Shown here: positions 1 to 64,000 of the stretch, in pieces | Layout: each line of letters begins with the position of its first letter | How positions within the stretch are numbered: position 1 is the stretch's first letter | Source of the DNA: Paenarthrobacter aurescens TC1 | GTDB taxonomy: Bacteria > Actinomycetota > Actinomycetes > Actinomycetales > Micrococcaceae | Reading direction: 5' to 3' | DNA length: 64,000 bases | Assembly: GCA_000014925.1 (NCBI GenBank) | Contig: CP000474.1 | Coordinates: 4,402,001-4,466,000, forward strand | Translations under genes and position numbers: made by a program | The notes under the pieces: generated by a model | What the model saw: the letters and a program-made list of their open reading frames with translations, nothing else | Databases searched by the model: none | Told to the model about the DNA's origin: nothing

Positions 1-27
1 CCAGTCGTTGACCGGTGCGGTGGCCAT
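1..27 (-). CDS. 5' end of a gene running off the window (partial)
   Basis: An ATG at 27 lies three bases beyond the stop codon of the salicylyl-CoA hydroxylase-type gene (stop at 30-32) and opens a frame reading MATAPVNDW up to the window edge. Position and strand fit the next gene of the same operon. Nine codons are too few to identify a family, and the ribosome binding site is weak, so this is a positional inference. Confidence 0.35.
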
Positions 28-29
28 GG

Positions 30-2420
30 CTACTTCACCAAAACCGATGCTGCGGCGGACTCGGGAGTCCAGCGAAGATGCGTGTTGGCCTCTTCGATGT
101 CCGTTTCCTTGAGCAAGGACAGGCGCGGACGAACGGCGTCAGTTCGTGAGCTCGGTGGCTTTCGACGCCCGGCACGGAACTGCGGGATCCACTCGGCGCC
201 GGGGCCCTGGTATTCCTGTTCGGCAGCGGCGTGCAGCGTCCACTGGGGATCATAAAGATGCGTACGGCCCAAGGCGATCAGGTCCGCGCGGCCCGCGAGG
301 AGGATGGAGTTCACGTCGTCGTAGGTGGAGATGGCGCCGACGGCGATCACAGCCACGCCTGCCGGAGCAGCAACTTCCTGACGGATGCGGTCGGCGAAAG
401 GCGTCTGGTAGCTACGACCGAACGCGGGCTTCTCCTCCTTGGCAACCTGGCCGGTGGAGACATCCAGGCCCGCAGCACCGTGTTCAACAAATGCCGCGGC
501 TATGGACACGGAATCATCGGAAGTGTTGCCACCATCGATCCAGTCCGTGGCTGAGATGCGCACCGTCACCGGCTTGCTGGCAGGCCAAGCCGCACGAACG
601 GCGTCGAACACTTCCAGCGGGAACCGCAGCCGGTTCTCCAAGCTGCCGCCGTACTCGTCGGTCCGCTTGTTGGACACCGGCGAAAGGAAGGAGGACAGCA
701 GGTAACCGTGGGCCGCGTGGATTTCCAGGAGGTCGAACCCTGCCTGCTCGGCGCGGACGGTTGAGGCCACGAACTCCGCCTTGATGGCGTCCATGCCGGC
801 ACGATCCAGCTCAACGGGGGTCTGGTTCTCCGGACTGTACGGCAGTGCAGAGGGCCCCACCGCGGTCCAGTTGCCGGACTCGAGCGGCTGGTCAATGCCC
901 TCCCACATGAGCTTGGTGGAGCCCTTGCGTCCCGAGTGGCCCAGCTGCGCGCCGATCTTGGCGGTGGAACGATCATGAACGAAGTCCACAATTTCCTTCC
1001 AGCTATCACGCTGGCCATCCGTGTAGAGGCCACTGCAGCCGGGGGTGATGCGGCCGGCTTCGGAGACACAGATCATCTCGGTCATGACCAGGCCGGCGCC
1101 ACCGAGTGCCTTGGAACCCAAGTGCACCTTGTGGAAGTCGCCCGGAATACCGTCCGTGGCCGAGTACATGTCCATCGGGGAGACGACAATACGGTTCTTC
1201 AGCTCCAGTTGGCCGATGCGGAAGGGCTGGAACATGGCCGGAGCCACCTCGCTGAGGCCCTGGGATTCGGCAAAGCCGCGGTCCACGGCGTCTGCGAATT
1301 CAGGATCGCGGAGGCGCAGGTTTTCCTGGGTGATGCGGCGGCTGCGGGTCAGGAGGTTGAACGCGAACTGGGTGGGGTCCTGGTCCTTGTACTGGCCGAT
1401 GCGCTCAAACCATTCAAGCGATGCCTGGGCTGCGCGCTGGGTGGAAGCGACCACGGGCCGACGCTCGGCCTCGTATGCGACCAGCGCGGACTCGACATCC
1501 GGGTGCTCGTGCAGGCAGGCGGCCAGCGCCAGCGAGTCCTCCATGGCCAGCTTGGTGCCGGAACCGATGGAGAAGTGGGCGGTGTGGGCGGCGTCGCCCA
1601 GCAGCACTACGTTGTTGTGGCGCCAGCTCTCGTTGCGGACCGTAGTGAAGTTGATCCACTTGGAGTTGTTGGTGAGGACCTCGTAGCCGTTCAGTTCCTC
1701 GGCGAAGATCTCGCGGATCTTGGCGATGGCCTTCTCGTCGGAGACGCCGGGAGGGAAGATTTCGTCGGCGGTTTCGTCAAAGCCGGCGGCGTGCCATACG
1801 TCCTGGTGCATTTCCACGATGAACGTGGAACCCTCATCCGAGTACGGGTAACCGTGGATTTGCATGACGCCCCACTCGGTTTCCTTCACGAAGAACTTGA
1901 AGGCCTCGAACACCTGGTCCGTACCGAGCCACATGAACTTGTTGGTCCGCGGGTCCAGGTTCGGCTTGAACGAGTCAGCGTACTTAGTACGGATCTGCGA
2001 GTTGATGCCGTCCGCGGCAAGCACCAGATCGTAGTTCGCTTCGAGTTCCTCAACAGCCGGAGCCAGGGTACTGAAACGTACGTCCACGTTCAGTTCGATG
2101 CAACGGCGCTGAAGCAGTTCCAGCAATTCCTTGCGGCTCATGGCAGCGAAGCCCTGGCCGCCCACCGTCATCATCTCGCCGCGGAAGTGGATGTCGATAT
2201 CGGACCAGCGGGCGAAGCGTCGGCTCATGTAGTCAGCCACCACGGGATCAGCGTTGCCGATGCCGCCCAGGGTCTCATCGGAAAATACGACGCCGAAGCC
2301 AAAGGTGTCGCTGGCAGCGTTACGTTCCCAGAGGGTGATGTCATGCGACGGGTCCAGCTGCTTCATCAGTGCTGCGAAGTACAGCCCGCCGGGGCCGCCT
2401 CCAACGATTGCGATTTTCAT
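30..2420 (-). CDS. Bifunctional aryl-CoA hydroxylase / old-yellow-enzyme oxidoreductase (salicylyl-CoA 5-hydroxylase or 2-aminobenzoyl-CoA monooxygenase/reductase type)
   Basis: The 796-residue protein joins two flavoenzymes. The N-terminal half is a class A FAD monooxygenase: a Rossmann motif GGGPGGLYF near residue 7 and the second FAD motif VLLGDAAHT near residue 275. From about residue 395 it is an OYE-type NADH:flavin oxidoreductase, starting MFQPFRIG and carrying HAAHGYLLSSFLSP and NKRTDEYGGSLENR. This fusion is known in 2-aminobenzoyl-CoA monooxygenase/reductase of Azoarcus evansii and in proteins annotated as salicylyl-CoA 5-hydroxylase. It would 5-hydroxylate (and may then reduce) the ring of a CoA thioester made by the ligase 15 bases upstream. 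Which substrate (salicylyl- or anthraniloyl-CoA) cannot be settled from sequence. Confidence 0.88.
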   Translation of the reverse strand: MKIAIVGGGPGGLYFAALMKQLDPSHDITLWERNAASDTFGFGVVFSDETLGGIGNADPVVADYMSRRFARWSDIDIHFRGEMMTVGGQGFAAMSRKELLELLQRRCIELNVDVRFSTLAPAVEELEANYDLVLAADGINSQIRTKYADSFKPNLDPRTNKFMWLGTDQVFEAFKFFVKETEWGVMQIHGYPYSDEGSTFIVEMHQDVWHAAGFDETADEIFPPGVSDEKAIAKIREIFAEELNGYEVLTNNSKWINFTTVRNESWRHNNVVLLGDAAHTAHFSIGSGTKLAMEDSLALAACLHEHPDVESALVAYEAERRPVVASTQRAAQASLEWFERIGQYKDQDPTQFAFNLLTRSRRITQENLRLRDPEFADAVDRGFAESQGLSEVAPAMFQPFRIGQLELKNRIVVSPMDMYSATDGIPGDFHKVHLGSKALGGAGLVMTEMICVSEAGRITPGCSGLYTDGQRDSWKEIVDFVHDRSTAKIGAQLGHSGRKGSTKLMWEGIDQPLESGNWTAVGPSALPYSPENQTPVELDRAGMDAIKAEFVASTVRAEQAGFDLLEIHAAHGYLLSSFLSPVSNKRTDEYGGSLENRLRFPLEVFDAVRAAWPASKPVTVRISATDWIDGGNTSDDSVSIAAAFVEHGAAGLDVSTGQVAKEEKPAFGRSYQTPFADRIRQEVAAPAGVAVIAVGAISTYDDVNSILLAGRADLIALGRTHLYDPQWTLHAAAEQEYQGPGAEWIPQFRAGRRKPPSSRTDAVRPRLSLLKETDIEEANTHLRWTPESAAASVLVK

Positions 2421-2435
2421 GGGTGTTGCTCCTTC

Positions 2436-4133
2436 TCAGGCCTGGCTCTGGCCGGCGGGGGTAAGTTGTTCGGTGTTTTCCGGGGCACTCTCTAATGGGG
2501 CCGTCGCCGCATTTTCTGAAAGGAGTCCGTCGCGGAGCTTGAAGTGCTGGAGTTTGCCGCTGGGATTGCGGGGCAGTTCGTTGACGAAGCGGACGTCGCG
2601 CGGGTACTTGTACGGGGCGATGGTCTGCTTCACGAAGTCCTGGATTTCCTTGCGCTTTGCGGCGTCGCCGGTGATGCCTTCGCGCAGGACAATGAACGCG
2701 CAAACGATGCTTCCGCGCTCCTCATCCGGGATTCCGATGACCGCGTTTTCCACCACATCCGGGTGTTGATCGATGGCCGTTTCAACCTCGGGCGCACCGA
2801 TGTTGTAGCCGGAGGAGACGATCATGTTGTCCGAGCGAGCCTGGTAGGTGAAGTATCCGTCGGCGTCCATGGAGAACGTGTCGCCGGTGACGTTCCACCC
2901 CTTGACCACGTAGTTCGCCTGCCGGGGATCGTCCAGGTAGCGGCAACCGGTGGGGCCGATCACTGCCAGGCGGCCGATCTTGCCGGGGCCGAGTTCATGG
3001 CCGTCGCCGTCCAGGATGGAGGCCCTGAACCCCGGGACAGCGCGGCCCGTGGTTCCGGGGCGAATGTCATCACCGGCGGCGGAAATGAAGACGTGCAGCA
3101 TCTCCGTGGCGCCGATCCCGTTGACCAATCGCAGGCCCGTGGCCTCCCGGACTGCTTCCCAGGTTTCCTTGGAGAGGTGCTCTCCGGCAGAGACGGCAAG
3201 GCGCAGGCCCCGCAGGACGTCCCCGCGGTTTTCCTTGAGGATCGCCCGGTAGGCCGTTGGCGCGGTAAAGAGGATGGTGGCCCCGGCTTTTGAGGCATGC
3301 TCGGCCAACTCCACGGGGCCCGCCTTCTCGGTCAGGAGCGACGACGCACCGAACCGAAGCGGGAAGACCACCAAGCCACCGAGCCCGAAAGTGAAGGCCA
3401 GCGGCGGTGAACCGGCAAAGACGTCATCCGCGGTGGGCTGCAGGATGTAACGGGCGAACGTGTCCGCGTTGGCCAGGATGTCCCGGTGAAAGTGCATGGT
3501 CACCTTCGGCACACCCGTGGTGCCCGACGTCGGACCCAACAGGGCAACGTCGTCCGCGGAGGTGTCCACGGCGGTGAACACCCCGCTCTTGCGCCCGCAG
3601 CGGGAGCTGAGGTCGCCGTCGTCGTCCGCTCCATAGGCGAGCACGGTGACAGCATCCCCGGCCGCGACCGCGAGCTCGTCCACGAAGCGGTGGTCCGATA
3701 TCGCGACCACCGGCTTGGTGAGACCGATGAGGGTGGAGACTTCGTTGGAGCGCAGCATGGGCATGGTGGTCACCACTACCGCTCCCGCTTTCAGCACGCC
3801 GAGCCAGGCAGCGACGATCCACGGGTTGTTGGGGCCACGGAGAAGTACGCGGTTGCCCGGAACAACTCCGAGGTCTTCGGTGAGGACCTGAGCCACCTGG
3901 TTGGAACGCTGCTGGAGCTGACCATAGGTCCAAACAGTGCCATCAGGGGTCCGCAAGGCCGGGCGGTCTGCGCCGTACTGTTCGACAGCGTCGTCGATCA
4001 GCACCGCGGCAGCGTTGAGCCGCTCCGGGTAGTGGAGTTCGGGGAGGGTGAATTCAAGCGCAGGCCAAGTATCGGCGGGCGGCAGGTGGTCGCGGGTAAA
4101 CGTGTCCACGTGGGCCGATGGCAACATGCTCAT
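2436..4133 (-). CDS. Aryl-CoA ligase (benzoate/salicylate/2-aminobenzoate-CoA ligase family)
   Basis: A 565-residue adenylate-forming enzyme that should activate an aromatic acid to its CoA thioester with ATP. Motifs seen: phosphate loop LGPTSGTTGVPK, adenine-binding GIGATEMLHVF, hinge region TGDTFSMDADGYF followed by ARSDNMI, and the C-terminal lysine motif PRNPSGKLQ. The GATEMLHVF form is typical of the benzoate-CoA ligase subgroup. The frame stays open upstream to 4352, but the ATG at 4133 has AAAGGA six bases before it and starts the conserved region, so the shorter start is used. It sits between the thioesterase and the hydroxylase in one operon; the substrate is inferred from these neighbours. 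Confidence 0.85.
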   Translation of the reverse strand: MSMLPSAHVDTFTRDHLPPADTWPALEFTLPELHYPERLNAAAVLIDDAVEQYGADRPALRTPDGTVWTYGQLQQRSNQVAQVLTEDLGVVPGNRVLLRGPNNPWIVAAWLGVLKAGAVVVTTMPMLRSNEVSTLIGLTKPVVAISDHRFVDELAVAAGDAVTVLAYGADDDGDLSSRCGRKSGVFTAVDTSADDVALLGPTSGTTGVPKVTMHFHRDILANADTFARYILQPTADDVFAGSPPLAFTFGLGGLVVFPLRFGASSLLTEKAGPVELAEHASKAGATILFTAPTAYRAILKENRGDVLRGLRLAVSAGEHLSKETWEAVREATGLRLVNGIGATEMLHVFISAAGDDIRPGTTGRAVPGFRASILDGDGHELGPGKIGRLAVIGPTGCRYLDDPRQANYVVKGWNVTGDTFSMDADGYFTYQARSDNMIVSSGYNIGAPEVETAIDQHPDVVENAVIGIPDEERGSIVCAFIVLREGITGDAAKRKEIQDFVKQTIAPYKYPRDVRFVNELPRNPSGKLQHFKLRDGLLSENAATAPLESAPENTEQLTPAGQSQA

Positions 4134-4189
4134 GGCCGGTCCTTTCAGTGGTGCGTCGTTGAAGCGGATGAAGGTTGGGGCAAAACTGT

Positions 4190-5062
4190 TCAGGCGCCGG
4201 CCCGGATCATGCCCTCTTGGGCGACCGTGGCAAGCAGCCTTCCTTGACGATCGAAGAAGCGGCCCATGGCGAGGCCCCTGTTGCTTTGACCGGAGATTGC
4301 GTCCTGGGCGTAGAGCACCCAGTCGTCGGCGCGACCGTCGCGGTGGAACCACATGGAGTGGTCCAGGCTGGCGGTGGCAAGTCCGGGGCTGGACCAGTTG
4401 AGTCCGTTCACCCGGAGGAGTGGCTCCAGAATCGTGTAATCGCAGACGTAGGCAAGTGCAGTGCGGTGGAGGTCGGCGTCGTCAGGCAGGGCGTCGAAGG
4501 CCTTGACCCAAATCGCTTGCTGCGGCACCGAACCGCCCTCCAACTCGATATATACCGGCCCTGGAATATGGCGCATATCGAAACTGCGTCCCGTGGACCA
4601 GTAGTCCGCTGCAGGACCATCGGTTCCGTCCAGCGCTTCAGCAGCGCTCCTCAGCGATTCAGGCTCGACGGCGGCAGGAGCCTCGGGTTGGAAATCCGGG
4701 CCGTTTTCGGGAATCTGGAAGGAACCCATCGCGGCATACACGGGCTTGCCGTTTTGGAAGCCCCGGACCGTGCGTGTGGAGTAACCCCGGCCGTCCCGGA
4801 GGCGCTCCACCTCGTACCGGACACTGGAACCAATATCCACGGGACGCATGAAGTAGCTGTGCATCGAGTGCAAAGTCCTGTCAGCATCAACGGACCGCAT
4901 CATTGCGGCCGCAGCCTGTGCCACCATGTCTCCACCATAGGCTTTTGGCCACGGAACGTATTGGGTGGTTGCTTCATAGGCTTCGTCGAAGACCTCGGCC
5001 GTTGCGGGCGTGAGTTCAACGGCCTTGAGGAAGGTCTCGGACGTCAGGGTTCCAGTGATCAT
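4190..5062 (-). CDS. Acyl-CoA thioesterase II (TesB family)
   Basis: A 290-residue double hot-dog thioesterase. The C-terminal half carries the TesB signature ASLDHSMWFHR (catalytic Asp) and, further on, the Ser/Gln and Thr-containing block SGQSNRGLAMGRFFDRQG followed by TVAQEGMIR. Length and motifs match E. coli TesB closely. In this operon it would release the free hydroxylated acid, for example gentisate or 5-hydroxyanthranilate, from its CoA ester after ring hydroxylation. The start is three bases past the cupin stop codon, so the two are probably translationally coupled. A general housekeeping TesB role is possible but less likely in this setting. Confidence 0.85.
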   Translation of the reverse strand: MITGTLTSETFLKAVELTPATAEVFDEAYEATTQYVPWPKAYGGDMVAQAAAAMMRSVDADRTLHSMHSYFMRPVDIGSSVRYEVERLRDGRGYSTRTVRGFQNGKPVYAAMGSFQIPENGPDFQPEAPAAVEPESLRSAAEALDGTDGPAADYWSTGRSFDMRHIPGPVYIELEGGSVPQQAIWVKAFDALPDDADLHRTALAYVCDYTILEPLLRVNGLNWSSPGLATASLDHSMWFHRDGRADDWVLYAQDAISGQSNRGLAMGRFFDRQGRLLATVAQEGMIRAGA

Positions 5063-5065
5063 GGC

Positions 5066-5548
5066 TTAGGCCCGGCGGTAGTCGGCGAGGGTATCGTCGG
5101 CAACGTCTTCGAGGTTGACCACCAGGTTTTCCGGCGTGCGCGCGGTAAGCCATACGAGTTCTTCCGTGATGGACATGTTGGCTTCAACGTGGGGCATGAA
5201 CGGCGGCACGAACACCCAGTCGCCGGCCTTCATGTCGATGAACTCCGAGTAGTTTTCGCCGAAGTAGATGCGGCCATGGCCACGGAGCACGTAGCCGCCG
5301 GTCTCAGCCTCGCCGTGGTGGTGCGGAAGTGAGCGGTAGCCGGGGGTGTTGGACACCTGGCCGAACCAGATCTTGGTTGCCGGGGTGTGCTGGATGCTGA
5401 CGCCGGAGACGCGGATGCAATCGCCGGACTGGGCAGTGTTGGTGTCCTCAGCTCCGGCGCGGGTGACAACCGGGACAACCTTGCCGTCAGCCTGCGCGTA
5501 GATGGAGTTATCGCCTTCGAGTTGGTACTCGGTGGTGGTCTGGCTCAT
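5066..5548 (-). CDS. Single-domain cupin, candidate ring-cleaving dioxygenase
   Basis: A 160-residue monocupin. Cupin motif 1 is at 70-90 with H76, H78 and E82 (LPHHHGEAETGG), and motif 2 at about 109-124 (GDWVFVPPFMPHVEAN) with H120, giving a full 3-His/1-Glu metal site. AAAAGGAG precedes the ATG. The operon encodes ligase, hydroxylase, thioesterase and an FAH hydrolase, but no standard two-domain gentisate 1,2-dioxygenase (about 350 residues). This small cupin is therefore the best candidate for opening the ring of gentisate, 5-hydroxyanthranilate or their CoA esters. That role is inferred from context; it could instead be a non-catalytic or isomerase cupin. Confidence 0.7.
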   Translation of the reverse strand: MSQTTTEYQLEGDNSIYAQADGKVVPVVTRAGAEDTNTAQSGDCIRVSGVSIQHTPATKIWFGQVSNTPGYRSLPHHHGEAETGGYVLRGHGRIYFGENYSEFIDMKAGDWVFVPPFMPHVEANMSITEELVWLTARTPENLVVNLEDVADDTLADYRRA

Positions 5549-5588
5549 GGGTTTTCTCCTTTTAACTGGTGGTTCTGGACGTTTGCTG

Positions 5589-6443
5589 TCAGGCGGGGAC
5601 CGCGACGGGTGCGTGGATTCGGAATTGGTTCTCCAACCGGCCGATCCCGTCGATCTCGGTGGTGAGGACGTCGCCGTCCTTGAGGAAGCGCGGCGGGGTC
5701 ATTCCCATGCCCACTCCCCCGGGCGTTCCCGTAAGGACCAGGTCGCCGGGGCGCAGGGTGGTGAATTGCGAAATGTAGGACAGCAGGTGCGCCGGGCCGA
5801 ACACCAGGGTGCTGGTGTTCCCCTGCTGCACAAGCTCGCCGTTGACGTAGCCGCGGACGTCGAAATGTTCCCCGGCTTCATCTGCCGTGACCATGACCGG
5901 GCCTACGGGGGTTGTGCCGTCCCAGGCTTTGCCTTGGAACCACTGCAGGGTCCGGTTTTGCCAGTCGCGCATGGAAACGTCGTTGACCACCGTGTAACCG
6001 GCGATTGCCTCACGGGCCAGGTCTTCGTCCGCGCGGAACAGTTCAGAACCCACCACGACGGCGAGCTCGGCTTCCCAGTCGACGCGGCCGCTGCCGTGGA
6101 CTTCCACGGCGTCGTTCGCTCCGACCAGGGTGTCCGCGTACTTGGCGAAGAGCGTGGGGTATTCGGGAAGGTCTCGGCCCATCTCCTGGATATGGTCACC
6201 GTAGTTCAAACCGCAGCAGATGACTTTGCCTGCGCGGGGCAGGAGCGGCGCCAATTCAGCGGCCGCTGCGTCGATGACCGTCTGCTCCTTGGACGCCGCG
6301 GCTTCTTCCACCATGGACCGCCACGCCGGCTGGGCCAGCAGGGCCCCAACATCAGAGGCGGGCAACGCGAGGTATGAGTCGTTGCCCGTGGCGAGTGCCG
6401 CCGTCGTACGTCCGCCGGCCGTGCGCAAGGTGGCTAGTTTCAT
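5589..6443 (-). CDS. Fumarylacetoacetate hydrolase family protein (fumaryl/maleylpyruvate hydrolase type)
   Basis: 284 residues with the FAH catalytic domain in the C-terminal two thirds: the metal-binding DWEAELAVVVG, then NDVSMRDWQ and LVLTGTPGGVGMG. The family hydrolyses C-C bonds of diketo acids or decarboxylates hydroxymuconates, and in gentisate pathways splits fumarylpyruvate or maleylpyruvate. It is the first gene of the minus-strand operon, followed 40 bases later by the cupin, which suits a ring-cleavage step followed by hydrolysis. The exact substrate cannot be read from the sequence. Confidence 0.82.
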   Translation of the reverse strand: MKLATLRTAGGRTTAALATGNDSYLALPASDVGALLAQPAWRSMVEEAAASKEQTVIDAAAAELAPLLPRAGKVICCGLNYGDHIQEMGRDLPEYPTLFAKYADTLVGANDAVEVHGSGRVDWEAELAVVVGSELFRADEDLAREAIAGYTVVNDVSMRDWQNRTLQWFQGKAWDGTTPVGPVMVTADEAGEHFDVRGYVNGELVQQGNTSTLVFGPAHLLSYISQFTTLRPGDLVLTGTPGGVGMGMTPPRFLKDGDVLTTEIDGIGRLENQFRIHAPVAVPA

Positions 6444-6464
6444 TGCGGGTTCCCTTCGAGATTT

Positions 6465-6496
6465 TGTGATGTGTCGACTTTTTTACGATCGTCACA
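6465..6496. promoter_or_regulatory. Inverted repeat in the divergent FAH/ridA promoter region
   Basis: TGTGA at 6465-6469 faces TCACA at 6492-6496, with TGTCGAC and ACGATCG inside the spacer, in the 137-base gap between the FAH hydrolase and the ridA gene. It is the only clear dyad there and may be an operator for both transcripts. The 22-base spacer is long, so this may also be chance. Confidence 0.25.
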
Positions 6497-6580
6497 TATG
6501 CTCAACGTAGCACGGCGGAAATGATCTGCACAGAGGCTTTCCAAAAGTTTTTGCAGTTGCCACAACCGAGGAGGAACAGC

Positions 6581-6979
6581 ATGAGCCACACAACGATCAA
6601 CCCGGAATCGCTGCCCAAGCCATCGGGCTTCGCGCACGGCATCCTTGCCGGCAACACCGTTTTCCTGGGCGGGCAGACGGCCTTGGACAAGAACATGAAC
6701 ATCGTTCCCGGTGGCATCGTGGAACAGTTCACGCAGGCGTTTTCCAACGTGATCACCACTCTTCGTGAGGCTGGCGGAGAACCCGAAGACCTGGTCAACG
6801 TGACCATCTACCTCACCGACGTAGACGACTACATGGCCAACGGCCGTGAAATCGGACGGATCTGGCGGGAAATGGCGGGCTCGCAGTACCCCGCAATGGC
6901 CGGCATCGGTGTCACTCGCCTGTGGCAGAAAGAGGCCCTGATCGAAATCCAGGGCATCGCGGTGATCCCGGAGCGCTAA
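6581..6979 (+). CDS. RidA (YjgF/YER057c/UK114) family enamine/imine deaminase
   Basis: 132 residues. It shows the RidA hallmarks SGFAHGILAGNTVFLGGQTA at the N-terminus and the catalytic arginine in VTRLWQKEALIEIQGIAV at the C-terminus. Members hydrolyse reactive enamines/imines such as 2-aminoacrylate; relatives act as 2-aminomuconate deaminases in aminoaromatic pathways. The ATG at 6581 is preceded by GAGGAGGAAC, so an upstream in-frame start is not used. It is divergent from the aryl-CoA operon with a shared promoter region, suggesting the pathway makes a nitrogen-containing intermediate; see the findings. Confidence 0.85.
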   Translation: MSHTTINPESLPKPSGFAHGILAGNTVFLGGQTALDKNMNIVPGGIVEQFTQAFSNVITTLREAGGEPEDLVNVTIYLTDVDDYMANGREIGRIWREMAGSQYPAMAGIGVTRLWQKEALIEIQGIAVIPER

Positions 6980-7020
6980 ACCTCTGGCCGTTTTGGGTGC
7001 GCGTGGTGAACCATGTCCCT

Positions 7021-7365
7021 ATGGGAACCGTCACCGAATATCTTGAAGGCGTCAGCGAGGCCAACCGCAGAATTCTGGAGCGGATTGTGAGGATCGCCCG
7101 CGAACTTGCGCCGGACGCCGAAGAAGGCGTCAGCTACGGAATGCCCGCGCTGCTGGTTGATGGCAAGGGCTTCCTCAGCGTGCTGGAAACCAAGAAGCAC
7201 CTTGCCCTGTATCCCTTCAGCGGGCAGATCCTGCCGGAAATGTCGGAGGAGCTTGGGGGTTACTCGTGGTCGCCGGGAACGCTGCGGTTTTCTGCGGACA
7301 ATCCTGTGCCGGACTCGCTGGTGCGCCGGATACTGGAGACCCGGTTGGCAGCGATCCGGAAGTAG
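7021..7365 (+). CDS. DUF1801-type (YdhG-like) small protein
   Basis: 114 residues beginning MGTVTEYLEGV, with the pattern seen in YdhG-like/DUF1801 proteins: an N-terminal helix about one round of repair or ligand binding (RILERIVRIARELAPDAEEGVSYGMPALLV) then KKHLALYPFSG and TLRFSADNPVP. Bacillus relatives include the frataxin-like iron chaperone Fra; function here is unproven. It lies 41 bases after ridA on the same strand, possibly co-transcribed, and converges with pcaR, whose stop codon abuts its own. The start at 7021 is chosen because an upstream extension would overlap ridA out of frame. Confidence 0.7.
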   Translation: MGTVTEYLEGVSEANRRILERIVRIARELAPDAEEGVSYGMPALLVDGKGFLSVLETKKHLALYPFSGQILPEMSEELGGYSWSPGTLRFSADNPVPDSLVRRILETRLAAIRK

Positions 7366-8169
7366 TCAGTGCTTCGCCGACACGTCCTGGGAGATGGCGT
7401 TGGCGGTGGCTACGACTTCCTGGCGCACATGATCCAGGTACTTTGCGGAGTCAGGTTGCGCCGCTACAGCTTGGGCCTGAAGCGACACGTTGATGGCCGC
7501 GACATTGTCGCCATTGTTGTGGTTCCACACGGGCGCCGCGATGGACATCAGCCCGATCTCCAGCTCTTGGTCGAGCAGGCACCAGCCCTGCGTACGGACA
7601 CGTTCGACGGCGGCCCGCAAGTCGGGCACGCTGGCGACGGTTCGAGGCGTGAGCGGGGTGAGTTCCGCCGTCGTGAGGTAGGCCTCCAGTTTGGCCTGCG
7701 GCAGTCCAGCGAGCAGGACGCGACCCATGGACGTCGCGTATGCCGGGAAGCGGGTGCCAACTGTGATGCCGACGTTCATGATTCTGCGTGTGGCAACGCG
7801 GGCCACATAGAAAATGTCCGGCCCGTCCAGCACTGCGGCCGAGGTGGACTCTCCCAGCTTCAGGCTGAGCTGTTCCAAGTGGGGCTGGGCCAACTGAGGC
7901 AGGGAAAGCGCAGAGAGGTACGAGTATCCGAGCTGAAGCACTTTGGCAGTGAGCGCGAAGGTCTTGCCGTCGGTGCGGACGTAGCCGAGCTCAACCAAGG
8001 TGTGCAGGAATCTCCGGGCCGTGGCGCGCGTCAGGTCGGTGCGGGCAGCGACTTCACTGAGGGTCATCACGGGGTTGTTCGCGTCAAACGCCCGGATCAC
8101 TGCGAGTCCCCGGGCCAGCGACTGGACGTACTGGTCGCTGGCCTGCGGAGTAACTGCGGAGTCGGTCAT
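7366..8169 (-). CDS. pcaR: IclR-family regulator of the protocatechuate pathway (PcaR type)
   Basis: About 267 residues: an N-terminal winged helix (LSEVAARTDLTRATARRFLHTLVELGYV, residues about 40-70) followed by an IclR effector domain. It shows the PcaR/PobR subgroup features YVQSLARGLAVIRAFDA and ATSMGRVLLA. Such proteins bind protocatechuate or beta-ketoadipate and usually activate pca genes. It is the last gene on the pca strand, about 105 bases after pcaJ. A TTG at 8178 would add three residues; the ATG at 8169 has AGGA nine bases ahead and is preferred. Confidence 0.85.
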   Translation of the reverse strand: MTDSAVTPQASDQYVQSLARGLAVIRAFDANNPVMTLSEVAARTDLTRATARRFLHTLVELGYVRTDGKTFALTAKVLQLGYSYLSALSLPQLAQPHLEQLSLKLGESTSAAVLDGPDIFYVARVATRRIMNVGITVGTRFPAYATSMGRVLLAGLPQAKLEAYLTTAELTPLTPRTVASVPDLRAAVERVRTQGWCLLDQELEIGLMSIAAPVWNHNNGDNVAAINVSLQAQAVAAQPDSAKYLDHVRQEVVATANAISQDVSAKH

Positions 8170-8274
8170 GGTTACCAATCCTAGAGTGCGTTGCGGGGCC
8201 TACTCCGCAGGGCTCACGCCCCGAAAACCCTGCCGAGCGGGCCTCACAACGCGCAGGGCCGGAACTTGCGGGGC

Positions 8275-8943
8275 CTACTCTGCCTTTTTCAGGGGCAACG
8301 GTACGAGCTCCTGGATTTCCTCGAACGTGCAGCCGAACGTCTCCCGGACGGTGACGCCGTCGGGTCCTGTCAGGAACACAGCCTTGTCCGTGTACACGCG
8401 GGTGACGCAGCCGACGCCGGTCAGCGGGTAGGTGCACTGCTCCACCAGCTTGGACACGCCCTCGCGGGTCAACAAAGTCATCATCACGAAGACGTCCTTG
8501 GCGCCGGTGGCCAGGTCCATCGCACCACCGACGGCGGGAATCGCATCCGGGGCGCCGGTGTGCCAGTTGGCGAGGTCACCGGTGGCGGAGACCTGGAAGG
8601 CGCCGAGCACGCAGATGTCCAGGTGCCCGCCGCGCATGATCGCGAACGAGTCTGCGTGGTGGAAGTACGAGGCGCCGGGCAGTTCGGTGACGGGGATCTT
8701 GCCGGCGTTGATGAGGTCGCCGTCGATCTCGTCTCCCTCCGCGGCCGGGCCCATGCCGAGCATCCCGTTCTCCGTGTGGAGGGTGATGTTCTGTTCCTCG
8801 GTGAGGTAGTTGGACACGAGCGTCGGCTGGCCGATGCCCAGGTTCACGAATGAGCCGGGAACGATGTCGCGGGCCACCAACTGGGCGAGCTCGTCGCGGC
8901 CCAGCGGTTTCTCGGACGTCTGGATGCTTGTCTGGGTGCTCAT
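8275..8943 (-). CDS. pcaJ: 3-oxoadipate CoA-transferase subunit B
   Basis: 222 residues. The family I CoA-transferase beta subunit supplies the active-site glutamate in TENGMLGMGP, and GAFQVSATGDLANW plus the mid-protein block GAMDLATGAKDVFVMM are typical. With PcaI it moves CoA from succinyl-CoA to beta-ketoadipate. The start is the ATG at 8943; a much longer in-frame extension to 9510 is only the shadow of pcaI. It follows pcaI by two bases, as expected for a co-translated heteromer. Confidence 0.93.
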   Translation of the reverse strand: MSTQTSIQTSEKPLGRDELAQLVARDIVPGSFVNLGIGQPTLVSNYLTEEQNITLHTENGMLGMGPAAEGDEIDGDLINAGKIPVTELPGASYFHHADSFAIMRGGHLDICVLGAFQVSATGDLANWHTGAPDAIPAVGGAMDLATGAKDVFVMMTLLTREGVSKLVEQCTYPLTGVGCVTRVYTDKAVFLTGPDGVTVRETFGCTFEEIQELVPLPLKKAE

Positions 8944-8945
8944 GC

Positions 8946-9632
8946 TCAGGCCACCTCTTCTTTTGTTCCGGCAGAATCGACGCGGACCACACTGTTGACG
9001 TAAATCCCCGGGGTCACCACGTTCTCCGGGTCCAGGGAACCGGTGGGCACGATCTCCGAGACCTGCACGATAGTGTGCTTGGCCGCCGCAGCCATGATGG
9101 GCCCGAAGTTCCGGGCGGTCTTGCGGTACACGAGGTTGCCCTTGCCGTCGGCCTTGAGTGCCTTGATGAGCGCGACGTCGGCGTGGATCGGCGTTTCGAA
9201 CACCTGCCACTTTCCATCCAGCAAACGGGTTTCCTTGCCCTCCGCCAGCGTGGTGCCGTAGCCGGTGGGCGTGAAAAACCCGCCAATTCCGGCGCCGGCT
9301 GCGCGGATGCGCTCGGCCAGGTTGCCCTGCGGGACCAGTTCCAGCTCGATCTCGCCGGCGTGGAACTTGGCATCGAAGTGCCAGGAGTCGGACTGCCGCG
9401 GGAAGGAACAGATCATCTTCCGGACCCGGCCTTCCTTGATCAGCAGCGCGAGGCCCTGAGCGCCCTGGCCGGCGTTGTTGTTGACCACGGTCAGGTCCTT
9501 GGCGCCGCAATCCATCAGGGCATCGATGAGTTCGAACGGCTGCCCGGCGTTGCCGAAGCCGCCGATCATCACGGTGGAGCCGTCCTTGATGCCGGCGACA
9601 GCCTCGCCCACAGTGTCAATGAAATTCAGCAT
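8946..9632 (-). CDS. pcaI: 3-oxoadipate CoA-transferase subunit A
   Basis: 228 residues with the CoA-transferase alpha signature GGFGNAGQPFELIDAL near residue 24 and ADVALIKALKADGKGN, RKTARNFGPIMAAAAK further on. It pairs with PcaJ, encoded two bases downstream. Located 14 bases after pcaF in the same minus-strand operon, completing conversion of beta-ketoadipate to its CoA ester, the substrate of PcaF. Confidence 0.93.
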   Translation of the reverse strand: MLNFIDTVGEAVAGIKDGSTVMIGGFGNAGQPFELIDALMDCGAKDLTVVNNNAGQGAQGLALLIKEGRVRKMICSFPRQSDSWHFDAKFHAGEIELELVPQGNLAERIRAAGAGIGGFFTPTGYGTTLAEGKETRLLDGKWQVFETPIHADVALIKALKADGKGNLVYRKTARNFGPIMAAAAKHTIVQVSEIVPTGSLDPENVVTPGIYVNSVVRVDSAGTKEEVA

Positions 9633-9646
9633 GATCCTTAACCCTC

Positions 9647-10861
9647 CTATGCCGATGCGCCGGCAGTGACGTTTTCGAGCACCACGGCCAGGCCTTGGCC
9701 CACGCCGATGCAGATCGCTGCGACGCCCCAGCGCTGCCCGGAAACCTGCAAGGAACGGGCCAGCGTGCCAAGGATGCGAGTACCGGAGGCACCGAGCGGG
9801 TGGCCCATGGCGATCGCACCACCGTGGCGGTTCACGATTGCGGGATCAATCCCCCACGCGTCAACGCACGCCAGCGACTGCGCGGCGAACGCCTCGTTAA
9901 GTTCGACGGCGCCAACCTGGTCCCAGCCGATGCCCGCCTTCGCAAGGGCCTTGTTAGCCGCTTCCACCGGCGCGAATCCGAAGAACTGGGGATCGTTGCC
10001 ATGCGCACCACGGCCGGCGATGCGGGCCAGGGGCTCCATGCCCAGCATCCCAGCAGCCGCTTCCGAACCGATCCACGCAGCCGAAGCACCATCAGACAAC
10101 GGCGAGGCATTCCCGGCGGTGACCGTACCGCCGTCGGGCCCTGAGGACTCAGGCCGGAAAACGGTCTTCAGCCCAGCCAGCTTCTCCGCCGATGATCCGG
10201 CACGGATGCCCTCATCACGGACCAAATCGGTGCCCGGAACCTGTGACACCAAAGAATCGTAAAAGCCTTCGTTCCACGCAGCGTCGGCCAGGTTGTGGGA
10301 ATCTGCCGCAAAAGCATCCTGCCGCTCACGGGTGATCCCGTACTTCTCGCGGAGGCGTTCGGTGGCTTCGCCCAGGGAAATGGTCCAGTCCTTGTTCATG
10401 GCCGGGTTCACCAAACGCCAACCCAGCGTGGTGGACGCCAGGGTCATATCCCCGGCCGGGTAGGGCTTGGAGGTCTTCGGCAGCACCCACGGCGCACGGC
10501 TCATGGATTCCGCGCCACCCACCAGCATGAGTTCAGCGTCGCCGGCGTTGATCTGCCGCGAAGCGATGATGGCAGCATCCAGGGAAGAGCCGCAGAGCCG
10601 GTTGACCGTGGTGCCCGGAATGGAGACGGGCAGGCCGGCCAGGAGGGTGGCCATACGGGCGACGTTGCGGTTTTCCTCGCCGGCACCGTTGGCGTTGCCG
10701 AACACCACCTCGTCGATCCGCTCCACGTCCAACCCCGGCGCCCGGCGAACGGACTCGCGGACCACGTGTGCGGCAAGGTCATCGGGACGGACAGCGGCAA
10801 GGCCGGAGCCGAACTTGCCAAAGGGCGTGCGTACGGCGTCGTACACGAAAGCCTGGTTCAT
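9647..10861 (-). CDS. pcaF: Beta-ketoadipyl-CoA thiolase
   Basis: 404 residues with all thiolase motifs: nucleophilic C90 in VNRLCGSSLDAAI, GHPLGASGTR with the catalytic His, and CIGVGQG with the second Cys near the C-terminus. It cleaves beta-ketoadipyl-CoA to succinyl-CoA and acetyl-CoA. The MNQAFVYDAVRTPFG start at 10861 is typical of the family; a GTG eight codons upstream is in frame but lacks a better binding site. It lies 36 bases after pcaC and just before pcaIJ. Other thiolase roles are possible in principle, but operon position makes PcaF secure. Confidence 0.92.
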   Translation of the reverse strand: MNQAFVYDAVRTPFGKFGSGLAAVRPDDLAAHVVRESVRRAPGLDVERIDEVVFGNANGAGEENRNVARMATLLAGLPVSIPGTTVNRLCGSSLDAAIIASRQINAGDAELMLVGGAESMSRAPWVLPKTSKPYPAGDMTLASTTLGWRLVNPAMNKDWTISLGEATERLREKYGITRERQDAFAADSHNLADAAWNEGFYDSLVSQVPGTDLVRDEGIRAGSSAEKLAGLKTVFRPESSGPDGGTVTAGNASPLSDGASAAWIGSEAAAGMLGMEPLARIAGRGAHGNDPQFFGFAPVEAANKALAKAGIGWDQVGAVELNEAFAAQSLACVDAWGIDPAIVNRHGGAIAMGHPLGASGTRILGTLARSLQVSGQRWGVAAICIGVGQGLAVVLENVTAGASA

Positions 10862-10897
10862 GGGTTTCTCTTTCGTTCTTCCCACCTGAAGTGCGAC

Positions 10898-11341
10898 TCA
10901 GTTGGGTTCGGATGCGTCGATCTCAGCGAATACTGTCTGTGCCGTCTTGAAGGCCGAGTTGGCCGACGGCACACTGCAATAAATGGCGGTCTGCAGCAGG
11001 ATTTCCTTGATTTCGTCCCTGCTCAGGCCGTTGTTGAGGGCCGCCCGGACGTGCATGGCAAGCTCCTCCCAGTGACCGTGCGCCACCAGCGCCGTGAGGG
11101 TGACAGCGGATCGCATGTGCCGGCTCAGGCCGGGCCGCGTCCAGATGCCACCCCAGGCGATCCTGGTGATCATGTCCTGGTAGTCCTCGGTAAAGGAATC
11201 CTTGTTCGCGTTGGCTCGGTCCACGTGCGCGTCGCCCAGCACTTCGCGGCGAACCACCATGCCGGCGTCGTAAATGTCTTGCGCGGTGGCGTCCGCCTGC
11301 ACGGCACCGTTGCGTTCGGCATCGCCGGAAACAGTACTCAT
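10898..11341 (-). CDS. pcaC: 4-carboxymuconolactone decarboxylase
   Basis: 147 residues of the CMD/AhpD-like all-alpha family, with GGIWTRPGLSRHMRSAVTL and ALVAHGHWEELAMH carrying the conserved active-site His/Glu residues. It decarboxylates 4-carboxymuconolactone to beta-ketoadipate enol-lactone. Here pcaC and pcaD are separate genes with a four-base ATGA overlap, unlike the fused PcaL of some actinomycetes. Confidence 0.92.
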   Translation of the reverse strand: MSTVSGDAERNGAVQADATAQDIYDAGMVVRREVLGDAHVDRANANKDSFTEDYQDMITRIAWGGIWTRPGLSRHMRSAVTLTALVAHGHWEELAMHVRAALNNGLSRDEIKEILLQTAIYCSVPSANSAFKTAQTVFAEIDASEPN

Positions 11342-12141
11342 CGTCCGTTCTCCTTCATGAAGTTGCTCATCAGTTCAGCCACCACTGCCGGTGCCTCTGC
11401 CGGGGCAAGGTGACCGACGCCGTCGAGCGCTACAGCCTCAGCGGTACCGCCGCCGGCCGTGATACCCGAAACAACAGATTCAGCCACAGACGGCGGCGCT
11501 ACGGAATCCTCGACGCCGGCGATCACCTGGGTGGGGACGGTGATGCTGCCGAGCTGCTCGCGGACATCGAACGCGGCGAGGGCTTCGCAGCAGAACGAGT
11601 AGCCGAAGCGGTCGGCGTCGCGCAGGGCGTGCAGGAGGCGGCTGCTGATGTCCGGCTGGCGCTCCATGAAACCGGGACCGAACCACCGCTCAGCGGAGCC
11701 CTGGATCATCACCGGGGTGCCCAGCTTGCGGACGGTTTCGGCACGCTCCAGCCAGCCTTCGGGGGTGCCGAGCTTGGCGCCGCTGCACTGGACGGACAGG
11801 CTGCGGAGCCGGTCGCCGTGCTCGATGCCGAGCTGCAGGCCCGTGGCTCCGCCCAGCGAAACACCGGCGTAGTGGAAGTTGGCGCCCGGGGTTACCGAAT
11901 CGACAAGATCGACGACGGCGTCCGCAAGTTCCGCGACATCGAACCCTTCAGTGACTGTCGGCGAGATGCCGTGGCCGGGGAGGTCCCAGCCGATGACGTC
12001 GTACTCGTCGCCCAGGAGCGCGGCGGTTTCCGTCCAGAGGATCGTGGAGGTGCCCAGTGACGGACCTACCACCAGGAGCGGTTTGGCTCCGAGTTCGCGC
12101 TGCGGGGAGAGCAGCACGGCCTTGACAGTTGGCTTAGCCAC
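11338..12141 (-). CDS. pcaD: 3-oxoadipate enol-lactonase
   Basis: 267 residues, alpha/beta hydrolase fold: oxyanion region VVGPSLGTS, nucleophile elbow YAGVSLGGATG, later a catalytic Asp in AGVEDSV and His in GVGHLAP. It opens the enol-lactone to beta-ketoadipate. The GTG at 12141 (VAKPTVKAV) is chosen because AAAGGAG stands six bases ahead; the GTGGCTAA overlap with the end of pcaB gives translational coupling. Upstream in-frame ATGs would intrude far into pcaB. Confidence 0.9.
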   Translation of the reverse strand: MAKPTVKAVLLSPQRELGAKPLLVVGPSLGTSTILWTETAALLGDEYDVIGWDLPGHGISPTVTEGFDVAELADAVVDLVDSVTPGANFHYAGVSLGGATGLQLGIEHGDRLRSLSVQCSGAKLGTPEGWLERAETVRKLGTPVMIQGSAERWFGPGFMERQPDISSRLLHALRDADRFGYSFCCEALAAFDVREQLGSITVPTQVIAGVEDSVAPPSVAESVVSGITAGGGTAEAVALDGVGHLAPAEAPAVVAELMSNFMKENGR

Positions 12142-13555
12142 GCGTGGCTCCTTTCGAGGAGAATCCTGCATAGTCCGGGTACGCGGCAAAGATCCTACGG
12201 CTGATCTGTGCGGCTTCGCCGAGGTAGCTTGCGGGATTCAGGAGTGCTTCGAGTTCGGCATCGGACAGCTTGTCCGCGGGGACGGTTTCGCGCAGCAGCT
12301 TGGTGTAAATGCGGGACTGCTCGGCGGCGGGTGCTTTCAGGGTTTCGTCGACGACGGCCTGCAGCTTCTGCTTTCCGTCCTCGCCCAGCAGAGGAGCGAC
12401 GGCGGCAGCCACACCTTCGCTGAGCAGCAGCGGCCCTGTTAGTTCGAGGTTCCGGCGCATGGCATCCGGGAAGACGCGAAGACCTTCCATGAGTTCGCGG
12501 AGGTGTCCGGCTGCGCCCAGGGCCAACGCGAGCAGCTGACGCAAAGCAGGCCATTCGCTGTGCCAGGCGCCATCGGGTCGCTCATCGTTGAAGGTGGCCG
12601 CAGCCAGGTGCAGTTGCGACGCGAGGCCGGGAGCCTGCAACGCCGCACTGCGGATGAGCACGGACAGGACTGGGTTCTGCTTCTGCGGCATGGCGGAAGA
12701 AACACCGCGCCCGGCCGCCAAAGGTTCGCCGAGTTCCGCAACTTCAGGTCGGCTCAGGAAGAGCAGGTCCGCCGCGATCTTGCCGAAGGAATCGATGAGT
12801 GCAGCGAGGCCGTCCCCCAACGCCGTAATGGCCAGGCGGTTGGTGTGCCAGGGAGCGGCAGCCGGGGCGAGGCCAAGTGCGGCAGCCAACGAGTCGGCCA
12901 GCGTGAAAGGCGTGGAAGCTGAACCGGCAGTCAGCTTGGTCCCGGAGGCCAACGTGCCGCCGGCTCCGCCGAACTGGACCGGCAGCTCCAAGGACTCCAA
13001 GCGTGAAGCCGCAGCCGCAACACCCTGGAACCACTGAGCAGACCTGAGTCCGAACGTGTACGGAAGTGCGTGCTGCGTCAGGCTCCTGCCCACGCACAGC
13101 GTTTCCGCATGCTGTTCCGCCAAGGCGGCGAGCGCCGTCGTCGTGCCTTTGACGTCCAGCAGCAGCGCCGAAACGGTGCGGCTGGCGAGCAGCATGAGCG
13201 CGGAGTCGAGGACGTCCTGGCTGGTCAGCGAGGTGTGGACGGCTTTGCCGGCGCCGATCCCGGCCGAGTCCACGGACTTGACCCGGGCACGGAGGTCACC
13301 GAGCAGCGGGATCACCGGGTTTCCGCCACCTTGGGCCCGTTCCGCCACCGAAGCGGCGTCGTAGGAGTCCACATGGGCGGCTTCGGCCACCACAGCGGCA
13401 GACCCGGCAGGGACGAGCCCCGCGTCCTCGAGGACGGCAGCCCAGGAGGCTTCGACGTCGAGAATTGCCGCGATCACGGCGCGGTCGCCCGTCAGCGCAG
13501 CCACAGCGGGCGACGCCGAGACGGGGCTAAGGAGGCCGAAGTCGCCGTCGGTCAT
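12134..13555 (-). CDS. pcaB: 3-carboxy-cis,cis-muconate cycloisomerase
   Basis: 473 residues of the fumarase/argininosuccinate lyase superfamily. The diagnostic loop VSSAMPQKQNPVLS is present, and TSLTSQDVLDSAL and GRSLTQHALPYTFG match the other two conserved regions. It forms 4-carboxymuconolactone from the ring-opened product of PcaHG. The start ATG (MTDGDFGLLS) overlaps the pcaG stop by four bases (ATGA), and the stop overlaps the pcaD start by eight. Confidence 0.92.
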   Translation of the reverse strand: MTDGDFGLLSPVSASPAVAALTGDRAVIAAILDVEASWAAVLEDAGLVPAGSAAVVAEAAHVDSYDAASVAERAQGGGNPVIPLLGDLRARVKSVDSAGIGAGKAVHTSLTSQDVLDSALMLLASRTVSALLLDVKGTTTALAALAEQHAETLCVGRSLTQHALPYTFGLRSAQWFQGVAAAASRLESLELPVQFGGAGGTLASGTKLTAGSASTPFTLADSLAAALGLAPAAAPWHTNRLAITALGDGLAALIDSFGKIAADLLFLSRPEVAELGEPLAAGRGVSSAMPQKQNPVLSVLIRSAALQAPGLASQLHLAAATFNDERPDGAWHSEWPALRQLLALALGAAGHLRELMEGLRVFPDAMRRNLELTGPLLLSEGVAAAVAPLLGEDGKQKLQAVVDETLKAPAAEQSRIYTKLLRETVPADKLSDAELEALLNPASYLGEAAQISRRIFAAYPDYAGFSSKGATRG

Positions 13556-14151
13556 GCCGGTGTGTCCGCGTTGACGCTGGTTTCCAGCGAGCCGTCCTGC
13601 TGGAAGTCCAGGAACACGGTCTCGTCGCCACCCTGCAGGCGGATATCCCAAGTGAGGCCGCCGTCGGGATCGCGGCGTGCGATCAGCGTCTTGCGGCGCT
13701 CCGGATCCAAGGAGCTCAGCAGGGGATCGTTAGCCAATGCTTCTTCGTTTTCCGGCAGGTACACGCGGGTGAAGAGGCGGTTCATGAGGCCTCGGGCGAA
13801 GACCGCAACGGAGATGAACGCCGCAGCGCCGGGCTTGGTGGGGCCGGGGTTGACCGTGGTAAAGGTGTATACGCCGGAGTTGCCAACAGAGCCGCGACCC
13901 CAGCCGGTAAACGTGTAGCCGTCGCGAACCAGCGAACCGGTGCGCTGCACGATGTTGCCCTCGGAATCCGGCTGCCAGATCTCCAGGATGGCGTCCGGGA
14001 TGGTGCTGCCGGATCCGTCGTAGACCGTGCCTTGCAGGCGGATGCTGCCGGGGCTGCCCGGAGCCAGGAGCTCGTTGTCCTTGTTGAAGGGGAGTGCGTA
14101 GCCGTAGAACGGGCCTACGGTCTGGCCCGGTGTGGGTGTCAGCTTGCTCAT
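13552..14151 (-). CDS. pcaG: Protocatechuate 3,4-dioxygenase alpha subunit
   Basis: 199 residues of the intradiol dioxygenase fold, beginning MSKLTPTPGQTVGPFYGYAL, with DAILEIWQPDSEG and a C-terminal WDIRLQGGDETVF. As in other alpha subunits, the iron ligands of the beta subunit are not conserved. It forms the alpha-beta unit with PcaH, encoded four bases upstream, and cleaves protocatechuate between the two hydroxyls. Confidence 0.93.
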   Translation of the reverse strand: MSKLTPTPGQTVGPFYGYALPFNKDNELLAPGSPGSIRLQGTVYDGSGSTIPDAILEIWQPDSEGNIVQRTGSLVRDGYTFTGWGRGSVGNSGVYTFTTVNPGPTKPGAAAFISVAVFARGLMNRLFTRVYLPENEEALANDPLLSSLDPERRKTLIARRDPDGGLTWDIRLQGGDETVFLDFQQDGSLETSVNADTPA

Positions 14152-14155
14152 GTGC

Positions 14156-15028
14156 CTACTCCTCGTCCCCGGCGTCGCCGTATGCTTCGTTTTCCGTCCA
14201 GGTCCGCTTGGAACCGGTCAGGATGATGTCCCATTTGTAGCCGAGCGCCCACTCGGGGCTGGTGAGCTCATGGTCGTACTCCGCCACGAGACGGTCGCGG
14301 GCATCTTGGTCCACGATCGACTGGTAGATGGGGTCCAGCGGGAACAGCTGGTCGCCCGGAAAGTACATCTGGGTGACGATGCGCTGCGTAAACTCCGAGC
14401 CGAACATGGAGAAGTGGATGTGCGCCGGACGCCAGGCGTTCAGGTGGTTCTTCCACGGATACGCACCGGGCTTGATGGTGGTGAAGCTGTACGAGCCGTC
14501 GTCACCGGTGATGCAGCGGCCGACGCCGGTGAAGTTGGGATCCAGAGGCGCGGGGTGCTGATCGCGCTTGTGGATGTAGCGACCGGCGGCGTTGGCCTGC
14601 CAGATCTCCACAAGCTGACCGGCCACCGGTCGGCCGTCACCGTCAAGGACACGGCCGGCGACGATGATGCGCTCCCCTTGGGGCTCGCCGTTGTGCTGGA
14701 TGGTCAGGTCCGACTCCAGCGCGTGAACGTCCTGGTGACCGAAAGCGGGCGAGTAGAGTTCGATGGTCTCCGGGTCCGCGTGGTGCAGGTTCTTGGTGGG
14801 GTGACGCAGGATGCTGCTGCGGTACGGTGCGTAGTCCAGGCGCGGCATGGTCTCCGGGCCCCGGCCGTTCTTCAGTGCCTCGGCGTAGCGGTCACTGATG
14901 CCCTTCATCTCAGCACTGAGATCGGCTTGGGTTTCCACCTTCTTGGGGGAAACGTGCGCGGCATGCGCCTCTGCGGGCGGCACGAGTTCCTCGGATTCGA
15001 GCGCTTGTGCTGACTGTTCTTGCGGCAC
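14156..15028 (-). CDS. pcaH: Protocatechuate 3,4-dioxygenase beta subunit
   Basis: 290 residues. Iron-binding residues are visible: Tyr in NAAGRYIHKRD, then Tyr in GAYPWKNHLNAWRP and two His in PAHIHFSMFG, the 2-Tyr/2-His set of the ferric catalytic subunit. The start is the GTG at 15028, which has AAAGGAG six bases upstream. The first 35 or so residues are a low-complexity extension not typical of proteobacterial PcaH. First pca structural gene after qsuB, 41 bases downstream of it. Confidence 0.93.
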   Translation of the reverse strand: MPQEQSAQALESEELVPPAEAHAAHVSPKKVETQADLSAEMKGISDRYAEALKNGRGPETMPRLDYAPYRSSILRHPTKNLHHADPETIELYSPAFGHQDVHALESDLTIQHNGEPQGERIIVAGRVLDGDGRPVAGQLVEIWQANAAGRYIHKRDQHPAPLDPNFTGVGRCITGDDGSYSFTTIKPGAYPWKNHLNAWRPAHIHFSMFGSEFTQRIVTQMYFPGDQLFPLDPIYQSIVDQDARDRLVAEYDHELTSPEWALGYKWDIILTGSKRTWTENEAYGDAGDEE

Positions 15029-15069
15029 GGCCGGCTCCTTTCGGTTGATGGTTCTCTTTGGTTTCGGGT

Positions 15070-16956
15070 CTAAACCCGGTGAAGCGAGTCGTATTGGACA
15101 GCGTGGCGCACAGGAGCGTTGGGCGCCCCGTAGCCGTCGTAGTTGCCGCGGCGCTCAACCATTTCGAAGAACACACTGCCCACGGTGGCGGTGTAGAAGT
15201 GGAGGAATTCGCCGTTGGCGTCCCGGTCATACAGGAGGTTGAGCTCCATGAGAGTGGCCAGGAAGTCGGGTTGAAGATCGAACCGTGCGTCCAGGTCCTC
15301 GTAGTAGTTGGCGGGAATCTGCAGGAACTCGAGGCCACGATCGCGGGCGGACCGGGCCGTAGCCACGAGGTCGTCCACCGCGAAGGCGATGTGTTCCTGG
15401 TACGTTTTGCGTGCCGTTTCCTGGGATTGCTGGGCGGGTGCCAGGTTCAGGACCAGCCTGACCGCGCCGTTGCTGGTCTCCATGACCTGCGAGCGGACAA
15501 GCCCGCTGGGACTCGGGACCTCGGCGAACGGCTGCGGTTCCAGGGCCAGCGCGCTGGTGTAGAAGAGCACAGCTTCGTCGAAGTGCTGCCAGGGCTGGGC
15601 CAGGTTCACGTGGTCGATCACGGCGTTTCGCTGCGCTGCGGAGTGCTCCAGCCCTTCGCCGAATTCATGCGTCCACGCAGCGGTGCCATCGGGGCTGCCC
15701 TGGCACAGGAAAATCTCGGTGGAGTCCGGGGCGGAGATGCCTTGGAAGACTTCTTCGTCGGCTTGGACCTTGCGAGCAACCACTGGCGCCTTGAGTTGCT
15801 GGGCCCGAGCGGAGGCAATCACCGGAGAGTCGACGTCGAACCCCAAAGCGGCAATAGCCGGTTCCGAGTGCGAGGCTGCTTGCTCGTTGATGATCACGCG
15901 GGCCTGGCCCATGGTCCAGAGCTGGACGTCCTTGGTGCGGTGCCGGCCCTCGAACTCGAAGCCGAGCTGGCCCAGGAGCTTCTCCAGCTGCGCGGTGTCG
16001 TCCGCTTTGACCTCGGCGAAGTTGAAGCCGGCGGGCTCGTTCACCTTGGGCAGCGTGGCCAGTTCCATGGGATAACGACGGCGGGACGCACTGCCGTTGC
16101 CCGCGGCGGTCTCAGTTCCTGTTTCCACAGCGGTGCTGGCGAGCCATTTGGCACTCTGCTCCTCCAGCCAGATCAGGGAGCGCATGGCATCCACGGCGGT
16201 CCGTTCGGTGTCCGACTGGCGGAAGACGTCGTTGAAGACCTCAAGGGAGACCGGGCCCGTGTATCCGGCACGGACAACGTGTCCCATGAACTTGGCGAGC
16301 TCGAACTGTCCCTCACCCGGGAACACACGGTAGTGACGGCTCCAGGACAGTACGTCCATGGAGAGCTTGGGGGCGTCGGCAACCTGGACGAAGAAGATCT
16401 TCTCCGCGTTGATCTGCTCGATCGGCGCGGTGTCCCAGTCGCGGGAAAGGATGTGGAACGAGTCCAGGCAGGTGCCGAGGTTGGGGTGGTCCACCATCTC
16501 CACCAGGCGGTACGCATGCTCGTAGTCGTTGACGTACTTGCCCCAAGCCAAGGCCTCGTAGGCAACCTCGACGCCGTGATCCCCGGCCAGTTCTGCAAGT
16601 TCTGCCAGCTGGGAGGCGCGGAGTTCGTCGTCGTCGATGGTTGCGGTGGCCACGTTGGAGCAGACCAGGATGGTGTCCATGCCCAGACGTTCCATGAGGT
16701 TGAACTTGGCCTCGGCCCGCTTAAGGTTGGCCTTCAGCAGCTCCGGCGTGACGCCGTCGAAATCGCGGAACGGCTGGTAGAGATCTAGGCCCAGGCCAAG
16801 GTCGGCAGCCATTTTCCGGACTTCTTCCGGGCTGTGCGGTGAAGTGACGAGGTCCTGTTCAAAGATCTCGATGCCATCGAAACCCGCGATGGCGCAGGCC
16901 TGCATCTTCTCCTTCAGCGTGCCGGACAGGCAGACTGTGGCGATTCCGGTGCGCAT
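15070..16956 (-). CDS. qsuB: 3-dehydroshikimate dehydratase fused to an HPPD-like domain (QsuB/QuiC1 type)
   Basis: 628 residues. The N-terminal 280 are a sugar-phosphate-isomerase-like TIM barrel with E134, D165, Q191 and E239, the divalent-metal ligands of this family, plus H168 in DSFHILSRD. The C-terminal half is a vicinal-oxygen-chelate region resembling 4-hydroxyphenylpyruvate dioxygenase. It turns 3-dehydroshikimate into protocatechuate and so feeds the pca genes directly downstream. The start overlaps the qsuD stop by one base (TGATG). The role of the HPPD-like half is not obvious from sequence; in relatives it seems to tune dehydratase activity. Confidence 0.92.
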   Translation of the reverse strand: MRTGIATVCLSGTLKEKMQACAIAGFDGIEIFEQDLVTSPHSPEEVRKMAADLGLGLDLYQPFRDFDGVTPELLKANLKRAEAKFNLMERLGMDTILVCSNVATATIDDDELRASQLAELAELAGDHGVEVAYEALAWGKYVNDYEHAYRLVEMVDHPNLGTCLDSFHILSRDWDTAPIEQINAEKIFFVQVADAPKLSMDVLSWSRHYRVFPGEGQFELAKFMGHVVRAGYTGPVSLEVFNDVFRQSDTERTAVDAMRSLIWLEEQSAKWLASTAVETGTETAAGNGSASRRRYPMELATLPKVNEPAGFNFAEVKADDTAQLEKLLGQLGFEFEGRHRTKDVQLWTMGQARVIINEQAASHSEPAIAALGFDVDSPVIASARAQQLKAPVVARKVQADEEVFQGISAPDSTEIFLCQGSPDGTAAWTHEFGEGLEHSAAQRNAVIDHVNLAQPWQHFDEAVLFYTSALALEPQPFAEVPSPSGLVRSQVMETSNGAVRLVLNLAPAQQSQETARKTYQEHIAFAVDDLVATARSARDRGLEFLQIPANYYEDLDARFDLQPDFLATLMELNLLYDRDANGEFLHFYTATVGSVFFEMVERRGNYDGYGAPNAPVRHAVQYDSLHRV

Positions 16957-17870
16957 CAGTGGCCTGCCTTCGTCAGCTCGGGGGTCAGCGAAGCCGCGGC
17001 GTCCTCCACTGCGATGAGTTCCAGGAAGTGTGCCCGCATCCGCTCGCGGTCGGCCTCGCGGCCTGTGATGAGTTGGAAAGCGTCAGCCGCCTGACCGACT
17101 GCCATCCGGCCGCCGTCGAGGACGTCGCAGCCCTTTGCCCGCGCTTCGCGGACGAGTTGCGTCTCAATCGGGCGGTAGACAATGTCAGCCACCCACTGGC
17201 GTGGCTCCAGAAGTTCGATGTCGAGGGGCAGTCCCGGGTGGGCGGCCATGCCGATCGGGGTGCAGTGCACCAGACCGTCGGCAAGGGGCATGATGTCGCC
17301 GAGTTCTCCGGGGGCGTGCGCGGTGACTGTGGCCTGCGGGAAGAGACCTCCAAGTTCAGCGGCTCGTTCCGCAGCCCGTGCCGGGTCCATGTCCACGAGG
17401 TTCAGCGTGCTGACGCCGGCTTTGAGGAGGGAATAGGCGACGGCGGAACCTGCACCGCCCGCACCGAGCTGGACAACGCGGTCCAGCTTGGCATTCGGGA
17501 GACCGTCGGCGAGCGCGGAGCCGAAGCCCGAGAAATCCGTGTTGTGGCCGGTAAACCGACCGTCCTGAATCAGGACCGTATTGACGGCACCCAGGCGACG
17601 GGCGTCGTCGGAAATTTCGTCAAGGTGTTCAAGCACCAACTGCTTGCAAGGATGCGTGATGTTCAGGCCGTTGAAGCCCATGCGGTGGGCCGCTGTCAAG
17701 AGGTCTCCGACGGCGGTGGCCGGCAATGCGAGTTCCAGCAGGTCGAGGGGGCGGTACAGCAAGCGAAGGCCCTGCACATCGGCTTCGCGTTCGTGCATGG
17801 GCGGCGTGAGCGAGGGCATGACCCCTTCGCCTATGAGGCCCACCAGAACGGACTCGGCTCGGTTGCTCAT
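16956..17870 (-). CDS. qsuD: Quinate/shikimate dehydrogenase (QsuD type)
   Basis: 304 residues with AroE architecture: substrate motif SLTPPMHE near residue 20, NGLNITHPCKQ with the catalytic Lys, GHNTDFSGFG, and the nucleotide-binding GAGGAGSAVAY. It is closer in pattern to Corynebacterium QsuD than to biosynthetic AroE, so it probably oxidises shikimate (and quinate) with NAD. First gene of the long qsu-pca operon; AAAGGAG precedes the ATG. No 3-dehydroquinate dehydratase gene is present in this window, so quinate use would need one from elsewhere. Confidence 0.88.
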   Translation of the reverse strand: MSNRAESVLVGLIGEGVMPSLTPPMHEREADVQGLRLLYRPLDLLELALPATAVGDLLTAAHRMGFNGLNITHPCKQLVLEHLDEISDDARRLGAVNTVLIQDGRFTGHNTDFSGFGSALADGLPNAKLDRVVQLGAGGAGSAVAYSLLKAGVSTLNLVDMDPARAAERAAELGGLFPQATVTAHAPGELGDIMPLADGLVHCTPIGMAAHPGLPLDIELLEPRQWVADIVYRPIETQLVREARAKGCDVLDGGRMAVGQAADAFQLITGREADRERMRAHFLELIAVEDAAASLTPELTKAGH

Positions 17871-17957
17871 CCTAAAGCTCCTTTGACTTCAGCACCCGGG
17901 GCGTTTGGCGCTTTTCTGGGGCGCCGCCTGACCGGGTGTTATTTAGATTACTACAAG

Positions 17958-17993
17958 TGTTCATATTCCGCACGCTTGTTCTTATCGCGAACA
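17958..17993 (-). promoter_or_regulatory. Tandem IclR/PcaR-like operator sites upstream of qsuD
   Basis: On the plus strand TGTTCTTATCGCGAACA (17977-17993) is a TGTTC/GAACA inverted repeat, and a related half-conserved copy TGTTCATATTCCGCAC begins 19 bases earlier at 17958. Both resemble, in 8-9 of 15 positions, the GTTCGATAATCGCAC element described for Pseudomonas PcaR promoters (from memory). On the minus strand they lie just upstream of a TAATCT -10-like box (17945-17950), the place expected for an activator. Confidence 0.5.
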
Positions 17994-18008
17994 TTGAGGC
18001 CACGCACA

Positions 18009-18074
18009 CCCAACTAGCTGGCATTTATGGTTGTTCTGAGCGCTGAAAACAACCACTCATGCCAGTCAGCTGGG
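18009..18074 (-). terminator. Long imperfect dyad between the iclR gene and qsuD
   Basis: CCCAACTAGCTGGCAT at 18009 pairs imperfectly with ATGCCAGTCAGCTGGG ending at 18074, and inside it GGTTGTT (18029-18035) pairs with AACAACC (18049-18055). It begins one base after the iclR stop codon. There is no long U-run, but it could end iclR transcription and insulate the qsu-pca promoter from it. Confidence 0.5.
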
Positions 18075-18845
18075 TTAGCGCTGGGGCAGGCGGGCCGCGA
18101 GTTCAGCCGCGGCTTCCTGCAGGGTGGGGACGTGCGCGATGAGTTCCTCCATGGTGAGGCGGAAGACCGGCACTGCGACGGCGAGTGAGGCGAAGGCGTG
18201 ACCCTGGGAGTTGAGGACCGGGACGGCAACAGCGCGCATGCCGATCTCGTTTTCTTCATCCATCACGGCGTATCCCTGGCGGCGCACCTGGTCGATTTCG
18301 GCCCGGAACTTGTCCCGGTCGGTGATCGAGTGCTCGGTCAACGGATCCAGGGGAAGCTCTTCCAGGAGTCGCTTCCGCTCGACCTCTTCTTCGAACGCGA
18401 CGAGTGCCTTGCCCACGGAAGTGGTGTGCAAGGCGCCCAAGTGCCCGGGGTCGCTGGTGACGCGGAAGGTCTTGGGGCCATCCACCTTGTTCACGGTGAG
18501 GTGGTGGTTGCCGTCGCGGACGGACAGGATGGTGGCCTCATGGGTGCGGTCGGTGACTCGCTGGAGGACCGGCAGCGCTGTCGCGGCAAACCCGTGGTGG
18601 TTGGAAACGCGCTGACCCAGCTGGAAGACACGCAATCCCAGGTGATAACGGCGCCCATCGGGCTCGTAGTCCACGAACCCGTCACGGGTGAGCGAACCCA
18701 GCAGGCGATAGGTGGTGCTGAACGGAAGGCTGGCACTCCTGGCCAGATCGGCCGCACTTGCGCCACGCGGCTCATTGCCCAGAAGTACCAGCAGGCTCAG
18801 GGCCTTGCCGACCATGTCGGTCTTTGTGTCCTCTTTCACACTCAT
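18075..18845 (-). CDS. IclR-family transcriptional regulator
   Basis: 256 residues: winged HTH in residues about 20-75 (ASAADLARSASLPFSTTYRLLGSL) and an IclR ligand domain with TSVGKALVAF and DEENEIGMRAVAVPV. It is divergent from the MFS importer and upstream of the qsu-pca operon on the same strand. A perfect palindrome ten bases upstream of its start suggests it controls itself and the transporter. Shikimate, 3-dehydroshikimate or protocatechuate are plausible effectors; this is contextual inference. Confidence 0.85.
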   Translation of the reverse strand: MSVKEDTKTDMVGKALSLLVLLGNEPRGASAADLARSASLPFSTTYRLLGSLTRDGFVDYEPDGRRYHLGLRVFQLGQRVSNHHGFAATALPVLQRVTDRTHEATILSVRDGNHHLTVNKVDGPKTFRVTSDPGHLGALHTTSVGKALVAFEEEVERKRLLEELPLDPLTEHSITDRDKFRAEIDQVRRQGYAVMDEENEIGMRAVAVPVLNSQGHAFASLAVAVPVFRLTMEELIAHVPTLQEAAAELAARLPQR

Positions 18846-18853
18846 ACCTCGAT

Positions 18854-18872
18854 GCTCTCACATAGTGAGAGC
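18854..18872. promoter_or_regulatory. Perfect 19-bp palindrome, probable IclR operator
   Basis: GCTCTCAC (18854-18861), ATA, GTGAGAGC (18865-18872): eight-base arms without mismatch, immediately upstream of the iclR start. A second GCTCTCAC half-site with a degenerate partner (GTGGTTAC) lies at 18946-18964 in the transporter leader. Two copies flanking the divergent promoters fit binding by the neighbouring IclR protein. Confidence 0.7.
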
Positions 18873-18897
18873 TATTTCTAGATGGTGGGGACTTCTC

Positions 18898-18927
18898 TTG
18901 ACAAGTGACCCCACTCACAGTCACTAT
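18898..18927 (+). promoter_or_regulatory. Promoter of the MFS gene with an embedded Crp/GlxR-like site
   Basis: TTGACA at 18898-18903 is a perfect -35 box with a weak -10 (CACTAT, 18922-18927) 18 bases on. The spacer contains GTGACCCCACTCACA (18905-18919), matching GTGA-N6-TCAC of the Crp/GlxR family. A site in the spacer would most simply act as a repressor site for carbon-source control. Confidence 0.45.
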
Positions 18928-19048
18928 TGCTGTATTGCACAAGTAGCTCTCACCATGTGGTTACTTTCGGGATGATCCGGCCGCACCTCGCTCTGGTCTT
19001 CCCACCGAAGCAAGATCCGCGACATCGTCGTCACAGAAGGAACCCCTC

Positions 19049-20371
19049 ATGAGTCAAACAATGCCGTCAGCGACGCCAGGCACTGAAACCACCGCAGGAA
19101 CTCCCAAGAAAGCCGCGCTTGCCAGCTTCCTTGGCAGCGCCGTTGAGTACTACGACTTCTTCATCTTCGGCTCGGCCGCAGCCCTGATCTTCCCGCATGT
19201 GTTCTTCCCGTCTGCCGATGCCAACGCAGCCATCATGTCGTTCGCGACCTTCGGCTTCGCTTACGTTGCCCGCCCCGTGGGTGCTGTGATCCTGGGCCAC
19301 TTCGGTGACCGCATTGGCCGACAAAAAGTCCTCATGTTCACGCTGGTCCTCATGGGTGCCGCCACGTTCGTGATCGGCTGCCTCCCGGACTTCAAGACCA
19401 TCGGCTGGTGGGCACCCGTCCTGCTGGTATTCGCCCGTCTCTGCCAGGGACTTTCTGCCGCTGGTGAGCAGGCCGGCGCCTCCTCAATGACGTTGGAGCA
19501 CGCCCCGGACAACCGCCGCTCCTTCTTCACTTCCTGGACCCTTACCGGCACCCAGGGCGGCCAGATCCTGGCTGCGTTGGTGTTCATCCCGGTGGTGGCA
19601 CTGCCCGACGACATCAAGTACGGCATCGGTTGGCGCATCCCGTTCTGGCTCAGCGCAGTGGTGGTATTGGTTGCCTTCTTCATACGCCGCACCCTCCACG
19701 AGCCGCCTGCCTTCGCGGAGGCCAAGAAGAACAATGAAATCTCCAAGCTCCCCGTTGCCGATCTCCTGAGGCTGCACTGGCGCGATGTTCTCCGCGTAGT
19801 CTGCTGTGCCTTCATCGCCGCCGTGAGCACGGTCTTTGGAACGTTGGCCATCAAGTACGCCCAAGATGTTGCAGGCGTCAACAGCACCATCACGCTGTGG
19901 CTGGTGGTGGCGGCCAACGTCGTAGCCCTGGGAACCCAGCCGCTGTTCGGCATGCTCTCGGACAAGATCGGCCGCAAGCCCGTCTTCATCTACGGAGCTT
20001 TGTCCAGCGCCATCATGACGCCGGTGTTCCTGCTGACCCTCGAAGGCGGCAACGTGCCGCTGATGTTCCTGGTCTCCGTGGTGTTCTTCTCGTTCGGATA
20101 CGCCGCAGCAAACGCAGTGTGGCCCTCCTTCTACGGCGAAATGTTCAGCACCAAGGTCCGCTTCTCCGGCCTGGCCATCGGCACGCAGTTGGGCTTCCTC
20201 ATGGCAGGTTTCGCCCCGGCAATCGTCACTGCCCTGGGTGGCACCAAGCCCGGCGGATGGGTCCAGATCTCCATCTTCACCGCGGTGATCTGCGTGATCG
20301 CAGCTGTCTCGGCCATGACCGCCCGCGAATCGGCCAAGACCCCCACCACCCAACTCGGCCTGTACAAGTAG
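19049..20371 (+). CDS. MFS transporter of the metabolite:H+ symporter family (shikimate/protocatechuate-type importer)
   Basis: 440 residues, 12 predicted membrane helices. MHS-family signatures: AVEYYDFFIFGSAAALIFP at the N-terminus, GHFGDRIGRQKVL in loop 2-3, and GEQAGASSMTLEHAP after helix 4. Family members include ShiA, PcaT and ProP. Divergence from the IclR regulator and closeness to qsuD/qsuB make shikimate or a related hydroaromatic acid the likely cargo. AGAAGGA stands before the ATG at 19049. A perfect terminator hairpin follows 39 bases after the stop. Confidence 0.88.
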   Translation: MSQTMPSATPGTETTAGTPKKAALASFLGSAVEYYDFFIFGSAAALIFPHVFFPSADANAAIMSFATFGFAYVARPVGAVILGHFGDRIGRQKVLMFTLVLMGAATFVIGCLPDFKTIGWWAPVLLVFARLCQGLSAAGEQAGASSMTLEHAPDNRRSFFTSWTLTGTQGGQILAALVFIPVVALPDDIKYGIGWRIPFWLSAVVVLVAFFIRRTLHEPPAFAEAKKNNEISKLPVADLLRLHWRDVLRVVCCAFIAAVSTVFGTLAIKYAQDVAGVNSTITLWLVVAANVVALGTQPLFGMLSDKIGRKPVFIYGALSSAIMTPVFLLTLEGGNVPLMFLVSVVFFSFGYAAANAVWPSFYGEMFSTKVRFSGLAIGTQLGFLMAGFAPAIVTALGGTKPGGWVQISIFTAVICVIAAVSAMTARESAKTPTTQLGLYK

Positions 20372-20409
20372 CCGCAGCGTTCCTGCCCACTTAGTGGGCG
20401 CCAGCAACA

Positions 20410-20447
20410 GGAAAGCCCGGAATGTCCCCTGACATTCCGGGCTTTCC
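20410..20447. terminator. Perfect bidirectional terminator hairpin
   Basis: A 17-bp perfect stem, GGAAAGCCCGGAATGTC (20410-20426) with its complement at 20431-20447, around a CCCT loop. It lies between the converging MFS and FG-GAP protease genes and can serve both, although neither side has a long T-run. Confidence 0.8.
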
Positions 20448-20504
20448 GATGTCCGAACCATGGCGCGGAGGGAGGTAAGCGGGAAGGAGCGCAATCCCCG
20501 GAAG

Positions 20505-23225
20505 CTACCGCGGGTCCAGCACCACCGTTTGGAACGCCCCCTGACCAGTGCCGGTGTAAAGGAACAGGGTCCCGTCGCCGGCCACGCCAACTACGGAAGG
20601 ATTGCCCGTCCCAGTAAAACCATTGCCCAGGGCGGCGAAGGTAGTGAACATGTTCCATCCAGCCCCCAAAGCCACCCGCGCCAGGAAGCCGCCGCTGCCG
20701 TTGCCCGGGTAGAGCCAGAGTGAGCCATCGCTTCCGCGGGCCAGGATGTCCTCCCGGCCATCACCGTTGAAGTCACCGCCCTGCATCACTGAATTGAAGA
20801 TGTTCCAACCGGTGCCGATCTGCCGCCACGGCTGGAATCCACCCGCGCCGTTGCCCGGGTAAAGCCACAAGCTTCCATCGGCAGCACGCGCCACAAGATC
20901 GGCTTTGCCGTCACCGGAGAAATCACCCGGCGCGAGCAGCTGCGTGAACCCTTGCCACCCCGTGCCGATCTGCTTGCGGGCCAAGAACTGGCCGCGGCCA
21001 TCCGTTGGATACAGCCACAACACTCCATCGGAACTGCGCGCCACAAGGTCCGGGTGACCATCGCCGTCGAAATCTCCCGCACTGAGTACCGAAGTGAACG
21101 TGCCCCAACCCGATCCCAGCTGGACTCGCGGCAGGAAACCACCTGAACCATTGCCGGGGTAAAGCCACAACACGCCGTCGGTGCCGCGCGCCAGAATGTC
21201 CGCGACAGCATCGCCGTCGAAATCCCCTGCCTCCCACACCTGACTGAACTGGTTCCAACCGGCGCCAATAGCCAGGCGTTCGGCAAACCCAGAACCGTCG
21301 CCCGGGTAGAGGCGCATGGTTCCCGACGACGTCGCCGTCACGACATCCGACTTCGCGTCACCTGTGAAGTCTTGCCCGCTCACGATGTCGCCCACGGCGT
21401 TCCAACCAGTTCCGACGGCGACACGCGGCACGAAGCCACCCCAGCCATTGCCGGGGTACAGGTAGAGAGTGCCGTCGCTTGCCCGTGCGAGCAGTCCGGC
21501 TCCGGCGCCGGCGAAAGAGCCGTCGGAAGTGATGCTGGTGAAACCATTCCAGCCCGAGCCGATCTGCGACCATGTACGGAAACCGCCTTGGCCGTCACTC
21601 GGGTAGAGCCACAGGCTGCCGTCCGGTTTGGTGGCCATGAGGTCGGGCCGTGCATCGCCGTCAAAATCCCCCACCCCAATGAGGTTGGAGAAGCCTTGCC
21701 AGCCGGATCCGATCTGCCGCTTGGCGAGGAAACCCCCGTTTCCGTCGCCCGGATACAGCCACAGGACACCATCGCTGGTGCGTGCCAGGATGTCACTGCG
21801 GCCGTCACCATTGAAGTCCGCAATGCCGGTAATGGCGTCAAAAATGTTCCACCCCGAGCCGATCTTGCGGGGATTATCAAGTCTGTTGCCGGGCAGGCCC
21901 GCGTAGAGCATCAGTGAGCCGTCAGCCTCGCGGGAGAAGACATCGGCGAGCCTGTCGCCATCGAAGTCGCCCACCGAAAAGCGGATCTTCATTGTGAGCT
22001 TGGGATCGGCAAAAATAGTGACCGACGCTTGCGTTGCGGACACCGAATTGATGGTCACCTGCGTGCCGGTATAGGTAGTGAAAGTGCTGCCGGCCTGCCA
22101 TGCGTGGTTGGTGGCGTACCAAGGTTCCGGGAATGGCTTGGTGGACGGCATGAGGATCAGGGACGAAGCGATGGTGGCTCCGCCGCGCTGGACGATCTTG
22201 ACGCCCCTGTTTCCTGCTGGCTTGCCGGAGTCGTCGAGGTAGCTGTCGTAACCGGCAGCCTGCCGCAGCTCCAGGTAGTAGACCTCTTTGCTGATGGGAT
22301 CCGTGAACTTAATGGCACGCTGGGCTTCGGTTCCGCCCCAAGGTTTCAGTGTGTAGGTCTTGGCGCCCGTGGCAACGCCAACATCACGGATCTCATCTCC
22401 CCGGCCGAGCCCGGCATAGTCCCAGAGCGAGCTGCTCACCACGGGCGATTCGAATTGGGCAGCACCCATGATGTCCGTGGTGTCGCCGTACTCCCGGATG
22501 TAGCACGAGGGATCCGTGAACCGGCCGTTGCCGTCAACCCCGACGTCGGACGCTCCGCTGCCGCACTGCAACGCGTCCGCGTGCATCAGGCCAATGACGT
22601 GGCCGAACTCGTGACTCATCACGTTGTTAGTGAACCCGCTGATCTGCGGCAGGAGGACGCGGCCACTGTAGCTTCCGCTGCTGTAGCCGGCTCCCAGGGC
22701 GTTACCGGACAGCGTGGACGTGGGAATGAAAATCACCAGTGCTGTGTACGGGCTGGCCGTCCAATTCAGCTCGCTGGTGATAGTGGACATGATGGTGCTG
22801 TAGCTATCCGTGGACTTGGCCTTGGACTGGTGGCCGGCAACCTTGGTATTCACCGTCATGGACAGTTTGTTGGCCGTCATCGCTTTCCAGTAGTTGCTGG
22901 ACGCAGCCACAGCCTGCTCGGCACCGGCCATGGACACCGTGTTGCTGTTGTCCGCCAGCTTGGCCGTGACCAGCCGTACCCGGATGTCGCCGTTGGGCCC
23001 GGCCGCTGCCGCGCCGGCGTCGGGAGCGGTATTGAACGGCGTGGCGCGCTCGGGCGGATTCTCGAACGTATGCTCCGAGTGCGGCGTCCCCTCCACGAAC
23101 TGGACGTTCGGGTTGTCCGGTCCGGGCAACGGCACAGCCGTTGCGGGGGTCTGTACGAAAAACAGGCCGGTAGCAAACACCACCAAGCCTGTAGACAACG
23201 CAATTGTTCGCCGTAGCGCACCCAT
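20505..23225 (-). CDS. Secreted metzincin-like metalloprotease with C-terminal FG-GAP/VCBS-type repeats
   Basis: 906 residues. An N-terminal signal peptide (residues 1-30, GALRRTIALSTGLVVFATGLF) is followed by a zinc-protease domain with HEFGHVIGLMH at 205-215, the HExxHxxGxxH metzincin motif. From about residue 415 ten consecutive repeats of 48-50 residues carry DFxGDGxxDLxAR and DGxLWLYPGNGxGGF, which form a calcium-binding beta-propeller in integrin-like proteins. The ATG at 23225 with GGGGAG five bases ahead fits the signal peptide; an extension to 23339 does not. Substrate unknown. Converges with the MFS gene. Confidence 0.88.
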   Translation of the reverse strand: MGALRRTIALSTGLVVFATGLFFVQTPATAVPLPGPDNPNVQFVEGTPHSEHTFENPPERATPFNTAPDAGAAAAGPNGDIRVRLVTAKLADNSNTVSMAGAEQAVAASSNYWKAMTANKLSMTVNTKVAGHQSKAKSTDSYSTIMSTITSELNWTASPYTALVIFIPTSTLSGNALGAGYSSGSYSGRVLLPQISGFTNNVMSHEFGHVIGLMHADALQCGSGASDVGVDGNGRFTDPSCYIREYGDTTDIMGAAQFESPVVSSSLWDYAGLGRGDEIRDVGVATGAKTYTLKPWGGTEAQRAIKFTDPISKEVYYLELRQAAGYDSYLDDSGKPAGNRGVKIVQRGGATIASSLILMPSTKPFPEPWYATNHAWQAGSTFTTYTGTQVTINSVSATQASVTIFADPKLTMKIRFSVGDFDGDRLADVFSREADGSLMLYAGLPGNRLDNPRKIGSGWNIFDAITGIADFNGDGRSDILARTSDGVLWLYPGDGNGGFLAKRQIGSGWQGFSNLIGVGDFDGDARPDLMATKPDGSLWLYPSDGQGGFRTWSQIGSGWNGFTSITSDGSFAGAGAGLLARASDGTLYLYPGNGWGGFVPRVAVGTGWNAVGDIVSGQDFTGDAKSDVVTATSSGTMRLYPGDGSGFAERLAIGAGWNQFSQVWEAGDFDGDAVADILARGTDGVLWLYPGNGSGGFLPRVQLGSGWGTFTSVLSAGDFDGDGHPDLVARSSDGVLWLYPTDGRGQFLARKQIGTGWQGFTQLLAPGDFSGDGKADLVARAADGSLWLYPGNGAGGFQPWRQIGTGWNIFNSVMQGGDFNGDGREDILARGSDGSLWLYPGNGSGGFLARVALGAGWNMFTTFAALGNGFTGTGNPSVVGVAGDGTLFLYTGTGQGAFQTVVLDPR

Positions 23226-23452
23226 TCGATCTCCCCGGGGACGGAGCCTGCGGTTGCTGTGAGACTCAACAACCGGGATCAGGCTACAGCCGGGTAGGTG
23301 CCAAGCCCGGCAGGCGGGGCGGGCCATGTGGAAACCCAACCATCCCGGAATGCTAACGGGACCCTAACCGGGCCGAAATACCGTGGCAACATTGCCGCGC
23401 CACACTGGAATAGCCGGCAAGTGCAGGCACCAGCTCCAGCCAGGAGGACACC

Positions 23453-23689
23453 ATGCTGAAGGAAGCCACCACTCACACAACACGAATACGCGCTATCAGC
23501 CAGCTCCACCGCGGGGACGAAATCGAAGCCCGGCTGTCCGTAGGGCCCGCTTACGATGACGTAGTGATCCGCCGCGGGCGCGTCCAGGAAACGGCGCCGG
23601 GAATTGGCGTGGTGTGGATCATGGACCACGCCACCGGAATGCGGAAAGCCATCAATACCGATGAATGCAGTGTTTGGCGCGTCGCCTGA
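23453..23689 (+). CDS. Small conserved-type hypothetical protein
   Basis: 78 residues with CCAGGAGGACACC before the ATG, so translation looks real. The composition suggests a compact beta-rich soluble protein (RGDEIEARLSVGPAYDDVVIRRGRVQET, then GVVWIMDH); no signal peptide or membrane segment. I do not recognise a family. It stands alone between the protease promoter and the converging sulfur-carrier gene. Confidence 0.65.
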   Translation: MLKEATTHTTRIRAISQLHRGDEIEARLSVGPAYDDVVIRRGRVQETAPGIGVVWIMDHATGMRKAINTDECSVWRVA

Positions 23690-23712
23690 TCCGGCTCGAC
23701 CCCAAACTCCAC

Positions 23713-24000
23713 TCAGCCGCCGGCCACGGATTGGATGATCAAGACCTCCTGGCCTGCCGCAACTTCCGTTTCAAGACCTTTCACACGCCGGATCTCGTCA
23801 CCGTTCACGTAAATATTCACGTAGCGGCGGAGCGCCCCGGTTTCATCACGCAAGCGCCTGGCCAGCACCGGATAATCTCCGGTCACCGAGTCCAGCAGCT
23901 GTCCAACGGTCACAGCCCCGTCGGCGGACGCAGTCAGATAGGACTGTCCGCCGACGAGCGGCTGCAGGACGCCGGGCAACAGGACCGTAAAGTCAGCCAC
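23713..24000 (-). CDS. MoaD/ThiS-family sulfur-carrier-like protein
   Basis: 95 residues with a ubiquitin-like MoaD/ThiS pattern: FTVLLPGVL at the N-terminus, YVNIYVNGDEI in the middle, and a C-terminal Gly-Gly (SVAGG), the residue activated as a thiocarboxylate in the family. The GTG at 24000 is the likely start, with GTAGG six bases ahead. It lies seven bases after the beta-propeller gene, and this two-gene arrangement recurs in actinobacteria. Whether it serves molybdopterin, thiamine or another thiolation is not determined. Confidence 0.8.
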   Translation of the reverse strand: MADFTVLLPGVLQPLVGGQSYLTASADGAVTVGQLLDSVTGDYPVLARRLRDETGALRRYVNIYVNGDEIRRVKGLETEVAAGQEVLIIQSVAGG

Positions 24001-24007
24001 GACCCAC

Positions 24008-25147
24008 CTACCCGGGCACCGGGGCGCTGGCTTTTGTTTCGTTGTCGGCCGGGACACCAACCACGACGGCGGCACGCACGCAGAGCACGTCCGGCAAGTG
24101 CGATGCCACTTCAGTAAAAGTCTCGCCCTCGTCAGCGCTGGCATACACGGCGCCTCCGCGGGTTCCGAAGTACACGCCGGCGGGTTCGGCGGTGTCCACG
24201 GCAGCGGCGTCCCTGAGCACGGCGTTGTATTCGTGGTCCGGGAGACCCGTGTGCAGTTCCTTCCACGTTCCGCCGGCATCGTCTGTGCGGTGGACGCTGA
24301 GCTTGCTGTCCGGCGGGATGCGTTCACCGTCCGCCTTCAACGGGATCACCCATGCTGTGCCTTCCCGGCGCGGATGAGTCAGCATGACGAACCCAAAGTC
24401 TGCCGGCAACCCCTCCGCGATTGAGTCCCAGTTCTCGCCGCCGTCGTCCGTGCGGTACACGCCGTGGTGGTTCTGCGCGTACAAACGGTTCTCGACGGCG
24501 GCATCCGCTGCGATCTTGTGAACGCACTGGCCGAACTCGGGATTCGGATCGGGCATGAAGTAGGCCGAAATTCCCTTGTTGCGGGGCTCCCAGGAGGTGC
24601 CGCCGTCGAGCGATCTGTAAACACCGCCCGTGCTCATGGCGATGTGGACCTTCTCGCCTGACGGATCAACCACGATGGAGTGTGCCGCCGCTCCGCCGTA
24701 GCCGGCGCCCCACTCGCCGCGGTGGGGGTGGTCCCAGAGCCCGCGGTTCAGTTCAAAGTGCTCGCCGCCGTCGGTTGATTTCCATACTGAGATGGGCTCG
24801 CAACCGGCCCAGACAACGCCGGGGCGTGAGTCGGAGTCCGGGTATATCTGCCAGATGCGCTCCAGGGCAGCATCAGTGCCGTCCGGGAATTTGATGGCGC
24901 CCTGCTCGGGCTCGGTCCATGTTGCGCCGAGGTCGTCGGAGTGGGCAACGGTGGGACCCCAATGCTCGGATCGCACGCCCACCATGATCCGTGTTTTGCC
25001 GTCTCGTGTGTCTATTCCGATGCTGGGAATCTCACTCATCAGGAAGTGCGGGCCGGAGAGGGACCATTCTTTCCGGTCCGGGCTGCTTGCGAGCCAGAGG
25101 CCTTTCTTTGTCCCGATCGCGATGAGGTAACTCTCTGCGGTAGCCAT
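24008..25147 (-). CDS. BNR/sialidase-like beta-propeller protein
   Basis: 379 residues with at least five Asp-box or BNR-like motifs (SDDLGATW, STDGGEHF, SLDGGTSWEP, TDDGGENWDS, TDDAGGTWKE, SADEGETF), spaced as blades of a sialidase/sortilin-type propeller. No signal peptide is seen, so it is probably cytoplasmic, and sialidase catalytic residues are not evident. It is paired with the sulfur-carrier gene. The start at 25147 (MATAESYLIAIGTKKGLWLA) matches the first blade; an in-frame extension to 25183 is possible. Confidence 0.75.
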   Translation of the reverse strand: MATAESYLIAIGTKKGLWLASSPDRKEWSLSGPHFLMSEIPSIGIDTRDGKTRIMVGVRSEHWGPTVAHSDDLGATWTEPEQGAIKFPDGTDAALERIWQIYPDSDSRPGVVWAGCEPISVWKSTDGGEHFELNRGLWDHPHRGEWGAGYGGAAAHSIVVDPSGEKVHIAMSTGGVYRSLDGGTSWEPRNKGISAYFMPDPNPEFGQCVHKIAADAAVENRLYAQNHHGVYRTDDGGENWDSIAEGLPADFGFVMLTHPRREGTAWVIPLKADGERIPPDSKLSVHRTDDAGGTWKELHTGLPDHEYNAVLRDAAAVDTAEPAGVYFGTRGGAVYASADEGETFTEVASHLPDVLCVRAAVVVGVPADNETKASAPVPG

Positions 25148-25507
25148 GATCCCCATCGAACCATCAGGGCGTGTAGGTGGCAACGGTTTTTTGAGCTATG
25201 TGGATAGACCGGTGACCGGGTTTCGGCGACCGAGCCGGCCCCGCTTCCACACGAATGGACTCCGGACAAGAGTCACCCTTACGGGTACAGTGCACTGAAA
25301 TCCCCAATCGTGACGCGAAAATCAAAAAAACTTTTCGCGGGTTGGTGTGACAGTTGGCTACTGACTGAAGAAAACGTGCTTGACTGTGGTTTTGCGGTCA
25401 TACGGCCGCAGCAACTTATTGGGGGATAAAATGTTTTGCGAGGTCAAAGAGCCATGAGAGCACCAAAAACGAGTTCCACGGTGGCCGGCCGGTAGCAGGA
25501 CCGAGCC
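25148..25507. other. Intergenic region upstream of the diguanylate cyclase
   Basis: 360 bases with no credible gene. The region diverges between the beta-propeller and diguanylate cyclase genes. The only clear structure is a hairpin, CGCGAAAA (25314-25321) with TTTTCGCG (25332-25339) around an A-rich ten-base loop, and a shorter one, TTGCGG/CCGCAGCAA, at about 25393-25416. They may be terminator or leader structures; no known riboswitch core was recognised. Confidence 0.4.
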
Positions 25508-26710
25508 ATGATTGCAGTCTCTTTGCAAGAAGTAGCCATAGTCCTGGACCCGTTCTCCGTGAGGATGGTCCTCGGGGTAGTCACCCTGACCCTGATAGTC
25601 CTCTCCTGGGTCTCCTCCCGGCGTCTCCGGTCTCCGAGCACCGATTGGTGGCGGGCAGCCTTGTGTCTCTTCTTTGCAGGAAATTCCGCCTTCCTGCTGA
25701 ACGGAAGCTCCTTCCTGGCGTGGGCCAATCCGCCGGGCAAGGCATTGGTTGTGGCCGGAGCTTTCAGCGTCTGGGCAGGAGCGCGAACTCTTCGCGGCCG
25801 TAAAGTCAGAGCCTGGCAGTTGGCACCGGCACCACTGATCACCTGCCTTGTGTCGGTGATGGACGATGCTGAATCCAGCCTGTGGTCCGGAGGCTTGGTC
25901 TACCTGGGTATGACGGCGGCGGCCCTTGGTATGGCTGCGGCTGAACTGTGGTTCGCGAAGTCCGCCCAGTTCCGGGTGACGAAGTTCCTGGCCCTGGCCG
26001 CCGCGCTGACCTCCCTCTACTATCTGGGCAGGGCGATCACGTTTGTGCTGGAAGGCCCGGACGGGAGTTCATTCCGGACATACTTTGGGTACGCGCCAGC
26101 GGCGCTCATGCACATAGTCCTCCTGGTGTCGCTGACCTACACCCTGAACGCGCTCAGCAATTGCCAGCTGATCACAAAACTCAAGGAGCGCGCCGAGCGG
26201 GACCATCTGACAGGGCTGCTGAACCGGGGCGCCTTCCTGGGTCTGGCTGCAAAGGAACTGGCTGGCCCGGCTTCCCGGCAAGGCGGAGCCTTGATCCTGG
26301 CCGACCTCGACTATTTCAAAGCCATCAATGATGAACACGGGCATGCGGCCGGGGACGCTGCCTTGTGTGCTTTCGCCGAGGCCTGCACCGCTTCGGTGAG
26401 ATCAACCGACCTTGTTGGACGGTACGGCGGTGAAGAATTCATCCTGTTCCTGCCGGGGGCGACTCAGCAGCGGGCCGAAGCCATCGCCTCAGAGATCAGC
26501 CGCCGCCTGTCCTCCATGGCAGGTCCGGATGGCTTGCCCTTTCCGACGGTCAGTTACGGTGTCACGTCCACTGGTACCGGGACTCCGGACCTGGCCTTCA
26601 TGATCAACGTGGCAGACGCCGCGCTGTACACCGCAAAGGGGCAGGGAAGAAACAGGGTTGTGGGCGCAGATTCAGTGGACCCGCTGCCCACGTTCCTTGG
26701 ACGTCCGTAG
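25508..26710 (+). CDS. Membrane-bound diguanylate cyclase (GGDEF protein)
   Basis: 400 residues. The first 210 are hydrophobic, with about six or seven membrane helices and no known sensor signature. A GGDEF domain covers about 225-390, with active-site GGEEF at 307-311 and an RSTD inhibitory-site motif exactly five residues upstream, so an active, product-inhibited cyclase is expected. It makes c-di-GMP from GTP. It stands alone, with no EAL partner in the window. The start at 25508 has only a weak ribosome site. Confidence 0.88.
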   Translation: MIAVSLQEVAIVLDPFSVRMVLGVVTLTLIVLSWVSSRRLRSPSTDWWRAALCLFFAGNSAFLLNGSSFLAWANPPGKALVVAGAFSVWAGARTLRGRKVRAWQLAPAPLITCLVSVMDDAESSLWSGGLVYLGMTAAALGMAAAELWFAKSAQFRVTKFLALAAALTSLYYLGRAITFVLEGPDGSSFRTYFGYAPAALMHIVLLVSLTYTLNALSNCQLITKLKERAERDHLTGLLNRGAFLGLAAKELAGPASRQGGALILADLDYFKAINDEHGHAAGDAALCAFAEACTASVRSTDLVGRYGGEEFILFLPGATQQRAEAIASEISRRLSSMAGPDGLPFPTVSYGVTSTGTGTPDLAFMINVADAALYTAKGQGRNRVVGADSVDPLPTFLGRP

Positions 26711-26846
26711 TCACGAGTCGAGGGGTAGGGCGTTCAGTGTCTGCGGGCCCCTGGTATCGCGTTGTGTGACGTTATGCCTAGGCTGTGGGTGGCAAATGAG
26801 CCCGGTTCCACCCGTGAATGACGGACAACGATGACGGAGAACAACA

Positions 26847-27626
26847 ATGACTGAAGCAAACACCGCTGCACGCGCACAACAGCTGAAAGCCCTGCACGAG
26901 GCACCGGAAATCCTGAGTGTGGTCAATGTGTGGGACGCCATCAGCGCCCGCACGGTTGCAGCGCTTCCTGAAACGAAGGCCATTGCCACTGCAGGGCATT
27001 CCATTGCTGCAGCCTTTGGTTACGCCGACGGGACCATGCCTTTGGACGTCGCTCTTGATGGGGTAAAGCGAATTGTCGACGCCGTGGATCACCCGGTCAC
27101 TGCGGACCTGGACGATGGCTACGACAACCCGGGTGAGACCATCCGCCGGGCGATCGGGATCGGGGTAGTCGGTGCAAATGTTGAAGACCGTTTGCGGCCC
27201 TTCGACGAGGCCGTTGCCCGCGTTCAGTCGATCATTGCGGCCGCCGCGGACGAAGGCATCGCGTTCCAGCTGAACGCACGCACTGACGCTATCGCCCGGG
27301 GCGGGGACCGGCCGATCAAAGACAGCATCGAAGACGCCATCGCGAGGGGACGCGCCTTCCTTGATGCCGGCGCTTCGCTGGTCTTCGTGCCAGGTGCCAT
27401 GACCCGTGAGGTCATCGAACCGCTGGTTGAAGGCCTCGGACATGGGAAGCTCTCCGTCATCGGTGCTCCCGGAGCCCTCCCGGCAGCCGAGCTTCAGGAA
27501 CTTGGTGTGGCGCGTGTGTCCTATGGTCCGTTCACCCAGAGGGTGGCTTTGCGCGCGCTCCGGGAACTGGCCACCGACCTCTATGGCTCGGGCGTAGTGC
27601 CGGTGGACACTCCCGCGCTGAACTAG
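26847..27626 (+). CDS. Isocitrate lyase/PEP mutase superfamily enzyme
   Basis: 259 residues of the PEP mutase/isocitrate lyase barrel family: NVWDAISART near residue 28, the metal-site stretch ADLDDGYDNP, GANVEDR, and NARTDA. The KKCGH catalytic loop of true isocitrate lyases is absent, so a 2-methylisocitrate-lyase-like or oxaloacetate-decarboxylase-like C-C lyase is more probable. ACGGAGAA precedes the start. No neighbouring gene narrows the substrate. Confidence 0.8.
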   Translation: MTEANTAARAQQLKALHEAPEILSVVNVWDAISARTVAALPETKAIATAGHSIAAAFGYADGTMPLDVALDGVKRIVDAVDHPVTADLDDGYDNPGETIRRAIGIGVVGANVEDRLRPFDEAVARVQSIIAAAADEGIAFQLNARTDAIARGGDRPIKDSIEDAIARGRAFLDAGASLVFVPGAMTREVIEPLVEGLGHGKLSVIGAPGALPAAELQELGVARVSYGPFTQRVALRALRELATDLYGSGVVPVDTPALN

Positions 27627-27642
27627 CTGAACCTGTCCCCGC

Positions 27643-27687
27643 CTGACCAGTCCCCAACTGACCAGCCCCGGCCTGACCAGTCCTGTC
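27643..27687. repeat. Three 15-bp tandem repeats between convergent genes
   Basis: CTGACCAG recurs at 27643, 27658 and 27673, exactly 15 bases apart, each followed by a C-rich heptamer. They lie between the converging PEP-mutase-family and LysR genes. A loose hairpin between GGCCTGACC and GGGTCAGGAGCC further right may act as a terminator. Confidence 0.6.
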
Positions 27688-27704
27688 TGGGAAGGCGGGA
27701 AGGG

Positions 27705-28628
27705 TCAGGAGCCTGAACGGGTGTCGAACGCGGCCGCAGATTCCCGCAGCAGGCGGGCCACCGTGTCCACGGGCAGGCTCGCTGCTTTTCGACGGTCGAA
27801 CCTTCGTAACGCGATGTGCCGGGTCCCCAACCCGGGAACATCAAGGATGTCCACTTGGTCATGGACCACACCCGTCAGGGCCAGGGTGGGCACGATCGCG
27901 ACCCCCTCACCGGCAGCCACCAGTGCCAGCGCGGTGAGCGTGTCGTGGTACTGGTGAACAGTCTCAATCCGGGCGCCCGTCGAGTGGCGGAGGCGCCCAA
28001 GCACGGCAGTGTTGGCTGCTGACGGCTCGACTCCCAGCCACGGCAACGGCAAGCGGCTCAGGTCGATGTTGTCCGTGCCGAGCAAGGTCCCTGCGGGGAC
28101 CACGAGCTTCCACGGTTCATCCAGCAAAGGTTCCTGGATCATTCCGGTCGCCATCGGGTGCTGCTCTGCCGCCGTCGAATCCTGTTCGATCACCACAGCG
28201 TCGAGCTGGCGTTGCCGGAGCAGCCGCATCAGCGCAGGAAAGCTGTCCTCAACAATCTGAATCTGCAGCTGTGGGTATTGGCTCCGCCAATCGGGGAGGC
28301 GCGGGATCACCACTGTGCGCATGAAACTGGTGAAGCCGCCCACCCGCACCACTCCCGCGATATTGACTTCGCTTTGCATCCGGGCCCGGGCTACGTTGAG
28401 TGCCCGTTCTATCTCTTCCCCTGCCTCTGCCATGGCCAGGCCTGCGGGTGTGAGCACTGAACCTTTTGGGGTACGCAGGAGTAACGCCTGCCCTGCTTCG
28501 CTCTCGAGTTTGCTGAGTTGCTGCGACACTGCGGAGGGCGTAATCCGCAATTCATCTGCTGCCGCGAGAACGCCTCCGGTCCGTGCAACCGCGAGAAGCA
28601 CCAGCAGCCGGCGCGGGTCCATATCCAT
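27705..28628 (-). CDS. LysR-family transcriptional regulator
   Basis: 307 residues: N-terminal winged HTH (residues 3-62, VARTGGVLAAADELRITPSAVSQQLSKLESEAG) and a periplasmic-binding-like effector domain with GGFTSFMRTVVIPRL and LVAAGEGVAIVPTLAL. It is divergent from the small CBU_0592-like membrane protein, 182 bases away. No conserved metabolic partner is apparent, so its regulon cannot be named. Confidence 0.87.
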   Translation of the reverse strand: MDMDPRRLLVLLAVARTGGVLAAADELRITPSAVSQQLSKLESEAGQALLLRTPKGSVLTPAGLAMAEAGEEIERALNVARARMQSEVNIAGVVRVGGFTSFMRTVVIPRLPDWRSQYPQLQIQIVEDSFPALMRLLRQRQLDAVVIEQDSTAAEQHPMATGMIQEPLLDEPWKLVVPAGTLLGTDNIDLSRLPLPWLGVEPSAANTAVLGRLRHSTGARIETVHQYHDTLTALALVAAGEGVAIVPTLALTGVVHDQVDILDVPGLGTRHIALRRFDRRKAASLPVDTVARLLRESAAAFDTRSGS

Positions 28629-28810
28629 GTTAAGCGCTCCTAAACATGGGCTTCAGAATAATGCAATTGAACTAAATGACTTCCTCGCTCAATATTGACT
28701 CAAAAGCACGATTCTGTCTCGCAACACCGACTATCGAATCAAGCCCCCAACCCGGTCCTGACGCCACCCGTCGGCTTTATCCGGGTGCCAAAAAACGTGA
28801 AAGGACTCCC

Positions 28811-29155
28811 ATGGAACTGCTGTTCGAAATTGCCGGTTGGGCCGGTGCAGTGGCGATGCTCGGCGGCTACATGGCAGTGTCCATGGGCTGGTTGCAGGCG
28901 GGCAGTACCTTCCAGACAGTCAATCTGTTTGGTTCGTGCGCCTTCATTATTAACGGCACGCTCCACGGCGCCTGGCCCTCAGTAGTAACGAACGTAGCGT
29001 GGTTCCTGATCTCAGCCGTGGCACTTCTGCGGATGAGGGCAAAGCAGAGGCCTGTGCAGGTGGTGGCTCAGGCTCACGAGAGCCCCTCACTTGGTCCGGA
29101 CACTGCCGCCCAGGTCATCGTCACGGCCACTCGACCAGCCACCAGCTGCGCATAG
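28811..29155 (+). CDS. CBU_0592-like small membrane protein
   Basis: 114 residues with three hydrophobic helices in the first 80: GWAGAVAMLGGYMAVSMGWL, FQTVNLFGSCAFIINGTLHG and VVTNVAWFLISAVALL. This three-helix pattern (G-Y-x-x-x-S-G and the NLxGA-like block) matches the CBU_0592-like domain family. The C-terminal 30 residues are polar and low-complexity. Function of the family is unknown. The ATG at 28811 begins just before the first helix; upstream frame is not coding-like. Confidence 0.7.
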   Translation: MELLFEIAGWAGAVAMLGGYMAVSMGWLQAGSTFQTVNLFGSCAFIINGTLHGAWPSVVTNVAWFLISAVALLRMRAKQRPVQVVAQAHESPSLGPDTAAQVIVTATRPATSCA

Positions 29156-29201
29156 CGGCGAACCCGGGAACAGCCACGCCGCTGGCGCCGGCCCCGGCTG
29201 G

Positions 29202-29218
29202 CTGACGGGCCCCGTCAG
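29202..29218. terminator. Short perfect palindrome at a convergent junction
   Basis: CTGACGG (29202-29208) and CCGTCAG (29212-29218) around GCC, overlapping the stop codon of the 66-residue ORF. It lies between converging genes and may be a small terminator hairpin; no T-run follows on either strand. Confidence 0.35.
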
Positions 29219-29415
29219 TCCACGAACTCCGACTGTGTCTCGATGAAGTCCCAGTCCGCAACGGTCAGGACGCCACTGACCTTGTCCGGATGGGGCCCGC
29301 CGGCTTCGGCAATATGCTGCAGTACCTGCAGCGGCAGCTCTTCGGCGCGCAGGTTTTCCCGCAGCCATTCCTTGCTGTCCAAGTGCAGATCGAGCCACCA
29401 CATGTAGATTTCCAT
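29215..29415 (-). CDS. Small hypothetical protein
   Basis: 66 residues, acidic and Trp-rich at the N-terminus (MEIYMWWLDLHLDSKEWLRENL). GGAAGG lies nine bases upstream of the ATG. The amphipathic pattern and the C-terminal DWDFIETQSEFVD look protein-like, but I recognise no family. It converges with the CBU_0592-like gene and is divergent from the stress-protein gene 134 bases away. Confidence 0.55.
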   Translation of the reverse strand: MEIYMWWLDLHLDSKEWLRENLRAEELPLQVLQHIAEAGGPHPDKVSGVLTVADWDFIETQSEFVD

Positions 29416-29549
29416 CGCGGACCGCCTTCCTTCGGATGAGCCGTGGACCCGGATTAACCGTAGGCCCGGTCAGGAACGTCTACAAGGGTCCGCCCATGGC
29501 TGGGCCTAAGTAGCTGTTCAAGCGCACGCCGCAGCGCAACAATAAGGGT

Positions 29550-30056
29550 ATGGCAGCGGAAGGTTTCAGCGGACGTATTCCCCTTGTTGTCGGAGTGCTG
29601 CCGGACCAGCATGTGGAGGTCCTGCAAACTGCCAGGACCCTCGCCGAACAACTCGGCGTTCCGCTGGTTTGCGCGTATGTGGATGAGGCCAGCTACCTTG
29701 TGGAGTGGGACCCCTCGCGCGAGACGCACCGGATGTCGCTGCATCCCGAAAAGGATGACGAGGACGTCGCTGCCGTCCGCGGTGATCTGGGTAAGGCAAT
29801 CGCGGAGGCCATGGACGGCGGGACAGCCGATTGGACTCTGCGCTTGCTAGCGGGTGATCCCGCCAGGGCCTTGGGCCGCTTGGCGGCGGATATCGATGCC
29901 TCAATGATTATCGTCGGGACCCCGGAGCCCGGGCTGGGGCACCGAATTTCCGAAGCCTTGAACGGCTCGGTGGCGGCCTGGCTGAGTCATCACCAGCGGC
30001 GTCCGGTGCTGATTGTGCCCCAAAAGAAGAGGCAGAACGCCGCCCATAAAAACTAA
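29550..30056 (+). CDS. Universal stress protein (UspA family)
   Basis: 168 residues with one Usp domain: an N-terminal strand IPLVVGVLPDQHVEVL, a middle AGDPARALGRLAADIDASMIIVGT, and the C-terminal ATP-binding G-2x-G-9x-G(S/T) type stretch ending RRPVLIVP. The middle region contains an unusual acidic insert (HPEKDDEDVAAVRGD). Stands alone; followed by a candidate small RNA and strong hairpins. Confidence 0.82.
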   Translation: MAAEGFSGRIPLVVGVLPDQHVEVLQTARTLAEQLGVPLVCAYVDEASYLVEWDPSRETHRMSLHPEKDDEDVAAVRGDLGKAIAEAMDGGTADWTLRLLAGDPARALGRLAADIDASMIIVGTPEPGLGHRISEALNGSVAAWLSHHQRRPVLIVPQKKRQNAAHKN

Positions 30057-30074
30057 AGCGAAAGTACTTATTCG

Positions 30075-30196
30075 AGGTGGTGGCAAAGGCGTCTCTCGGC
30101 ACGTAGAGTAATTACTGCAGGAAGGCGAAAGCCCCTGCTCAAAGGCTGCTCCGGAGTGCGTATCCCCCAATAACGCACTCCGGAGCTCTTTGTTTT
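30075..30196 (+). ncRNA. Candidate small RNA with two C-rich hairpins (6C-RNA-like), ending in a terminator
   Basis: Downstream of the stress-protein gene a 120-base non-coding stretch holds GGCAAAGGCGTCTCTC and CACGTAGAGTAAT, then a hairpin GCAGG-AA-GGC-GAAA-GCC-C-CTGC (about 30118-30139), and a perfect 14-bp stem GCTCCGGAGTGCGT/ACGCACTCCGGAGC (30148-30161 and 30173-30186) whose loop contains CCCCC, followed by TCTTTGTTTT. The layout recalls the actinobacterial 6C RNA, but the first loop lacks the C-run, so the name is tentative. It could instead simply be the long 3' end of the usp mRNA. Confidence 0.45.
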
Positions 30197-30240
30197 AAGC
30201 GGGCTCACCCGCGTGCCGCCACCACCTTCTTTGACGCGAA

Positions 30241-30282
30241 AACGGCCCCGACACGCCTGGTTGCAGGCGTGCCGGGGCCGTT
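30241..30282. terminator. Strong bidirectional terminator hairpin
   Basis: AACGGCCCCGACACGCCTG (30241-30259) pairs with CAGGCGTGCCGGGGCCGTT (30264-30282) with one A-C mismatch around a GTTG loop. On the minus strand it is followed by TTTTC. It lies downstream of the gntP-type gene and of the candidate small RNA, and can end transcription from both sides. Confidence 0.75.
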
Positions 30283-30360
30283 GTGATTTCAATGTGGGTG
30301 GTGACGGTACAGGCTCACGCTACAAGCACGACGTCGCCACCCGGATTGGGTGCCAAGAGG

Positions 30361-31752
30361 TCACCTGACGAACGCGTACAGCAGCGCCGCCATACCGAAG
30401 CCCACAATGGAAAGCACTGTTTCCAGCACGGTCCAGGTCTTCAGGGTGTCCTTGACTGACATGTTGAAGTACTTGGAGATGATCCAGAATCCGCCGTCGT
30501 TCACGTGGCTGGCGATGATGGAGCCCGAGGAGATAGCCACCACGATCAGCGCGAGCTGCGGTTGCGAGTAGCCGGAGGCGAGGCTGGGTGCCAGGATGCC
30601 ACCGGTGGTCACGATTGCAACGGTGGCCGAGCCCTGGGCGATGCGCATGCCGGCGCTGATCACGAAGGCGGACAGGATGATCGGAAGCCCGGCTTGGGAC
30701 AATGAATCGGCCACGGCCTGGCCGACACCGGTGGCTGAGAGGACTGCGCCGAAGAAGGCGCCGGCACCCACAACCAGCAGGATCATGCCCACGGGACGCA
30801 GCGAGGATCCCGTGATTTCGCTGAGTTCGGCGGAGGTCATGCCGCGGCGGATTCCCAGGAGCCACATGGCCAGGAGCACGGCGACGGTCAGCGCGATGGC
30901 CGGGTTGCCGAAGAACTGGAGCACATCACGGAAGGTGCCTGCGGGAGCAAAGATGTTTCCGAAGGTACCGCCGAGGATGAGGATCATGGGCAAACCGATG
31001 GCCAGAAGCACCAGTCCGATGGACGGTTCGTGGCCCTTGGCTTCCTCGGCTTCGGGAACAATGCGATCCTCCGGAACGGAAACCATGACTCGCTTGCCGA
31101 TCCAGGTGCCCCACAAGATACCGGATGCGAACCATGCAGGAATACCGCAGATCAGGCCCATGAGGATGATCCAGCCGAGATCCACGCCGAACAGTCCGGC
31201 CGCAGCAACGGGGCCGGGGTGCGGCGGAAGGAAGGCGTGCGTCACGGAGAGGCCGGCCAGCAGCGGGAGAGCGTAGAGGGCAAGTGACTTGCCACCACGG
31301 ATAGCCGCGACGTACACCAGCGGGGCAAGGACAAAGATGCCGATGTCGAAGAACACGGGGATACCCAGCACGAAGCCAGTGATACCCATGGCGAGCGGGG
31401 TGCCCTTTTCGCCGAAGATCTTCACGAGGCGGCCCAAAAGCACTTCCGCACCACCGGACCGTTCCAAGATGGCGCCGAGGACGGTACCGAGGCCAATGAT
31501 TACCGTGATGTGGCCGAGGATGCCGGCGAAGCCCTTCTCAATGAGGGCGTCGCTGCTCTTGGTGGCCGAGCCGACAAGGGCCTCCACGGAGATCCCACCC
31601 ACCAGGGCCACGATCACACCGGTTCCCACCAGGGCGATGAACGGTTCGAGCTTGACCTTGATGATCAGGAACAGCAGAAGGGCAATGCCGGCGCCTGCCA
31701 GGAGGAGCAGGCCGGCGGTGTCGTGCCGCAGCCATTCGAGGAATTCAGTCAT
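30361..31752 (-). CDS. GntP-family sugar-acid:H+ symporter
   Basis: 463 residues with about 12 membrane helices. GntP-family blocks include VKLEPFIALVGTGVIVALVGG, IFVLAPLVYVAA, THAFLPPHPGPVAAAGLFGVDLG and ISAGMRIAQGSATVAIVTTGG. The family moves gluconate and related acids. Last gene of the minus-strand sugar-acid operon, 22 bases after the aldolase. The ATG at 31752 directly precedes the first helix; the in-frame extension to 31839 would overlap the aldolase. Here the cargo may be glucosaminic or N-acetylglucosaminic acid, inferred from neighbours. Confidence 0.88.
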   Translation of the reverse strand: MTEFLEWLRHDTAGLLLLAGAGIALLLFLIIKVKLEPFIALVGTGVIVALVGGISVEALVGSATKSSDALIEKGFAGILGHITVIIGLGTVLGAILERSGGAEVLLGRLVKIFGEKGTPLAMGITGFVLGIPVFFDIGIFVLAPLVYVAAIRGGKSLALYALPLLAGLSVTHAFLPPHPGPVAAAGLFGVDLGWIILMGLICGIPAWFASGILWGTWIGKRVMVSVPEDRIVPEAEEAKGHEPSIGLVLLAIGLPMILILGGTFGNIFAPAGTFRDVLQFFGNPAIALTVAVLLAMWLLGIRRGMTSAELSEITGSSLRPVGMILLVVGAGAFFGAVLSATGVGQAVADSLSQAGLPIILSAFVISAGMRIAQGSATVAIVTTGGILAPSLASGYSQPQLALIVVAISSGSIIASHVNDGGFWIISKYFNMSVKDTLKTWTVLETVLSIVGFGMAALLYAFVR

Positions 31753-31774
31753 GACGAGTCTTTCTGGGTAAGTC

Positions 31775-32410
31775 CTACTTGAGGGTGCCGGTGAAGGCTG
31801 CGGCACGTGCCGCGATGTCTGCCCAGTCACCTGCAGCAACTGCCGCGGGCGGGACTACGCTGGTGCCGCAGCAGACTGCGGCAGCACCGGCGTCGAGGTA
31901 GCTCTTGGCGTTGGAGGCGTCGATGCCTCCTGAAGGGAGCAATCGGATGCCCGGGTACGGGCCCTGCAGGTCCTTCAGATACGCCGGGCCGAGCTGGCGG
32001 GCGGGGAAAATCTTGACGGCGGCCGAGCCCAGGTCCAGGGCCTGTGCCACCTCGGTGGGGGTCATGGCGCCGAGGCTGAACGGGATCCCCGCAGCCACGG
32101 CGACGGCGGCGACCTCCGGCCTGAGGCCGGGCGTCACCAGGAACTGCGCACCGGCGTCGATCGCTGCGCGGGCTTGATCAGCGGTCATCACGGTGCCGAT
32201 TCCGACGGCGGCGCCGTGCTCCGCTGCGGTCTCCGCCGCGCGCTTGACGTGCGTGAGCACATCCGGTGTGGTGAAGGTCAGTTCGACGCTGCGGATGCCG
32301 CCGTCGGCCAGCGCCCGGCAGAGATCGGCGGCGTCGGTGATGGACGGTGCGCGGACCACGGCCAGGGTGCGGTCGGCTTCAAGCTGCTGGAGGAATTGTT
32401 CAGGGGTCAT
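31775..32410 (-). CDS. eda: KDPG (2-keto-3-deoxy-6-phosphogluconate) aldolase
   Basis: 211 residues of the KDPG/KHG aldolase family. Schiff-base K133 sits in AVKIFPARQLG and catalytic E43 in SVELTFTT; LVTPGL and SGGI are further family markers. It splits KDPG to pyruvate and glyceraldehyde-3-phosphate. The ATG overlaps the stop of the amidohydrolase gene (ATGA). With the KDG kinase across the divergent promoter this makes a full lower Entner-Doudoroff module. Confidence 0.9.
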   Translation of the reverse strand: MTPEQFLQQLEADRTLAVVRAPSITDAADLCRALADGGIRSVELTFTTPDVLTHVKRAAETAAEHGAAVGIGTVMTADQARAAIDAGAQFLVTPGLRPEVAAVAVAAGIPFSLGAMTPTEVAQALDLGSAAVKIFPARQLGPAYLKDLQGPYPGIRLLPSGGIDASNAKSYLDAGAAAVCCGTSVVPPAAVAAGDWADIAARAAAFTGTLK

Positions 32411-34065
32411 TGTTGTCCTTCTCTGGTGAGGCCGTCGCTGCTGCGACGAAGGGCACGGCCCGCGCGGGCGCCGGTGGGCTTGCCGCCGTCGATCGCTGCC
32501 GTGCCGTTGACGAAGACGTACTGGAGGCCGCTGGCGGCTTGGCGGGGGTTCTCAAAAGTGGCTTCGTCGCGGACGGTTTCCGGATCGAAGAGCACGACGT
32601 CGGCCGCGTAGCCTTCGCGGACCAGTCCCCTGTTGTGGAGCTTGAGTCGTGCGGCGGGCCGGCCGGTGAGGTGGTGGACCATTTCCTCGAGGCTCAAGAG
32701 TCCGAGGTCCCGGGAGTAGTGGCCGAGGTAGCGCGGGAAGGTTCCCCAAGCGCGGGGGTGTGGCTTGCCGCCGACCAAGAGTCCGTCGCTGCCGCCGGTG
32801 TGGGTGCGGTGTTTCATGATGGCCTGCACGTTTTCCTCGTGACCCACGTGCTGCAGGATTCCGGTGCCGAGGCGGTCTTCCGTGAGGATCTGCGCGAAGA
32901 CGTCGAAAGGCTCTTGCTTGGTCTCGGAAGCGATGTCCCGAACGGTCTTGCCCACGTAGCCTGCGAGCGCGGGATTCTGGACGCCGCTGATCTCCAGGGT
33001 GTCCCATTCGGCCACCACTCCGTGGCAGCCGTCGGAGCCGTAGATCTCCACGGCTTCTTGGATGCGTGCGCGGGTTTCCGGATCTGCCAGGCGGGTCAGC
33101 GTGGCCTCGGTTCCGCCCGACGACGCCCAGCTGGGGAGGATCGCGGACAGTGTGGTGGCGCCCGGGAGGTACGGGTACGTGTCCAGGGTGATGTCCACAC
33201 CCTGGTCAAGGGCTTCGTCGATCAGCTCCAGGAGCTCCCCCGCCCGGCCCTTGTTTTCCGCGAAATTCATGGTGGCGTGGGACAAGTGCAGGGCACATCC
33301 GGTCTCGCGGCTCAGCCCGATCATCTCGGCGTAGGCACCCAGCGCACCCTTGCCGTAAGAGCGGTGGTGCGGCGCATAGAAGCCACCCAGTTCACCCACC
33401 GTCCGGCAGAGCCCGGCGAGTTCCTCGGTCTGCGCGTACATGCCCGGCGTGTAGGTGAGTCCCGAGGACATTCCCACGGCCCCTTCCTCCATCGCCGCGC
33501 GGATGATGTCCTGCATCTGCTGCTGTTGTTCCGGCGTGGGGTCACCTTCGGCGAAGCCCATCACCATGGCGCGGACGGTTCCTTGGGGAACAAGGTAGGC
33601 GGCGTTGGTGGCGATTCGGCCACCGTCCTGTTCCGTGTCCAGTCGGTCGAGGTACTCGCCAACTGTCCGCCAGTTCCAGTCGAACTCGGCAGGACTGTCG
33701 TTCCAGCCGGCGATTTTCTCGCGGACACCCGCCAGCGTGGCATCATCAACCGGCGCATAGGACAGTCCGTCCTGACCCAACAATTCCGTGGTGACGCCTT
33801 GGCTGAGCTTGGCGTAGTGATCCCTGTTGACCAGCAGTTGCAGGTCCGAGTGCGCGTGCATGTCGATGAACCCGGGGCTCAGGACCAGACCGGTGGCATC
33901 GATGACGCGCTCCGCGCCGGTTTCCGCTGCGGTGAGGGACCCGGCGTCGAGGGTTCCGGCGTCGACGACGGCGGCAATCACCGCGCCGTCCAGCAGGACG
34001 TCCGCGCGGCGGCGGGCCGCTCCCGTTCCGTCCACCAGGGTGGCATTGTTGATGAGGGTCTTCAT
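32407..34065 (-). CDS. D-aminoacylase-type amidohydrolase (candidate N-acetyl-D-glucosaminate deacetylase)
   Basis: 552 residues. Amidohydrolase-superfamily features: GFIDMHAHSDLQLL with the metal HxH near residue 67, the D-aminoacylase-type TYPYLPGATTLSAILPSWA, and a C-terminal beta-sandwich strand GYAADVVLFDPETV. Annotated relatives remove acyl groups from N-acyl-D-amino acids; N-acetylglucosaminic acid is a formal analogue. Between a PLP dehydratase-like gene (11 bases upstream) and KDPG aldolase (four-base overlap), deacetylation of N-acetylglucosaminate is the most economical role. The ATG at 34065 fits the family N-terminus MKTLINNATLVDG. Confidence 0.8.
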   Translation of the reverse strand: MKTLINNATLVDGTGAARRRADVLLDGAVIAAVVDAGTLDAGSLTAAETGAERVIDATGLVLSPGFIDMHAHSDLQLLVNRDHYAKLSQGVTTELLGQDGLSYAPVDDATLAGVREKIAGWNDSPAEFDWNWRTVGEYLDRLDTEQDGGRIATNAAYLVPQGTVRAMVMGFAEGDPTPEQQQQMQDIIRAAMEEGAVGMSSGLTYTPGMYAQTEELAGLCRTVGELGGFYAPHHRSYGKGALGAYAEMIGLSRETGCALHLSHATMNFAENKGRAGELLELIDEALDQGVDITLDTYPYLPGATTLSAILPSWASSGGTEATLTRLADPETRARIQEAVEIYGSDGCHGVVAEWDTLEISGVQNPALAGYVGKTVRDIASETKQEPFDVFAQILTEDRLGTGILQHVGHEENVQAIMKHRTHTGGSDGLLVGGKPHPRAWGTFPRYLGHYSRDLGLLSLEEMVHHLTGRPAARLKLHNRGLVREGYAADVVLFDPETVRDEATFENPRQAASGLQYVFVNGTAAIDGGKPTGARAGRALRRSSDGLTREGQQ

Positions 34066-34075
34066 GGCATGGGTC

Positions 34076-35392
34076 CTAGAAGAAGGTATGGATGAGGTCG
34101 ACGACGGTTTGGTCGCCGGCACTTTCGGCGGACGCGCTGTCCGCGAGCACCGGGATGACGGTCCACTTGTCGAACGCTGTGCACGGATGGGACAGGCCCA
34201 GCCGGACGACGTCGCCGGGGTTTACCGTGGTGGTGTTGGCGTCGTAGCTCATGAAGCTGTGTTGGTCGTTGACCGAGGTGATCTGGGCACCAAGCAGCGG
34301 TTGCATAGCTTCACCAAGGACCGGGCCGATGAACTGCGGCTCGGGCAGGCCTTCGTCGAACGGGAGGTCGCGCTTGCCGGCGTCGAGGATGGCCAGGCCC
34401 GGTTCAGTCTGCGAAACAACGCGTGCCCAGCCGTGCATCCCTGCTGTGAACGGTCGGTTGCCTTCCCGGGAAAACGGCGAGATTCCGCGGTAGAAGCCGT
34501 CGTCGTGGATGATGTAGGCGCCGCTGCGGATCATGAGGTCCACATTGGGACCGTCCTCCGGGTCTGCCCTGATGTACGGCGACAGAACCGTCACAACGTC
34601 GCCAAAGTAGGCGCTTCCCCCGGCTGTGAGGAACACGGAATCCGTGCCATACAGGCCTTCGGCGAGAAGCTGCTCGTGGAGCAGTCCTATCCGGGCGAGG
34701 TAGCCGCGAACGGCGGCCAGGCCGGCGTCGTCCGCTGTGTGCGCGAGCGAGCCTTCGTAACCGCTGACGCCCACCAGGCGAAGGTTCGGTGAGGCGGAGA
34801 TTGCCCGGGCTATCTCCACGGCAGCCTCCACGGATCGGGCACCGGTCCGGCCGCCGTGGGCGCCGAGCTCCACCAGGACGTCCAGCACGGCATCGCTGCC
34901 GGCAAGCGTCCGGTTGATGACGTCCACGGTTCCCGGCGAGTCGATCCACGACAGGATGGTGGTGTCCGCGGGCTGACTTGCGACCCACTGGATCGCGTGC
35001 GGATCCGTGAGGCTGTTGGCGAGCTGCAGGTTCCGCACGCCGAATTCGCGGGCTACGCGGAGCTGGGCGAAGTTGGCCAGGGTGATGCCCCAAGCGCCCC
35101 GGTTGAGCTGCTCGGTCCACAGCTGGGGCGACATGGTGGTCTTGCCGTGCGGGGCGAGCAGCACACCGTGTTCGGCGCACCAATGGGCCAGGCGGTCGGC
35201 GTTGGCCCGCAGTGCGCCGGCGTCGAGCGTGAGCAGCGGCGTTTGAAGGTCGGCCAGCGTGTGCTTGGCGGCGAGGAAGTCCGCATGGGTGGTTCCGTTC
35301 GCGGATGCGGGCACTGCTTTGTGGCGCCAGTCCAGACGGCGTTCAGCCAGGCCTGACACGGCGGATGCCGAGATGGCTTCGGAAGTGTTCAC
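34076..35392 (-). CDS. Fold-type III PLP enzyme (D-serine/D-threonine dehydratase-like; candidate glucosaminate dehydratase)
   Basis: 438 residues. PLP-binding K84 lies in LLAPHGKTTMSP on an alanine-racemase-like barrel, and a C-terminal zinc pair is visible as H402 and C404 in GLSHPCTAFDKW, as in eukaryotic-type D-serine dehydratase. These enzymes remove ammonia from a beta-hydroxy D-amino acid, and 2-amino-2-deoxygluconate has this arrangement. The product would be 2-keto-3-deoxygluconate, the substrate of the divergently encoded kinase. The GTG at 35392 has AAGGGA nine bases ahead; the longer frame to 35608 runs through the operator. Substrate is inferred. Confidence 0.78.
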   Translation of the reverse strand: MNTSEAISASAVSGLAERRLDWRHKAVPASANGTTHADFLAAKHTLADLQTPLLTLDAGALRANADRLAHWCAEHGVLLAPHGKTTMSPQLWTEQLNRGAWGITLANFAQLRVAREFGVRNLQLANSLTDPHAIQWVASQPADTTILSWIDSPGTVDVINRTLAGSDAVLDVLVELGAHGGRTGARSVEAAVEIARAISASPNLRLVGVSGYEGSLAHTADDAGLAAVRGYLARIGLLHEQLLAEGLYGTDSVFLTAGGSAYFGDVVTVLSPYIRADPEDGPNVDLMIRSGAYIIHDDGFYRGISPFSREGNRPFTAGMHGWARVVSQTEPGLAILDAGKRDLPFDEGLPEPQFIGPVLGEAMQPLLGAQITSVNDQHSFMSYDANTTTVNPGDVVRLGLSHPCTAFDKWTVIPVLADSASAESAGDQTVVDLIHTFF

Positions 35393-35472
35393 GCGTTTGG
35401 TTCCCTTCGCGGTGCTGCGTTCTTGAAGCTGCGTTGTGGGGCTGTTGGGTGAGTTCTGCTTGCGTTGCGTAT

Positions 35473-35492
35473 TTTGCAACGCTGGTTGCAAA
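35473..35492. promoter_or_regulatory. Perfect 20-bp palindrome between two divergent operons
   Basis: TTTGCAAC (35473-35480), GCTG, GTTGCAAA (35485-35492): perfect eight-base arms, centred between the starts at 35392 and 35571. This is the size and placement expected for an IclR-dimer operator, and the IclR gene is second in the plus-strand operon, so one site may control both transcripts. Confidence 0.75.
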
Positions 35493-35570
35493 CCTGCTGG
35501 TGATATGTCTAACATGGTGGCGGATCGAGAGTCAAGGCCGCTGCGAAGCGCACGAACTAGTGGGAGAACG

Positions 35571-36578
35571 ATGCTTTCAGCCGTATGCGTGGGCGAAACC
35601 ATGGCCATGCTTACCCCTGTCCACGCCGTCCCCCTGCACCTGGCAACCGAACTTCACTTCGGGGTCGGCGGCGCGGAATCCAACGTCGCCATGGGCTTGG
35701 CGGCCATGGGCCTGGACACGCACTGGGTCAGCCGGGTGGGCCACGACGGCTTCGGCACCCGCATCCTCCACGAGCTTCAGGACCACGGCGTGGGCGTCTC
35801 CGGCGTGGAAGTGGACCAGTCCCTCCCCACCGGCCTGTACGTCAAAGTCCCGGCCCAGGAGTCAGACCCCGACGGCGGCAGTTCGGTTCTGTACTACCGG
35901 CAAGGATCTGCGGCCTCGGCTATGGGACGGGACACGCTGTCCAATCCAGCCGTTTCCGCTTTGCTTGAGAACGCTGCGCTGATCCATCTGAGTGGGATCA
36001 CCGCTGCTCTCTCCCCCGAGTGTCTTTCGCTGTTGGAAGCAATCCTGACCTCTCCCCGCAACGGGCGGACCATCAGCTTCGACGTCAACTGGCGCGAAGC
36101 CCTCTGGGCAGGCCAGGACCGTTCCGTCCTGCAGCGCCTGGCGAACCTGGCCGACGTCGTGCTTGTTGGAAAAGACGAAGCCGAGCACGCCTTCGGCACC
36201 ACCGACGAAGCCGAACTCCGCCACATGATGCCCGACCCGAAGGTGCTGGTCATCAAGAACGAGGCCATCAGCGCCATCTCTTTGGACCGGAGCGGCAGCC
36301 GGGAAGAGGTGCCCGCACTGTCCGTCGCCGTCGTCGAGCCTGTTGGTGCGGGTGACTCGTTCGCCGCCGGTTACCTCAGCGGCATGCTGTTCGGGCTCGG
36401 CCAAAAGGAACGCCTCCGCCGCGGCCACGTTGCTGCTGCATGCACCCTCACCGTCCACGGCGACCGCGGTCCGCTGCCCGACGCCGCCGAACTCGCAGCC
36501 ATCCTCGATTCTTCGGATGACGTTTGGGCTGCTATCCATGTTGAAGACGGACAATTCAACACCAGAACCGGAGCGTGA
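35571..36578 (+). CDS. kdgK: 2-keto-3-deoxygluconate kinase (PfkB family)
   Basis: 335 residues. PfkB signatures: the substrate-binding GVGGAESNVAMGLAAMG near residue 31 and the anion-hole motif VGAGDSFAAGYLSG with catalytic D262. This subfamily phosphorylates KDG to KDPG. GGGAGA precedes the ATG at 35571. First gene of the plus-strand operon with iclR and ridA, divergent from the operon encoding KDPG aldolase. Other PfkB substrates such as fructose or ribose are possible, but the aldolase argues for KDG. Confidence 0.85.
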   Translation: MLSAVCVGETMAMLTPVHAVPLHLATELHFGVGGAESNVAMGLAAMGLDTHWVSRVGHDGFGTRILHELQDHGVGVSGVEVDQSLPTGLYVKVPAQESDPDGGSSVLYYRQGSAASAMGRDTLSNPAVSALLENAALIHLSGITAALSPECLSLLEAILTSPRNGRTISFDVNWREALWAGQDRSVLQRLANLADVVLVGKDEAEHAFGTTDEAELRHMMPDPKVLVIKNEAISAISLDRSGSREEVPALSVAVVEPVGAGDSFAAGYLSGMLFGLGQKERLRRGHVAAACTLTVHGDRGPLPDAAELAAILDSSDDVWAAIHVEDGQFNTRTGA

Positions 36579-36582
36579 CACC

Positions 36583-37344
36583 GTGAGCCAAAGCCTCATG
36601 CGGGCCATCGACCTGCTCGGCGAACTCGCCGCCAAACCAGCAACCCTGGACGAGCTGGCGTCCAAGGCTGCCGTCCACAAAACCACCGTGATGCGGCTCC
36701 TGCACGCCATGGAAGAAAAACGGTTTGTGGTGAGGGACGAAGACCAGCGGTTCATGCTCGGTTCCAAGCTTTTTGAACTGTCCTCGCTGGCCTTGGAACA
36801 GCGGGACATCCGCAAAGTGGCGCACCCGCACCTGGCCGAACTCAACGGCCGCACCGGGCACACCGTGCACCTCGCCGCCTTCGAAGGAAATGAAGTGGTG
36901 TACATCGACAAGTTCGAGTCGCACCACCCCGTGCGCATGTACTCGCGCATCGGCCTGACTGCATCACTGCACTCGGCCGCTGTGTCCAAAGTCCTCCTCT
37001 CCGACATGCCGCGCAGCCGGCAGGAAAAGATCGCCGCGGGGCTGGACTACGTAAAAGTTACCGAGAACACCCTGACCTCGCCGGAGGCCTTGCTGGCCGA
37101 ACTCGAGCAGGTCAAGGAACAGGGCTGGGCCCACGACAACGCCGAGCACGAAGCGTTCGTGCACTGCATCGCGGCCCCCATCCGGGACGCCAGCGGCGCC
37201 GTTGTTGCCGCAGCCTCTTGTTCGGTACCGGTAGTGATGCTCAGCTATGAAGGCTTGCTTGAGCTGCTGCCCGACCTCAAAGCCAGCACCGAGGCCATCT
37301 CCAACGACCTCGGCTGGATCAGCCACGAAAGGAACTCAGCATGA
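36583..37344 (+). CDS. IclR-family regulator of the sugar-acid locus
   Basis: 253 residues: winged HTH at residues 1-60 (LMRAIDLLGELAAKPATLDELASKAAVHKTTVMRLL) and an IclR effector domain (YIDKFESHHPVRMYSRIG, LHSAAVSKVLLS). The GTG at 36583 lies four bases after the kinase stop with GGAG nine bases ahead; an alternative ATG at 36538 would overlap the kinase. It probably binds the 20-bp palindrome at 35473 and responds to KDG or a related acid, as KdgR-type IclR proteins do. Confidence 0.85.
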   Translation: MSQSLMRAIDLLGELAAKPATLDELASKAAVHKTTVMRLLHAMEEKRFVVRDEDQRFMLGSKLFELSSLALEQRDIRKVAHPHLAELNGRTGHTVHLAAFEGNEVVYIDKFESHHPVRMYSRIGLTASLHSAAVSKVLLSDMPRSRQEKIAAGLDYVKVTENTLTSPEALLAELEQVKEQGWAHDNAEHEAFVHCIAAPIRDASGAVVAAASCSVPVVMLSYEGLLELLPDLKASTEAISNDLGWISHERNSA

Positions 37345-37745
37345 GTGAAAAGACCGTAGTACTGACCGAAAACGCCCCCGCCCCGGCGCACGTATTCTCC
37401 CAGGGCATCAAAAAGGGCGGCATGTTCCAGGTCTCCGGCCAGGGACCCATGGATCCCGCCACCAACCAGTACATCGGCGAGGGCGACGTCAAAGTCCAGA
37501 CCCGTCGCACGCTGGAGAACGTGAAGGCCATCCTCGAAGCCGGTGGATCCTCCGTTGAGGACGTCCTCATGTTCCGCGTCTACCTCACCACCCGCGACCA
37601 CTTCGCTGCCATGAACGAGGTCTACGGCGAGTTCATCCGCGAGAACGTGCCCAGTGGTTTGCTGCCGAGCCGCACCACCGTGTTCGTGGACCTGCCGCAC
37701 GAGGTCATGCTGGTGGAGATCGACGCCCTGGCCGTCACAGCGTAA
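37341..37745 (+). CDS. RidA family protein
   Basis: 134 residues with RidA features: FSQGIKKGGMFQVSGQGPMD near the N-terminus, EDVLMFRVYLTT in the middle, and the arginine-bearing PSRTTVFVDLPHEVMLVEI at the C-terminus. The ATG overlaps the iclR stop by four bases (ATGA). A PLP dehydratase produces enamine/imine intermediates that RidA proteins hydrolyse, which explains the linkage to this locus. Confidence 0.87.
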   Translation: MSEKTVVLTENAPAPAHVFSQGIKKGGMFQVSGQGPMDPATNQYIGEGDVKVQTRRTLENVKAILEAGGSSVEDVLMFRVYLTTRDHFAAMNEVYGEFIRENVPSGLLPSRTTVFVDLPHEVMLVEIDALAVTA

Positions 37746-37795
37746 CCCTCTCTCACATCCCTAGGGCTTCCACCGGACGCTCTCTCACATTCGCT

Positions 37796-37842
37796 TAAGG
37801 CTCGACGGCGGCACTCATCTTGAGTGCCGCCGTCGAGCCTTA
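37796..37842. terminator. Perfect 22-bp-stem terminator
   Basis: The arm at 37796-37817 (TAAGGCTCGACGGCGGCACT then CA) is matched perfectly at 37821-37842 around a TCT loop. It ends the ridA transcript and the converging AEC transporter transcript. Its core GGCACTCA/TGAGTGCC next to CGACG recurs in the hairpins at 43897 and 45707. Confidence 0.85.
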
Positions 37843-37961
37843 AACGGTGGCTGGGACGCGTTCGGTCACCACCCACATTGATTGTTTGGGCGGCCAACAC
37901 GCCGCGAAAGCCGGCGCGTCTCAGCTTCCTTGGGCTCAAAGTGGGTGGTGGCGGCACGCGC

Positions 37962-38885
37962 CTAGCCGAACAACCAGGCCGCCCCCAGCAGCAACGGAAC
38001 AGCCAGGATGCTGGTGAACACAGCCGTTGACTGGGCGATGCCTTGGCCCACGCCGTAGCGGACTGAGTAGAGGACCACGTTCTGGCCGGTGGGGAGGATC
38101 GCGCAGGCAGTGACCACAAAGGTGCTGAAGGGGTCCAACTGGAAGACGAAAGCGGCCAAAACCCACGCGAGCACGGGCTGGATGGCCGACTTGAGGATGA
38201 CGGCGATGGTGGTGGGGACGCGGTCGTCGATGCCGGGGCGGACCGACAATCCATGCAGGGACATTCCGAAGATGATCAACATCAGCGGGACAGCCAGTTG
38301 GGCAACCAACGCCAACGGATCCAGGACAAGGCTGGGCAATTGAATTCCCAGTGCGCTGACCAGCACGCCCAGGATCGCCGCAACTGTGACAGGGTTGCGG
38401 AACGGGATGGAGAGCGTGCGCCACACTGACACTTTCTTCCCCGCAGGGTCGGTGAGGTCCAAGATCGTCAGCGCAATGGGCGTCACGATAGCCAGCTGGA
38501 ACAGCATGATCGGCGTGACGTAGGTGGCACTTCCCAGGATATAGAGCGACAACGGAACACCCAGGTTGGTGGAGTTCACGATGCCCACGGACAGCGCACC
38601 AATAGTTGTGCGCCGGACACCCCATCGAGCAATCGTGCCAGCCACCGTGAACACGAGCATGACAGCCACAGCCGTCACCACAGAGATCAGGCCAGTGGCG
38701 CTCAGGACGTCGTTGATGTGCCTGGATGCGATAGCCGAGAACATCAAGCAAGGCAGACCCACCATGAAGGTCAGAGTGGAGAGGACTTTGCTTCCCTCAG
38801 GCCCCAACGCCTTGGTTTTGCCGAGGATGTAGCCGATGAGCAGCACAATACTGACCACGAAGAAACCCTTGAGGACACCGTCCAA
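37962..38885 (-). CDS. AEC-family (auxin efflux carrier-like) transporter
   Basis: 307 residues with about ten membrane helices in two five-helix halves. The N-terminal GFFVVSIVLLIGYILG, the mid-protein NSTNLGVPLSLYILG and C-terminal ILPTGQNVVLYSVRYG are typical of AEC/mdcF-type carriers of small organic acids. The only N-terminal start before helix 1 is a TTG at 38885 with a poor ribosome site; a GTG three codons later is an alternative. The substrate is unknown. Confidence 0.8.
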   Translation of the reverse strand: MDGVLKGFFVVSIVLLIGYILGKTKALGPEGSKVLSTLTFMVGLPCLMFSAIASRHINDVLSATGLISVVTAVAVMLVFTVAGTIARWGVRRTTIGALSVGIVNSTNLGVPLSLYILGSATYVTPIMLFQLAIVTPIALTILDLTDPAGKKVSVWRTLSIPFRNPVTVAAILGVLVSALGIQLPSLVLDPLALVAQLAVPLMLIIFGMSLHGLSVRPGIDDRVPTTIAVILKSAIQPVLAWVLAAFVFQLDPFSTFVVTACAILPTGQNVVLYSVRYGVGQGIAQSTAVFTSILAVPLLLGAAWLFG

Positions 38886-39016
38886 ACCGTCTTACTCAAT
38901 CCACTCTTCGGGGGGCCCGCCGACAGCGCAGGCTCTGGAAACAGATTTCAGACTATCCGGCAGGCGCGCGTTACCCGTTCTGCGTTACGTAAGGGCTAAT
39001 CCAAGCCCAAAGAGGG

Positions 39017-40330
39017 TCAGGAAGACACGCGCCGACTGACCACCGACGCCGGGACAGCTGGAACGCGCTGCCGCTTGGCGTACACCCGGGCCCGTTGGCT
39101 GGACAACGCCAGAAGCACCAGGATGTCAGTGGCCAGGCCGGAGAGGCCGGCTTCGAGGGTGATATTCGCACTGCCCGTAGAGTAGTCGATTGCCTGGACC
39201 AGGATGGACAGCGAACTCAGGCCCATCGCAATGACGCGGGCACCGTTGCTGCCAAGGAATATGCGCCAAGCCAGGAAAACTTCACCCAGCCCGAACACCA
39301 GGACGACTCCTGCAACCAAGGCGATTGCCGCCGTCGTGCTTTGCGGGTCTGATGAGTCGTCGTCGAAGGTGAGCCCGGATATTTCACCACCGGAGGTGAA
39401 CAAGGTGATCGCCAAGGCCAGCGCCGCCACCGCCCTGGCCACCACCAGGGCGGCGCCCATCATGATGGGCGCCGGCCGTCTGTCCCTGCTATCGGTCCGG
39501 TTGGGTGGTTGATCCGAAGGAACGGGGACGCGGCGGGCGTCGACGATCGGCAAATCGCCGTCGGTGGAAATGGAGTCACCGCCGCCGTTGCGCGTGTGAT
39601 AACCGGTGGAGAAGTCCTCGATGACCTGCACCATCACGGCTGGCTCAGCGGCCGAAACGGTAGAAACGATATGGTCTCGCTCCACATCGGTGTTCTGTTC
39701 AATCTTGTGCGTGATCTGGAGCGTAAACAGGGAGAAGCCGACGCTGCGATCGTACGTACCCGCGGCGAGCCAATCCACTTTGTGGCCTCCCGGCAGGAGC
39801 CAGCCTTCAGGGCAACGCCAGAAGCGGACGTGGTGGCGTTTGCCGGGGGTGTTGTTGACCTCTTGCTGGTAGGCGAAGTCCTGCTGCCGGTCGAAGAGAT
39901 ACAGGGGGCTGACGGGCGCCTCCGTGTAGCTCTGCCGGAAAATGGTGGAGCTGATGATGCGTCGGCTGCTGGCGAAGGTCACGTCGTCGGCCATGGTCCA
40001 GCCGGCGGCCCTCATGACCGCATGGATCTGCGGTTCCGCCCCTAGTAAGGCAACGTTGACGGGGTCACCGAGCAGGCCATCACTGGTCCGGGCGCGGCCA
40101 ATGAAGTACCCAGGAACGTAAATGGTGGTCAGAATCCTGTGGAGTCGGGGCAACAGCAGGTATGCCAGGAATGCCCAGAACACCACCGAAAACCACAGCT
40201 GACCCCACCCCAGGTGGAAGCTCTCCCCCACCAGCAGAAAAGCCAGCCACACCGCAGCCGCGCCGCCAAGGATGAAAAATCCGTGGTCGAGCCGGCTGTC
40301 TGTAGCTTCTTTGTTCGGCACCTTGTACAT
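39017..40330 (-). CDS. Membrane protein with an LssY C-terminal-type domain
   Basis: 437 residues: two N-terminal helices (about 17-60), a soluble LssY_C-like domain (about 75-245, with DPVNVALLGAEPQIHAVMRAAGWTMAD and YLFDRQQDFAYQQE), then four more helices to the C-terminus. LssY was described with Legionella type I secretion, but the domain is widespread and its activity unknown. GGGGGGAGCTAT lies before the ATG. The gene lies 64 bases downstream of the epimerase gene on the same strand. Confidence 0.75.
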   Translation of the reverse strand: MYKVPNKEATDSRLDHGFFILGGAAAVWLAFLLVGESFHLGWGQLWFSVVFWAFLAYLLLPRLHRILTTIYVPGYFIGRARTSDGLLGDPVNVALLGAEPQIHAVMRAAGWTMADDVTFASSRRIISSTIFRQSYTEAPVSPLYLFDRQQDFAYQQEVNNTPGKRHHVRFWRCPEGWLLPGGHKVDWLAAGTYDRSVGFSLFTLQITHKIEQNTDVERDHIVSTVSAAEPAVMVQVIEDFSTGYHTRNGGGDSISTDGDLPIVDARRVPVPSDQPPNRTDSRDRRPAPIMMGAALVVARAVAALALAITLFTSGGEISGLTFDDDSSDPQSTTAAIALVAGVVLVFGLGEVFLAWRIFLGSNGARVIAMGLSSLSILVQAIDYSTGSANITLEAGLSGLATDILVLLALSSQRARVYAKRQRVPAVPASVVSRRVSS

Positions 40331-40394
40331 ATAGCTCCCCCCCCTTGCGCTCCTTAAGCTTCGGGCCTTGGGTGGCAGTTGTACATGGGTCCAC

Positions 40395-41369
40395 TTAAGC
40401 CAGCAGGCTTGGCACCGTGAGTTGTTTGTTGTCTATGAGCCATTGCACGGATTCGCGCACCGCCTGCTCGGGTTCATATCCAGGTGCGTACCCGATCAGG
40501 GATGCGGCCTTGTGGATGCTCATGCAGTGGTTGCGGGAGAGGTGGGCCCAGCTGGAATCGGCAAATTCCGGGGTGGTGGTCCGGCGGAACTCCTCCCAGC
40601 TCACGGTTTCCATGCGGGGCTCCTGCCCGAACCAGGACGACGCAATGCTCACGTAACCCCGAACCGTCAGGGCAGTGGGCGCAACAATGTTGAAATCCTC
40701 CCCGGCTGCAGCGTCTCGGTGAAGGATGGCTTTCTCGAAGGCCTGCGCAACGTCGTCGGCATGCACGTGGTGCATCAATTCGGTCCCGCTGCCGGGAACC
40801 TGAAGCGGCTGACCGGAGGCAATCGTGTGCCACACGCCTGGATCCAGGTTGCCCAGTGGCCCGATCGGCAACCACCCGGGCCCCACGATGTGTCCGGGGT
40901 GAATGGATGTTGTGGCCAGGCCTCCGGCGGCAGTCTCTTCCTTGAGCATGCCCGCGATGTCACGCTTCCGGATCCCGTACTGGTCCAATGGTTCAGCGGC
41001 GGACTCCGTTCCTTCGGCAATGGGCAACTTCAAGCTGACCCCGTGCCGCCATATGGAGCCGCAGTGCAGCAGATGCTCCGTCTGGTTCCGCAGACTTTCA
41101 ACCAGCGCGGTGGCCGATTCGAGCGTGAAGCAAATGAGGTCAACCACGACGTCGGCACCCAGTGCCGCTACCCTGTCACCGAAGCTGCCCTCGCGTTCCT
41201 CGTGGTCGCGGTCCGCGGTGACCTGCCGAACCTGCTGCCATTCGGGGACGTCAGCGTACGGCGGGCTGCTTCCGCGGCTGACGTTGATGACCTCGTGCCC
41301 GGCGCGCACAAGCCGGGGAACGAGGAAGGACCCGATGTGGCCACTGCCGCCGATGACAACGATCTTCAT
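40395..41369 (-). CDS. NAD-dependent epimerase/dehydratase family protein
   Basis: 324 residues of the extended SDR fold, with nucleotide-binding GGSGHIGSFLVPRLV at residues 7-21. The SDR Tyr-x-x-x-Lys is visible as YGIRKRD, close to the canonical YxxxK, near residue 155. C-terminal stretches (SIHKAASLIGYAPGYEPEQAVRES) are typical of sugar-nucleotide or hydroxysteroid relatives. No neighbouring nucleotide-sugar gene is present. A start six codons upstream is possible; MKIVVIGGSG at 41369 fits best. Confidence 0.8.
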   Translation of the reverse strand: MKIVVIGGSGHIGSFLVPRLVRAGHEVINVSRGSSPPYADVPEWQQVRQVTADRDHEEREGSFGDRVAALGADVVVDLICFTLESATALVESLRNQTEHLLHCGSIWRHGVSLKLPIAEGTESAAEPLDQYGIRKRDIAGMLKEETAAGGLATTSIHPGHIVGPGWLPIGPLGNLDPGVWHTIASGQPLQVPGSGTELMHHVHADDVAQAFEKAILHRDAAAGEDFNIVAPTALTVRGYVSIASSWFGQEPRMETVSWEEFRRTTTPEFADSSWAHLSRNHCMSIHKAASLIGYAPGYEPEQAVRESVQWLIDNKQLTVPSLLA

Positions 41370-41407
41370 GAGTGCTCCGATCTTCACGAGTCACGGTACT
41401 GAATGTT

Positions 41408-41419
41408 CGGTACGTACCG
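41408..41419. promoter_or_regulatory. Perfect 12-bp palindrome upstream of the epimerase gene
   Basis: CGGTACGTACCG is a perfect palindrome about 40 bases upstream of the epimerase ATG and in the divergent region towards the GH13 gene. Short gap-free palindromes of this size are typical of TetR or ArsR-type sites, but no such regulator is encoded nearby. Confidence 0.35.
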
Positions 41420-41602
41420 GTAGGCCCCGGCGCCCAACGTCAACCCCGCACATAATAACGAGACTTACTTGTTCCCGGGTTAGACAAACGGCCTGCTCCC
41501 CCGACTAGCATGAATAGTCCGGGTAAGCCCGGGTACGTGACCTCTTGAACGACCCCCTCGGACGGTCGGCGTTGACGCGGCGACCACGTAAAGGAGAAAA
41601 CT

Positions 41603-43894
41603 GTGCGGGAGCCTGCAGTCAACGAGAGCGTGTCAGAAATCAGCGAAACTCCAGAGGAAAATCCGGAGGAGACGCCACAGGAAACGCCCGATGAAACCGC
41701 AAGCGAACCGGCGGAAATCACGTTTGATGAACAGTTCTACCCGGCCCGGCCCAAGGCTTTGCGGCCGATCGCCCGGAGGCGGCAGTTCTTCGCAGCCCGG
41801 CCCTCACTGGAATTCGATGGCCTGAACTCCACCTATGTGGACTGGCTCAGGAACCAATCCATGCTGGGTGACGCCAACACCATGGCCCGGCAATTGTCCG
41901 GGCAGGCCAGCATGTGGCAGAACTCTTACGCCAGGCCCAACCCGCGCTCAGCTGTGGAGCGCGCACCTGTCTGGTTCACCGCCTACCCGCTGTCCTTCAT
42001 CACCAAGGACGGCCAGTCATTCCTTTCAGCGTTGGGCGATCCTGCACTCTGGGATGCGTTCAGCCAGATTGGCATCCGCGGGCTCCACACCGGGCCGGTC
42101 AAGCTCGCCGGTGGCATCCGTGGCTGGTCGCAGACACCCAGTGTGGACGGCCACTTTGATCGAATCAGCATGGCGATCGACCCTGCCTTCGGCACCGAGG
42201 AAGAGTTCCGCCAGATGTGCGAGGTGGCCAACGAGCACGGCGGCACCGTCATTGACGACATCGTCCCGGGGCACACCGGCAAGGGAGCGGACTTCCGTCT
42301 TGCTGAAATGAACTTCCGGGACTACCCCGGCATTTATCACATGGTGGACATCCCCGAAGAGGACTGGCACCTGCTGCCTGATGTCCCGGAGGGCGAAGAC
42401 TCGGTGAACATCAGCCCGGCGGCTGAAGAGGCCCTGCAAAAGGCCGGGTACATCATCGGACGCCTGCAACGGGTCATCTTCTACGAACCCGGCGTCAAGG
42501 AAACCAACTGGAGCGCCACCAAGCCCATCATTGACACCACGGGCAAAACCCGGCGTTGGGTCTATCTGCACTACTTCAAGGCCGGCCAGCCTTCCATCAA
42601 CTGGCTGGACCCAACTTTCGCCGGCATGCGCCTGGTGGTGGGCGACGCCCTGCACTCATTGCTGGACCTCGGGACCGGAGCGCTCCGGTTGGATGCCAAT
42701 GGCTTCCTGGGGGTCGAGAAGAGTGCTGAGGAAGAACCCGGCTGGTCCGAGGGCCACCCGTTGTCCGAGGCCGCCAACCAGCTGATTGGTTCCATGATCC
42801 GCAAGGTGGGCGGGTTCTCCTTCCAGGAGCTCAACCTCACCATCGATGACATCAAGACGCAGTCCGAGTCCGGCCCGGACCTCTCCTACGACTTCATCAC
42901 CAGGCCCGCGTATCACTACGCCCTGGTTATAGGAGACACAGAGTTCCTGCGCCTTACCTTGCGGCTTTCCATGGAGATCGGCGTGGACCAGGCGTCGTTG
43001 GTGCATGCCCTCCAGAATCACGATGAACTGACCTATGAGCTGCTCCACTTCGCTGCGGGCCACAGGGACGATGTCTTCGAACTTGCCGGCGAGGAACTCA
43101 CCGGCGCAGAGGTGGCCGAGAAGGTCCAGAACACCATGCGGGAACGGCTCACAGGTGAGAACGGGCCCTATAACGCGGTCTTCACCACCAACGGCATTGC
43201 CTGCACCACGGTCAGTTTCATCATGGCGGCCCTGGGCATCAACGATCAGGATGCCATCACCGAGGAGCAGGAAGCCCAGGTGCTTGACGCCCACGTGCTG
43301 TTGTCCATGTACAACGCATTGCAGCCCGGCGTCTTCGCGCTTTCCGGTTGGGACCTGACGGGCATCACAGCACTGGATCGGGAGACGGTCCGGGAGCTCA
43401 CGTCGCAGGGTGACACCCGTTGGATCAACCGTGGCGCACACGATCTCATGGGGACCAGCCCGGACGCGAAGTTCTCTTTGGCGGGAATGCCCCGTGCCCG
43501 GAGCCTCTACGGTCCGCTGCCCGATCAGCTGAAGGACCCGAACTCCTATGCCCGGCGCCTCCAGCAGATCCTCACGGTACGGGAAGAGTCGGGGATCGCC
43601 ACCAGCACGCTTCTGGATGTGCCCGACGTTTCCCACCGCGGGCTGTTGGTGCTGGTGAACCAACTCGCCGACGGAGCACTGCAGGTCACTGTCCTGAACT
43701 TCTCGGATCAGGACATTGCCGGCAGCATCCAGTCCTCACACCTTGTCCCGGGCGCCACCGTCCATGATCTATTCTCCGGCGAGGACGTCAGCCAAGTGGA
43801 TGACCTCCACAGTTTCTTCCTCGAGTTGCCCGCTTTCCAAGGCACGGCGCTTCTCTTGAAGGACCCGGTAGTGGAGGACGAGGTCACCGAATAG
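41603..43894 (+). CDS. GH13 family alpha-glucan-active enzyme (trehalose synthase-like)
   Basis: 763 residues. After an acidic 45-residue N-terminus comes a GH13 barrel: region [10 protein letters not shown] (about 218), nucleophile D364 in [10 protein letters not shown], acid/base E409 in SFQELNLT, and D474 in QNHDEL. The intact triad predicts activity. DDIVPGHTG replaces the usual DxVxNH and marks an uncommon subfamily; relatives are annotated as trehalose synthase or maltose glucosyltransferase. AAGGAG precedes the GTG start. No other trehalose or glycogen gene is nearby, so specificity stays open. Confidence 0.82.
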
Positions 43895-43896
43895 AA

Positions 43897-43937
43897 AGCA
43901 CGACGTCGGCACTCACGGTGAGTGCCGACGTCGGGCT
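43897..43937. terminator. Terminator hairpin, second copy of the intergenic element
   Basis: AGC-A-CGACGTCGGCACTCA (43897-43915) pairs with TGAGTGCCGACGTCG-G-GCT (43919-43937), with one mismatch and a three-base loop, two bases after the GH13 stop. It ends the GH13 transcript and the converging LysM/NlpC transcript. It is nearly identical in its core to the hairpin at 45707. Confidence 0.8.
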
Positions 43938-43975
43938 AATTCGCGGCTCGCAGGCGCAATGGCCAGACTGCAGAC

Positions 43976-44782
43976 CTACGCGACGCGCACGAAGGACGCA
44001 CCTGGAAGCCAGCTGAGGGAGTGGACTGCGGTGGTGTAACCATTCACACCGCCACTTACCACCTGGCCGTTGCCAGCGTAGATGCCTACGTGTCCGGCTG
44101 TGATGACCAGGTCACCGGGTGCTGGTGTGCTCACGACCGTTCCGTACTGGAAGAACTGCGCCGGGGCGAGGTCACCAACTCTCTTACCAGCCGAGCGCAG
44201 TGCTTTCTCCACCATCGCGGTGCAGTCCTGCTGCAGGCCCAGCTGAGAGTTGGCCGAGGCCAGCAGATGCGTGCCGACGGAACCGGCAGTCATGGGGGCG
44301 GAGTCCGAGGTCAGAGAGATTTCCTGGCTCGGAGCGGCTGCAGAGGTGGCTGATGTGGTGGCTGACTCTGCTGCAGCCGCGTATCCCGCTGCGGGGATCC
44401 GTAGCTGGTCACCGGGAAAGATGATCGACGAAACGGATAACCCGTTTGTAGAGAGGACATCGTTCAAGCTCACGCCGTACGCTGCAGCAATCATCCCGAG
44501 CGTGTCACCGGAAGCCACGGTGTGGATATTCTCGGCGGGCAGCGCCGCTGCCGCGCCGGTGAACGCCTGCCCTGTGATGGTTGTCTCCTGATTATCAGCA
44601 CCATAAACACCTGCCTGGGCCGGTGCCCCGACCCCAGTGACAAGGCCCGAAACAGCGACCGCTACGAGTGCCGGACGTCCCAGCACCCGTGCTTGGGATA
44701 TCGCCGTGACGGCCAATCCCTCCAGCACAATTGAGCGTCCAGGGGTAGCCCGATGGCGGGCACTAACCGAATTCTTCGACAT
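43976..44782 (-). CDS. Secreted LysM-NlpC/P60 peptidoglycan hydrolase
   Basis: 268 residues: signal segment about 17-57 (RPALVAVAVSGLVTGVGAPAQA), one LysM domain at about 86-130 (HTVASGDTLGMIAAAYGVSL), an Ala/Ser-rich linker, and an NlpC/P60 domain with catalytic C187 (QQDCTAMVEKAL) and H231 (TAGHVGIYAGNG). It should cut stem peptides of peptidoglycan outside the cell. The ATG at 44782 is used because the longer frame to 44842 would lie within the riboswitch. Predicted control: c-di-AMP riboswitch and a Crp-like site. Confidence 0.87.
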   Translation of the reverse strand: MSKNSVSARHRATPGRSIVLEGLAVTAISQARVLGRPALVAVAVSGLVTGVGAPAQAGVYGADNQETTITGQAFTGAAAALPAENIHTVASGDTLGMIAAAYGVSLNDVLSTNGLSVSSIIFPGDQLRIPAAGYAAAAESATTSATSAAAPSQEISLTSDSAPMTAGSVGTHLLASANSQLGLQQDCTAMVEKALRSAGKRVGDLAPAQFFQYGTVVSTPAPGDLVITAGHVGIYAGNGQVVSGGVNGYTTAVHSLSWLPGASFVRVA

Positions 44783-44784
44783 GT

Positions 44785-44962
44785 CTCTAGCCTCTCCAGT
44801 GCCTGCGGGGGTGAGCGTGATACCAACTACCAAGGCCGTCAAAGAGGGCCGTGGGAATGTGGTTCCCCCGTCCCTGCCAGCTGAAAAGCGATTGGATTCC
44901 GGTCAGCGGCAGGGCTCGGCAATCTGACCAGAGCGCCCCGGTTGAAACCAAGGCACTCTTAG
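44785..44962 (-). ncRNA. c-di-AMP riboswitch (ydaO-yuaA type)
   Basis: On the minus strand, between the promoter region and the wall hydrolase, the sequence has a hairpin GAGTGCCTTGG/CCGGGGCGCTC (about 44931-44957), GAGCCCTGCCGCTGACCGG, and the diagnostic GGCAGGGACGGGGGAACC, then CCGCAGGCACTGGAGAGG just before the ATG. This is the order and core of ydaO-yuaA aptamers, which in actinobacteria commonly precede resuscitation and wall-hydrolase genes and lower expression when c-di-AMP is high. Recognised from pattern, not by covariance search. Confidence 0.75.
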
Positions 44963-45089
44963 TAAGAGGACGATCGCGGCCTTTTATGACGCGGCTCCCG
45001 GTAACTCACACGATTAGGTGGGGAATGAGAGAAGCGCGGAGCCCGGCTTTGGCCCACAGGCGCTCCTGACCGCTGAGGTTCGTGTCTTT

Positions 45090-45105
45090 CGTGACAAATG
45101 TCACT
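45090..45105. promoter_or_regulatory. Crp/GlxR-like site upstream of the riboswitch
   Basis: GTGACAAATGTCAC (45091-45104) is a perfect palindrome that fits the core GTGA-N6-TCAC of cAMP-receptor-type regulators. It is about 130 bases upstream of the riboswitch 5' edge on the hydrolase side and about 115 bases upstream of the alpha-CTD-like gene. Mycobacterial rpfA has a similar Crp-plus-riboswitch arrangement. Confidence 0.55.
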
Positions 45106-45217
45106 CCGAAAGTCCGGCATATTTTGGGCTTGCACGGCACTTAATCCGTGCCTTCCATGCCGTCAGCCGTGCTCGACAGGAACGGCGAAATGTCCGTCCC
45201 TTGCCAGAAAGTCATAA

Positions 45218-45661
45218 ATGCAGTCGCCGAACAACAACCCAATTCCCGATCACAACGGAGAACTGGGCAGCACCGAGGTCTTGACCGAGCTTGGGCTGCC
45301 CGCAAGGCCCATGACCAGCCTTCGTCGGCGCGGTATCTCAACCATTGAAGAGTTGATTACTTGGTCCGCCGAAGACCTTCGGTTTGAGGTGCAAGGACTC
45401 GGAAGGGGTGGGCTCAAGGAGATAGAGGCTGCACTGGCTCGCCTGGGTCTACAGCTGTCAGCAACCACACGGCGGTCAGAAGTGGCTGCGGCGGCGACCA
45501 CTGGCAAGCTGGCGACCGCAAACGCGGCCAGGGCGGAAGGCCGAACAGCCATGGAAGCGGCCCGTCTAGTGGGGTGGAGTCGCGCCACTTTGTACAGGCA
45601 CCACCAGGCCGCCTCACGTCGTAGCGTGGACATTCAGGAAGCGCCCGGCATAGCCAGTTAA
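45218..45661 (+). CDS. RNA polymerase alpha-CTD-like protein with a C-terminal resolvase-type HTH
   Basis: 147 residues. Residues about 18-80 follow the alpha C-terminal domain closely: LGLPARPMTSLRRRGISTIEEL, then LGRGGLKEIEAALARLGLQL, the helix-hairpin-helix that binds UP elements. Residues about 95-135 look like a Hin/resolvase HTH (AARLVGWSRATLYRHHQ). No catalytic domain is present, so it is probably a small DNA-binding regulator. The ribosome site is weak. Divergent from the wall-hydrolase gene with a Crp-like site in the shared gap. Confidence 0.7.
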   Translation: MQSPNNNPIPDHNGELGSTEVLTELGLPARPMTSLRRRGISTIEELITWSAEDLRFEVQGLGRGGLKEIEAALARLGLQLSATTRRSEVAAAATTGKLATANAARAEGRTAMEAARLVGWSRATLYRHHQAASRRSVDIQEAPGIAS

Positions 45662-45706
45662 TGTCCGGCTGGCCAACGAATGTAACAAGCTTTCGAAGAA
45701 ACGCGG

Positions 45707-45751
45707 AAAGCACGACGTCGGCACTTTAGGTGAGTGCCGACGTCGAGCTTT
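45707..45751. terminator. Terminator hairpin, third copy of the intergenic element
   Basis: AAAGC-A-CGACGTCGGCACT (45707-45725) pairs with AGTGCCGACGTCG-A-GCTTT (45733-45751), one mismatch, seven-base loop. It separates the alpha-CTD-like gene from the converging PPK2 gene, and A- and T-tracts at its ends give it a bidirectional intrinsic-terminator form. Confidence 0.82.
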
Positions 45752-45755
45752 GGTG

Positions 45756-46700
45756 TTAGTCGCCTACGGCGTCGCGGCCGCGGCGGAGGATGAGCGGATC
45801 GGCGTCGTAGACAACCGAGGTGTCCTTGTCCTCATAGTCGAACTGGTTGAGGAAGTAGCGCATGGCATTGATGCGCGCGCGCTTCTTGTCGTTGGACTTG
45901 ATGGTGATCCACGGCGCGTGGTCGGAGTCCGTGTGCAGGAACGTCCGTTCCTTGGCGTCCGTGTACTCGTCCCAGCGATCCAGCGACGCCAGGTCCATGG
46001 GCGAGAGCTTCCAGCGGCGGACGGGGTCGATCTGGCGGATGGCGAAGCGTGTGCGCTGCTCCTGCCGTGTCACGGAGAACCAGAACTTGGTGACGTGGAT
46101 GCCGGCGTCCACCAGCATCTTTTCGAAGACCGGGGCCTGACCCATGAAGGTGTCATATTCGTCGTCAGTACAGAACCCCATGACGCGTTCCACGTTGGCG
46201 CGGTTGTACCAGGAGCGGTCGAACATGACGATCTCACCTGCGGTGGGAAACTGCTGGATGTAGCGCTGGAAGTACCACTGGCCTTGCTCGCGGTCAGAAG
46301 GCTTGGCGAGCGCAACGGTCCGGGCGGAGCGTGGATCCAGATGCTCAGTGAAACGCTTGATGGTGCCGCCTTTGCCGGCGGCGTCACGTCCCTCGAAAAC
46401 GATGACGTGCTTGAGCCCAAGGTCCTGGCCCCAATACTGGAACTTCAACAGTTCGATCTGCAGGCGGTACTTCTCGATCTCGTACTCATCGCGGGTCATC
46501 CGCTGCTGGTAGGGATAGTCCTCGTTCCACGTCTCCACCGCTGATCCACCGGGGTCGATGAGGTCCGGGTCTTCGCCCTGGCCGCCGCTGATGGTGTAAC
46601 CCAATTCAACAAGGTGGTCTATGGTTTCCCGCAGGTTGTCCCTGACCCACCAATCGTCCAGTGATGTGCCTGTTGGGCTCGATGGACTTGCCTCCGTCAT
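45756..46700 (-). CDS. ppk2: Polyphosphate kinase 2 (PPK2 family)
   Basis: 314 residues. The P-loop-like core has Walker A IVFEGRDAAGKGGTIKRF, the conserved catalytic region MFDRSWYNRANVERVMGF, and FWFSVTRQEQRTRF with the lid arginines. It transfers phosphate between polyphosphate and nucleoside diphosphates. Single-domain length and lid sequence suit class I (ADP/GDP phosphorylation). It stands alone. Confidence 0.9.
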   Translation of the reverse strand: MTEASPSSPTGTSLDDWWVRDNLRETIDHLVELGYTISGGQGEDPDLIDPGGSAVETWNEDYPYQQRMTRDEYEIEKYRLQIELLKFQYWGQDLGLKHVIVFEGRDAAGKGGTIKRFTEHLDPRSARTVALAKPSDREQGQWYFQRYIQQFPTAGEIVMFDRSWYNRANVERVMGFCTDDEYDTFMGQAPVFEKMLVDAGIHVTKFWFSVTRQEQRTRFAIRQIDPVRRWKLSPMDLASLDRWDEYTDAKERTFLHTDSDHAPWITIKSNDKKRARINAMRYFLNQFDYEDKDTSVVYDADPLILRRGRDAVGD

Positions 46701-46786
46701 GCGGTCCTCCTGGTCTGTGAGCCTGCCCGGTCTGCGGGTAGTGCGCGGCAGCCTAACAAGGCTTGGTGACGGGAACGTGAACGGGC

Positions 46787-47335
46787 CTAGGCGGGCGCTC
46801 CCAGGTCAATCCAATAGCGTCGAAAAAGCTGCCCATCCTCGTCCGTCCGCACATCCTCGAGCACCCCTCCACACCGCTCGATGGTCCTTGCGGACGCTGC
46901 GTTGCTGTCATCGCACGTCAGCAGAACGCGATCCGGCAGAATGCCATTCGGCTGTGCCCGGGCGGACAAGCGGGCACAGAGTTCCCGGAGAGCCCAAGTA
47001 GCCGCTCCCCTTCCACGGTCGGACGGTCGTACCCCGTAGCCGATATGGCCACCCGAGTTAAGGAGGGCCGGGGTCAGGTGGTGACGGAATGCGATGGAGC
47101 CTACATAGCGCGAGTGCTCAGTGATCCAGCGAAAAGTACACGGAACCATGCCGTCCTTCTCCGGGGTGTTTTCAGCGTCCAGCAGCCTGGCAACCCATTC
47201 CTCAAACCCCTCCGGGGTGGTGACGTCGTCAGCCATGAAGACGGCGGCACCGTCCTGATGGGCGCCTGCCCACTCTCGGTGGGACTCGAGGAACGAGTGG
47301 TAAAAGGACTTATCAGGGGCAACAAGCGTGAACAT
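46787..47335 (-). CDS. GNAT-family N-acetyltransferase
   Basis: 182 residues with GNAT motif A visible as HIGYGVRPSDRGRGAATWALREL (the RGxGxA acetyl-CoA loop) and a later TCDDSNAASARTIERCGG. It resembles small-molecule or ribosomal-protein-type acetyltransferases. Acceptor unknown and the neighbours give no clue. Starts MFTLVAPDKSFYHSF. Confidence 0.82.
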   Translation of the reverse strand: MFTLVAPDKSFYHSFLESHREWAGAHQDGAAVFMADDVTTPEGFEEWVARLLDAENTPEKDGMVPCTFRWITEHSRYVGSIAFRHHLTPALLNSGGHIGYGVRPSDRGRGAATWALRELCARLSARAQPNGILPDRVLLTCDDSNAASARTIERCGGVLEDVRTDEDGQLFRRYWIDLGAPA

Positions 47336-47390
47336 GGACCGACCCTATCCCGGACGCGCTTTCCCGGGTTGTCATACCGGGCTGCTAGGC

Positions 47391-48296
47391 CTACGGGTTT
47401 GTTCGCGGCAGCTTCCTGCCCCGCACAGCTGCGTGCGTCTTCTGGAGTGCAGCAATTGATGAGTCGTAGGAATGCTGGGCGACTCCCACAAAGAGGCAGT
47501 CAACGATCATCATCTGCGCTATCCGGCTACCCATTGCCCCCGGCCGGAAAGGAGTCTCGCGGGCGGCCGTACTCAACACAATGTCGGCCCCCCTGCCCAA
47601 TGGCGAGTCAGCATGGTTGGTGATGGCGATGGTGACGGCTCCGGCCGCTTTGCCCGCCTTCAGGAAATCGATGGTGTCCATGGTGGCTCCCGAGTGAGAG
47701 ATGGCGATAGCAACGCCGTCGGCATCGAGGAGGGCCGCGGAAGCCAGGGCGGCATGCGGGTCCCCCCAACTGAACGAGGTTAGGCCTATCCGGTGCAATT
47801 TCTGCTGCATGTCCTGGCCCACCAACCCGCCCGCTCCCACGCCGAAGATGTCGGTCTTCCGGGAACTGGACACCGCGCTTACCGCCCGGGCCAGCTGTTC
47901 CACGTCCAGCACTTGGGCGGTATCGGCGATGGACATGGTTTCGTTGAAGGCAATTTTGGAGACGATGTCCTGCAGCGAGTCTGCAGTGTTGATGTCTTCA
48001 TAGACCGCGGCAGGCACGCCATGGGCCACACTCTCCCGCGCAGTTTCGCGGGCTAGGTCCAGGCGCAGAGCGGAGTAGCCGCCGTAGCCCACCTTCTTGT
48101 AGAACCGGACCACAGAAGTAGTGGATGTTCCACACTCCTCAGCCAGGTCACCGATGGACATGGCTGCTGCCCTGGACGGGTCAGCCAGGACCAGCTCAGC
48201 CACGGCCCGTTCCGAGGGGCGCAGTGCCGGCAGGACAGAGCGAATCCGCACCAGAACTGTGCGGGACAACTGTGCATTGTCCGGCGCTTCCACCAT
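47391..48296 (-). CDS. murR: MurR/RpiR-family transcriptional regulator
   Basis: 301 residues: N-terminal HTH_6 (SERAVAELVLADPSRAAAMSIGDLAEECGTSTTSVVRFYKK) and a SIS sugar-phosphate isomerase-like domain (FGVGAGGLVGQDMQQKL, AIAISHSGATMDTIDFL) that binds phosphosugars. It diverges from namZ-nagZ, so MurNAc-6-phosphate is a likely effector as for MurR. AAAGGA is four bases before the ATG at 48296. The symbol is given by context; other RpiR roles are possible. Confidence 0.8.
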   Translation of the reverse strand: MVEAPDNAQLSRTVLVRIRSVLPALRPSERAVAELVLADPSRAAAMSIGDLAEECGTSTTSVVRFYKKVGYGGYSALRLDLARETARESVAHGVPAAVYEDINTADSLQDIVSKIAFNETMSIADTAQVLDVEQLARAVSAVSSSRKTDIFGVGAGGLVGQDMQQKLHRIGLTSFSWGDPHAALASAALLDADGVAIAISHSGATMDTIDFLKAGKAAGAVTIAITNHADSPLGRGADIVLSTAARETPFRPGAMGSRIAQMMIVDCLFVGVAQHSYDSSIAALQKTHAAVRGRKLPRTNP

Positions 48297-48442
48297 GATT
48301 TCCTTTCGATGGGTCGAACCCGGGCCGGGGCACTGCCCCCGACCCAAGTCACCGCCCGAGTCTTGTCATTAAGTTACACAAGCGGCGTTGAGAAGGTAAG
48401 TCATTGACGCAATGCCAGCAAGCGAATACGGTCGATGTAAGG

Positions 48443-48457
48443 AAAATCACAAATTTT
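48443..48457. promoter_or_regulatory. AT-rich inverted repeat upstream of namZ
   Basis: AAAAT-CACAA-ATTTT lies 34 bases ahead of the namZ ATG in the murR/namZ divergent gap. RpiR-type operators are often AT-rich dyads, so this is the best local operator candidate, but the arms are only five bases long. Confidence 0.35.
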
Positions 48458-48491
48458 GTCATGTCACTCGCTCCCCTCGAAAGGCTTCTTC

Positions 48492-49793
48492 ATGGCACTG
48501 GACCGTAGAAAACTGCTCCATGCATCCGGGCTGGCGGCAGCTGCCGCCGTCGTCGCGCCTTTTGCTCCCGGCGCAGCTGCCAGCACCAACCCCAGCGCGC
48601 AGAATCGGCCGGGGAAACCGGGCGCTCCAGTCAGTGGCGCCGACGTTGCCGCCGCGACAAACTGGAGCATTTTCGCGGGACGCAAGGTGGGAGTCATCAC
48701 CAACCCCACCGGCGTGTTGGCGAATTTCCGCTCGATCGTGGATGACATGGCGGACAAAGGCGTGGACGTCGGAGCAGTCTTCGGTCCCGAGCACGGTTTC
48801 CGAGGGACCGCGCAGGACGGCGCCAGCGAAGGAACCTCCGTGGACCCGCGGACCGGCATCACGGTTTACGACTCCTACGGCGCCAACGTTGCCGATTATG
48901 TGGGCTTCTTCGAAGCGTCGGGGGTGGACACCATCTGCTTCGACATCCAGGACGTCGGGGCACGCTTCTACACCTACATCTGGACCATGTGGGGTGCCAT
49001 GCAGGCGGCGTCGCAGAAAGGAGCCACGTTTGTTGTCCTCGACCGTCCGAACCCCATCGGTGGCCAAGCCCGCGGACCGGTCCTGCAAAAGGGGTTCGAA
49101 TCCGGCGTTGGCCAGTTGGGCATTGCGCTCCAGCATGGGATGACGGTGGGCGAGCTCGCCAAATACTTCAATGCGGTTCATCTTCCGGCCGCCGGACTCA
49201 CACCCATCCAGGACCTTCAGGTGGTGGAGGTCCAGGGATGGCGCCGCGACATGACCGGACCGGACAACCGGGCGGCCTGGATCCTGCCGAGCCCCAACAT
49301 GCCAACACCGGAAACGGCCACCCTGTACCCCGGCACGGCCCTGTTCGAGGCCACCAACATGTCGGAAGGGCGCGGCACAACCCGGCCCTTCGAACTCATC
49401 GGCGCGCCCTACGTGGACTACCGCTGGGCCGAGGCACTGAACAGCAAGGGCTTGGCAGGCGTCACGTTCCGGGAGGCATACTTCCAGCCGACTCTTTCCA
49501 AGAACCAGGGCCTCATCTGTGGTGGCGTGCAGGTTCACATCACCGATCCCACCCGCGTCGAAGCCCTGGAAGTGGGCACCCACATGTTGGTCGAAGCCAA
49601 GCGCCTATACCCCGGCTTCGGTTGGCGCGGCGACGGCGGCCGCTGGATGGGCCTGCTAAGCGGCTCGGCCAGGTTTGCTGAACAGCTCGACGCCGGTGCT
49701 GACGCCAAGACCATCATGGACAGCTGGCGCTCCGAACTGGACCAGTTCGTGCGCGAGACCCGCGCGTATCTCCTCTACAACGGCAAGCGCTAG
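48492..49793 (+). CDS. namZ: Exo-beta-N-acetylmuramidase (NamZ, DUF1343), exported
   Basis: 433 residues. A Tat-like signal peptide (DRRKLLHASGLAAAAAVVAPFAPGAAAS, residues 4-31) precedes the DUF1343 domain with GVITNPTGVL, VGAVFGPEHGFRG, ICFDIQDVGARFYTYIW and VLDRPNPIGG. NamZ removes MurNAc from the non-reducing end of peptidoglycan fragments. The ATG at 48492 with AAAGG seven bases ahead begins the signal peptide; the upstream extension does not. It is followed by a GH3 gene, the same NamZ-NagZ pairing as Bacillus ybbC-ybbD. Confidence 0.87.
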   Translation: MALDRRKLLHASGLAAAAAVVAPFAPGAAASTNPSAQNRPGKPGAPVSGADVAAATNWSIFAGRKVGVITNPTGVLANFRSIVDDMADKGVDVGAVFGPEHGFRGTAQDGASEGTSVDPRTGITVYDSYGANVADYVGFFEASGVDTICFDIQDVGARFYTYIWTMWGAMQAASQKGATFVVLDRPNPIGGQARGPVLQKGFESGVGQLGIALQHGMTVGELAKYFNAVHLPAAGLTPIQDLQVVEVQGWRRDMTGPDNRAAWILPSPNMPTPETATLYPGTALFEATNMSEGRGTTRPFELIGAPYVDYRWAEALNSKGLAGVTFREAYFQPTLSKNQGLICGGVQVHITDPTRVEALEVGTHMLVEAKRLYPGFGWRGDGGRWMGLLSGSARFAEQLDAGADAKTIMDSWRSELDQFVRETRAYLLYNGKR

Positions 49794-49849
49794 TCGCGCA
49801 GACCAACGCAAACCTCAACCACAACAAGGACGATGGGATTGGGATTCAC

Positions 49850-51895
49850 ATGCAAAGACAACGAACATCACTCATGACGGCGGCCGCCACGGCGCTGCTC
49901 ATGACGGGCGCGGGGGTCATCACCGCGGCGGGCACGGCAGTCGCAGCCCCACCCACCACCGCGGGAACTACGACGACGGTCTCCGCCTCGCCTGACATCG
50001 AGGCGATGATTGCCGGCATGACGCTGGACGAAAAGATCGGCCAGATGACGTGGACTCACGTTTACGGTTCATCGGCGGACGACGCCTCCATGGCAGCAAA
50101 GAATCAAGAACGGTACGGCGTCAATACACCCGCCGAGGTGGTGGAAAAGTACAACCTTGGCGGCGTTCTCTACTTTGCATGGTCCGGCAACACCAACAAC
50201 CCGCAGCAGGTTGCGGGCCTTTCCAACGGCTTGCAGCAAACGGCCTTGCGAGAGGACGGGAACGGCATTCCACTGGCAGTCACCATCGACCAGGAAGGCG
50301 GTTTGGTTGCCCGCATTGGGCCGCCCGCCACAGTCCTCCCGGGCAACATGGCCCTCGGCGCCACCGCGGATGCGAATCTTGCCAAAGCACAAGGTGAAAT
50401 CCTTGGCTCCGAAATGCGCGCCATGGGTATCAACGTTGATTTCGCGCCGGTCCTTGACCTGAACTCCAACCCTGACAACCCGGTCATCGGAATCCGATCC
50501 ATGGGCGAGGACCCGGCCCTGGTCAGTGCCCTCGGTGTTGCCCAGATCGAAGGCATTCAAGCGCACAACGTAGGCGCGGCCGCCAAGCACTTCCCCGGCC
50601 ACGGCGACACCTCAGTGGATTCCCACTACGGACTGCCCACCGTCACCTACGATCGCGCAACACTCAATGAGCACCTGAAACCCTTCAAAGCTGCCATTGA
50701 CGGCGGGGTGGACATGGTCATGACGGCCCACATCATTGTTGAGGCCATCGACGCGGAAATGCCCGGCACCCTGTCCCACAAGGTACTCACCGGTTTGCTT
50801 CGCGATGAGATGGGCTTCAAGGGGTTGGTGACAACTGATGCCTTGGATATGGCCGCAATGGCCGCCGAGTGGCCCCAGGAAGAAATCGCAGTCAAGGCGA
50901 TCCAGGCCGGATCTGACATCCTCCTCAACTCCCCGGACGTGGACGCGTCGTTCGCCGGGGTTCGCGCCGCCGTCGAATCCGGCGAGATCACCGAGACCCG
51001 CCTGGATGAGTCCGTCCGACGGATCCTTGAATGGAAGGTCAAGCGTGGGGTCTTCGAGCAGCCTATGGCAGACCCCGCCGCGGTGGACACCCTGGTGGGA
51101 AGCGCAGAGAACCTGGCCACGGCAAAGCTGATCTCCGACCGCGCCGTCACCTTGGTACGCAATGAGAACGGGGTCTTGCCGCTCGCTTCGGGCAGCTCGG
51201 TGCTCATGGTGGGTGCCGGTTCAGCGTGGCCCGAGCTCGCGGGACCAATGCTCAAGGATCAGGGATTCACAGTCACCGAAGACTACGAGGATGGGGCCTC
51301 GCCCTCCGCGGCCTACCGCGCACGTGCGGTGGCTGCCGCCGGCAACGTCGATGCCGTGGTCTTCGCTTCCTACAACGCGACCAGCAATGCTGCGCAGCAA
51401 CAGATGGTCGCGGAACTCGCCGCCACCGGCACACCGGTGATCGTTGTGGCAACCCGCAATCCCTACGACATCAACGTCTTCCCCGGCGCCGACGCCGTAC
51501 TTAACAGTTATGGAGTCAAAGAGGTCAATTTCCACGGTGCTGTCCGTGCCATCTCAGGTGCGGTCAACCCCAGCGGCAAGCTGCCGGTCAACGTGCCGAA
51601 GGCCGACGCCAGCGGTGTCCTCCTGCCGTTGGGCTTCGGGCTGAGCTACGAAATTACGACGCCGGCCCCCGTCACCTTCACGGACCGCCCGGGTCATGGG
51701 CAGGACGGTTACACCATCCCCTCCGTCCCGGGTGTTGCGTACCTGATTGACGGCAAGGAAGTCGCCGCCGGAAGCTATAGGAAGCCTTCAGGCACTGTGA
51801 CCGTCACAGCGGAACGGCTGCCCGGGTATGTCTTCACCGACGGTTCCGTCACCGAGTGGACGCACACCTTCACCACAGGGCTCCCCAAATCCTAG
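49850..51895 (+). CDS. nagZ: Exported GH3 beta-N-acetylglucosaminidase (NagZ type)
   Basis: 681 residues: signal peptide (residues 1-33, ending AAGTAVAA), the GH3 barrel with KHFPGHGDTSVDSH (246-259; D257/H259 form the NagZ Asp-His dyad), nucleophile D330 in TTDALDM, then a GH3 second domain and a C-terminal beta-rich tail. The Asp-His loop marks hexosaminidases rather than beta-glucosidases. Two-domain length matches Bacillus NagZ. It should release GlcNAc from wall fragments, complementing NamZ, 56 bases upstream. Confidence 0.87.
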   Translation: MQRQRTSLMTAAATALLMTGAGVITAAGTAVAAPPTTAGTTTTVSASPDIEAMIAGMTLDEKIGQMTWTHVYGSSADDASMAAKNQERYGVNTPAEVVEKYNLGGVLYFAWSGNTNNPQQVAGLSNGLQQTALREDGNGIPLAVTIDQEGGLVARIGPPATVLPGNMALGATADANLAKAQGEILGSEMRAMGINVDFAPVLDLNSNPDNPVIGIRSMGEDPALVSALGVAQIEGIQAHNVGAAAKHFPGHGDTSVDSHYGLPTVTYDRATLNEHLKPFKAAIDGGVDMVMTAHIIVEAIDAEMPGTLSHKVLTGLLRDEMGFKGLVTTDALDMAAMAAEWPQEEIAVKAIQAGSDILLNSPDVDASFAGVRAAVESGEITETRLDESVRRILEWKVKRGVFEQPMADPAAVDTLVGSAENLATAKLISDRAVTLVRNENGVLPLASGSSVLMVGAGSAWPELAGPMLKDQGFTVTEDYEDGASPSAAYRARAVAAAGNVDAVVFASYNATSNAAQQQMVAELAATGTPVIVVATRNPYDINVFPGADAVLNSYGVKEVNFHGAVRAISGAVNPSGKLPVNVPKADASGVLLPLGFGLSYEITTPAPVTFTDRPGHGQDGYTIPSVPGVAYLIDGKEVAAGSYRKPSGTVTVTAERLPGYVFTDGSVTEWTHTFTTGLPKS

Positions 51896-51901
51896 GAGAA
51901 G

Positions 51902-52912
51902 CTAAACCACCGTTGAGTTCATCAGTGCGACCGTGATGAGCAGGGCAATCCCGAACATCGGCAGGCAAAGAATGATGTTGGTCAGGCGGTTGTCCCTCAT
52001 CACGGCCACGAACTCCCGGAGGAAGGCGCTGGGCACAAAGTATCTGGCCGTGGGAGCACCCACAACCTCGGCGTTGATCTTCTGGCGCCGGGATAGGAGC
52101 GCGGCGCGGAGCACGTGGTAATTGTTGGTGCACACAAGCAGCGGACCCTGAATGCCTTTGTCTGCCAGCAGGGCAACGGAATACGCGAGGTTCTCTCGGG
52201 TGGTGGTGGCCTGGTTCTCTTCCAAAACATCCTTGGCCGCCGCCCCCTTTGCCACCAGGTAGTCCTTCATCGCGGTGGACTCCGGCCGGGGTTCGTCCGG
52301 GCCTTGGCCCCCGGAAGGCACCAAGACGGGCTTGGCCGGGGTGCCGCCGTCGTAAATTTCCAAAGCCTTGTTCAAGCGGGCGGCGAGCAACGGCGGGACC
52401 TTGCCATCAATCAGCCCGGAACCGAGGACGATGACGGCCGCCGGGTTAGGGCTGAAACGCATCTTGGAATACACCACTGCGTAGCCCAAAAAAACCACGA
52501 ATGCGCAGCCGAGGTAGGAACAGAGGAAGAAAGCGAGAGCGGCTATGCCCGCCAGCACCGGCTGCCCGCTCAGCACGAAAAGGAACGCGATGACGGGGGC
52601 CAGGAACACCGCGAGTCCCACCGCAAACGGCAAGAAACTGGTGATCCCAGGCCCTTCCCTGCGGACCATCGTGACACCGTTGGCGATCAGGAAGCCCGCA
52701 AACACAAAGATGCTCACCACCGGTACCACCAAGACCACCAGGTTCAACCATTCGAACCACGGGTTCAGGTCGATGAGCAAGTCCAGCACGGCCTGCAGAA
52801 GGAACCACGCAGCCACAAGCAGGAGCACCCCGTTGCGGAGCCGGCGCCGGTCCGACTGGAACGAGGCAAGGAAGAGCCCCGCAAAGAGAAGTCCGAGGAC
52901 CAGATTCAGCAT
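51902..52912 (-). CDS. YdcF/SanA-family (DUF218) membrane protein
   Basis: 336 residues: four to five membrane helices in the first 150, a DUF218 domain (about 158-290, AVIVLGSGLIDGKVPPLLAARL, ATTTRENLAYSVALLADKG, CTNNYHVLRAALLSRR), and one last helix. The family is linked to envelope integrity and vancomycin tolerance (SanA), but biochemical activity is unsettled. It converges with nagZ, the stops being six bases apart. Confidence 0.83.
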   Translation of the reverse strand: MLNLVLGLLFAGLFLASFQSDRRRLRNGVLLLVAAWFLLQAVLDLLIDLNPWFEWLNLVVLVVPVVSIFVFAGFLIANGVTMVRREGPGITSFLPFAVGLAVFLAPVIAFLFVLSGQPVLAGIAALAFFLCSYLGCAFVVFLGYAVVYSKMRFSPNPAAVIVLGSGLIDGKVPPLLAARLNKALEIYDGGTPAKPVLVPSGGQGPDEPRPESTAMKDYLVAKGAAAKDVLEENQATTTRENLAYSVALLADKGIQGPLLVCTNNYHVLRAALLSRRQKINAEVVGAPTARYFVPSAFLREFVAVMRDNRLTNIILCLPMFGIALLITVALMNSTVV

Positions 52913-52934
52913 GATCCAAGCCTATGCGCTGGGG

Positions 52935-53399
52935 CTACTGCCCTTGCCCGGGCGTCTCGTACGACTCCGGGGTTAGACGGCCATCTGCGGCAACATTGGT
53001 CTGCTTCCCGGGGACGATGTCCGTGTTCTGGGCGCTGACCGCGAGCCATCGGCCGTCACTTTGACGCACGGCCGTGAAGCTGATGACTCCCCGTCTGGGC
53101 CCTGATCTCTCGCCGGTGGGCGTGATCTGGCCGGTCATGGACCACCTCGCGTGGACAACGGCCACCTCGGTGCCGAGCTCCCGGACTTTGACCTTTTCCA
53201 ACACCATCTCCGTGTCCGGAAACATGTGCCGGAAACCATAGTCGTGGTTGAACATGATCTGCCTGCGGTTGTTCCACCACATGCCTACGACGTTCACAAA
53301 GTCGGCGTCCTCCACGAACAGCTCCGCCAGCGCCACGGGATCAGCCACGTTCCACGCTCTGGCGAAACCGTCGGCTACGTCGCGGGGGCTCGGTTTCAT
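52935..53399 (-). CDS. SnoaL/DUF4440-like small protein (SgcJ/EcaC type)
   Basis: About 154 residues of the NTF2-like fold: SPRDVADGFARAWNVADPVALAELFVEDADFVNVVGMWWNNR is the typical DUF4440/SgcJ N-terminus, and GRWLAVSAQNTDIVP the C-terminal strand. Such proteins bind or convert small molecules; function not assignable. The ATG at 53399 shares one base with the lacI-type gene stop; a GTG at 53402 is equally possible. It is thus coupled to the LacI-ABC operon. Confidence 0.72.
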   Translation of the reverse strand: MKPSPRDVADGFARAWNVADPVALAELFVEDADFVNVVGMWWNNRRQIMFNHDYGFRHMFPDTEMVLEKVKVRELGTEVAVVHARWSMTGQITPTGERSGPRRGVISFTAVRQSDGRWLAVSAQNTDIVPGKQTNVAADGRLTPESYETPGQGQ

Positions 53400-54415
53400 C
53401 ACGCCGATTCGCGGATGACCAGTTCGGTGGGGATGGTGACGGCGGCGGGGCGTTTGCCGCTGATGACGTCCAAGAGCAGCCGCACCATTTCCTCGCTGAT
53501 GCGGTCGAACGGCTGCCGGACGGTAGTGAGCGGGGGCGCCGCCTCTTGCGAGGTACTGATGTCATCAAAGCCGACGACGGCGACATCACCCGGGATTGTC
53601 AGACCGGCTTCGCGCAAAACATCCATTGCGCCGAGTGCCATGAGGTCGTTCGCAGCGAAAACGGCATCGATGTTCTTGGTGCGACCGAGAAGTTCACGCA
53701 TCGCTTTGGCCCCGCTGTCGCGGCTGTAGTCACCCTGGGCAATGAGCTCTTCATCGATATCCGCACCTTGATCGTCCCGGTACGCTTCGAGTCGCCGCGT
53801 ACCGCCGGAGGTGTCCGCAGGGCCGGCGATGGTGGCAATCCGCTGCCGGCCGCCGTCGCGAAGGTACCGCAAAACGTCGCGAGCGCCCTCGTAATCGTCG
53901 GCAGCGACGTAACCCATTTTCTTCTCGAAGCCCAAGGGGGCGCCACAAGCGATCGCCGGGACACCCGCGGAAATGATGTCCGCGATGATGCCCTTCCTGC
54001 TGCCATGGGAGGAGATGAGGAGGACACCATCAACGTGGCCTGCTGTGAGGAAGTCGGTGGCTCGCCGTTGTTCATCATCGGTGCCGGCCATGATCAGGAC
54101 CAGCGGGATGTCATGCACAGCCAGAGCGTCCGCTGCGCCGCGCATGAGGACAGCGAAGTTGGGGTCCTCGAAGAGACGTTCTTGGGTCTCAGTGAGCAGG
54201 AAAGCCACGGAATTGGCGCGGTTGGTGGCGAGATTCCTTGCGTGCGGGTTGACTCGGTAGCCCGTCTTCTTGATCGCGGCGTTGACAGCGGCCAGAGCCG
54301 ACGGGCTGACCCAGTGGCCACCGTTGAGAACCCGGGAAACCGTACCTCGCGATACGCCGGCTTCTGCGGCCACATCGTCGATTTTGGGCCGTGGCCTGGG
54401 GGCGGATTGCGTCAT
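53399..54415 (-). CDS. LacI-family regulator of the CUT1/beta-galactosidase locus
   Basis: 338 residues: LacI HTH (residues about 9-60, IDDVAAEAGVSRGTVSRVLNGGHWVS, then the hinge) and a periplasmic-binding-like domain (VAFLLTETQERLF, VVGFDDISTSQEAAPPLTTVRQPF). It lies downstream of the importer genes on their strand and probably binds the two TGTGAGCG-type half-sites in the divergent promoter at 57877-57977. Likely inducer: a galactoside. The ATG at 54415 is the family start; the longer frame is not used. Confidence 0.87.
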   Translation of the reverse strand: MTQSAPRPRPKIDDVAAEAGVSRGTVSRVLNGGHWVSPSALAAVNAAIKKTGYRVNPHARNLATNRANSVAFLLTETQERLFEDPNFAVLMRGAADALAVHDIPLVLIMAGTDDEQRRATDFLTAGHVDGVLLISSHGSRKGIIADIISAGVPAIACGAPLGFEKKMGYVAADDYEGARDVLRYLRDGGRQRIATIAGPADTSGGTRRLEAYRDDQGADIDEELIAQGDYSRDSGAKAMRELLGRTKNIDAVFAANDLMALGAMDVLREAGLTIPGDVAVVGFDDISTSQEAAPPLTTVRQPFDRISEEMVRLLLDVISGKRPAAVTIPTELVIRESA

Positions 54416-54435
54416 GACCCAAAGCCTACCTACCG

Positions 54436-55335
54436 CTAGGCCTTCACGGCGCCAGCGGCAAGATCCACCTTCCAATAGCGCTGCAGGAGAAGGAACATGA
54501 TCACCAACGGCACGATTGACAGCAGCGCGCCGGCGAGCACCAGCGTGTACAGGGCGGGTGCTGAAGCGCCTTGGTTCAACAGACCGTTAAGTCCCACAGT
54601 GACCGGGAACAATTGGTCGTCGCCGAGCATGATGTACGGCAGCATGAAGTTGTTCCAAATGGCCACGAACTGGAACAGGAAAATGGTCACCAAGCCTGGC
54701 AACATCATGGGTGCAGCAATGCGGTTGAAGATATACATTTCCCTGGCACCCTCGGTTCGGGCGGCCTCAATGACATCACCGGGAACGGAGGCCGCGGCGT
54801 AGATCCGCGCCAAGTAAATGCCGTACGGGCTGATGATCTGCGGCAAGAGCACCGACCAGTAGGTGTTGGTGAGGCCGGCTTGGGCCAGCATCAGGTATTG
54901 CGGGATGGCGAGGATGACGCCGGGAACCAGCACCCCCATGAGCAGGACCTTGAAGACACCGGACTTGCCCGGGAAATCAAACTTCGCCAAGACGTAGCCG
55001 GAAAGCGCAGAGACCCACGTGGACACGATGGCTCCGACGCCCGCGTACAGGGCAGTGTTGAGCATCCAGCGCCAGAACAGGCCATCGCGATATTCGGTGA
55101 GCTCCACGATGTTGTCCCAGAGGTGAGTGCTGGGAGCCAAGGTAAACGTGGAGAACAGCTCAGTGCCGTCCTTGCTCGCGGCAGCCACTACCCAGATCAC
55201 GGGGAACAGGCAGTACAGCGCACCAAGGATCAGGATTCCGGTGGAAAGGTAACTCGGCTTTTCCTTGACGTACTCCGCCTTGGTTGCCTTGGGATTGGTT
55301 CTGTTGGATTTTCGGGAAGTGGCGAGGGCAGTCAC
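54436..55335 (-). CDS. CUT1 ABC importer permease (MalG type)
   Basis: 299 residues with six membrane helices and the EAA loop in EAARTEGAREMYIFNRIAAPMMLPG. The N-terminus has a 28-residue charged extension. It pairs with the MalF-type permease two bases upstream. No ATPase gene is encoded at this locus, so the importer probably uses a shared MsiK-type ATPase encoded elsewhere. Confidence 0.88.
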   Translation of the reverse strand: MTALATSRKSNRTNPKATKAEYVKEKPSYLSTGILILGALYCLFPVIWVVAAASKDGTELFSTFTLAPSTHLWDNIVELTEYRDGLFWRWMLNTALYAGVGAIVSTWVSALSGYVLAKFDFPGKSGVFKVLLMGVLVPGVILAIPQYLMLAQAGLTNTYWSVLLPQIISPYGIYLARIYAAASVPGDVIEAARTEGAREMYIFNRIAAPMMLPGLVTIFLFQFVAIWNNFMLPYIMLGDDQLFPVTVGLNGLLNQGASAPALYTLVLAGALLSIVPLVIMFLLLQRYWKVDLAAGAVKA

Positions 55336-55337
55336 GG

Positions 55338-56309
55338 TCAGTTCTCCTGTCCGAAGGCCCGCTTCTGCACGATGCGCAGGAACAGGAACGAAATGATGAA
55401 GGTTGCCAGGGCAATCACGATGCTGGTGGCAGCCGCGGAAAAGACATCGTTGCGCGTGAAGGCATCGCGATACACCAGCATCAGCGGGGACCAGCTCGTG
55501 GAAAGGCTGTTGGCAAGAGGGCGCAGCGTGGTGGGTTCAGCGAAGACCTGCAGCGTGGCGATCATCGAGAACAGTGCGGTCATCACCAGCGATGGCGCGA
55601 TGATGGGGATCTTGATGCGCAGGGCCGTCTGGATTTCAGAGCAGCCGTCCAGCTTGGCGGCCTCGTAGATTTCGCTGGGAACGGCCTTCAGCGAGGTGTA
55701 CATAACGATCATGTTGAAGCCGACGCCACCCCAGAGGGCGATATTGCAGATGGCGAACGTCACCAGGTTGGGATCCAGCAGCGAAGGCAGTTCCATTCCG
55801 AACTGCCTGGCCAGGAAGTGGAACGGGCTGACGCCGGGGAGGTAAAGGAAGCCCCACAAGAGCGAGCTGATCACAGCCGGTACTGCATACGGCAGGAAGA
55901 TGGCCGTGCGGGAGAAACTACCGGCACGTGTGCGCCGGGAGTCCAGCAGGAGTGCAAACAGCAGGGCAAAGCCGAGCATCAGGGGGATGAGGATGAGCCC
56001 GTAAGTGAGGACCCGCAGGACGCTGCCAAGGAATTCCGGGTCCGTCAGGGCGCTGACGTAGTTGTCCAAACCGGCGAAGGCCGTGCTCTGTGAGCCTTTG
56101 CCGAGGCCCAGTCCGCTGACCTTCTTCTTCTGGAAGCTGAGCACCAAGGTGTAGATGATGGGCGCTGCCATGAAGACGAGGAAAAGGATGATGCCCGGCG
56201 CGAGCATTGCATAGGGGATGAGCACCCGGGATTTGAAGTTCTTCGACTTCCTCGGGGTTCCGGCTGCAGTATCGGCCGCCGGACCGGGCCTGGTTACGGT
56301 CATTGCCAC
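55338..56309 (-). CDS. CUT1 ABC importer permease (MalF type)
   Basis: 323 residues with six membrane helices and EAA loop EAAKLDGCSEIQTALRIKIPIIAPS. The GTG at 56309 (VAMTVTRPG) has AAGGAAG seven bases upstream; the frame further upstream to 56420 lacks coding character. It follows the binding-protein gene after 168 bases and precedes the MalG-type partner by two. Confidence 0.86.
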   Translation of the reverse strand: MAMTVTRPGPAADTAAGTPRKSKNFKSRVLIPYAMLAPGIILFLVFMAAPIIYTLVLSFQKKKVSGLGLGKGSQSTAFAGLDNYVSALTDPEFLGSVLRVLTYGLILIPLMLGFALLFALLLDSRRTRAGSFSRTAIFLPYAVPAVISSLLWGFLYLPGVSPFHFLARQFGMELPSLLDPNLVTFAICNIALWGGVGFNMIVMYTSLKAVPSEIYEAAKLDGCSEIQTALRIKIPIIAPSLVMTALFSMIATLQVFAEPTTLRPLANSLSTSWSPLMLVYRDAFTRNDVFSAAATSIVIALATFIISFLFLRIVQKRAFGQEN

Positions 56310-56477
56310 GGGTGCACTTCCTTGTGGTGGATCGACGTGTGGTGATTCTGGTTCGAACTGTGGTGATTCGATGTGGGACAGCGTGCGCGGGAGGGTGCCA
56401 GGCGTCTCGCCGGCGGACACCCTCCCACGCTGAATCGGCTACTCTGAACTGCTGCTTGGAACTGCTGCTTGGCGCGG

Positions 56478-57803
56478 TTACTTGACCGTGAAGCCGGTCT
56501 TCTTCAGGTCATCTACGGTGACCTGCTGCATGTTGCTGACTGCATCCAGGAAGGCACTCTTCTGCTTGGACTGTGCAGCCTTGGCGAACTGATCGTTGTA
56601 GGCGTTGTAGGCCACGTTGACGTTAGGGCCGTAGGTGAAGGAGCCCACGTTCTGCGCCGCCTCACCAACAACATCGTAGAAATCGGGCTGGTTGGAGAAG
56701 AATGCGGGAGCCTTGGTCAGGGCAGACTTCGCGCCTTCGTTGTCTGCCGGGTAGATGCCGGCCACCTCAACCAGGGCCTTTACGGCTTCGGGTTCGGTGT
56801 TCAGCCACGTGGCGAATTTGGCCGCGGCGTCGAGGTTCTTGGACTGCGAGGTCACAGCAGTGGAAGATCCACCCCAGTTGCCGGTGGACGGCTTGGATGC
56901 GTCCCACTGCGGCATGGGCGCCACCTTCCACGTGCCGGCTGTGGATCCGGCGTTGCCCTCCAGAACGCCCGGGCCCCAGGCCGCGCTGAGCCAGCCAACC
57001 TGCTTGCCGGTGTTGAGTGCCGTGTTCCACTCCGGGGTGTACATGGGCTTGTTGTCGATGACACCCTCTTCCACGAGGCCGCCCCAGTATTCAGCCACCT
57101 TTTCTGTGGGCTCTTCGGCGATCTTCACGTTCCAGGCGTCGCCATCAACACCCCACCAGGAGGCTCCGGCCTGCTGGGCCATGCCGGTAAACCATCCGGC
57201 GTCGTTGGAAGAGAACGTTCCCAGGTAGGCCTCGGGGTCAGCTGCATGAACGGTCTTTGCTGCCGCCGCGTACTCGTCCCAGGTTTTAGGAACAGCGATG
57301 CCCAGCTTCTCGAAGATGTCCGCGCGGTAGTAGAACACCATGGGGCCGGTATCCTGCGGCACGGAGTACAGGGCATCGCCGCCCAGCGTCACATCGTTCC
57401 AGACGCCATCGGGGAAGTGGCTCTTGGTGTCGTTTGCCACGGTGCCGGAAAGATCGGCGAGCGCATCGGCTGCTACCAGGGTGGGGATCTTCTGGTATTC
57501 GGCCTGGATCAGGTCCGGGGCGCCGCTGCCGGCCTTGACTGCGGTGAGCAGCTTGGTGACGGCCGGGTCTCCGCCGTCCTGCTTGTTCACGGTGACGTGG
57601 ATGTTGGGATTTTTCTCATTCCAGAGTTCCACCACCTTGTCCAGGTTGGGGGCCCAAGCCCAGTAGGTCAGTTCCACTTTCTGGTTGGGATCGCTGGTGG
57701 CCGCGCTTTGGCTGCCTGCCGTGGAACCTCCTGAACAACCTGCGGCGAGCATTGTGGCCGCTGCGAGCATGGCTACGGCGCCTGCACGAAATGACTTGCG
57801 CAT
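56478..57803 (-). CDS. Sugar-binding lipoprotein of the CUT1 importer
   Basis: 441 residues. Lipoprotein signal with lipobox LAAGC (C23), then a Gly/Ser-rich linker and a family 1 solute-binding fold (VELTYWAWAPNLDKVVELWNEKNP, GWFTGMAQQAGASWWGVDG). First gene of the importer operon, divergent from the GH42 gene, which makes beta-galactosides or galacto-oligosaccharides the likely ligand. Confidence 0.88.
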   Translation of the reverse strand: MRKSFRAGAVAMLAAATMLAAGCSGGSTAGSQSAATSDPNQKVELTYWAWAPNLDKVVELWNEKNPNIHVTVNKQDGGDPAVTKLLTAVKAGSGAPDLIQAEYQKIPTLVAADALADLSGTVANDTKSHFPDGVWNDVTLGGDALYSVPQDTGPMVFYYRADIFEKLGIAVPKTWDEYAAAAKTVHAADPEAYLGTFSSNDAGWFTGMAQQAGASWWGVDGDAWNVKIAEEPTEKVAEYWGGLVEEGVIDNKPMYTPEWNTALNTGKQVGWLSAAWGPGVLEGNAGSTAGTWKVAPMPQWDASKPSTGNWGGSSTAVTSQSKNLDAAAKFATWLNTEPEAVKALVEVAGIYPADNEGAKSALTKAPAFFSNQPDFYDVVGEAAQNVGSFTYGPNVNVAYNAYNDQFAKAAQSKQKSAFLDAVSNMQQVTVDDLKKTGFTVK

Positions 57804-57876
57804 TTCGTCCTCCTTGTCGAAAAGCTGAATTGTGCTGTCTGGGATTCACCGCTCATCCGAACTGGGGTCGCATGAC

Positions 57877-57919
57877 TGTGAGCGGTTCCAGTTAGACACA
57901 GCCGTGTGATCCATGTCAA
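57877..57919 (-). promoter_or_regulatory. Importer promoter with LacI-type operator
   Basis: On the minus strand TTGACA (complement of 57914-57919), a 17-base spacer and TCTAAC (complement of 57891-57896) form a sigma-70-type promoter. Next to the -10, on the plus strand, TGTGAGCGGTTCCA (57877-57890) has one perfect LacI half-site TGTGAGCG. An imperfect Crp-like TGTGA-N6-TCAAC (57905-57920) overlaps the -35. Confidence 0.6.
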
Positions 57920-57955
57920 CACTGAATAACATCTAGTCAGGGCAACGATGGCTGT

Positions 57956-57977
57956 GATAATACTGGGAGCGCACACA
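57956..57977 (+). promoter_or_regulatory. Beta-galactosidase promoter -10 and LacI-type operator
   Basis: GATAAT (57956-57961) preceded by TGT resembles an extended -10 box, and TGGGAGCGCACACA (57964-57977) directly downstream matches TGTGAGCGCTCACA in 12 of 14 positions. A repressor there would cover the transcription start. No good -35 is visible. AAGGAG lies at 57983-57988 before the GH42 ATG. Confidence 0.55.
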
Positions 57978-57996
57978 GTTCTAAGGAGATCATTCG

Positions 57997-60039
57997 ATGA
58001 CAGACGTCCTGCAGGCCCCCGCCACCCAACGCGCACCCGCGCCTTGGGTACAGCGACCGGCCGGCCTTTGCTACGGCGGGGATTACAACCCCGAGCAATG
58101 GCCCCGCGAGGTCTGGGTGGAAGACATCGCGCTGATGAAAGACGCCGGGATCAACCTGGTCAGTATCGGCATCTTCTCCTGGGTGTTGCTCGAACCACGC
58201 GAAGGTGAATACCACTTCGAATGGCTTGATGACTTGATGGACCTGCTGGCCGATGCCGGCATCAGCGTGGACCTCGGAACACCTACGGCGGCACCGCCCG
58301 CATGGTTCTGGAAGAAGTACCCCCAGTCGCGTCCCGTGACCCGCGAGGGCGTCACCTTGGGCAACGGATCGCGTGGCATGGCCAGCCCCAGCTCGCCGGA
58401 ATACCGCCGGGCGGCCACCAACATCACCGAACAGCTTGCACGCCGCTACGCTTCCCACCCCGCGCTGGTTCTTTGGCACGTCCACAATGAATTCGGCGCA
58501 CCGGTCAGTGAGTCCTACGACGCGCAGTCCGTGCTGGCGTTCCGCGATTGGCTCCGCCACCGTTATGGCACCTTGGACGCCCTGAACCAGGCCTGGGGCA
58601 CCCTTTTCTGGGGGCAGAAGTACGGCGAGTGGGATGAGATCGACGCACCCAGGCTTTCAGCCAGCGTCAGCAACCAGGCACAGCGGCTCGACTTCCGCCG
58701 GTTCACCTCGGACGCCATGCTGCAGTGCTTCATTGCCGAGCGCGATGTCATCAAAAAGTACACGCCCCACCTTCCGGTGACCACCAACTTCATGGCCACC
58801 AACTGCCTTTCAGCTGACTACTGGGCCTGGGCCAAGGAAGTGGACATCGTTGCGAACGACCACTACCTGGTTGCGCAGCGCACGGACAACCACGTTCTTC
58901 TCTCCATGGATGCCGACCTCACGCGATCCCTGGCGGGCAACCGGCCCTGGATGCTGATGGAACACTCCACCGGGGCCGTGAACTGGCAGGGACGGAACAT
59001 CGCCAAACGGCCGGGCGAATTAGCCCGCAACAGCCTGTCCCACCTGGCCCGCGGGGCGGACGCCATCATGTTCTTCCAGTTCCGCGCATCTCGCTATGGC
59101 GCGGAAAAGTTTCACTCCGCCATGCTCCCGCACGCCGGCACCGGTACCCGGATCTGGCGCGAGGTCATGGACTTGGGCGAAGACCTCGGGAAACTCTCCC
59201 CTGTGAAGGGCTCCGTCGTGAAGTCTCGCGTGGCCATCCTCTGGGACGTGGAATCATTCTGGGCGCAAGATCTTGAATGGCGGCCCAGCAGCGATCTTGA
59301 CCACCGCGAACGGATCGAATCCTTCTACTCCGTCCTGTGGAACCGCGGGATCAGTGTGGACTTCGCCCACCCCGAAGCCGACCTCTCCGGTTACGACCTG
59401 GTCCTCGCCCCGGCCCTCTACCTGGTGGGTGACAAGGCAGCCGCAAACATCAGCCGCTACGTCCACGACGGCGGACATCTGATGGTGTCCTATTTCTCCG
59501 GCATCGTCGATGCCAACGACACCGTCCCAGCAGGCGCCTCCCCCGGTGGCCTCCGCGACGTCCTCGGTTTGGAGATCCACGAATTCCTGCCCTTGCGTGA
59601 GAACGAAACCGTCACCATGGGCAACGGCGCCACCGGAACCATTTGGTCGGAGGAAATTCACCCCGGCACCGCCAACGTGCTGAGCCGCTATGTTGACGGC
59701 CCTGCGGCCGCCGGCCCGGCCATTACGCGGAACGAATTCGGCGACGGCACCGCTTGGTACATTTCCACAAAGCTCGACGGCGGCCACCTCGCCGACGTCG
59801 TACTGGACGCCGTGAGGGCGGCAGGAATTGAGCCTGGCGTCCAACCGCCGGCGGGGCTGGAGGTTGCTTCACGCGATTCAGAGGATGGCACTTTCACCTT
59901 CCTGATCAACCACACGGATGCCGACGCTGAATACCCGGCGAGGGGACGCAACCTGATCTCCGGCGAGGACGTCAGCGGAACAGCACACATTCCCGCCGGC
60001 ACCATCTGCGTGGTCCACACCCCAGCGGAACAGCGCTGA
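57997..60039 (+). CDS. GH42 beta-galactosidase
   Basis: 680 residues. Acid/base E165 in WHVHNEFGAP and nucleophile E322 in LMEHSTGAVNW match the GH42 pattern, and CYGGDYNPEQWP is the family N-terminus. The A-B-C domain order and length are those of GH42. No signal peptide: it acts in the cytoplasm on sugars brought in by the adjacent importer. AAGGAG eight bases before the ATG. Regulated, by inference, by the LacI protein of the locus. A strong terminator follows. Confidence 0.92.
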   Translation: MTDVLQAPATQRAPAPWVQRPAGLCYGGDYNPEQWPREVWVEDIALMKDAGINLVSIGIFSWVLLEPREGEYHFEWLDDLMDLLADAGISVDLGTPTAAPPAWFWKKYPQSRPVTREGVTLGNGSRGMASPSSPEYRRAATNITEQLARRYASHPALVLWHVHNEFGAPVSESYDAQSVLAFRDWLRHRYGTLDALNQAWGTLFWGQKYGEWDEIDAPRLSASVSNQAQRLDFRRFTSDAMLQCFIAERDVIKKYTPHLPVTTNFMATNCLSADYWAWAKEVDIVANDHYLVAQRTDNHVLLSMDADLTRSLAGNRPWMLMEHSTGAVNWQGRNIAKRPGELARNSLSHLARGADAIMFFQFRASRYGAEKFHSAMLPHAGTGTRIWREVMDLGEDLGKLSPVKGSVVKSRVAILWDVESFWAQDLEWRPSSDLDHRERIESFYSVLWNRGISVDFAHPEADLSGYDLVLAPALYLVGDKAAANISRYVHDGGHLMVSYFSGIVDANDTVPAGASPGGLRDVLGLEIHEFLPLRENETVTMGNGATGTIWSEEIHPGTANVLSRYVDGPAAAGPAITRNEFGDGTAWYISTKLDGGHLADVVLDAVRAAGIEPGVQPPAGLEVASRDSEDGTFTFLINHTDADAEYPARGRNLISGEDVSGTAHIPAGTICVVHTPAEQR

Positions 60040-60057
60040 CCCTGCTGGAGCCAGACG

Positions 60058-60089
60058 GCCGGCCCGGACCGATTACGGTTCGGGCCGGC
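60058..60089 (+). terminator. Terminator of the GH42 gene
   Basis: A 14-bp stem (GCCGGCCCGGACCG at 60058-60071, CGGTTCGGGCCGGC at 60076-60089; one G-U pair) around ATTA, 18 bases after the GH42 stop. No T-run, but the stem is very stable. Confidence 0.7.
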
Positions 60090-60106
60090 ATTCCACCCCC
60101 GCGGGT

Positions 60107-60142
60107 TGCCACCCGCCGTCGAGCTGCCACCCGCCGTCGTGC
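60107..60142. repeat. Two 18-bp direct repeats
   Basis: TGCCACCCGCCGTCGAGC (60107-60124) is followed directly by TGCCACCCGCCGTCGTGC (60125-60142), differing at one base. They lie in the gap between the GH42 terminator and the lipoprotein gene; no function is evident. Confidence 0.7.
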
Positions 60143-60208
60143 TGGTCCTCCCTCTGAGGGGCCCGTGGTAGATTCGATAGGCGCAAAAACGCAAACAAGG
60201 GGTTGATC

Positions 60209-60886
60209 ATGAGCGATGCACGGACATCCCGGCCGCGGCATTTCCAAGCTGTCGCTGCGTCGCTGCTGCTGGTCACCGTAGCTGGCGGCCTATCAGCGTG
60301 CCGCGAGGAAAAGCGACCCGCGCCCCCTTACCCGGCGGTTGAATGGCAAGGAACTCCGCCCAGTGCGCCCATAGAAGCCGACCCCTGGGTCATTGCAGCC
60401 CGCAAATCCCTCGAGGCCCAGGCTGTGGCACAAAACATTACGGACTTCACCTTGCCCGAACTGGTGGAGACCACTGCCCTGGACCTCCGCGTTCGCCTTT
60501 CCAGGCATCCCGTGAATGACGTCACACAGAAACGACGCCCGGACATCCGCCCGGGACCCGATCCTTTCCTCCCTATGGAGGTCAAGCCAGGTCCGGCTGC
60601 AGGCACTGCCGAGGTTCGCGGTTGCGTGGTGCGTTGGGCGTCCGAAACAGGCGACGTGCCGGATGAGATGAGCGCCTCCGGCGTGATGTTCCGGATGGAA
60701 CACCTCGAGGCAGGGCAACTGCGGATCAGCAGCGTGGTTACTCTTCCCGATCTGGACTGCAGTACCGCTACACCACCCATTGCATTGTTCGTGCCTGCTC
60801 CCGAGCCGTCCGATGTCACTGACGTCCAGGATGTTGTACGGGCAAAGCCAGCCGAAATCGACCCTGAGTACGTCGACCCTGAGTAA
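60209..60886 (+). CDS. Hypothetical lipoprotein
   Basis: 225 residues with an N-terminal helix and lipobox LSAC (C31), then a Pro-rich linker and a soluble region of about 150 residues ending in the tandem motif IDPEYVDPE. Two internal Cys (GCVVRW and DLDCST) may form a disulfide. No family recognised. AAGGGG six bases ahead supports the ATG at 60209 rather than the TTG two codons earlier. The gene end lies within a 15-bp tandem repeat. Confidence 0.7.
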   Translation: MSDARTSRPRHFQAVAASLLLVTVAGGLSACREEKRPAPPYPAVEWQGTPPSAPIEADPWVIAARKSLEAQAVAQNITDFTLPELVETTALDLRVRLSRHPVNDVTQKRRPDIRPGPDPFLPMEVKPGPAAGTAEVRGCVVRWASETGDVPDEMSASGVMFRMEHLEAGQLRISSVVTLPDLDCSTATPPIALFVPAPEPSDVTDVQDVVRAKPAEIDPEYVDPE

Positions 60887-60901
60887 ATAGGCCCTGAGTA
60901 C
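60857..60901 (+). repeat. Three 15-bp tandem repeats across a stop codon
   Basis: ATCGACCCTGAGTAC, GTCGACCCTGAGTAA and ATAGGCCCTGAGTAC follow one another at 60857, 60872 and 60887. The stop of the lipoprotein gene is the last codon of the second unit, where TAC became TAA by one base. Confidence 0.8.
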
Positions 60902-60905
60902 TGCC

Positions 60906-61196
60906 TTACTTAGGACTTGGTGAGGTCCACCAGTCGGTCAGGTCAGGGTCAAGCCATTCCGCGAAGCGGTCTTTCGAAATGATGACCGGCGACCGGTTGT
61001 GGACGCGGCCTAACGCGTCCTGGGCGGTTGTGGTCAGGACCGCGCAGGTCCGCAGCCACCGTTCGGGGCCGTACTCGGGCACCGCGGGGGCGGGCCAGAA
61101 CTCGTGCAGGCCGGCGAAGCCCAGCAGCGGTACTTTCTCGGAGAACAGATAGTTCGGGATCCTTTTGCCGTCTTTGCTGATTTCGGGTTCATTCAT
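60906..61196 (-). pseudogene. N-terminally truncated SRAP (SOS-response-associated peptidase, YedK/HMCES) gene
   Basis: A 96-codon frame whose product matches only the C-terminal half of SRAP proteins: LLGFAGLHEFWPAP, RTCAVLTTTAQDALGRVHNRSPVIIS and DRFAEWLDPDL. SRAP proteins are about 220-250 residues and need the N-terminal Met-Cys (catalytic Cys2), absent here; the homology stops at about 61170-61196 exactly where the AraC gene ends. It is therefore a remnant left by recombination or insertion. Some expression from the ATG at 61196 is possible but it could not crosslink abasic DNA. Confidence 0.7.
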
Positions 61197-62442
61197 TGAA
61201 AGCCCTGGACCGAGCCTCTCCCATGGATATGCCGTAGTGCTTCTTGAACGCGATTGATGCGGAATTGTAGGTGGAGAAACCTGTTTGCAGGGCGGCGTCT
61301 GCAAGGGAGATTGATCTGCTCCGGCGTATGAGCCTGGAGAGCTCCTTCAGACGCCTCAAACGGAGGGCCCGACCAGGGGGCAGCCCATTGGCCGCGAAGA
61401 CCCGATGAAGGGTTCTTTCACTCACGCCGAGCTCCTTAGCCAACGTCTCTGTTGTGAAGGCCGGATCCCGGTAACGTCGCGCTATAAGTTCAAGTGCGTG
61501 CGTGAAGAGTTCGGAGACCTCGGAGCTGGCCTGCATGCGCCTAAGAAGCAATCCGGCGGTATGCCGAGCCACCTCGAGCCCATCTGCGAGATCGCGCGTT
61601 GAAGACGATCGGGCCAGCGAAATCAAAACATTCACTACTGCGACGAGCATCTTCACAGGAGCATTAGGTGGGAGAACCTGCGATCGGGAAGCCTGACCGT
61701 GAGCGCGGCTTCCCGTCAACGAAACGCGCACCACTCGTGACATCGCAAGCGTCGAGTACGAGAACCTGCCGCTGTGAATCAAAACGACGTCACCATCCGA
61801 AACGGTGATCACACGCCCCTGCAGCGCCAGCTTGATGCTGCCTGTCACAATCACAAGGAGCACAGGACCGTTCGGCGCATTCCCGGCAAGAGTGTATGAG
61901 GTTCCCCTAATCTCATCGATCAAGATCCCAGCAGCAGTCAGATGGAATGTCCTAAATTCGGGAGCAGGTTCGCGAAAACTAACATTGCCACCCAGACGGC
62001 GTGAAAGCTCGCCTACTGACATCGTCCCCGCGCTGCCTAGCCCTAGCCGGACGGCGGCCTCCGCGCCCGCTTCTTCGACCATCGACCGCCTCCCGTGGCG
62101 GTGAGGTTCGAGTCGTTCATTTTCGGCGGCCCACCCCTCCACGAGAGCGAGCATGATGAGGTAATCAGGGACCATTTTGGCGGCATTACAGAAGGCTCTG
62201 AGGTCGAGCATCGTTTCTCGGATTCCCACCCCGTGGTAAGCACGGGATCCTCCGAGTCGTGAAACGGCGGCGTGCAGATCGCCGCCCCTGATCTTTATAT
62301 TGGTGAGCGCCTGGACTTCCGGAACGAGCCAATCAGAGGCGCGCATCCATCCGGTTCGCAGACTCACATGATTCCAGTACTTTTGGAGCTCCAGGGATCT
62401 TCCTTCGAGCCCTTTCGGGGAAATTTGGGGGACGTCTTCCAT
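61189..62442 (-). CDS. AraC-family transcriptional regulator
   Basis: About 417 residues from MEDVPQ at 62442. The C-terminal 110 residues hold the two AraC HTH motifs (TTETLAKELGVSERTLHRVFAANGLPPGRALRLRRL and SISLADAALQTGFSTYNSASIAFKKHYG). The N-terminal region, with a cupin-like stretch (GSIKLALQGRVITVSDGDVVLIHSG), would sense a ligand, unknown. No ribosome site precedes either ATG (62442 or 62511); a TTGCGA/TGTACT promoter-like pair eight bases ahead of 62442 suggests leaderless translation. Its 3' end overlaps the truncated SRAP gene. Confidence 0.75.
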   Translation of the reverse strand: MEDVPQISPKGLEGRSLELQKYWNHVSLRTGWMRASDWLVPEVQALTNIKIRGGDLHAAVSRLGGSRAYHGVGIRETMLDLRAFCNAAKMVPDYLIMLALVEGWAAENERLEPHRHGRRSMVEEAGAEAAVRLGLGSAGTMSVGELSRRLGGNVSFREPAPEFRTFHLTAAGILIDEIRGTSYTLAGNAPNGPVLLVIVTGSIKLALQGRVITVSDGDVVLIHSGRFSYSTLAMSRVVRVSLTGSRAHGQASRSQVLPPNAPVKMLVAVVNVLISLARSSSTRDLADGLEVARHTAGLLLRRMQASSEVSELFTHALELIARRYRDPAFTTETLAKELGVSERTLHRVFAANGLPPGRALRLRRLKELSRLIRRSRSISLADAALQTGFSTYNSASIAFKKHYGISMGEARSRAFNE

Positions 62443-62779
62443 GAAAACGTAGTACAAACGGATTGGTATTCGTGTCGCAATCCTGGGCAGCTTTTGCGAA
62501 ACTTTGCTCATTCGGGATAATAGGTCGCCTGCGACCGGGCCACAGGGAACCCTCCGCAAACGTGCATGGATTCCTGCAGGGTGCACACTTGCTGCCGTCG
62601 AGTAGTATCAGGCTGCCTCAAGGCCATCTAGCCGCAGTGGAACCGTCGAGTAGTTCTCATGCACGGATAAACCGCAATCCGGCCCGCTCCAGCACTGCGA
62701 GGTTCCCTTCGCGGTTCCCGCCCCTGCGGAAAAATGGGGACCACAACACGTCGGAAGCAGGCCGGACTATCACTGAACA
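62443..62779. other. Gap upstream of the AraC gene
   Basis: 337 bases without a convincing gene (an in-frame extension of the AraC gene to 62511 is the only candidate). It carries the probable AraC promoter at its left end and the 3' untranslated part of the Tat-exported protein gene at its right. I saw no strong hairpin or known motif. Confidence 0.4.
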
Positions 62780-63511
62780 TCACGGGTAGTAAATGACAAA
62801 CTGGTTATTCTTCCAATTCACATCCTGGATATCCTCATTGTTGGAAAGATCGATTTCTGCGTAGAACCCCGCGTTGGCACCCAGGTCAATTCGGGACCGG
62901 AATGAGGTGTAGTACCAGTATTTACCGTTCGGGTTCACCACAGAGTCTGAGACCGGTTGAGTGTAGACCCTGAACGTCACGGTAAATGACTCGCTCGGAA
63001 GGAAGGGCCGGAGAAGGGTGTAGTTTTCAACGATTCTGATGACATCTGACCCTCCTGTCGATGAAACGACTTCAGCCGTGCTTCCTGTATAGGTGTACTC
63101 GCTGGCGAGAAGCGAAGAAGCGACAACCTCGTATCCGGCCAGCGGCGTGTACTCTCTATTCGTTCTCGTTGAAACATTCTGGCCAATGTAAGTCACCGCA
63201 AAATGGGTACCGGCGGGCAATATCACCGCCGAGCTGTTGGTAAATGTTGCAGTAGCTGTGAGTGGTTGGGTGAACTCCGAGAAGGCCCGCACCTCCTCAT
63301 TTGACTCTGTATCGAAAGTTGTGATTGGCGGAACCTCTTGGATATCCCCAATCGTTGTCGCGAGATCAATCTCAGGAAGCTGAGAAGCGCTTGCCGCTGG
63401 TGCGGCCACGGCTGCGACGACGACCGGAACACTCCAGGCGGACATTTTCGTGATAGTTCTGCGAGATACGCCAGAATTCATGTGGTCATTAATAGTCATT
63501 TTCTCTTTCAT
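62780..63511 (-). CDS. Tat-exported hypothetical surface protein
   Basis: 243 residues. A twin-arginine signal (VSRRTITK at 15-22, hydrophobic stretch to a predicted cut after ASA at 42) precedes a Ser/Thr-rich, beta-strand-like domain without a recognised family (YIGQNVSTRTNREYTPLAGYEVV, FRSRIDLGANAGFYAEIDLSNNED). It resembles small actinobacterial surface proteins of low complexity in general layout. No catalytic motif. The coding region is visibly lower in GC than the rest of the window. Start choice among 63511 and nearby ATGs is uncertain. Confidence 0.65.
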   Translation of the reverse strand: MKEKMTINDHMNSGVSRRTITKMSAWSVPVVVAAVAAPAASASQLPEIDLATTIGDIQEVPPITTFDTESNEEVRAFSEFTQPLTATATFTNSSAVILPAGTHFAVTYIGQNVSTRTNREYTPLAGYEVVASSLLASEYTYTGSTAEVVSSTGGSDVIRIVENYTLLRPFLPSESFTVTFRVYTQPVSDSVVNPNGKYWYYTSFRSRIDLGANAGFYAEIDLSNNEDIQDVNWKNNQFVIYYP

Positions 63512-63514
63512 CAC

Positions 63515-64000
63515 TTCTCAGGACAAACTCTCAGCTACCGCGTTCAACAATGGCTCATCGATCGACGCAATCATCCTCAGATGGCGCTTTTTTAACTACG
63601 AAGTGTGAATCTGGCCCGCAGAGGTCCTAGAACTACCCAGACTTTGCCGTTCACCTAGGTAACATGTGAGTGATTTTTCGGACTTTGGATGCGAAAGAGT
63701 TTTTACGGCAGGGCAGCGACCTGGGTGCCGACCCCTGCAAGGGCTAGCGCTGGCCGCCAGGGGGATAACCCACTCCTCTGGATTCCCGGCATCTTCCTGG
63801 GCGCCACCAACGCGAGCGCATGCGATGAGGCCGCGAGGATCCGCGAGAGTGTGGCGGTTGGCTTTGACGTCCCGCGTCGAGCTGGCTGCGTTGGAGACGG
63901 TCGGGTAGGGGCCGTTGGGGATTTCGCCAACGAACTCTGGGTGCGTCGGCATCGATCCACACGTTGGCAGGTTCGCTAGGACCGCTCCCGCACCGTCCGC
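63515..64000. other. Region without a convincing gene
   Basis: 486 bases. Overlapping frames of 70-118 codons exist on both strands from 63596 to 63979, but none has a ribosome site or recognisable motif, and their compositions (runs of Arg, Pro and Ser) look like shadows of GC-rich DNA. The first 80 bases are AT-richer and probably hold the promoter of the Tat-exported protein. The right end may belong to a broken gene outside the window. Confidence 0.4.

Follow-up and report, generated by a model that had tools for sequence, protein, structure and literature searches.

The window, by which we mean the whole stretch of 64,000 nucleotides of Paenarthrobacter aurescens TC1 DNA that was analysed, contains at positions 30361–37745 seven genes in two divergent arms around one palindrome. 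The left arm (minus strand) encodes a GntP permease, a KDPG aldolase, an amidohydrolase termed AmiH here and a fold-III PLP enzyme, and the right arm (plus strand) encodes a kinase of the 2-keto-3-deoxygluconate (KDG) type, an IclR regulator and a RidA protein. Both arms are compact, with neighbouring genes lying near each other or overlapping. Profile matches confirmed all seven genes, each in the family that an earlier note on this DNA had named. The single shared palindrome that the note described is also present, as two overlapping inverted repeats (35462–35482 and 35473–35492). The features are as follows.

30361–31752, minus strand: permease of the GntP family, proposed to take up N-acetyl-D-glucosaminate (GlcNAc1A), the monomeric acid; PF02447, E 1e-124, and TIGR00791 above cut-off
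31775–32410, minus strand: KHG/KDPG aldolase, proposed to convert KDG-6-P to pyruvate and glyceraldehyde-3-P; TIGR01182 above cut-off
32407–34065, minus strand: AmiH, D-aminoacylase-like amidohydrolase (Amidohydro_3), proposed 2-acetamido-aldonate de-N-acetylase; Asp99 at the Cys metal-ligand position
34076–35392, minus strand: D-serine-dehydratase-like PLP enzyme of fold III, proposed to act as a glucosaminate dehydratase/deaminase yielding KDG and ammonia; PF14031 and PF01168
35464–35480, no strand: operator GTTGC-N7-GCAAC within the promoter region between the two arms, presumed IclR target; from pattern search with shuffle control
35571–36578, plus strand: PfkB kinase, KDG-kinase type; closest solved relative 1v19
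36583–37344, plus strand: IclR-family regulator; KdgR is the top-scoring curated model, below its cut-off
37341–37745, plus strand: RidA-family protein, proposed imine/enamine hydrolase; PF01042

The gene set is conserved as a unit. We compared the best 80 loci of at least 545 AmiH relatives, a set that is not a random sample and in which some loci are clipped at contig ends. AmiH and the PLP enzyme were present in 80/80 loci, always as adjoining genes, together with RidA in 77/80 and the kinase and the IclR regulator in 75/80 each. GntP (62/80) and the aldolase (46/80) were more variable, and 33/80 loci had all seven genes. Three loci (L019, L069 and L070) kept the PLP enzyme, AmiH, RidA and GntP; kinase, aldolase and IclR were absent from the stretch examined. 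The unit was found across many actinobacterial genera, and the deacylase subfamily, counted alone, occurred in 51 of 296 sampled genomes of the class. The compact locus, which the earlier note had taken for a novelty of one soil actinobacterium, is thus, judging by these best 80 loci, a common actinobacterial unit.

The operator is conserved as well. With up to two mismatches allowed, the gap separating the PLP gene from the kinase gene contained GTTGC-N7-GCAAC in 75/75 loci tested (45 perfect, 28 with one mismatch and 2 with two); the other five of the 80 loci, which are without the kinase, were omitted. Letter shuffles of the same gaps gave a perfect match in 0.03%, at most one mismatch in 0.4% and at most two in 8%. 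The conserved operator therefore exceeds chance, in a comparison that ignores kinship and uses a pattern picked after inspecting the window and its relatives. Presumably, the IclR protein binds this site.

Of the known systems, the marine ong pathway for N-acetylglucosaminate comes closest; the window cluster is not a member of it. In Pseudoalteromonas prydzensis, the ong cluster brings together a deacetylase, a PLP deaminase, KdgK, RidA and the GH20 enzyme OngA, with roles backed by knockouts and, except for RidA, by assays (PMC9537276). The order of steps proposed here is the same (N-deacetylation, PLP deamination to KDG, KDG kinase and RidA), and by family the window cluster appears to hold an ong-type KDG kinase and RidA. 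Some ong clusters share the KDPG aldolase, and a GH20 enzyme proposed to act on oxidised chitobiose and an adjacent regulator likewise figure in our scheme. By contrast, ong uses the SSS symporter OngIT where the window cluster has GntP, the RpiR regulator OngR where it has IclR, and TonB receptors with periplasmic OngA where we find ABC import genes and an apparently intracellular GH20. The deacetylase and PLP enzyme also belong to clades other than those of the window enzymes.

In our trees, PpOngB, Vibrio OngB and 9g5m joined the D-aminoacylase AfDam and L112 (100/100), whereas the window AmiH fell in a separate clade (100/98), so we rejected its assignment to the OngB clade. AmiH is 36% identical to AfDam versus 30% to PpOngB, and its closest PDB sequence is a D-aminoacylase. 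Alignment against PpOngB (9kb1, 9kb3; PMC12017989) showed that the metal and catalytic residues His222, His252 and Asp368 are retained in the AmiH clade, which has extra residues past the Ser291 loop. The metal ligand Cys97 is replaced by Asp in 21/21 AmiH-clade rows and Ser292 by Thr in 21/21; the substitution S292T lowers kcat/Km of PpOngB to 1.3% (PMC12017989). At Lys254, the carboxylate lysine, the clade has Thr in 20/21 rows and Val in 1/21, and at Gln298, which borders a large insertion and is unsurely placed, most rows have Arg. AmiH thus lacks the Cys/His/His metal site and Ser292 of a PpOngB-type enzyme. It also lacks the Cys ligand and α-carboxylate Lys of a subtype V D-aminoacylase, and we rejected that assignment too. 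With AfDam (1m7j) and BbDam (3gip) it has in common the fold and Thr at position 292, but these enzymes use Cys as metal ligand where AmiH has Asp. Lys254 is reported to be strictly conserved in D-aminoacylases, and the operon partners of AmiH, unlike theirs, are sugar-acid enzymes.

The PLP enzyme matches the Ala_racemase_N and D-ser_dehydrat domains, both above the Pfam cut-off, and shares them and an SHPC motif with OngC and the D-serine deaminase 3gwq; its closest PDB sequence is a D-serine deaminase. It is 33% identical to Vibrio OngC. The tree placed it outside the group that Vibrio and Klebsiella OngC, so labelled from their gene neighbours, form with 3gwq (100/98), which rejects it as an OngC-clade deaminase. 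Because both enzymes lie outside the OngB and OngC clades and AmiH is without the OngB specificity residues, the substrate is not transferable by homology. The oxidative GlcNAc-acid pathway proposed in the earlier note is partly supported: it has a precedent in the ong cluster and is strengthened by the neighbouring ABC, GH20 and lactonase genes described below.

A 2-acetamido-aldonate fits best the combination of a KDG/KDPG-type kinase and aldolase with an N-deacylase and a β-hydroxy-D-amino-acid dehydratase. In our view, the paired operons of the cluster serve, with good probability, the catabolism of a 2-acetamido-2-deoxy-aldonic acid; GlcNAc1A, the C1-oxidised chitin end, is the likeliest candidate. 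Beyond what we observed directly (gene families, conservation, operator, linkage and co-occurrence), we infer every substrate, the site and ligand of the regulator and the role of RidA as follows. GntP would take up the acid, AmiH would remove acetate from GlcNAc1A, and the PLP enzyme would dehydrate and deaminate glucosaminate to KDG, with RidA hydrolysing the imine or enamine set free in this step. The PfkB kinase would then form KDG-6-P, which the aldolase would cleave to pyruvate and glyceraldehyde-3-P, and the IclR protein would repress both arms from the common GTTGC-N7-GCAAC operator until an intermediate appears. In the full version, an ABC transporter would bring in oxidised chitobiose for intracellular cleavage by GH20; this version would still be joined in some relatives, divided by about 27 kb in the host and extended by a lactonase in Amycolatopsis. 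We propose that the whole functions like the marine ong pathway, using other clades of the same superfamilies.

Evidence for the full version comes from gene linkage. A sugar ABC transporter and/or a GH20 β-N-acetylhexosaminidase lay near the cluster in 11/80 loci (GH20 in 10/80), with a lactonase added in 8 of those 11, all Amycolatopsis. The ABC and GH20 genes adjoin the cluster in two Arthrobacter loci (L013 and L014) and eight Amycolatopsis loci; in two of the latter (L033 and L038), genes for PLP enzyme, AmiH, GntP, lactonase, SBP, permeases and GH20 follow in series on one strand with short gaps. The host genome has an orthologous IclR–GH20–permeases–SBP module (G000:C1:4467046-4472837), 27 kb from the cluster and past the window. 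By eye, the GH20 has no signal peptide and the Amycolatopsis lactonase has an RR-type leader. Both the linkage in relatives and the module in the host strengthen the pathway reading.

It is unlikely, but compatible with other readings, that the module is an ordinary chitobiose importer lying nearby by chance and uninformative about the acid. Its distance in the host and its parts being near only 11/80 clusters would fit this, as would five AmiH-positive genomes without it (G005, G023, G028, G030 and G036); none of the three AmiH-positive genomes of the order outside the genus has it. Upstream of the module SBP gene are dre-like sites, with two mismatches each to the DasR consensus, which suggest general GlcNAc control. 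Against chance, SBP and GH20 orthologues occurred in 4/6 AmiH-positive but 0/19 AmiH-negative genomes of the genus (one-sided P = 0.0012, kinship ignored), and they adjoin the cluster in G022 and G012, as in L013 and L014, and are contiguous with it in L033 and L038.

Somewhat less likely still is another 2-acetamido-2-deoxy-aldonate, either N-acetylgalactosaminate (via KDGal and KDPGal) or N-acetylmannosaminate. The top solved relative of the kinase is the KDG kinase 1v19 (E 3e-44), and G34, Y90, Y108, R110, R175 and D262 are at least 95% conserved among 76 sequences, but two bifunctional KDG/KDGal models scored 146 and 145 bits versus 96 for KdgK, all below cut-off. The AmiH pocket residues are also unlike those that OngB uses for GlcNAc1A, and KDPG-family aldolases can be promiscuous. 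On the other side, the aldolase is nearer to the KDPG aldolase 1wa3 (E 2e-38), a T. maritima protein and its nearest non-designed solved relative, than to the KDPGal aldolase 2v81 (E 1e-19). Chitobiose-type sugars are also what the linked GH20 and ABC genes suit, although GalNAc is accepted by some GH20 enzymes too. GlcNAc1A is our inferred choice among these acids.

A pathway that scavenges N-acylated D-Ser, D-Thr or hydrophobic D-amino acids, in which AmiH would deacylate, the PLP enzyme deaminate and RidA clear the imine, seems improbable. It resembles the usual database naming. The nearest PDB sequences favour it, as do the three loci without kinase, aldolase and IclR, and other AmiH homologues elsewhere adjoin dpaL or threonine/serine dehydratase and peptide-type ABC genes. 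Sco4986, a Streptomyces enzyme and possible AmiH-family member, is reportedly active on hydrophobic N-acyl-D-amino acids. Even OngC accepts D-Ser and D-Thr (PMC9537276). But this reading would leave the KDG-type kinase (75/80) and KDPG aldolase (46/80) without a role, GntP and the sugar ABC and GH20 partners do not fit it, and AmiH has lost the match to a carboxylate Lys that is conserved across the D-aminoacylases and OngB. Finally, a gluconate or KDG operon that acquired a deacylase and dehydratase of unrelated use is very improbable, for while GntP, KDG kinase, KDPG aldolase and KdgR-like IclR would suit KDG or uronate use, the PLP enzyme is constant (80/80, with AmiH not countable because the loci were found by it) and the aldolase (46/80) and GntP (62/80) vary, the opposite of its prediction.

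A tie to the host's own chitin oxidation is unsupported: we found no PF03067 match, which covers the AA10 LPMO family only, and no GH18 chitinase in the host genome, which suggests that the host scavenges. AA10 was likewise found in 0/10 cluster-bearing Micrococcaceae genomes, including the module carriers L013 and L014. The link to LPMO genes raised in the earlier note held by genome, with a strong association (39/51 deacylase-positive versus 46/245 other genomes of the class), but was not upheld by genus (7/15 versus 24/99, P = 0.115). A published survey of the ong pathway covered 2,455 marine and 12,220 terrestrial genomes and required an ong cluster of at least four homologues plus an LPMO; the genomes with a complete pathway were all Gammaproteobacteria, apart from one Achromobacter (PMC9537276).

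We tentatively suggest, at slightly less than even confidence, that Actinobacteria have their own oxidative-chitin pathway, arisen independently of the marine one, and that strains without LPMO or chitinase scavenge the acids of others. Actinobacteria are usually associated with soil chitin turnover. If this is true, use of C1-oxidised chitin would be a common actinobacterial trait beyond Gammaproteobacteria, and the same superfamilies would have supplied the enzymes of one pathway on two occasions. A function name would become available for genes whose present annotation is D-aminoacylase or alanine racemase, and the cluster would serve as a simple marker in genomes for microbes living on the LPMO products of others.

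All seven genes that the earlier note had assigned to an N-acetylglucosaminate catabolic module were found at 30361–37745 of the window, with the families as stated, arranged in two divergent arms:

Left arm, minus strand: fold-III, D-serine-dehydratase-like PLP enzyme, D-aminoacylase-like amidohydrolase (AmiH), KDPG aldolase and GntP permease
Right arm, plus strand: PfkB kinase, IclR regulator and RidA

The AmiH and aldolase genes overlap by 4 bases, as do those of IclR and RidA, and the arms are separated by 178 bases containing two overlapping inverted repeats. This gene set fits an order of steps in which an N-acetylated sugar acid would be imported, de-N-acetylated and converted to 2-keto-3-deoxygluconate (KDG) by β-elimination of water and deamination, with imine clearance, and the KDG would then be phosphorylated and cleaved. 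We infer that the substrate is N-acetyl-D-glucosaminate, the C1-oxidised end of chitin. The sugar-type partners (kinase, aldolase, GntP, GH20 and sugar ABC transporter) argue against plain D-amino-acid use. Kinase model scores favoured KDG/KDGal models, and these scores together with the changed AmiH pocket leave room for another 2-acetamido-aldonate.

To place the cluster among its relatives, we built a profile from three AmiH proteins, scanned a single genome of each species with it and took the best 80 of at least 545 AmiH relatives, part of which lie on stretches that end early at contig ends. All were labelled as actinobacteria except one with a doubtful label. Among these best 80, AmiH and the PLP enzyme were present in every locus, RidA in 77, the kinase and IclR in 75 each, GntP in 62 and the aldolase in 46; 33 held the complete set. 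Aldolase was absent from the Amycolatopsis loci and most Streptomyces loci, three loci (L019, L069 and L070) kept only PLP, AmiH, RidA and GntP of the seven, and in Kribbella (L031) the aldolase was followed by a sugar-type solute-binding protein (SBP) gene and no GntP was found. A plasmid search recovered all seven genes in identical order in Tsukamurella and near copies of the AmiH and PLP genes in Arthrobacter sp. StoSoilB13. The AmiH subfamily occurred in 51 of 296 sampled genomes of the class and 6 of 25 of the genus. The compact soil-actinobacterial locus of the earlier note is therefore widely shared rather than exceptional.

The doubtful label is L025 (Sporosarcina beigongshangi), which has a G+C content of 0.67–0.71 and AmiH and PLP proteins nested among Micrococcaceae; Sporosarcina G+C is lower. 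Its label or assembly is doubtful, so we claim no transfer to Bacillota. A Microbacterium plasmid copy (L007, 5971–9375) looks decayed, with kinase and PLP genes each in two pieces (those of the kinase short) and a short amidohydrolase. Plasmids of Klebsiella variicola, Pantoea and Rahnella (L003, L004 and L008) carry a related PLP enzyme (~41% identical) with IclR, RidA and an amino-acid ABC transporter, with no deacetylase or kinase within the stretch shown; their substrate is perhaps free glucosaminate or a β-hydroxy-D-amino acid. Other GQDG-motif amidohydrolases (L109 and L110) adjoin diaminopropionate ammonia-lyase (dpaL) and a YgeY-type hydrolase and retain the carboxylate Lys; judged by sequence, they put the Asp-type metal site to a different use.

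The palindrome described earlier proved real. GTTGC-N7-GCAAC, a pattern picked after inspecting the window and its relatives, was present in the PLP–kinase gap of 75 of 75 loci (45 perfect, 28 with one mismatch and 2 with two), the five loci lacking a kinase being left out. Letter shuffles gave 0.03% perfect, 0.4% with at most one mismatch and 8% with at most two. The bare pattern is not rare, occurring at 9 places in the P. aurescens genome (reversed control, 27). The IclR protein is the presumed binder.

We also found sugar ABC transporter and GH20 genes near related clusters. In eight Amycolatopsis loci, genes for a GH20 β-N-acetylhexosaminidase, a sugar ABC transporter and a PF10282 lactonase lay within 10 kb; in two of these loci (L033 and L038) they came closely spaced after PLP, AmiH and GntP, all on the same strand. 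Saccharopolyspora kobensis (L083) had a lactonase and SBP gene nearby; a 573-residue ORF between its GntP and lactonase (13129–14850) matched Amidohydro_3 no more than marginally. In Arthrobacter L013 and L014 the cluster was flanked by ABC, GH20 and IclR genes. Such ABC and/or GH20 genes thus accompanied at least 11 of 80 loci within the flanks covered, a lower bound because L011, evidently from genome G008, has its module ~10 kb away, beyond the flank. The P. aurescens genome has two GH20 genes and, just outside the window end, a module of this kind:

G000:C1:4467046-4472837: IclR–GH20–permease–permease–SBP module, 27 kb beyond RidA

Its GH20, SBP and IclR were 67, 74 and 73% identical to the cluster-side genes of L014, and its GH20 and SBP 52 and 56% identical to those of L038. 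Between cluster and module sit a GH3 gene (window 49850–51895) and a LacI regulator, sugar ABC transporter and GH42 β-galactosidase (53399–60039). Upstream of the SBP gene (L100, 10827–10899) are a TTTGCA-N-TGCAAA palindrome and two dre-like sites, TGGTCTATACCT and TGGTCTAGTCCT, each with two mismatches to the DasR dre consensus; double control by a DasR-type regulator and the second IclR is possible.

Under strict E-value limits, SBP and GH20 orthologues among the 25 genus genomes were confined to G000, G008, G012 and G022, all with AmiH. The pair was present in 4 of 6 AmiH-positive versus 0 of 19 other genomes (one-sided p=0.0012, kinship ignored); G005 and G023 had AmiH and no module. The module ends ~600 bases from RidA in G022 and ~2 kb in G012. 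Among 14 further genomes of the order, AmiH occurred in three, none with the module; G031 had a GH20 match without AmiH.

The Pseudoalteromonas ong cluster, for which knockouts and assays showed the step order proposed here, also includes a GH20 (OngA) and a RidA protein required for growth; its Vibrio, Klebsiella and Serratia versions include kdgA (PMC9537276). A survey of 2,455 marine and 12,220 terrestrial genomes reported no complete pathway outside Gammaproteobacteria except in a single Achromobacter (PMC9537276), and no actinobacterial pathway of this kind was among the matches listed in the open-licence literature. The two clusters share a common logic, whereas their enzymes, transporters, regulators and phylum differ.

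The association with LPMO genes, which the earlier note had proposed to check, held per genome but not per genus. AA10, the LPMO family covered, was in 39 of 51 AmiH-positive versus 46 of 245 other class genomes (p 4e-15), a figure on which the large genus g39 weighs heavily; by genus it was in 7 of 15 with AmiH versus 24 of 99 without (p=0.115). In the P. aurescens genome, no AA10 or GH18 match was found; a GH19 search gave none either, but its control failed. AA10 was present in 22 of 49 named AmiH-positive genomes searched, in none of ten Micrococcaceae (L009–L017 and L022, including the module-bearing L013 and L014) and in all five searched Amycolatopsis with ABC–GH20 genes (L033, L035, L038, L040 and L056). 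Amycolatopsis is thus likely to supply its own oxidised chitin ends and Arthrobacter to scavenge them.
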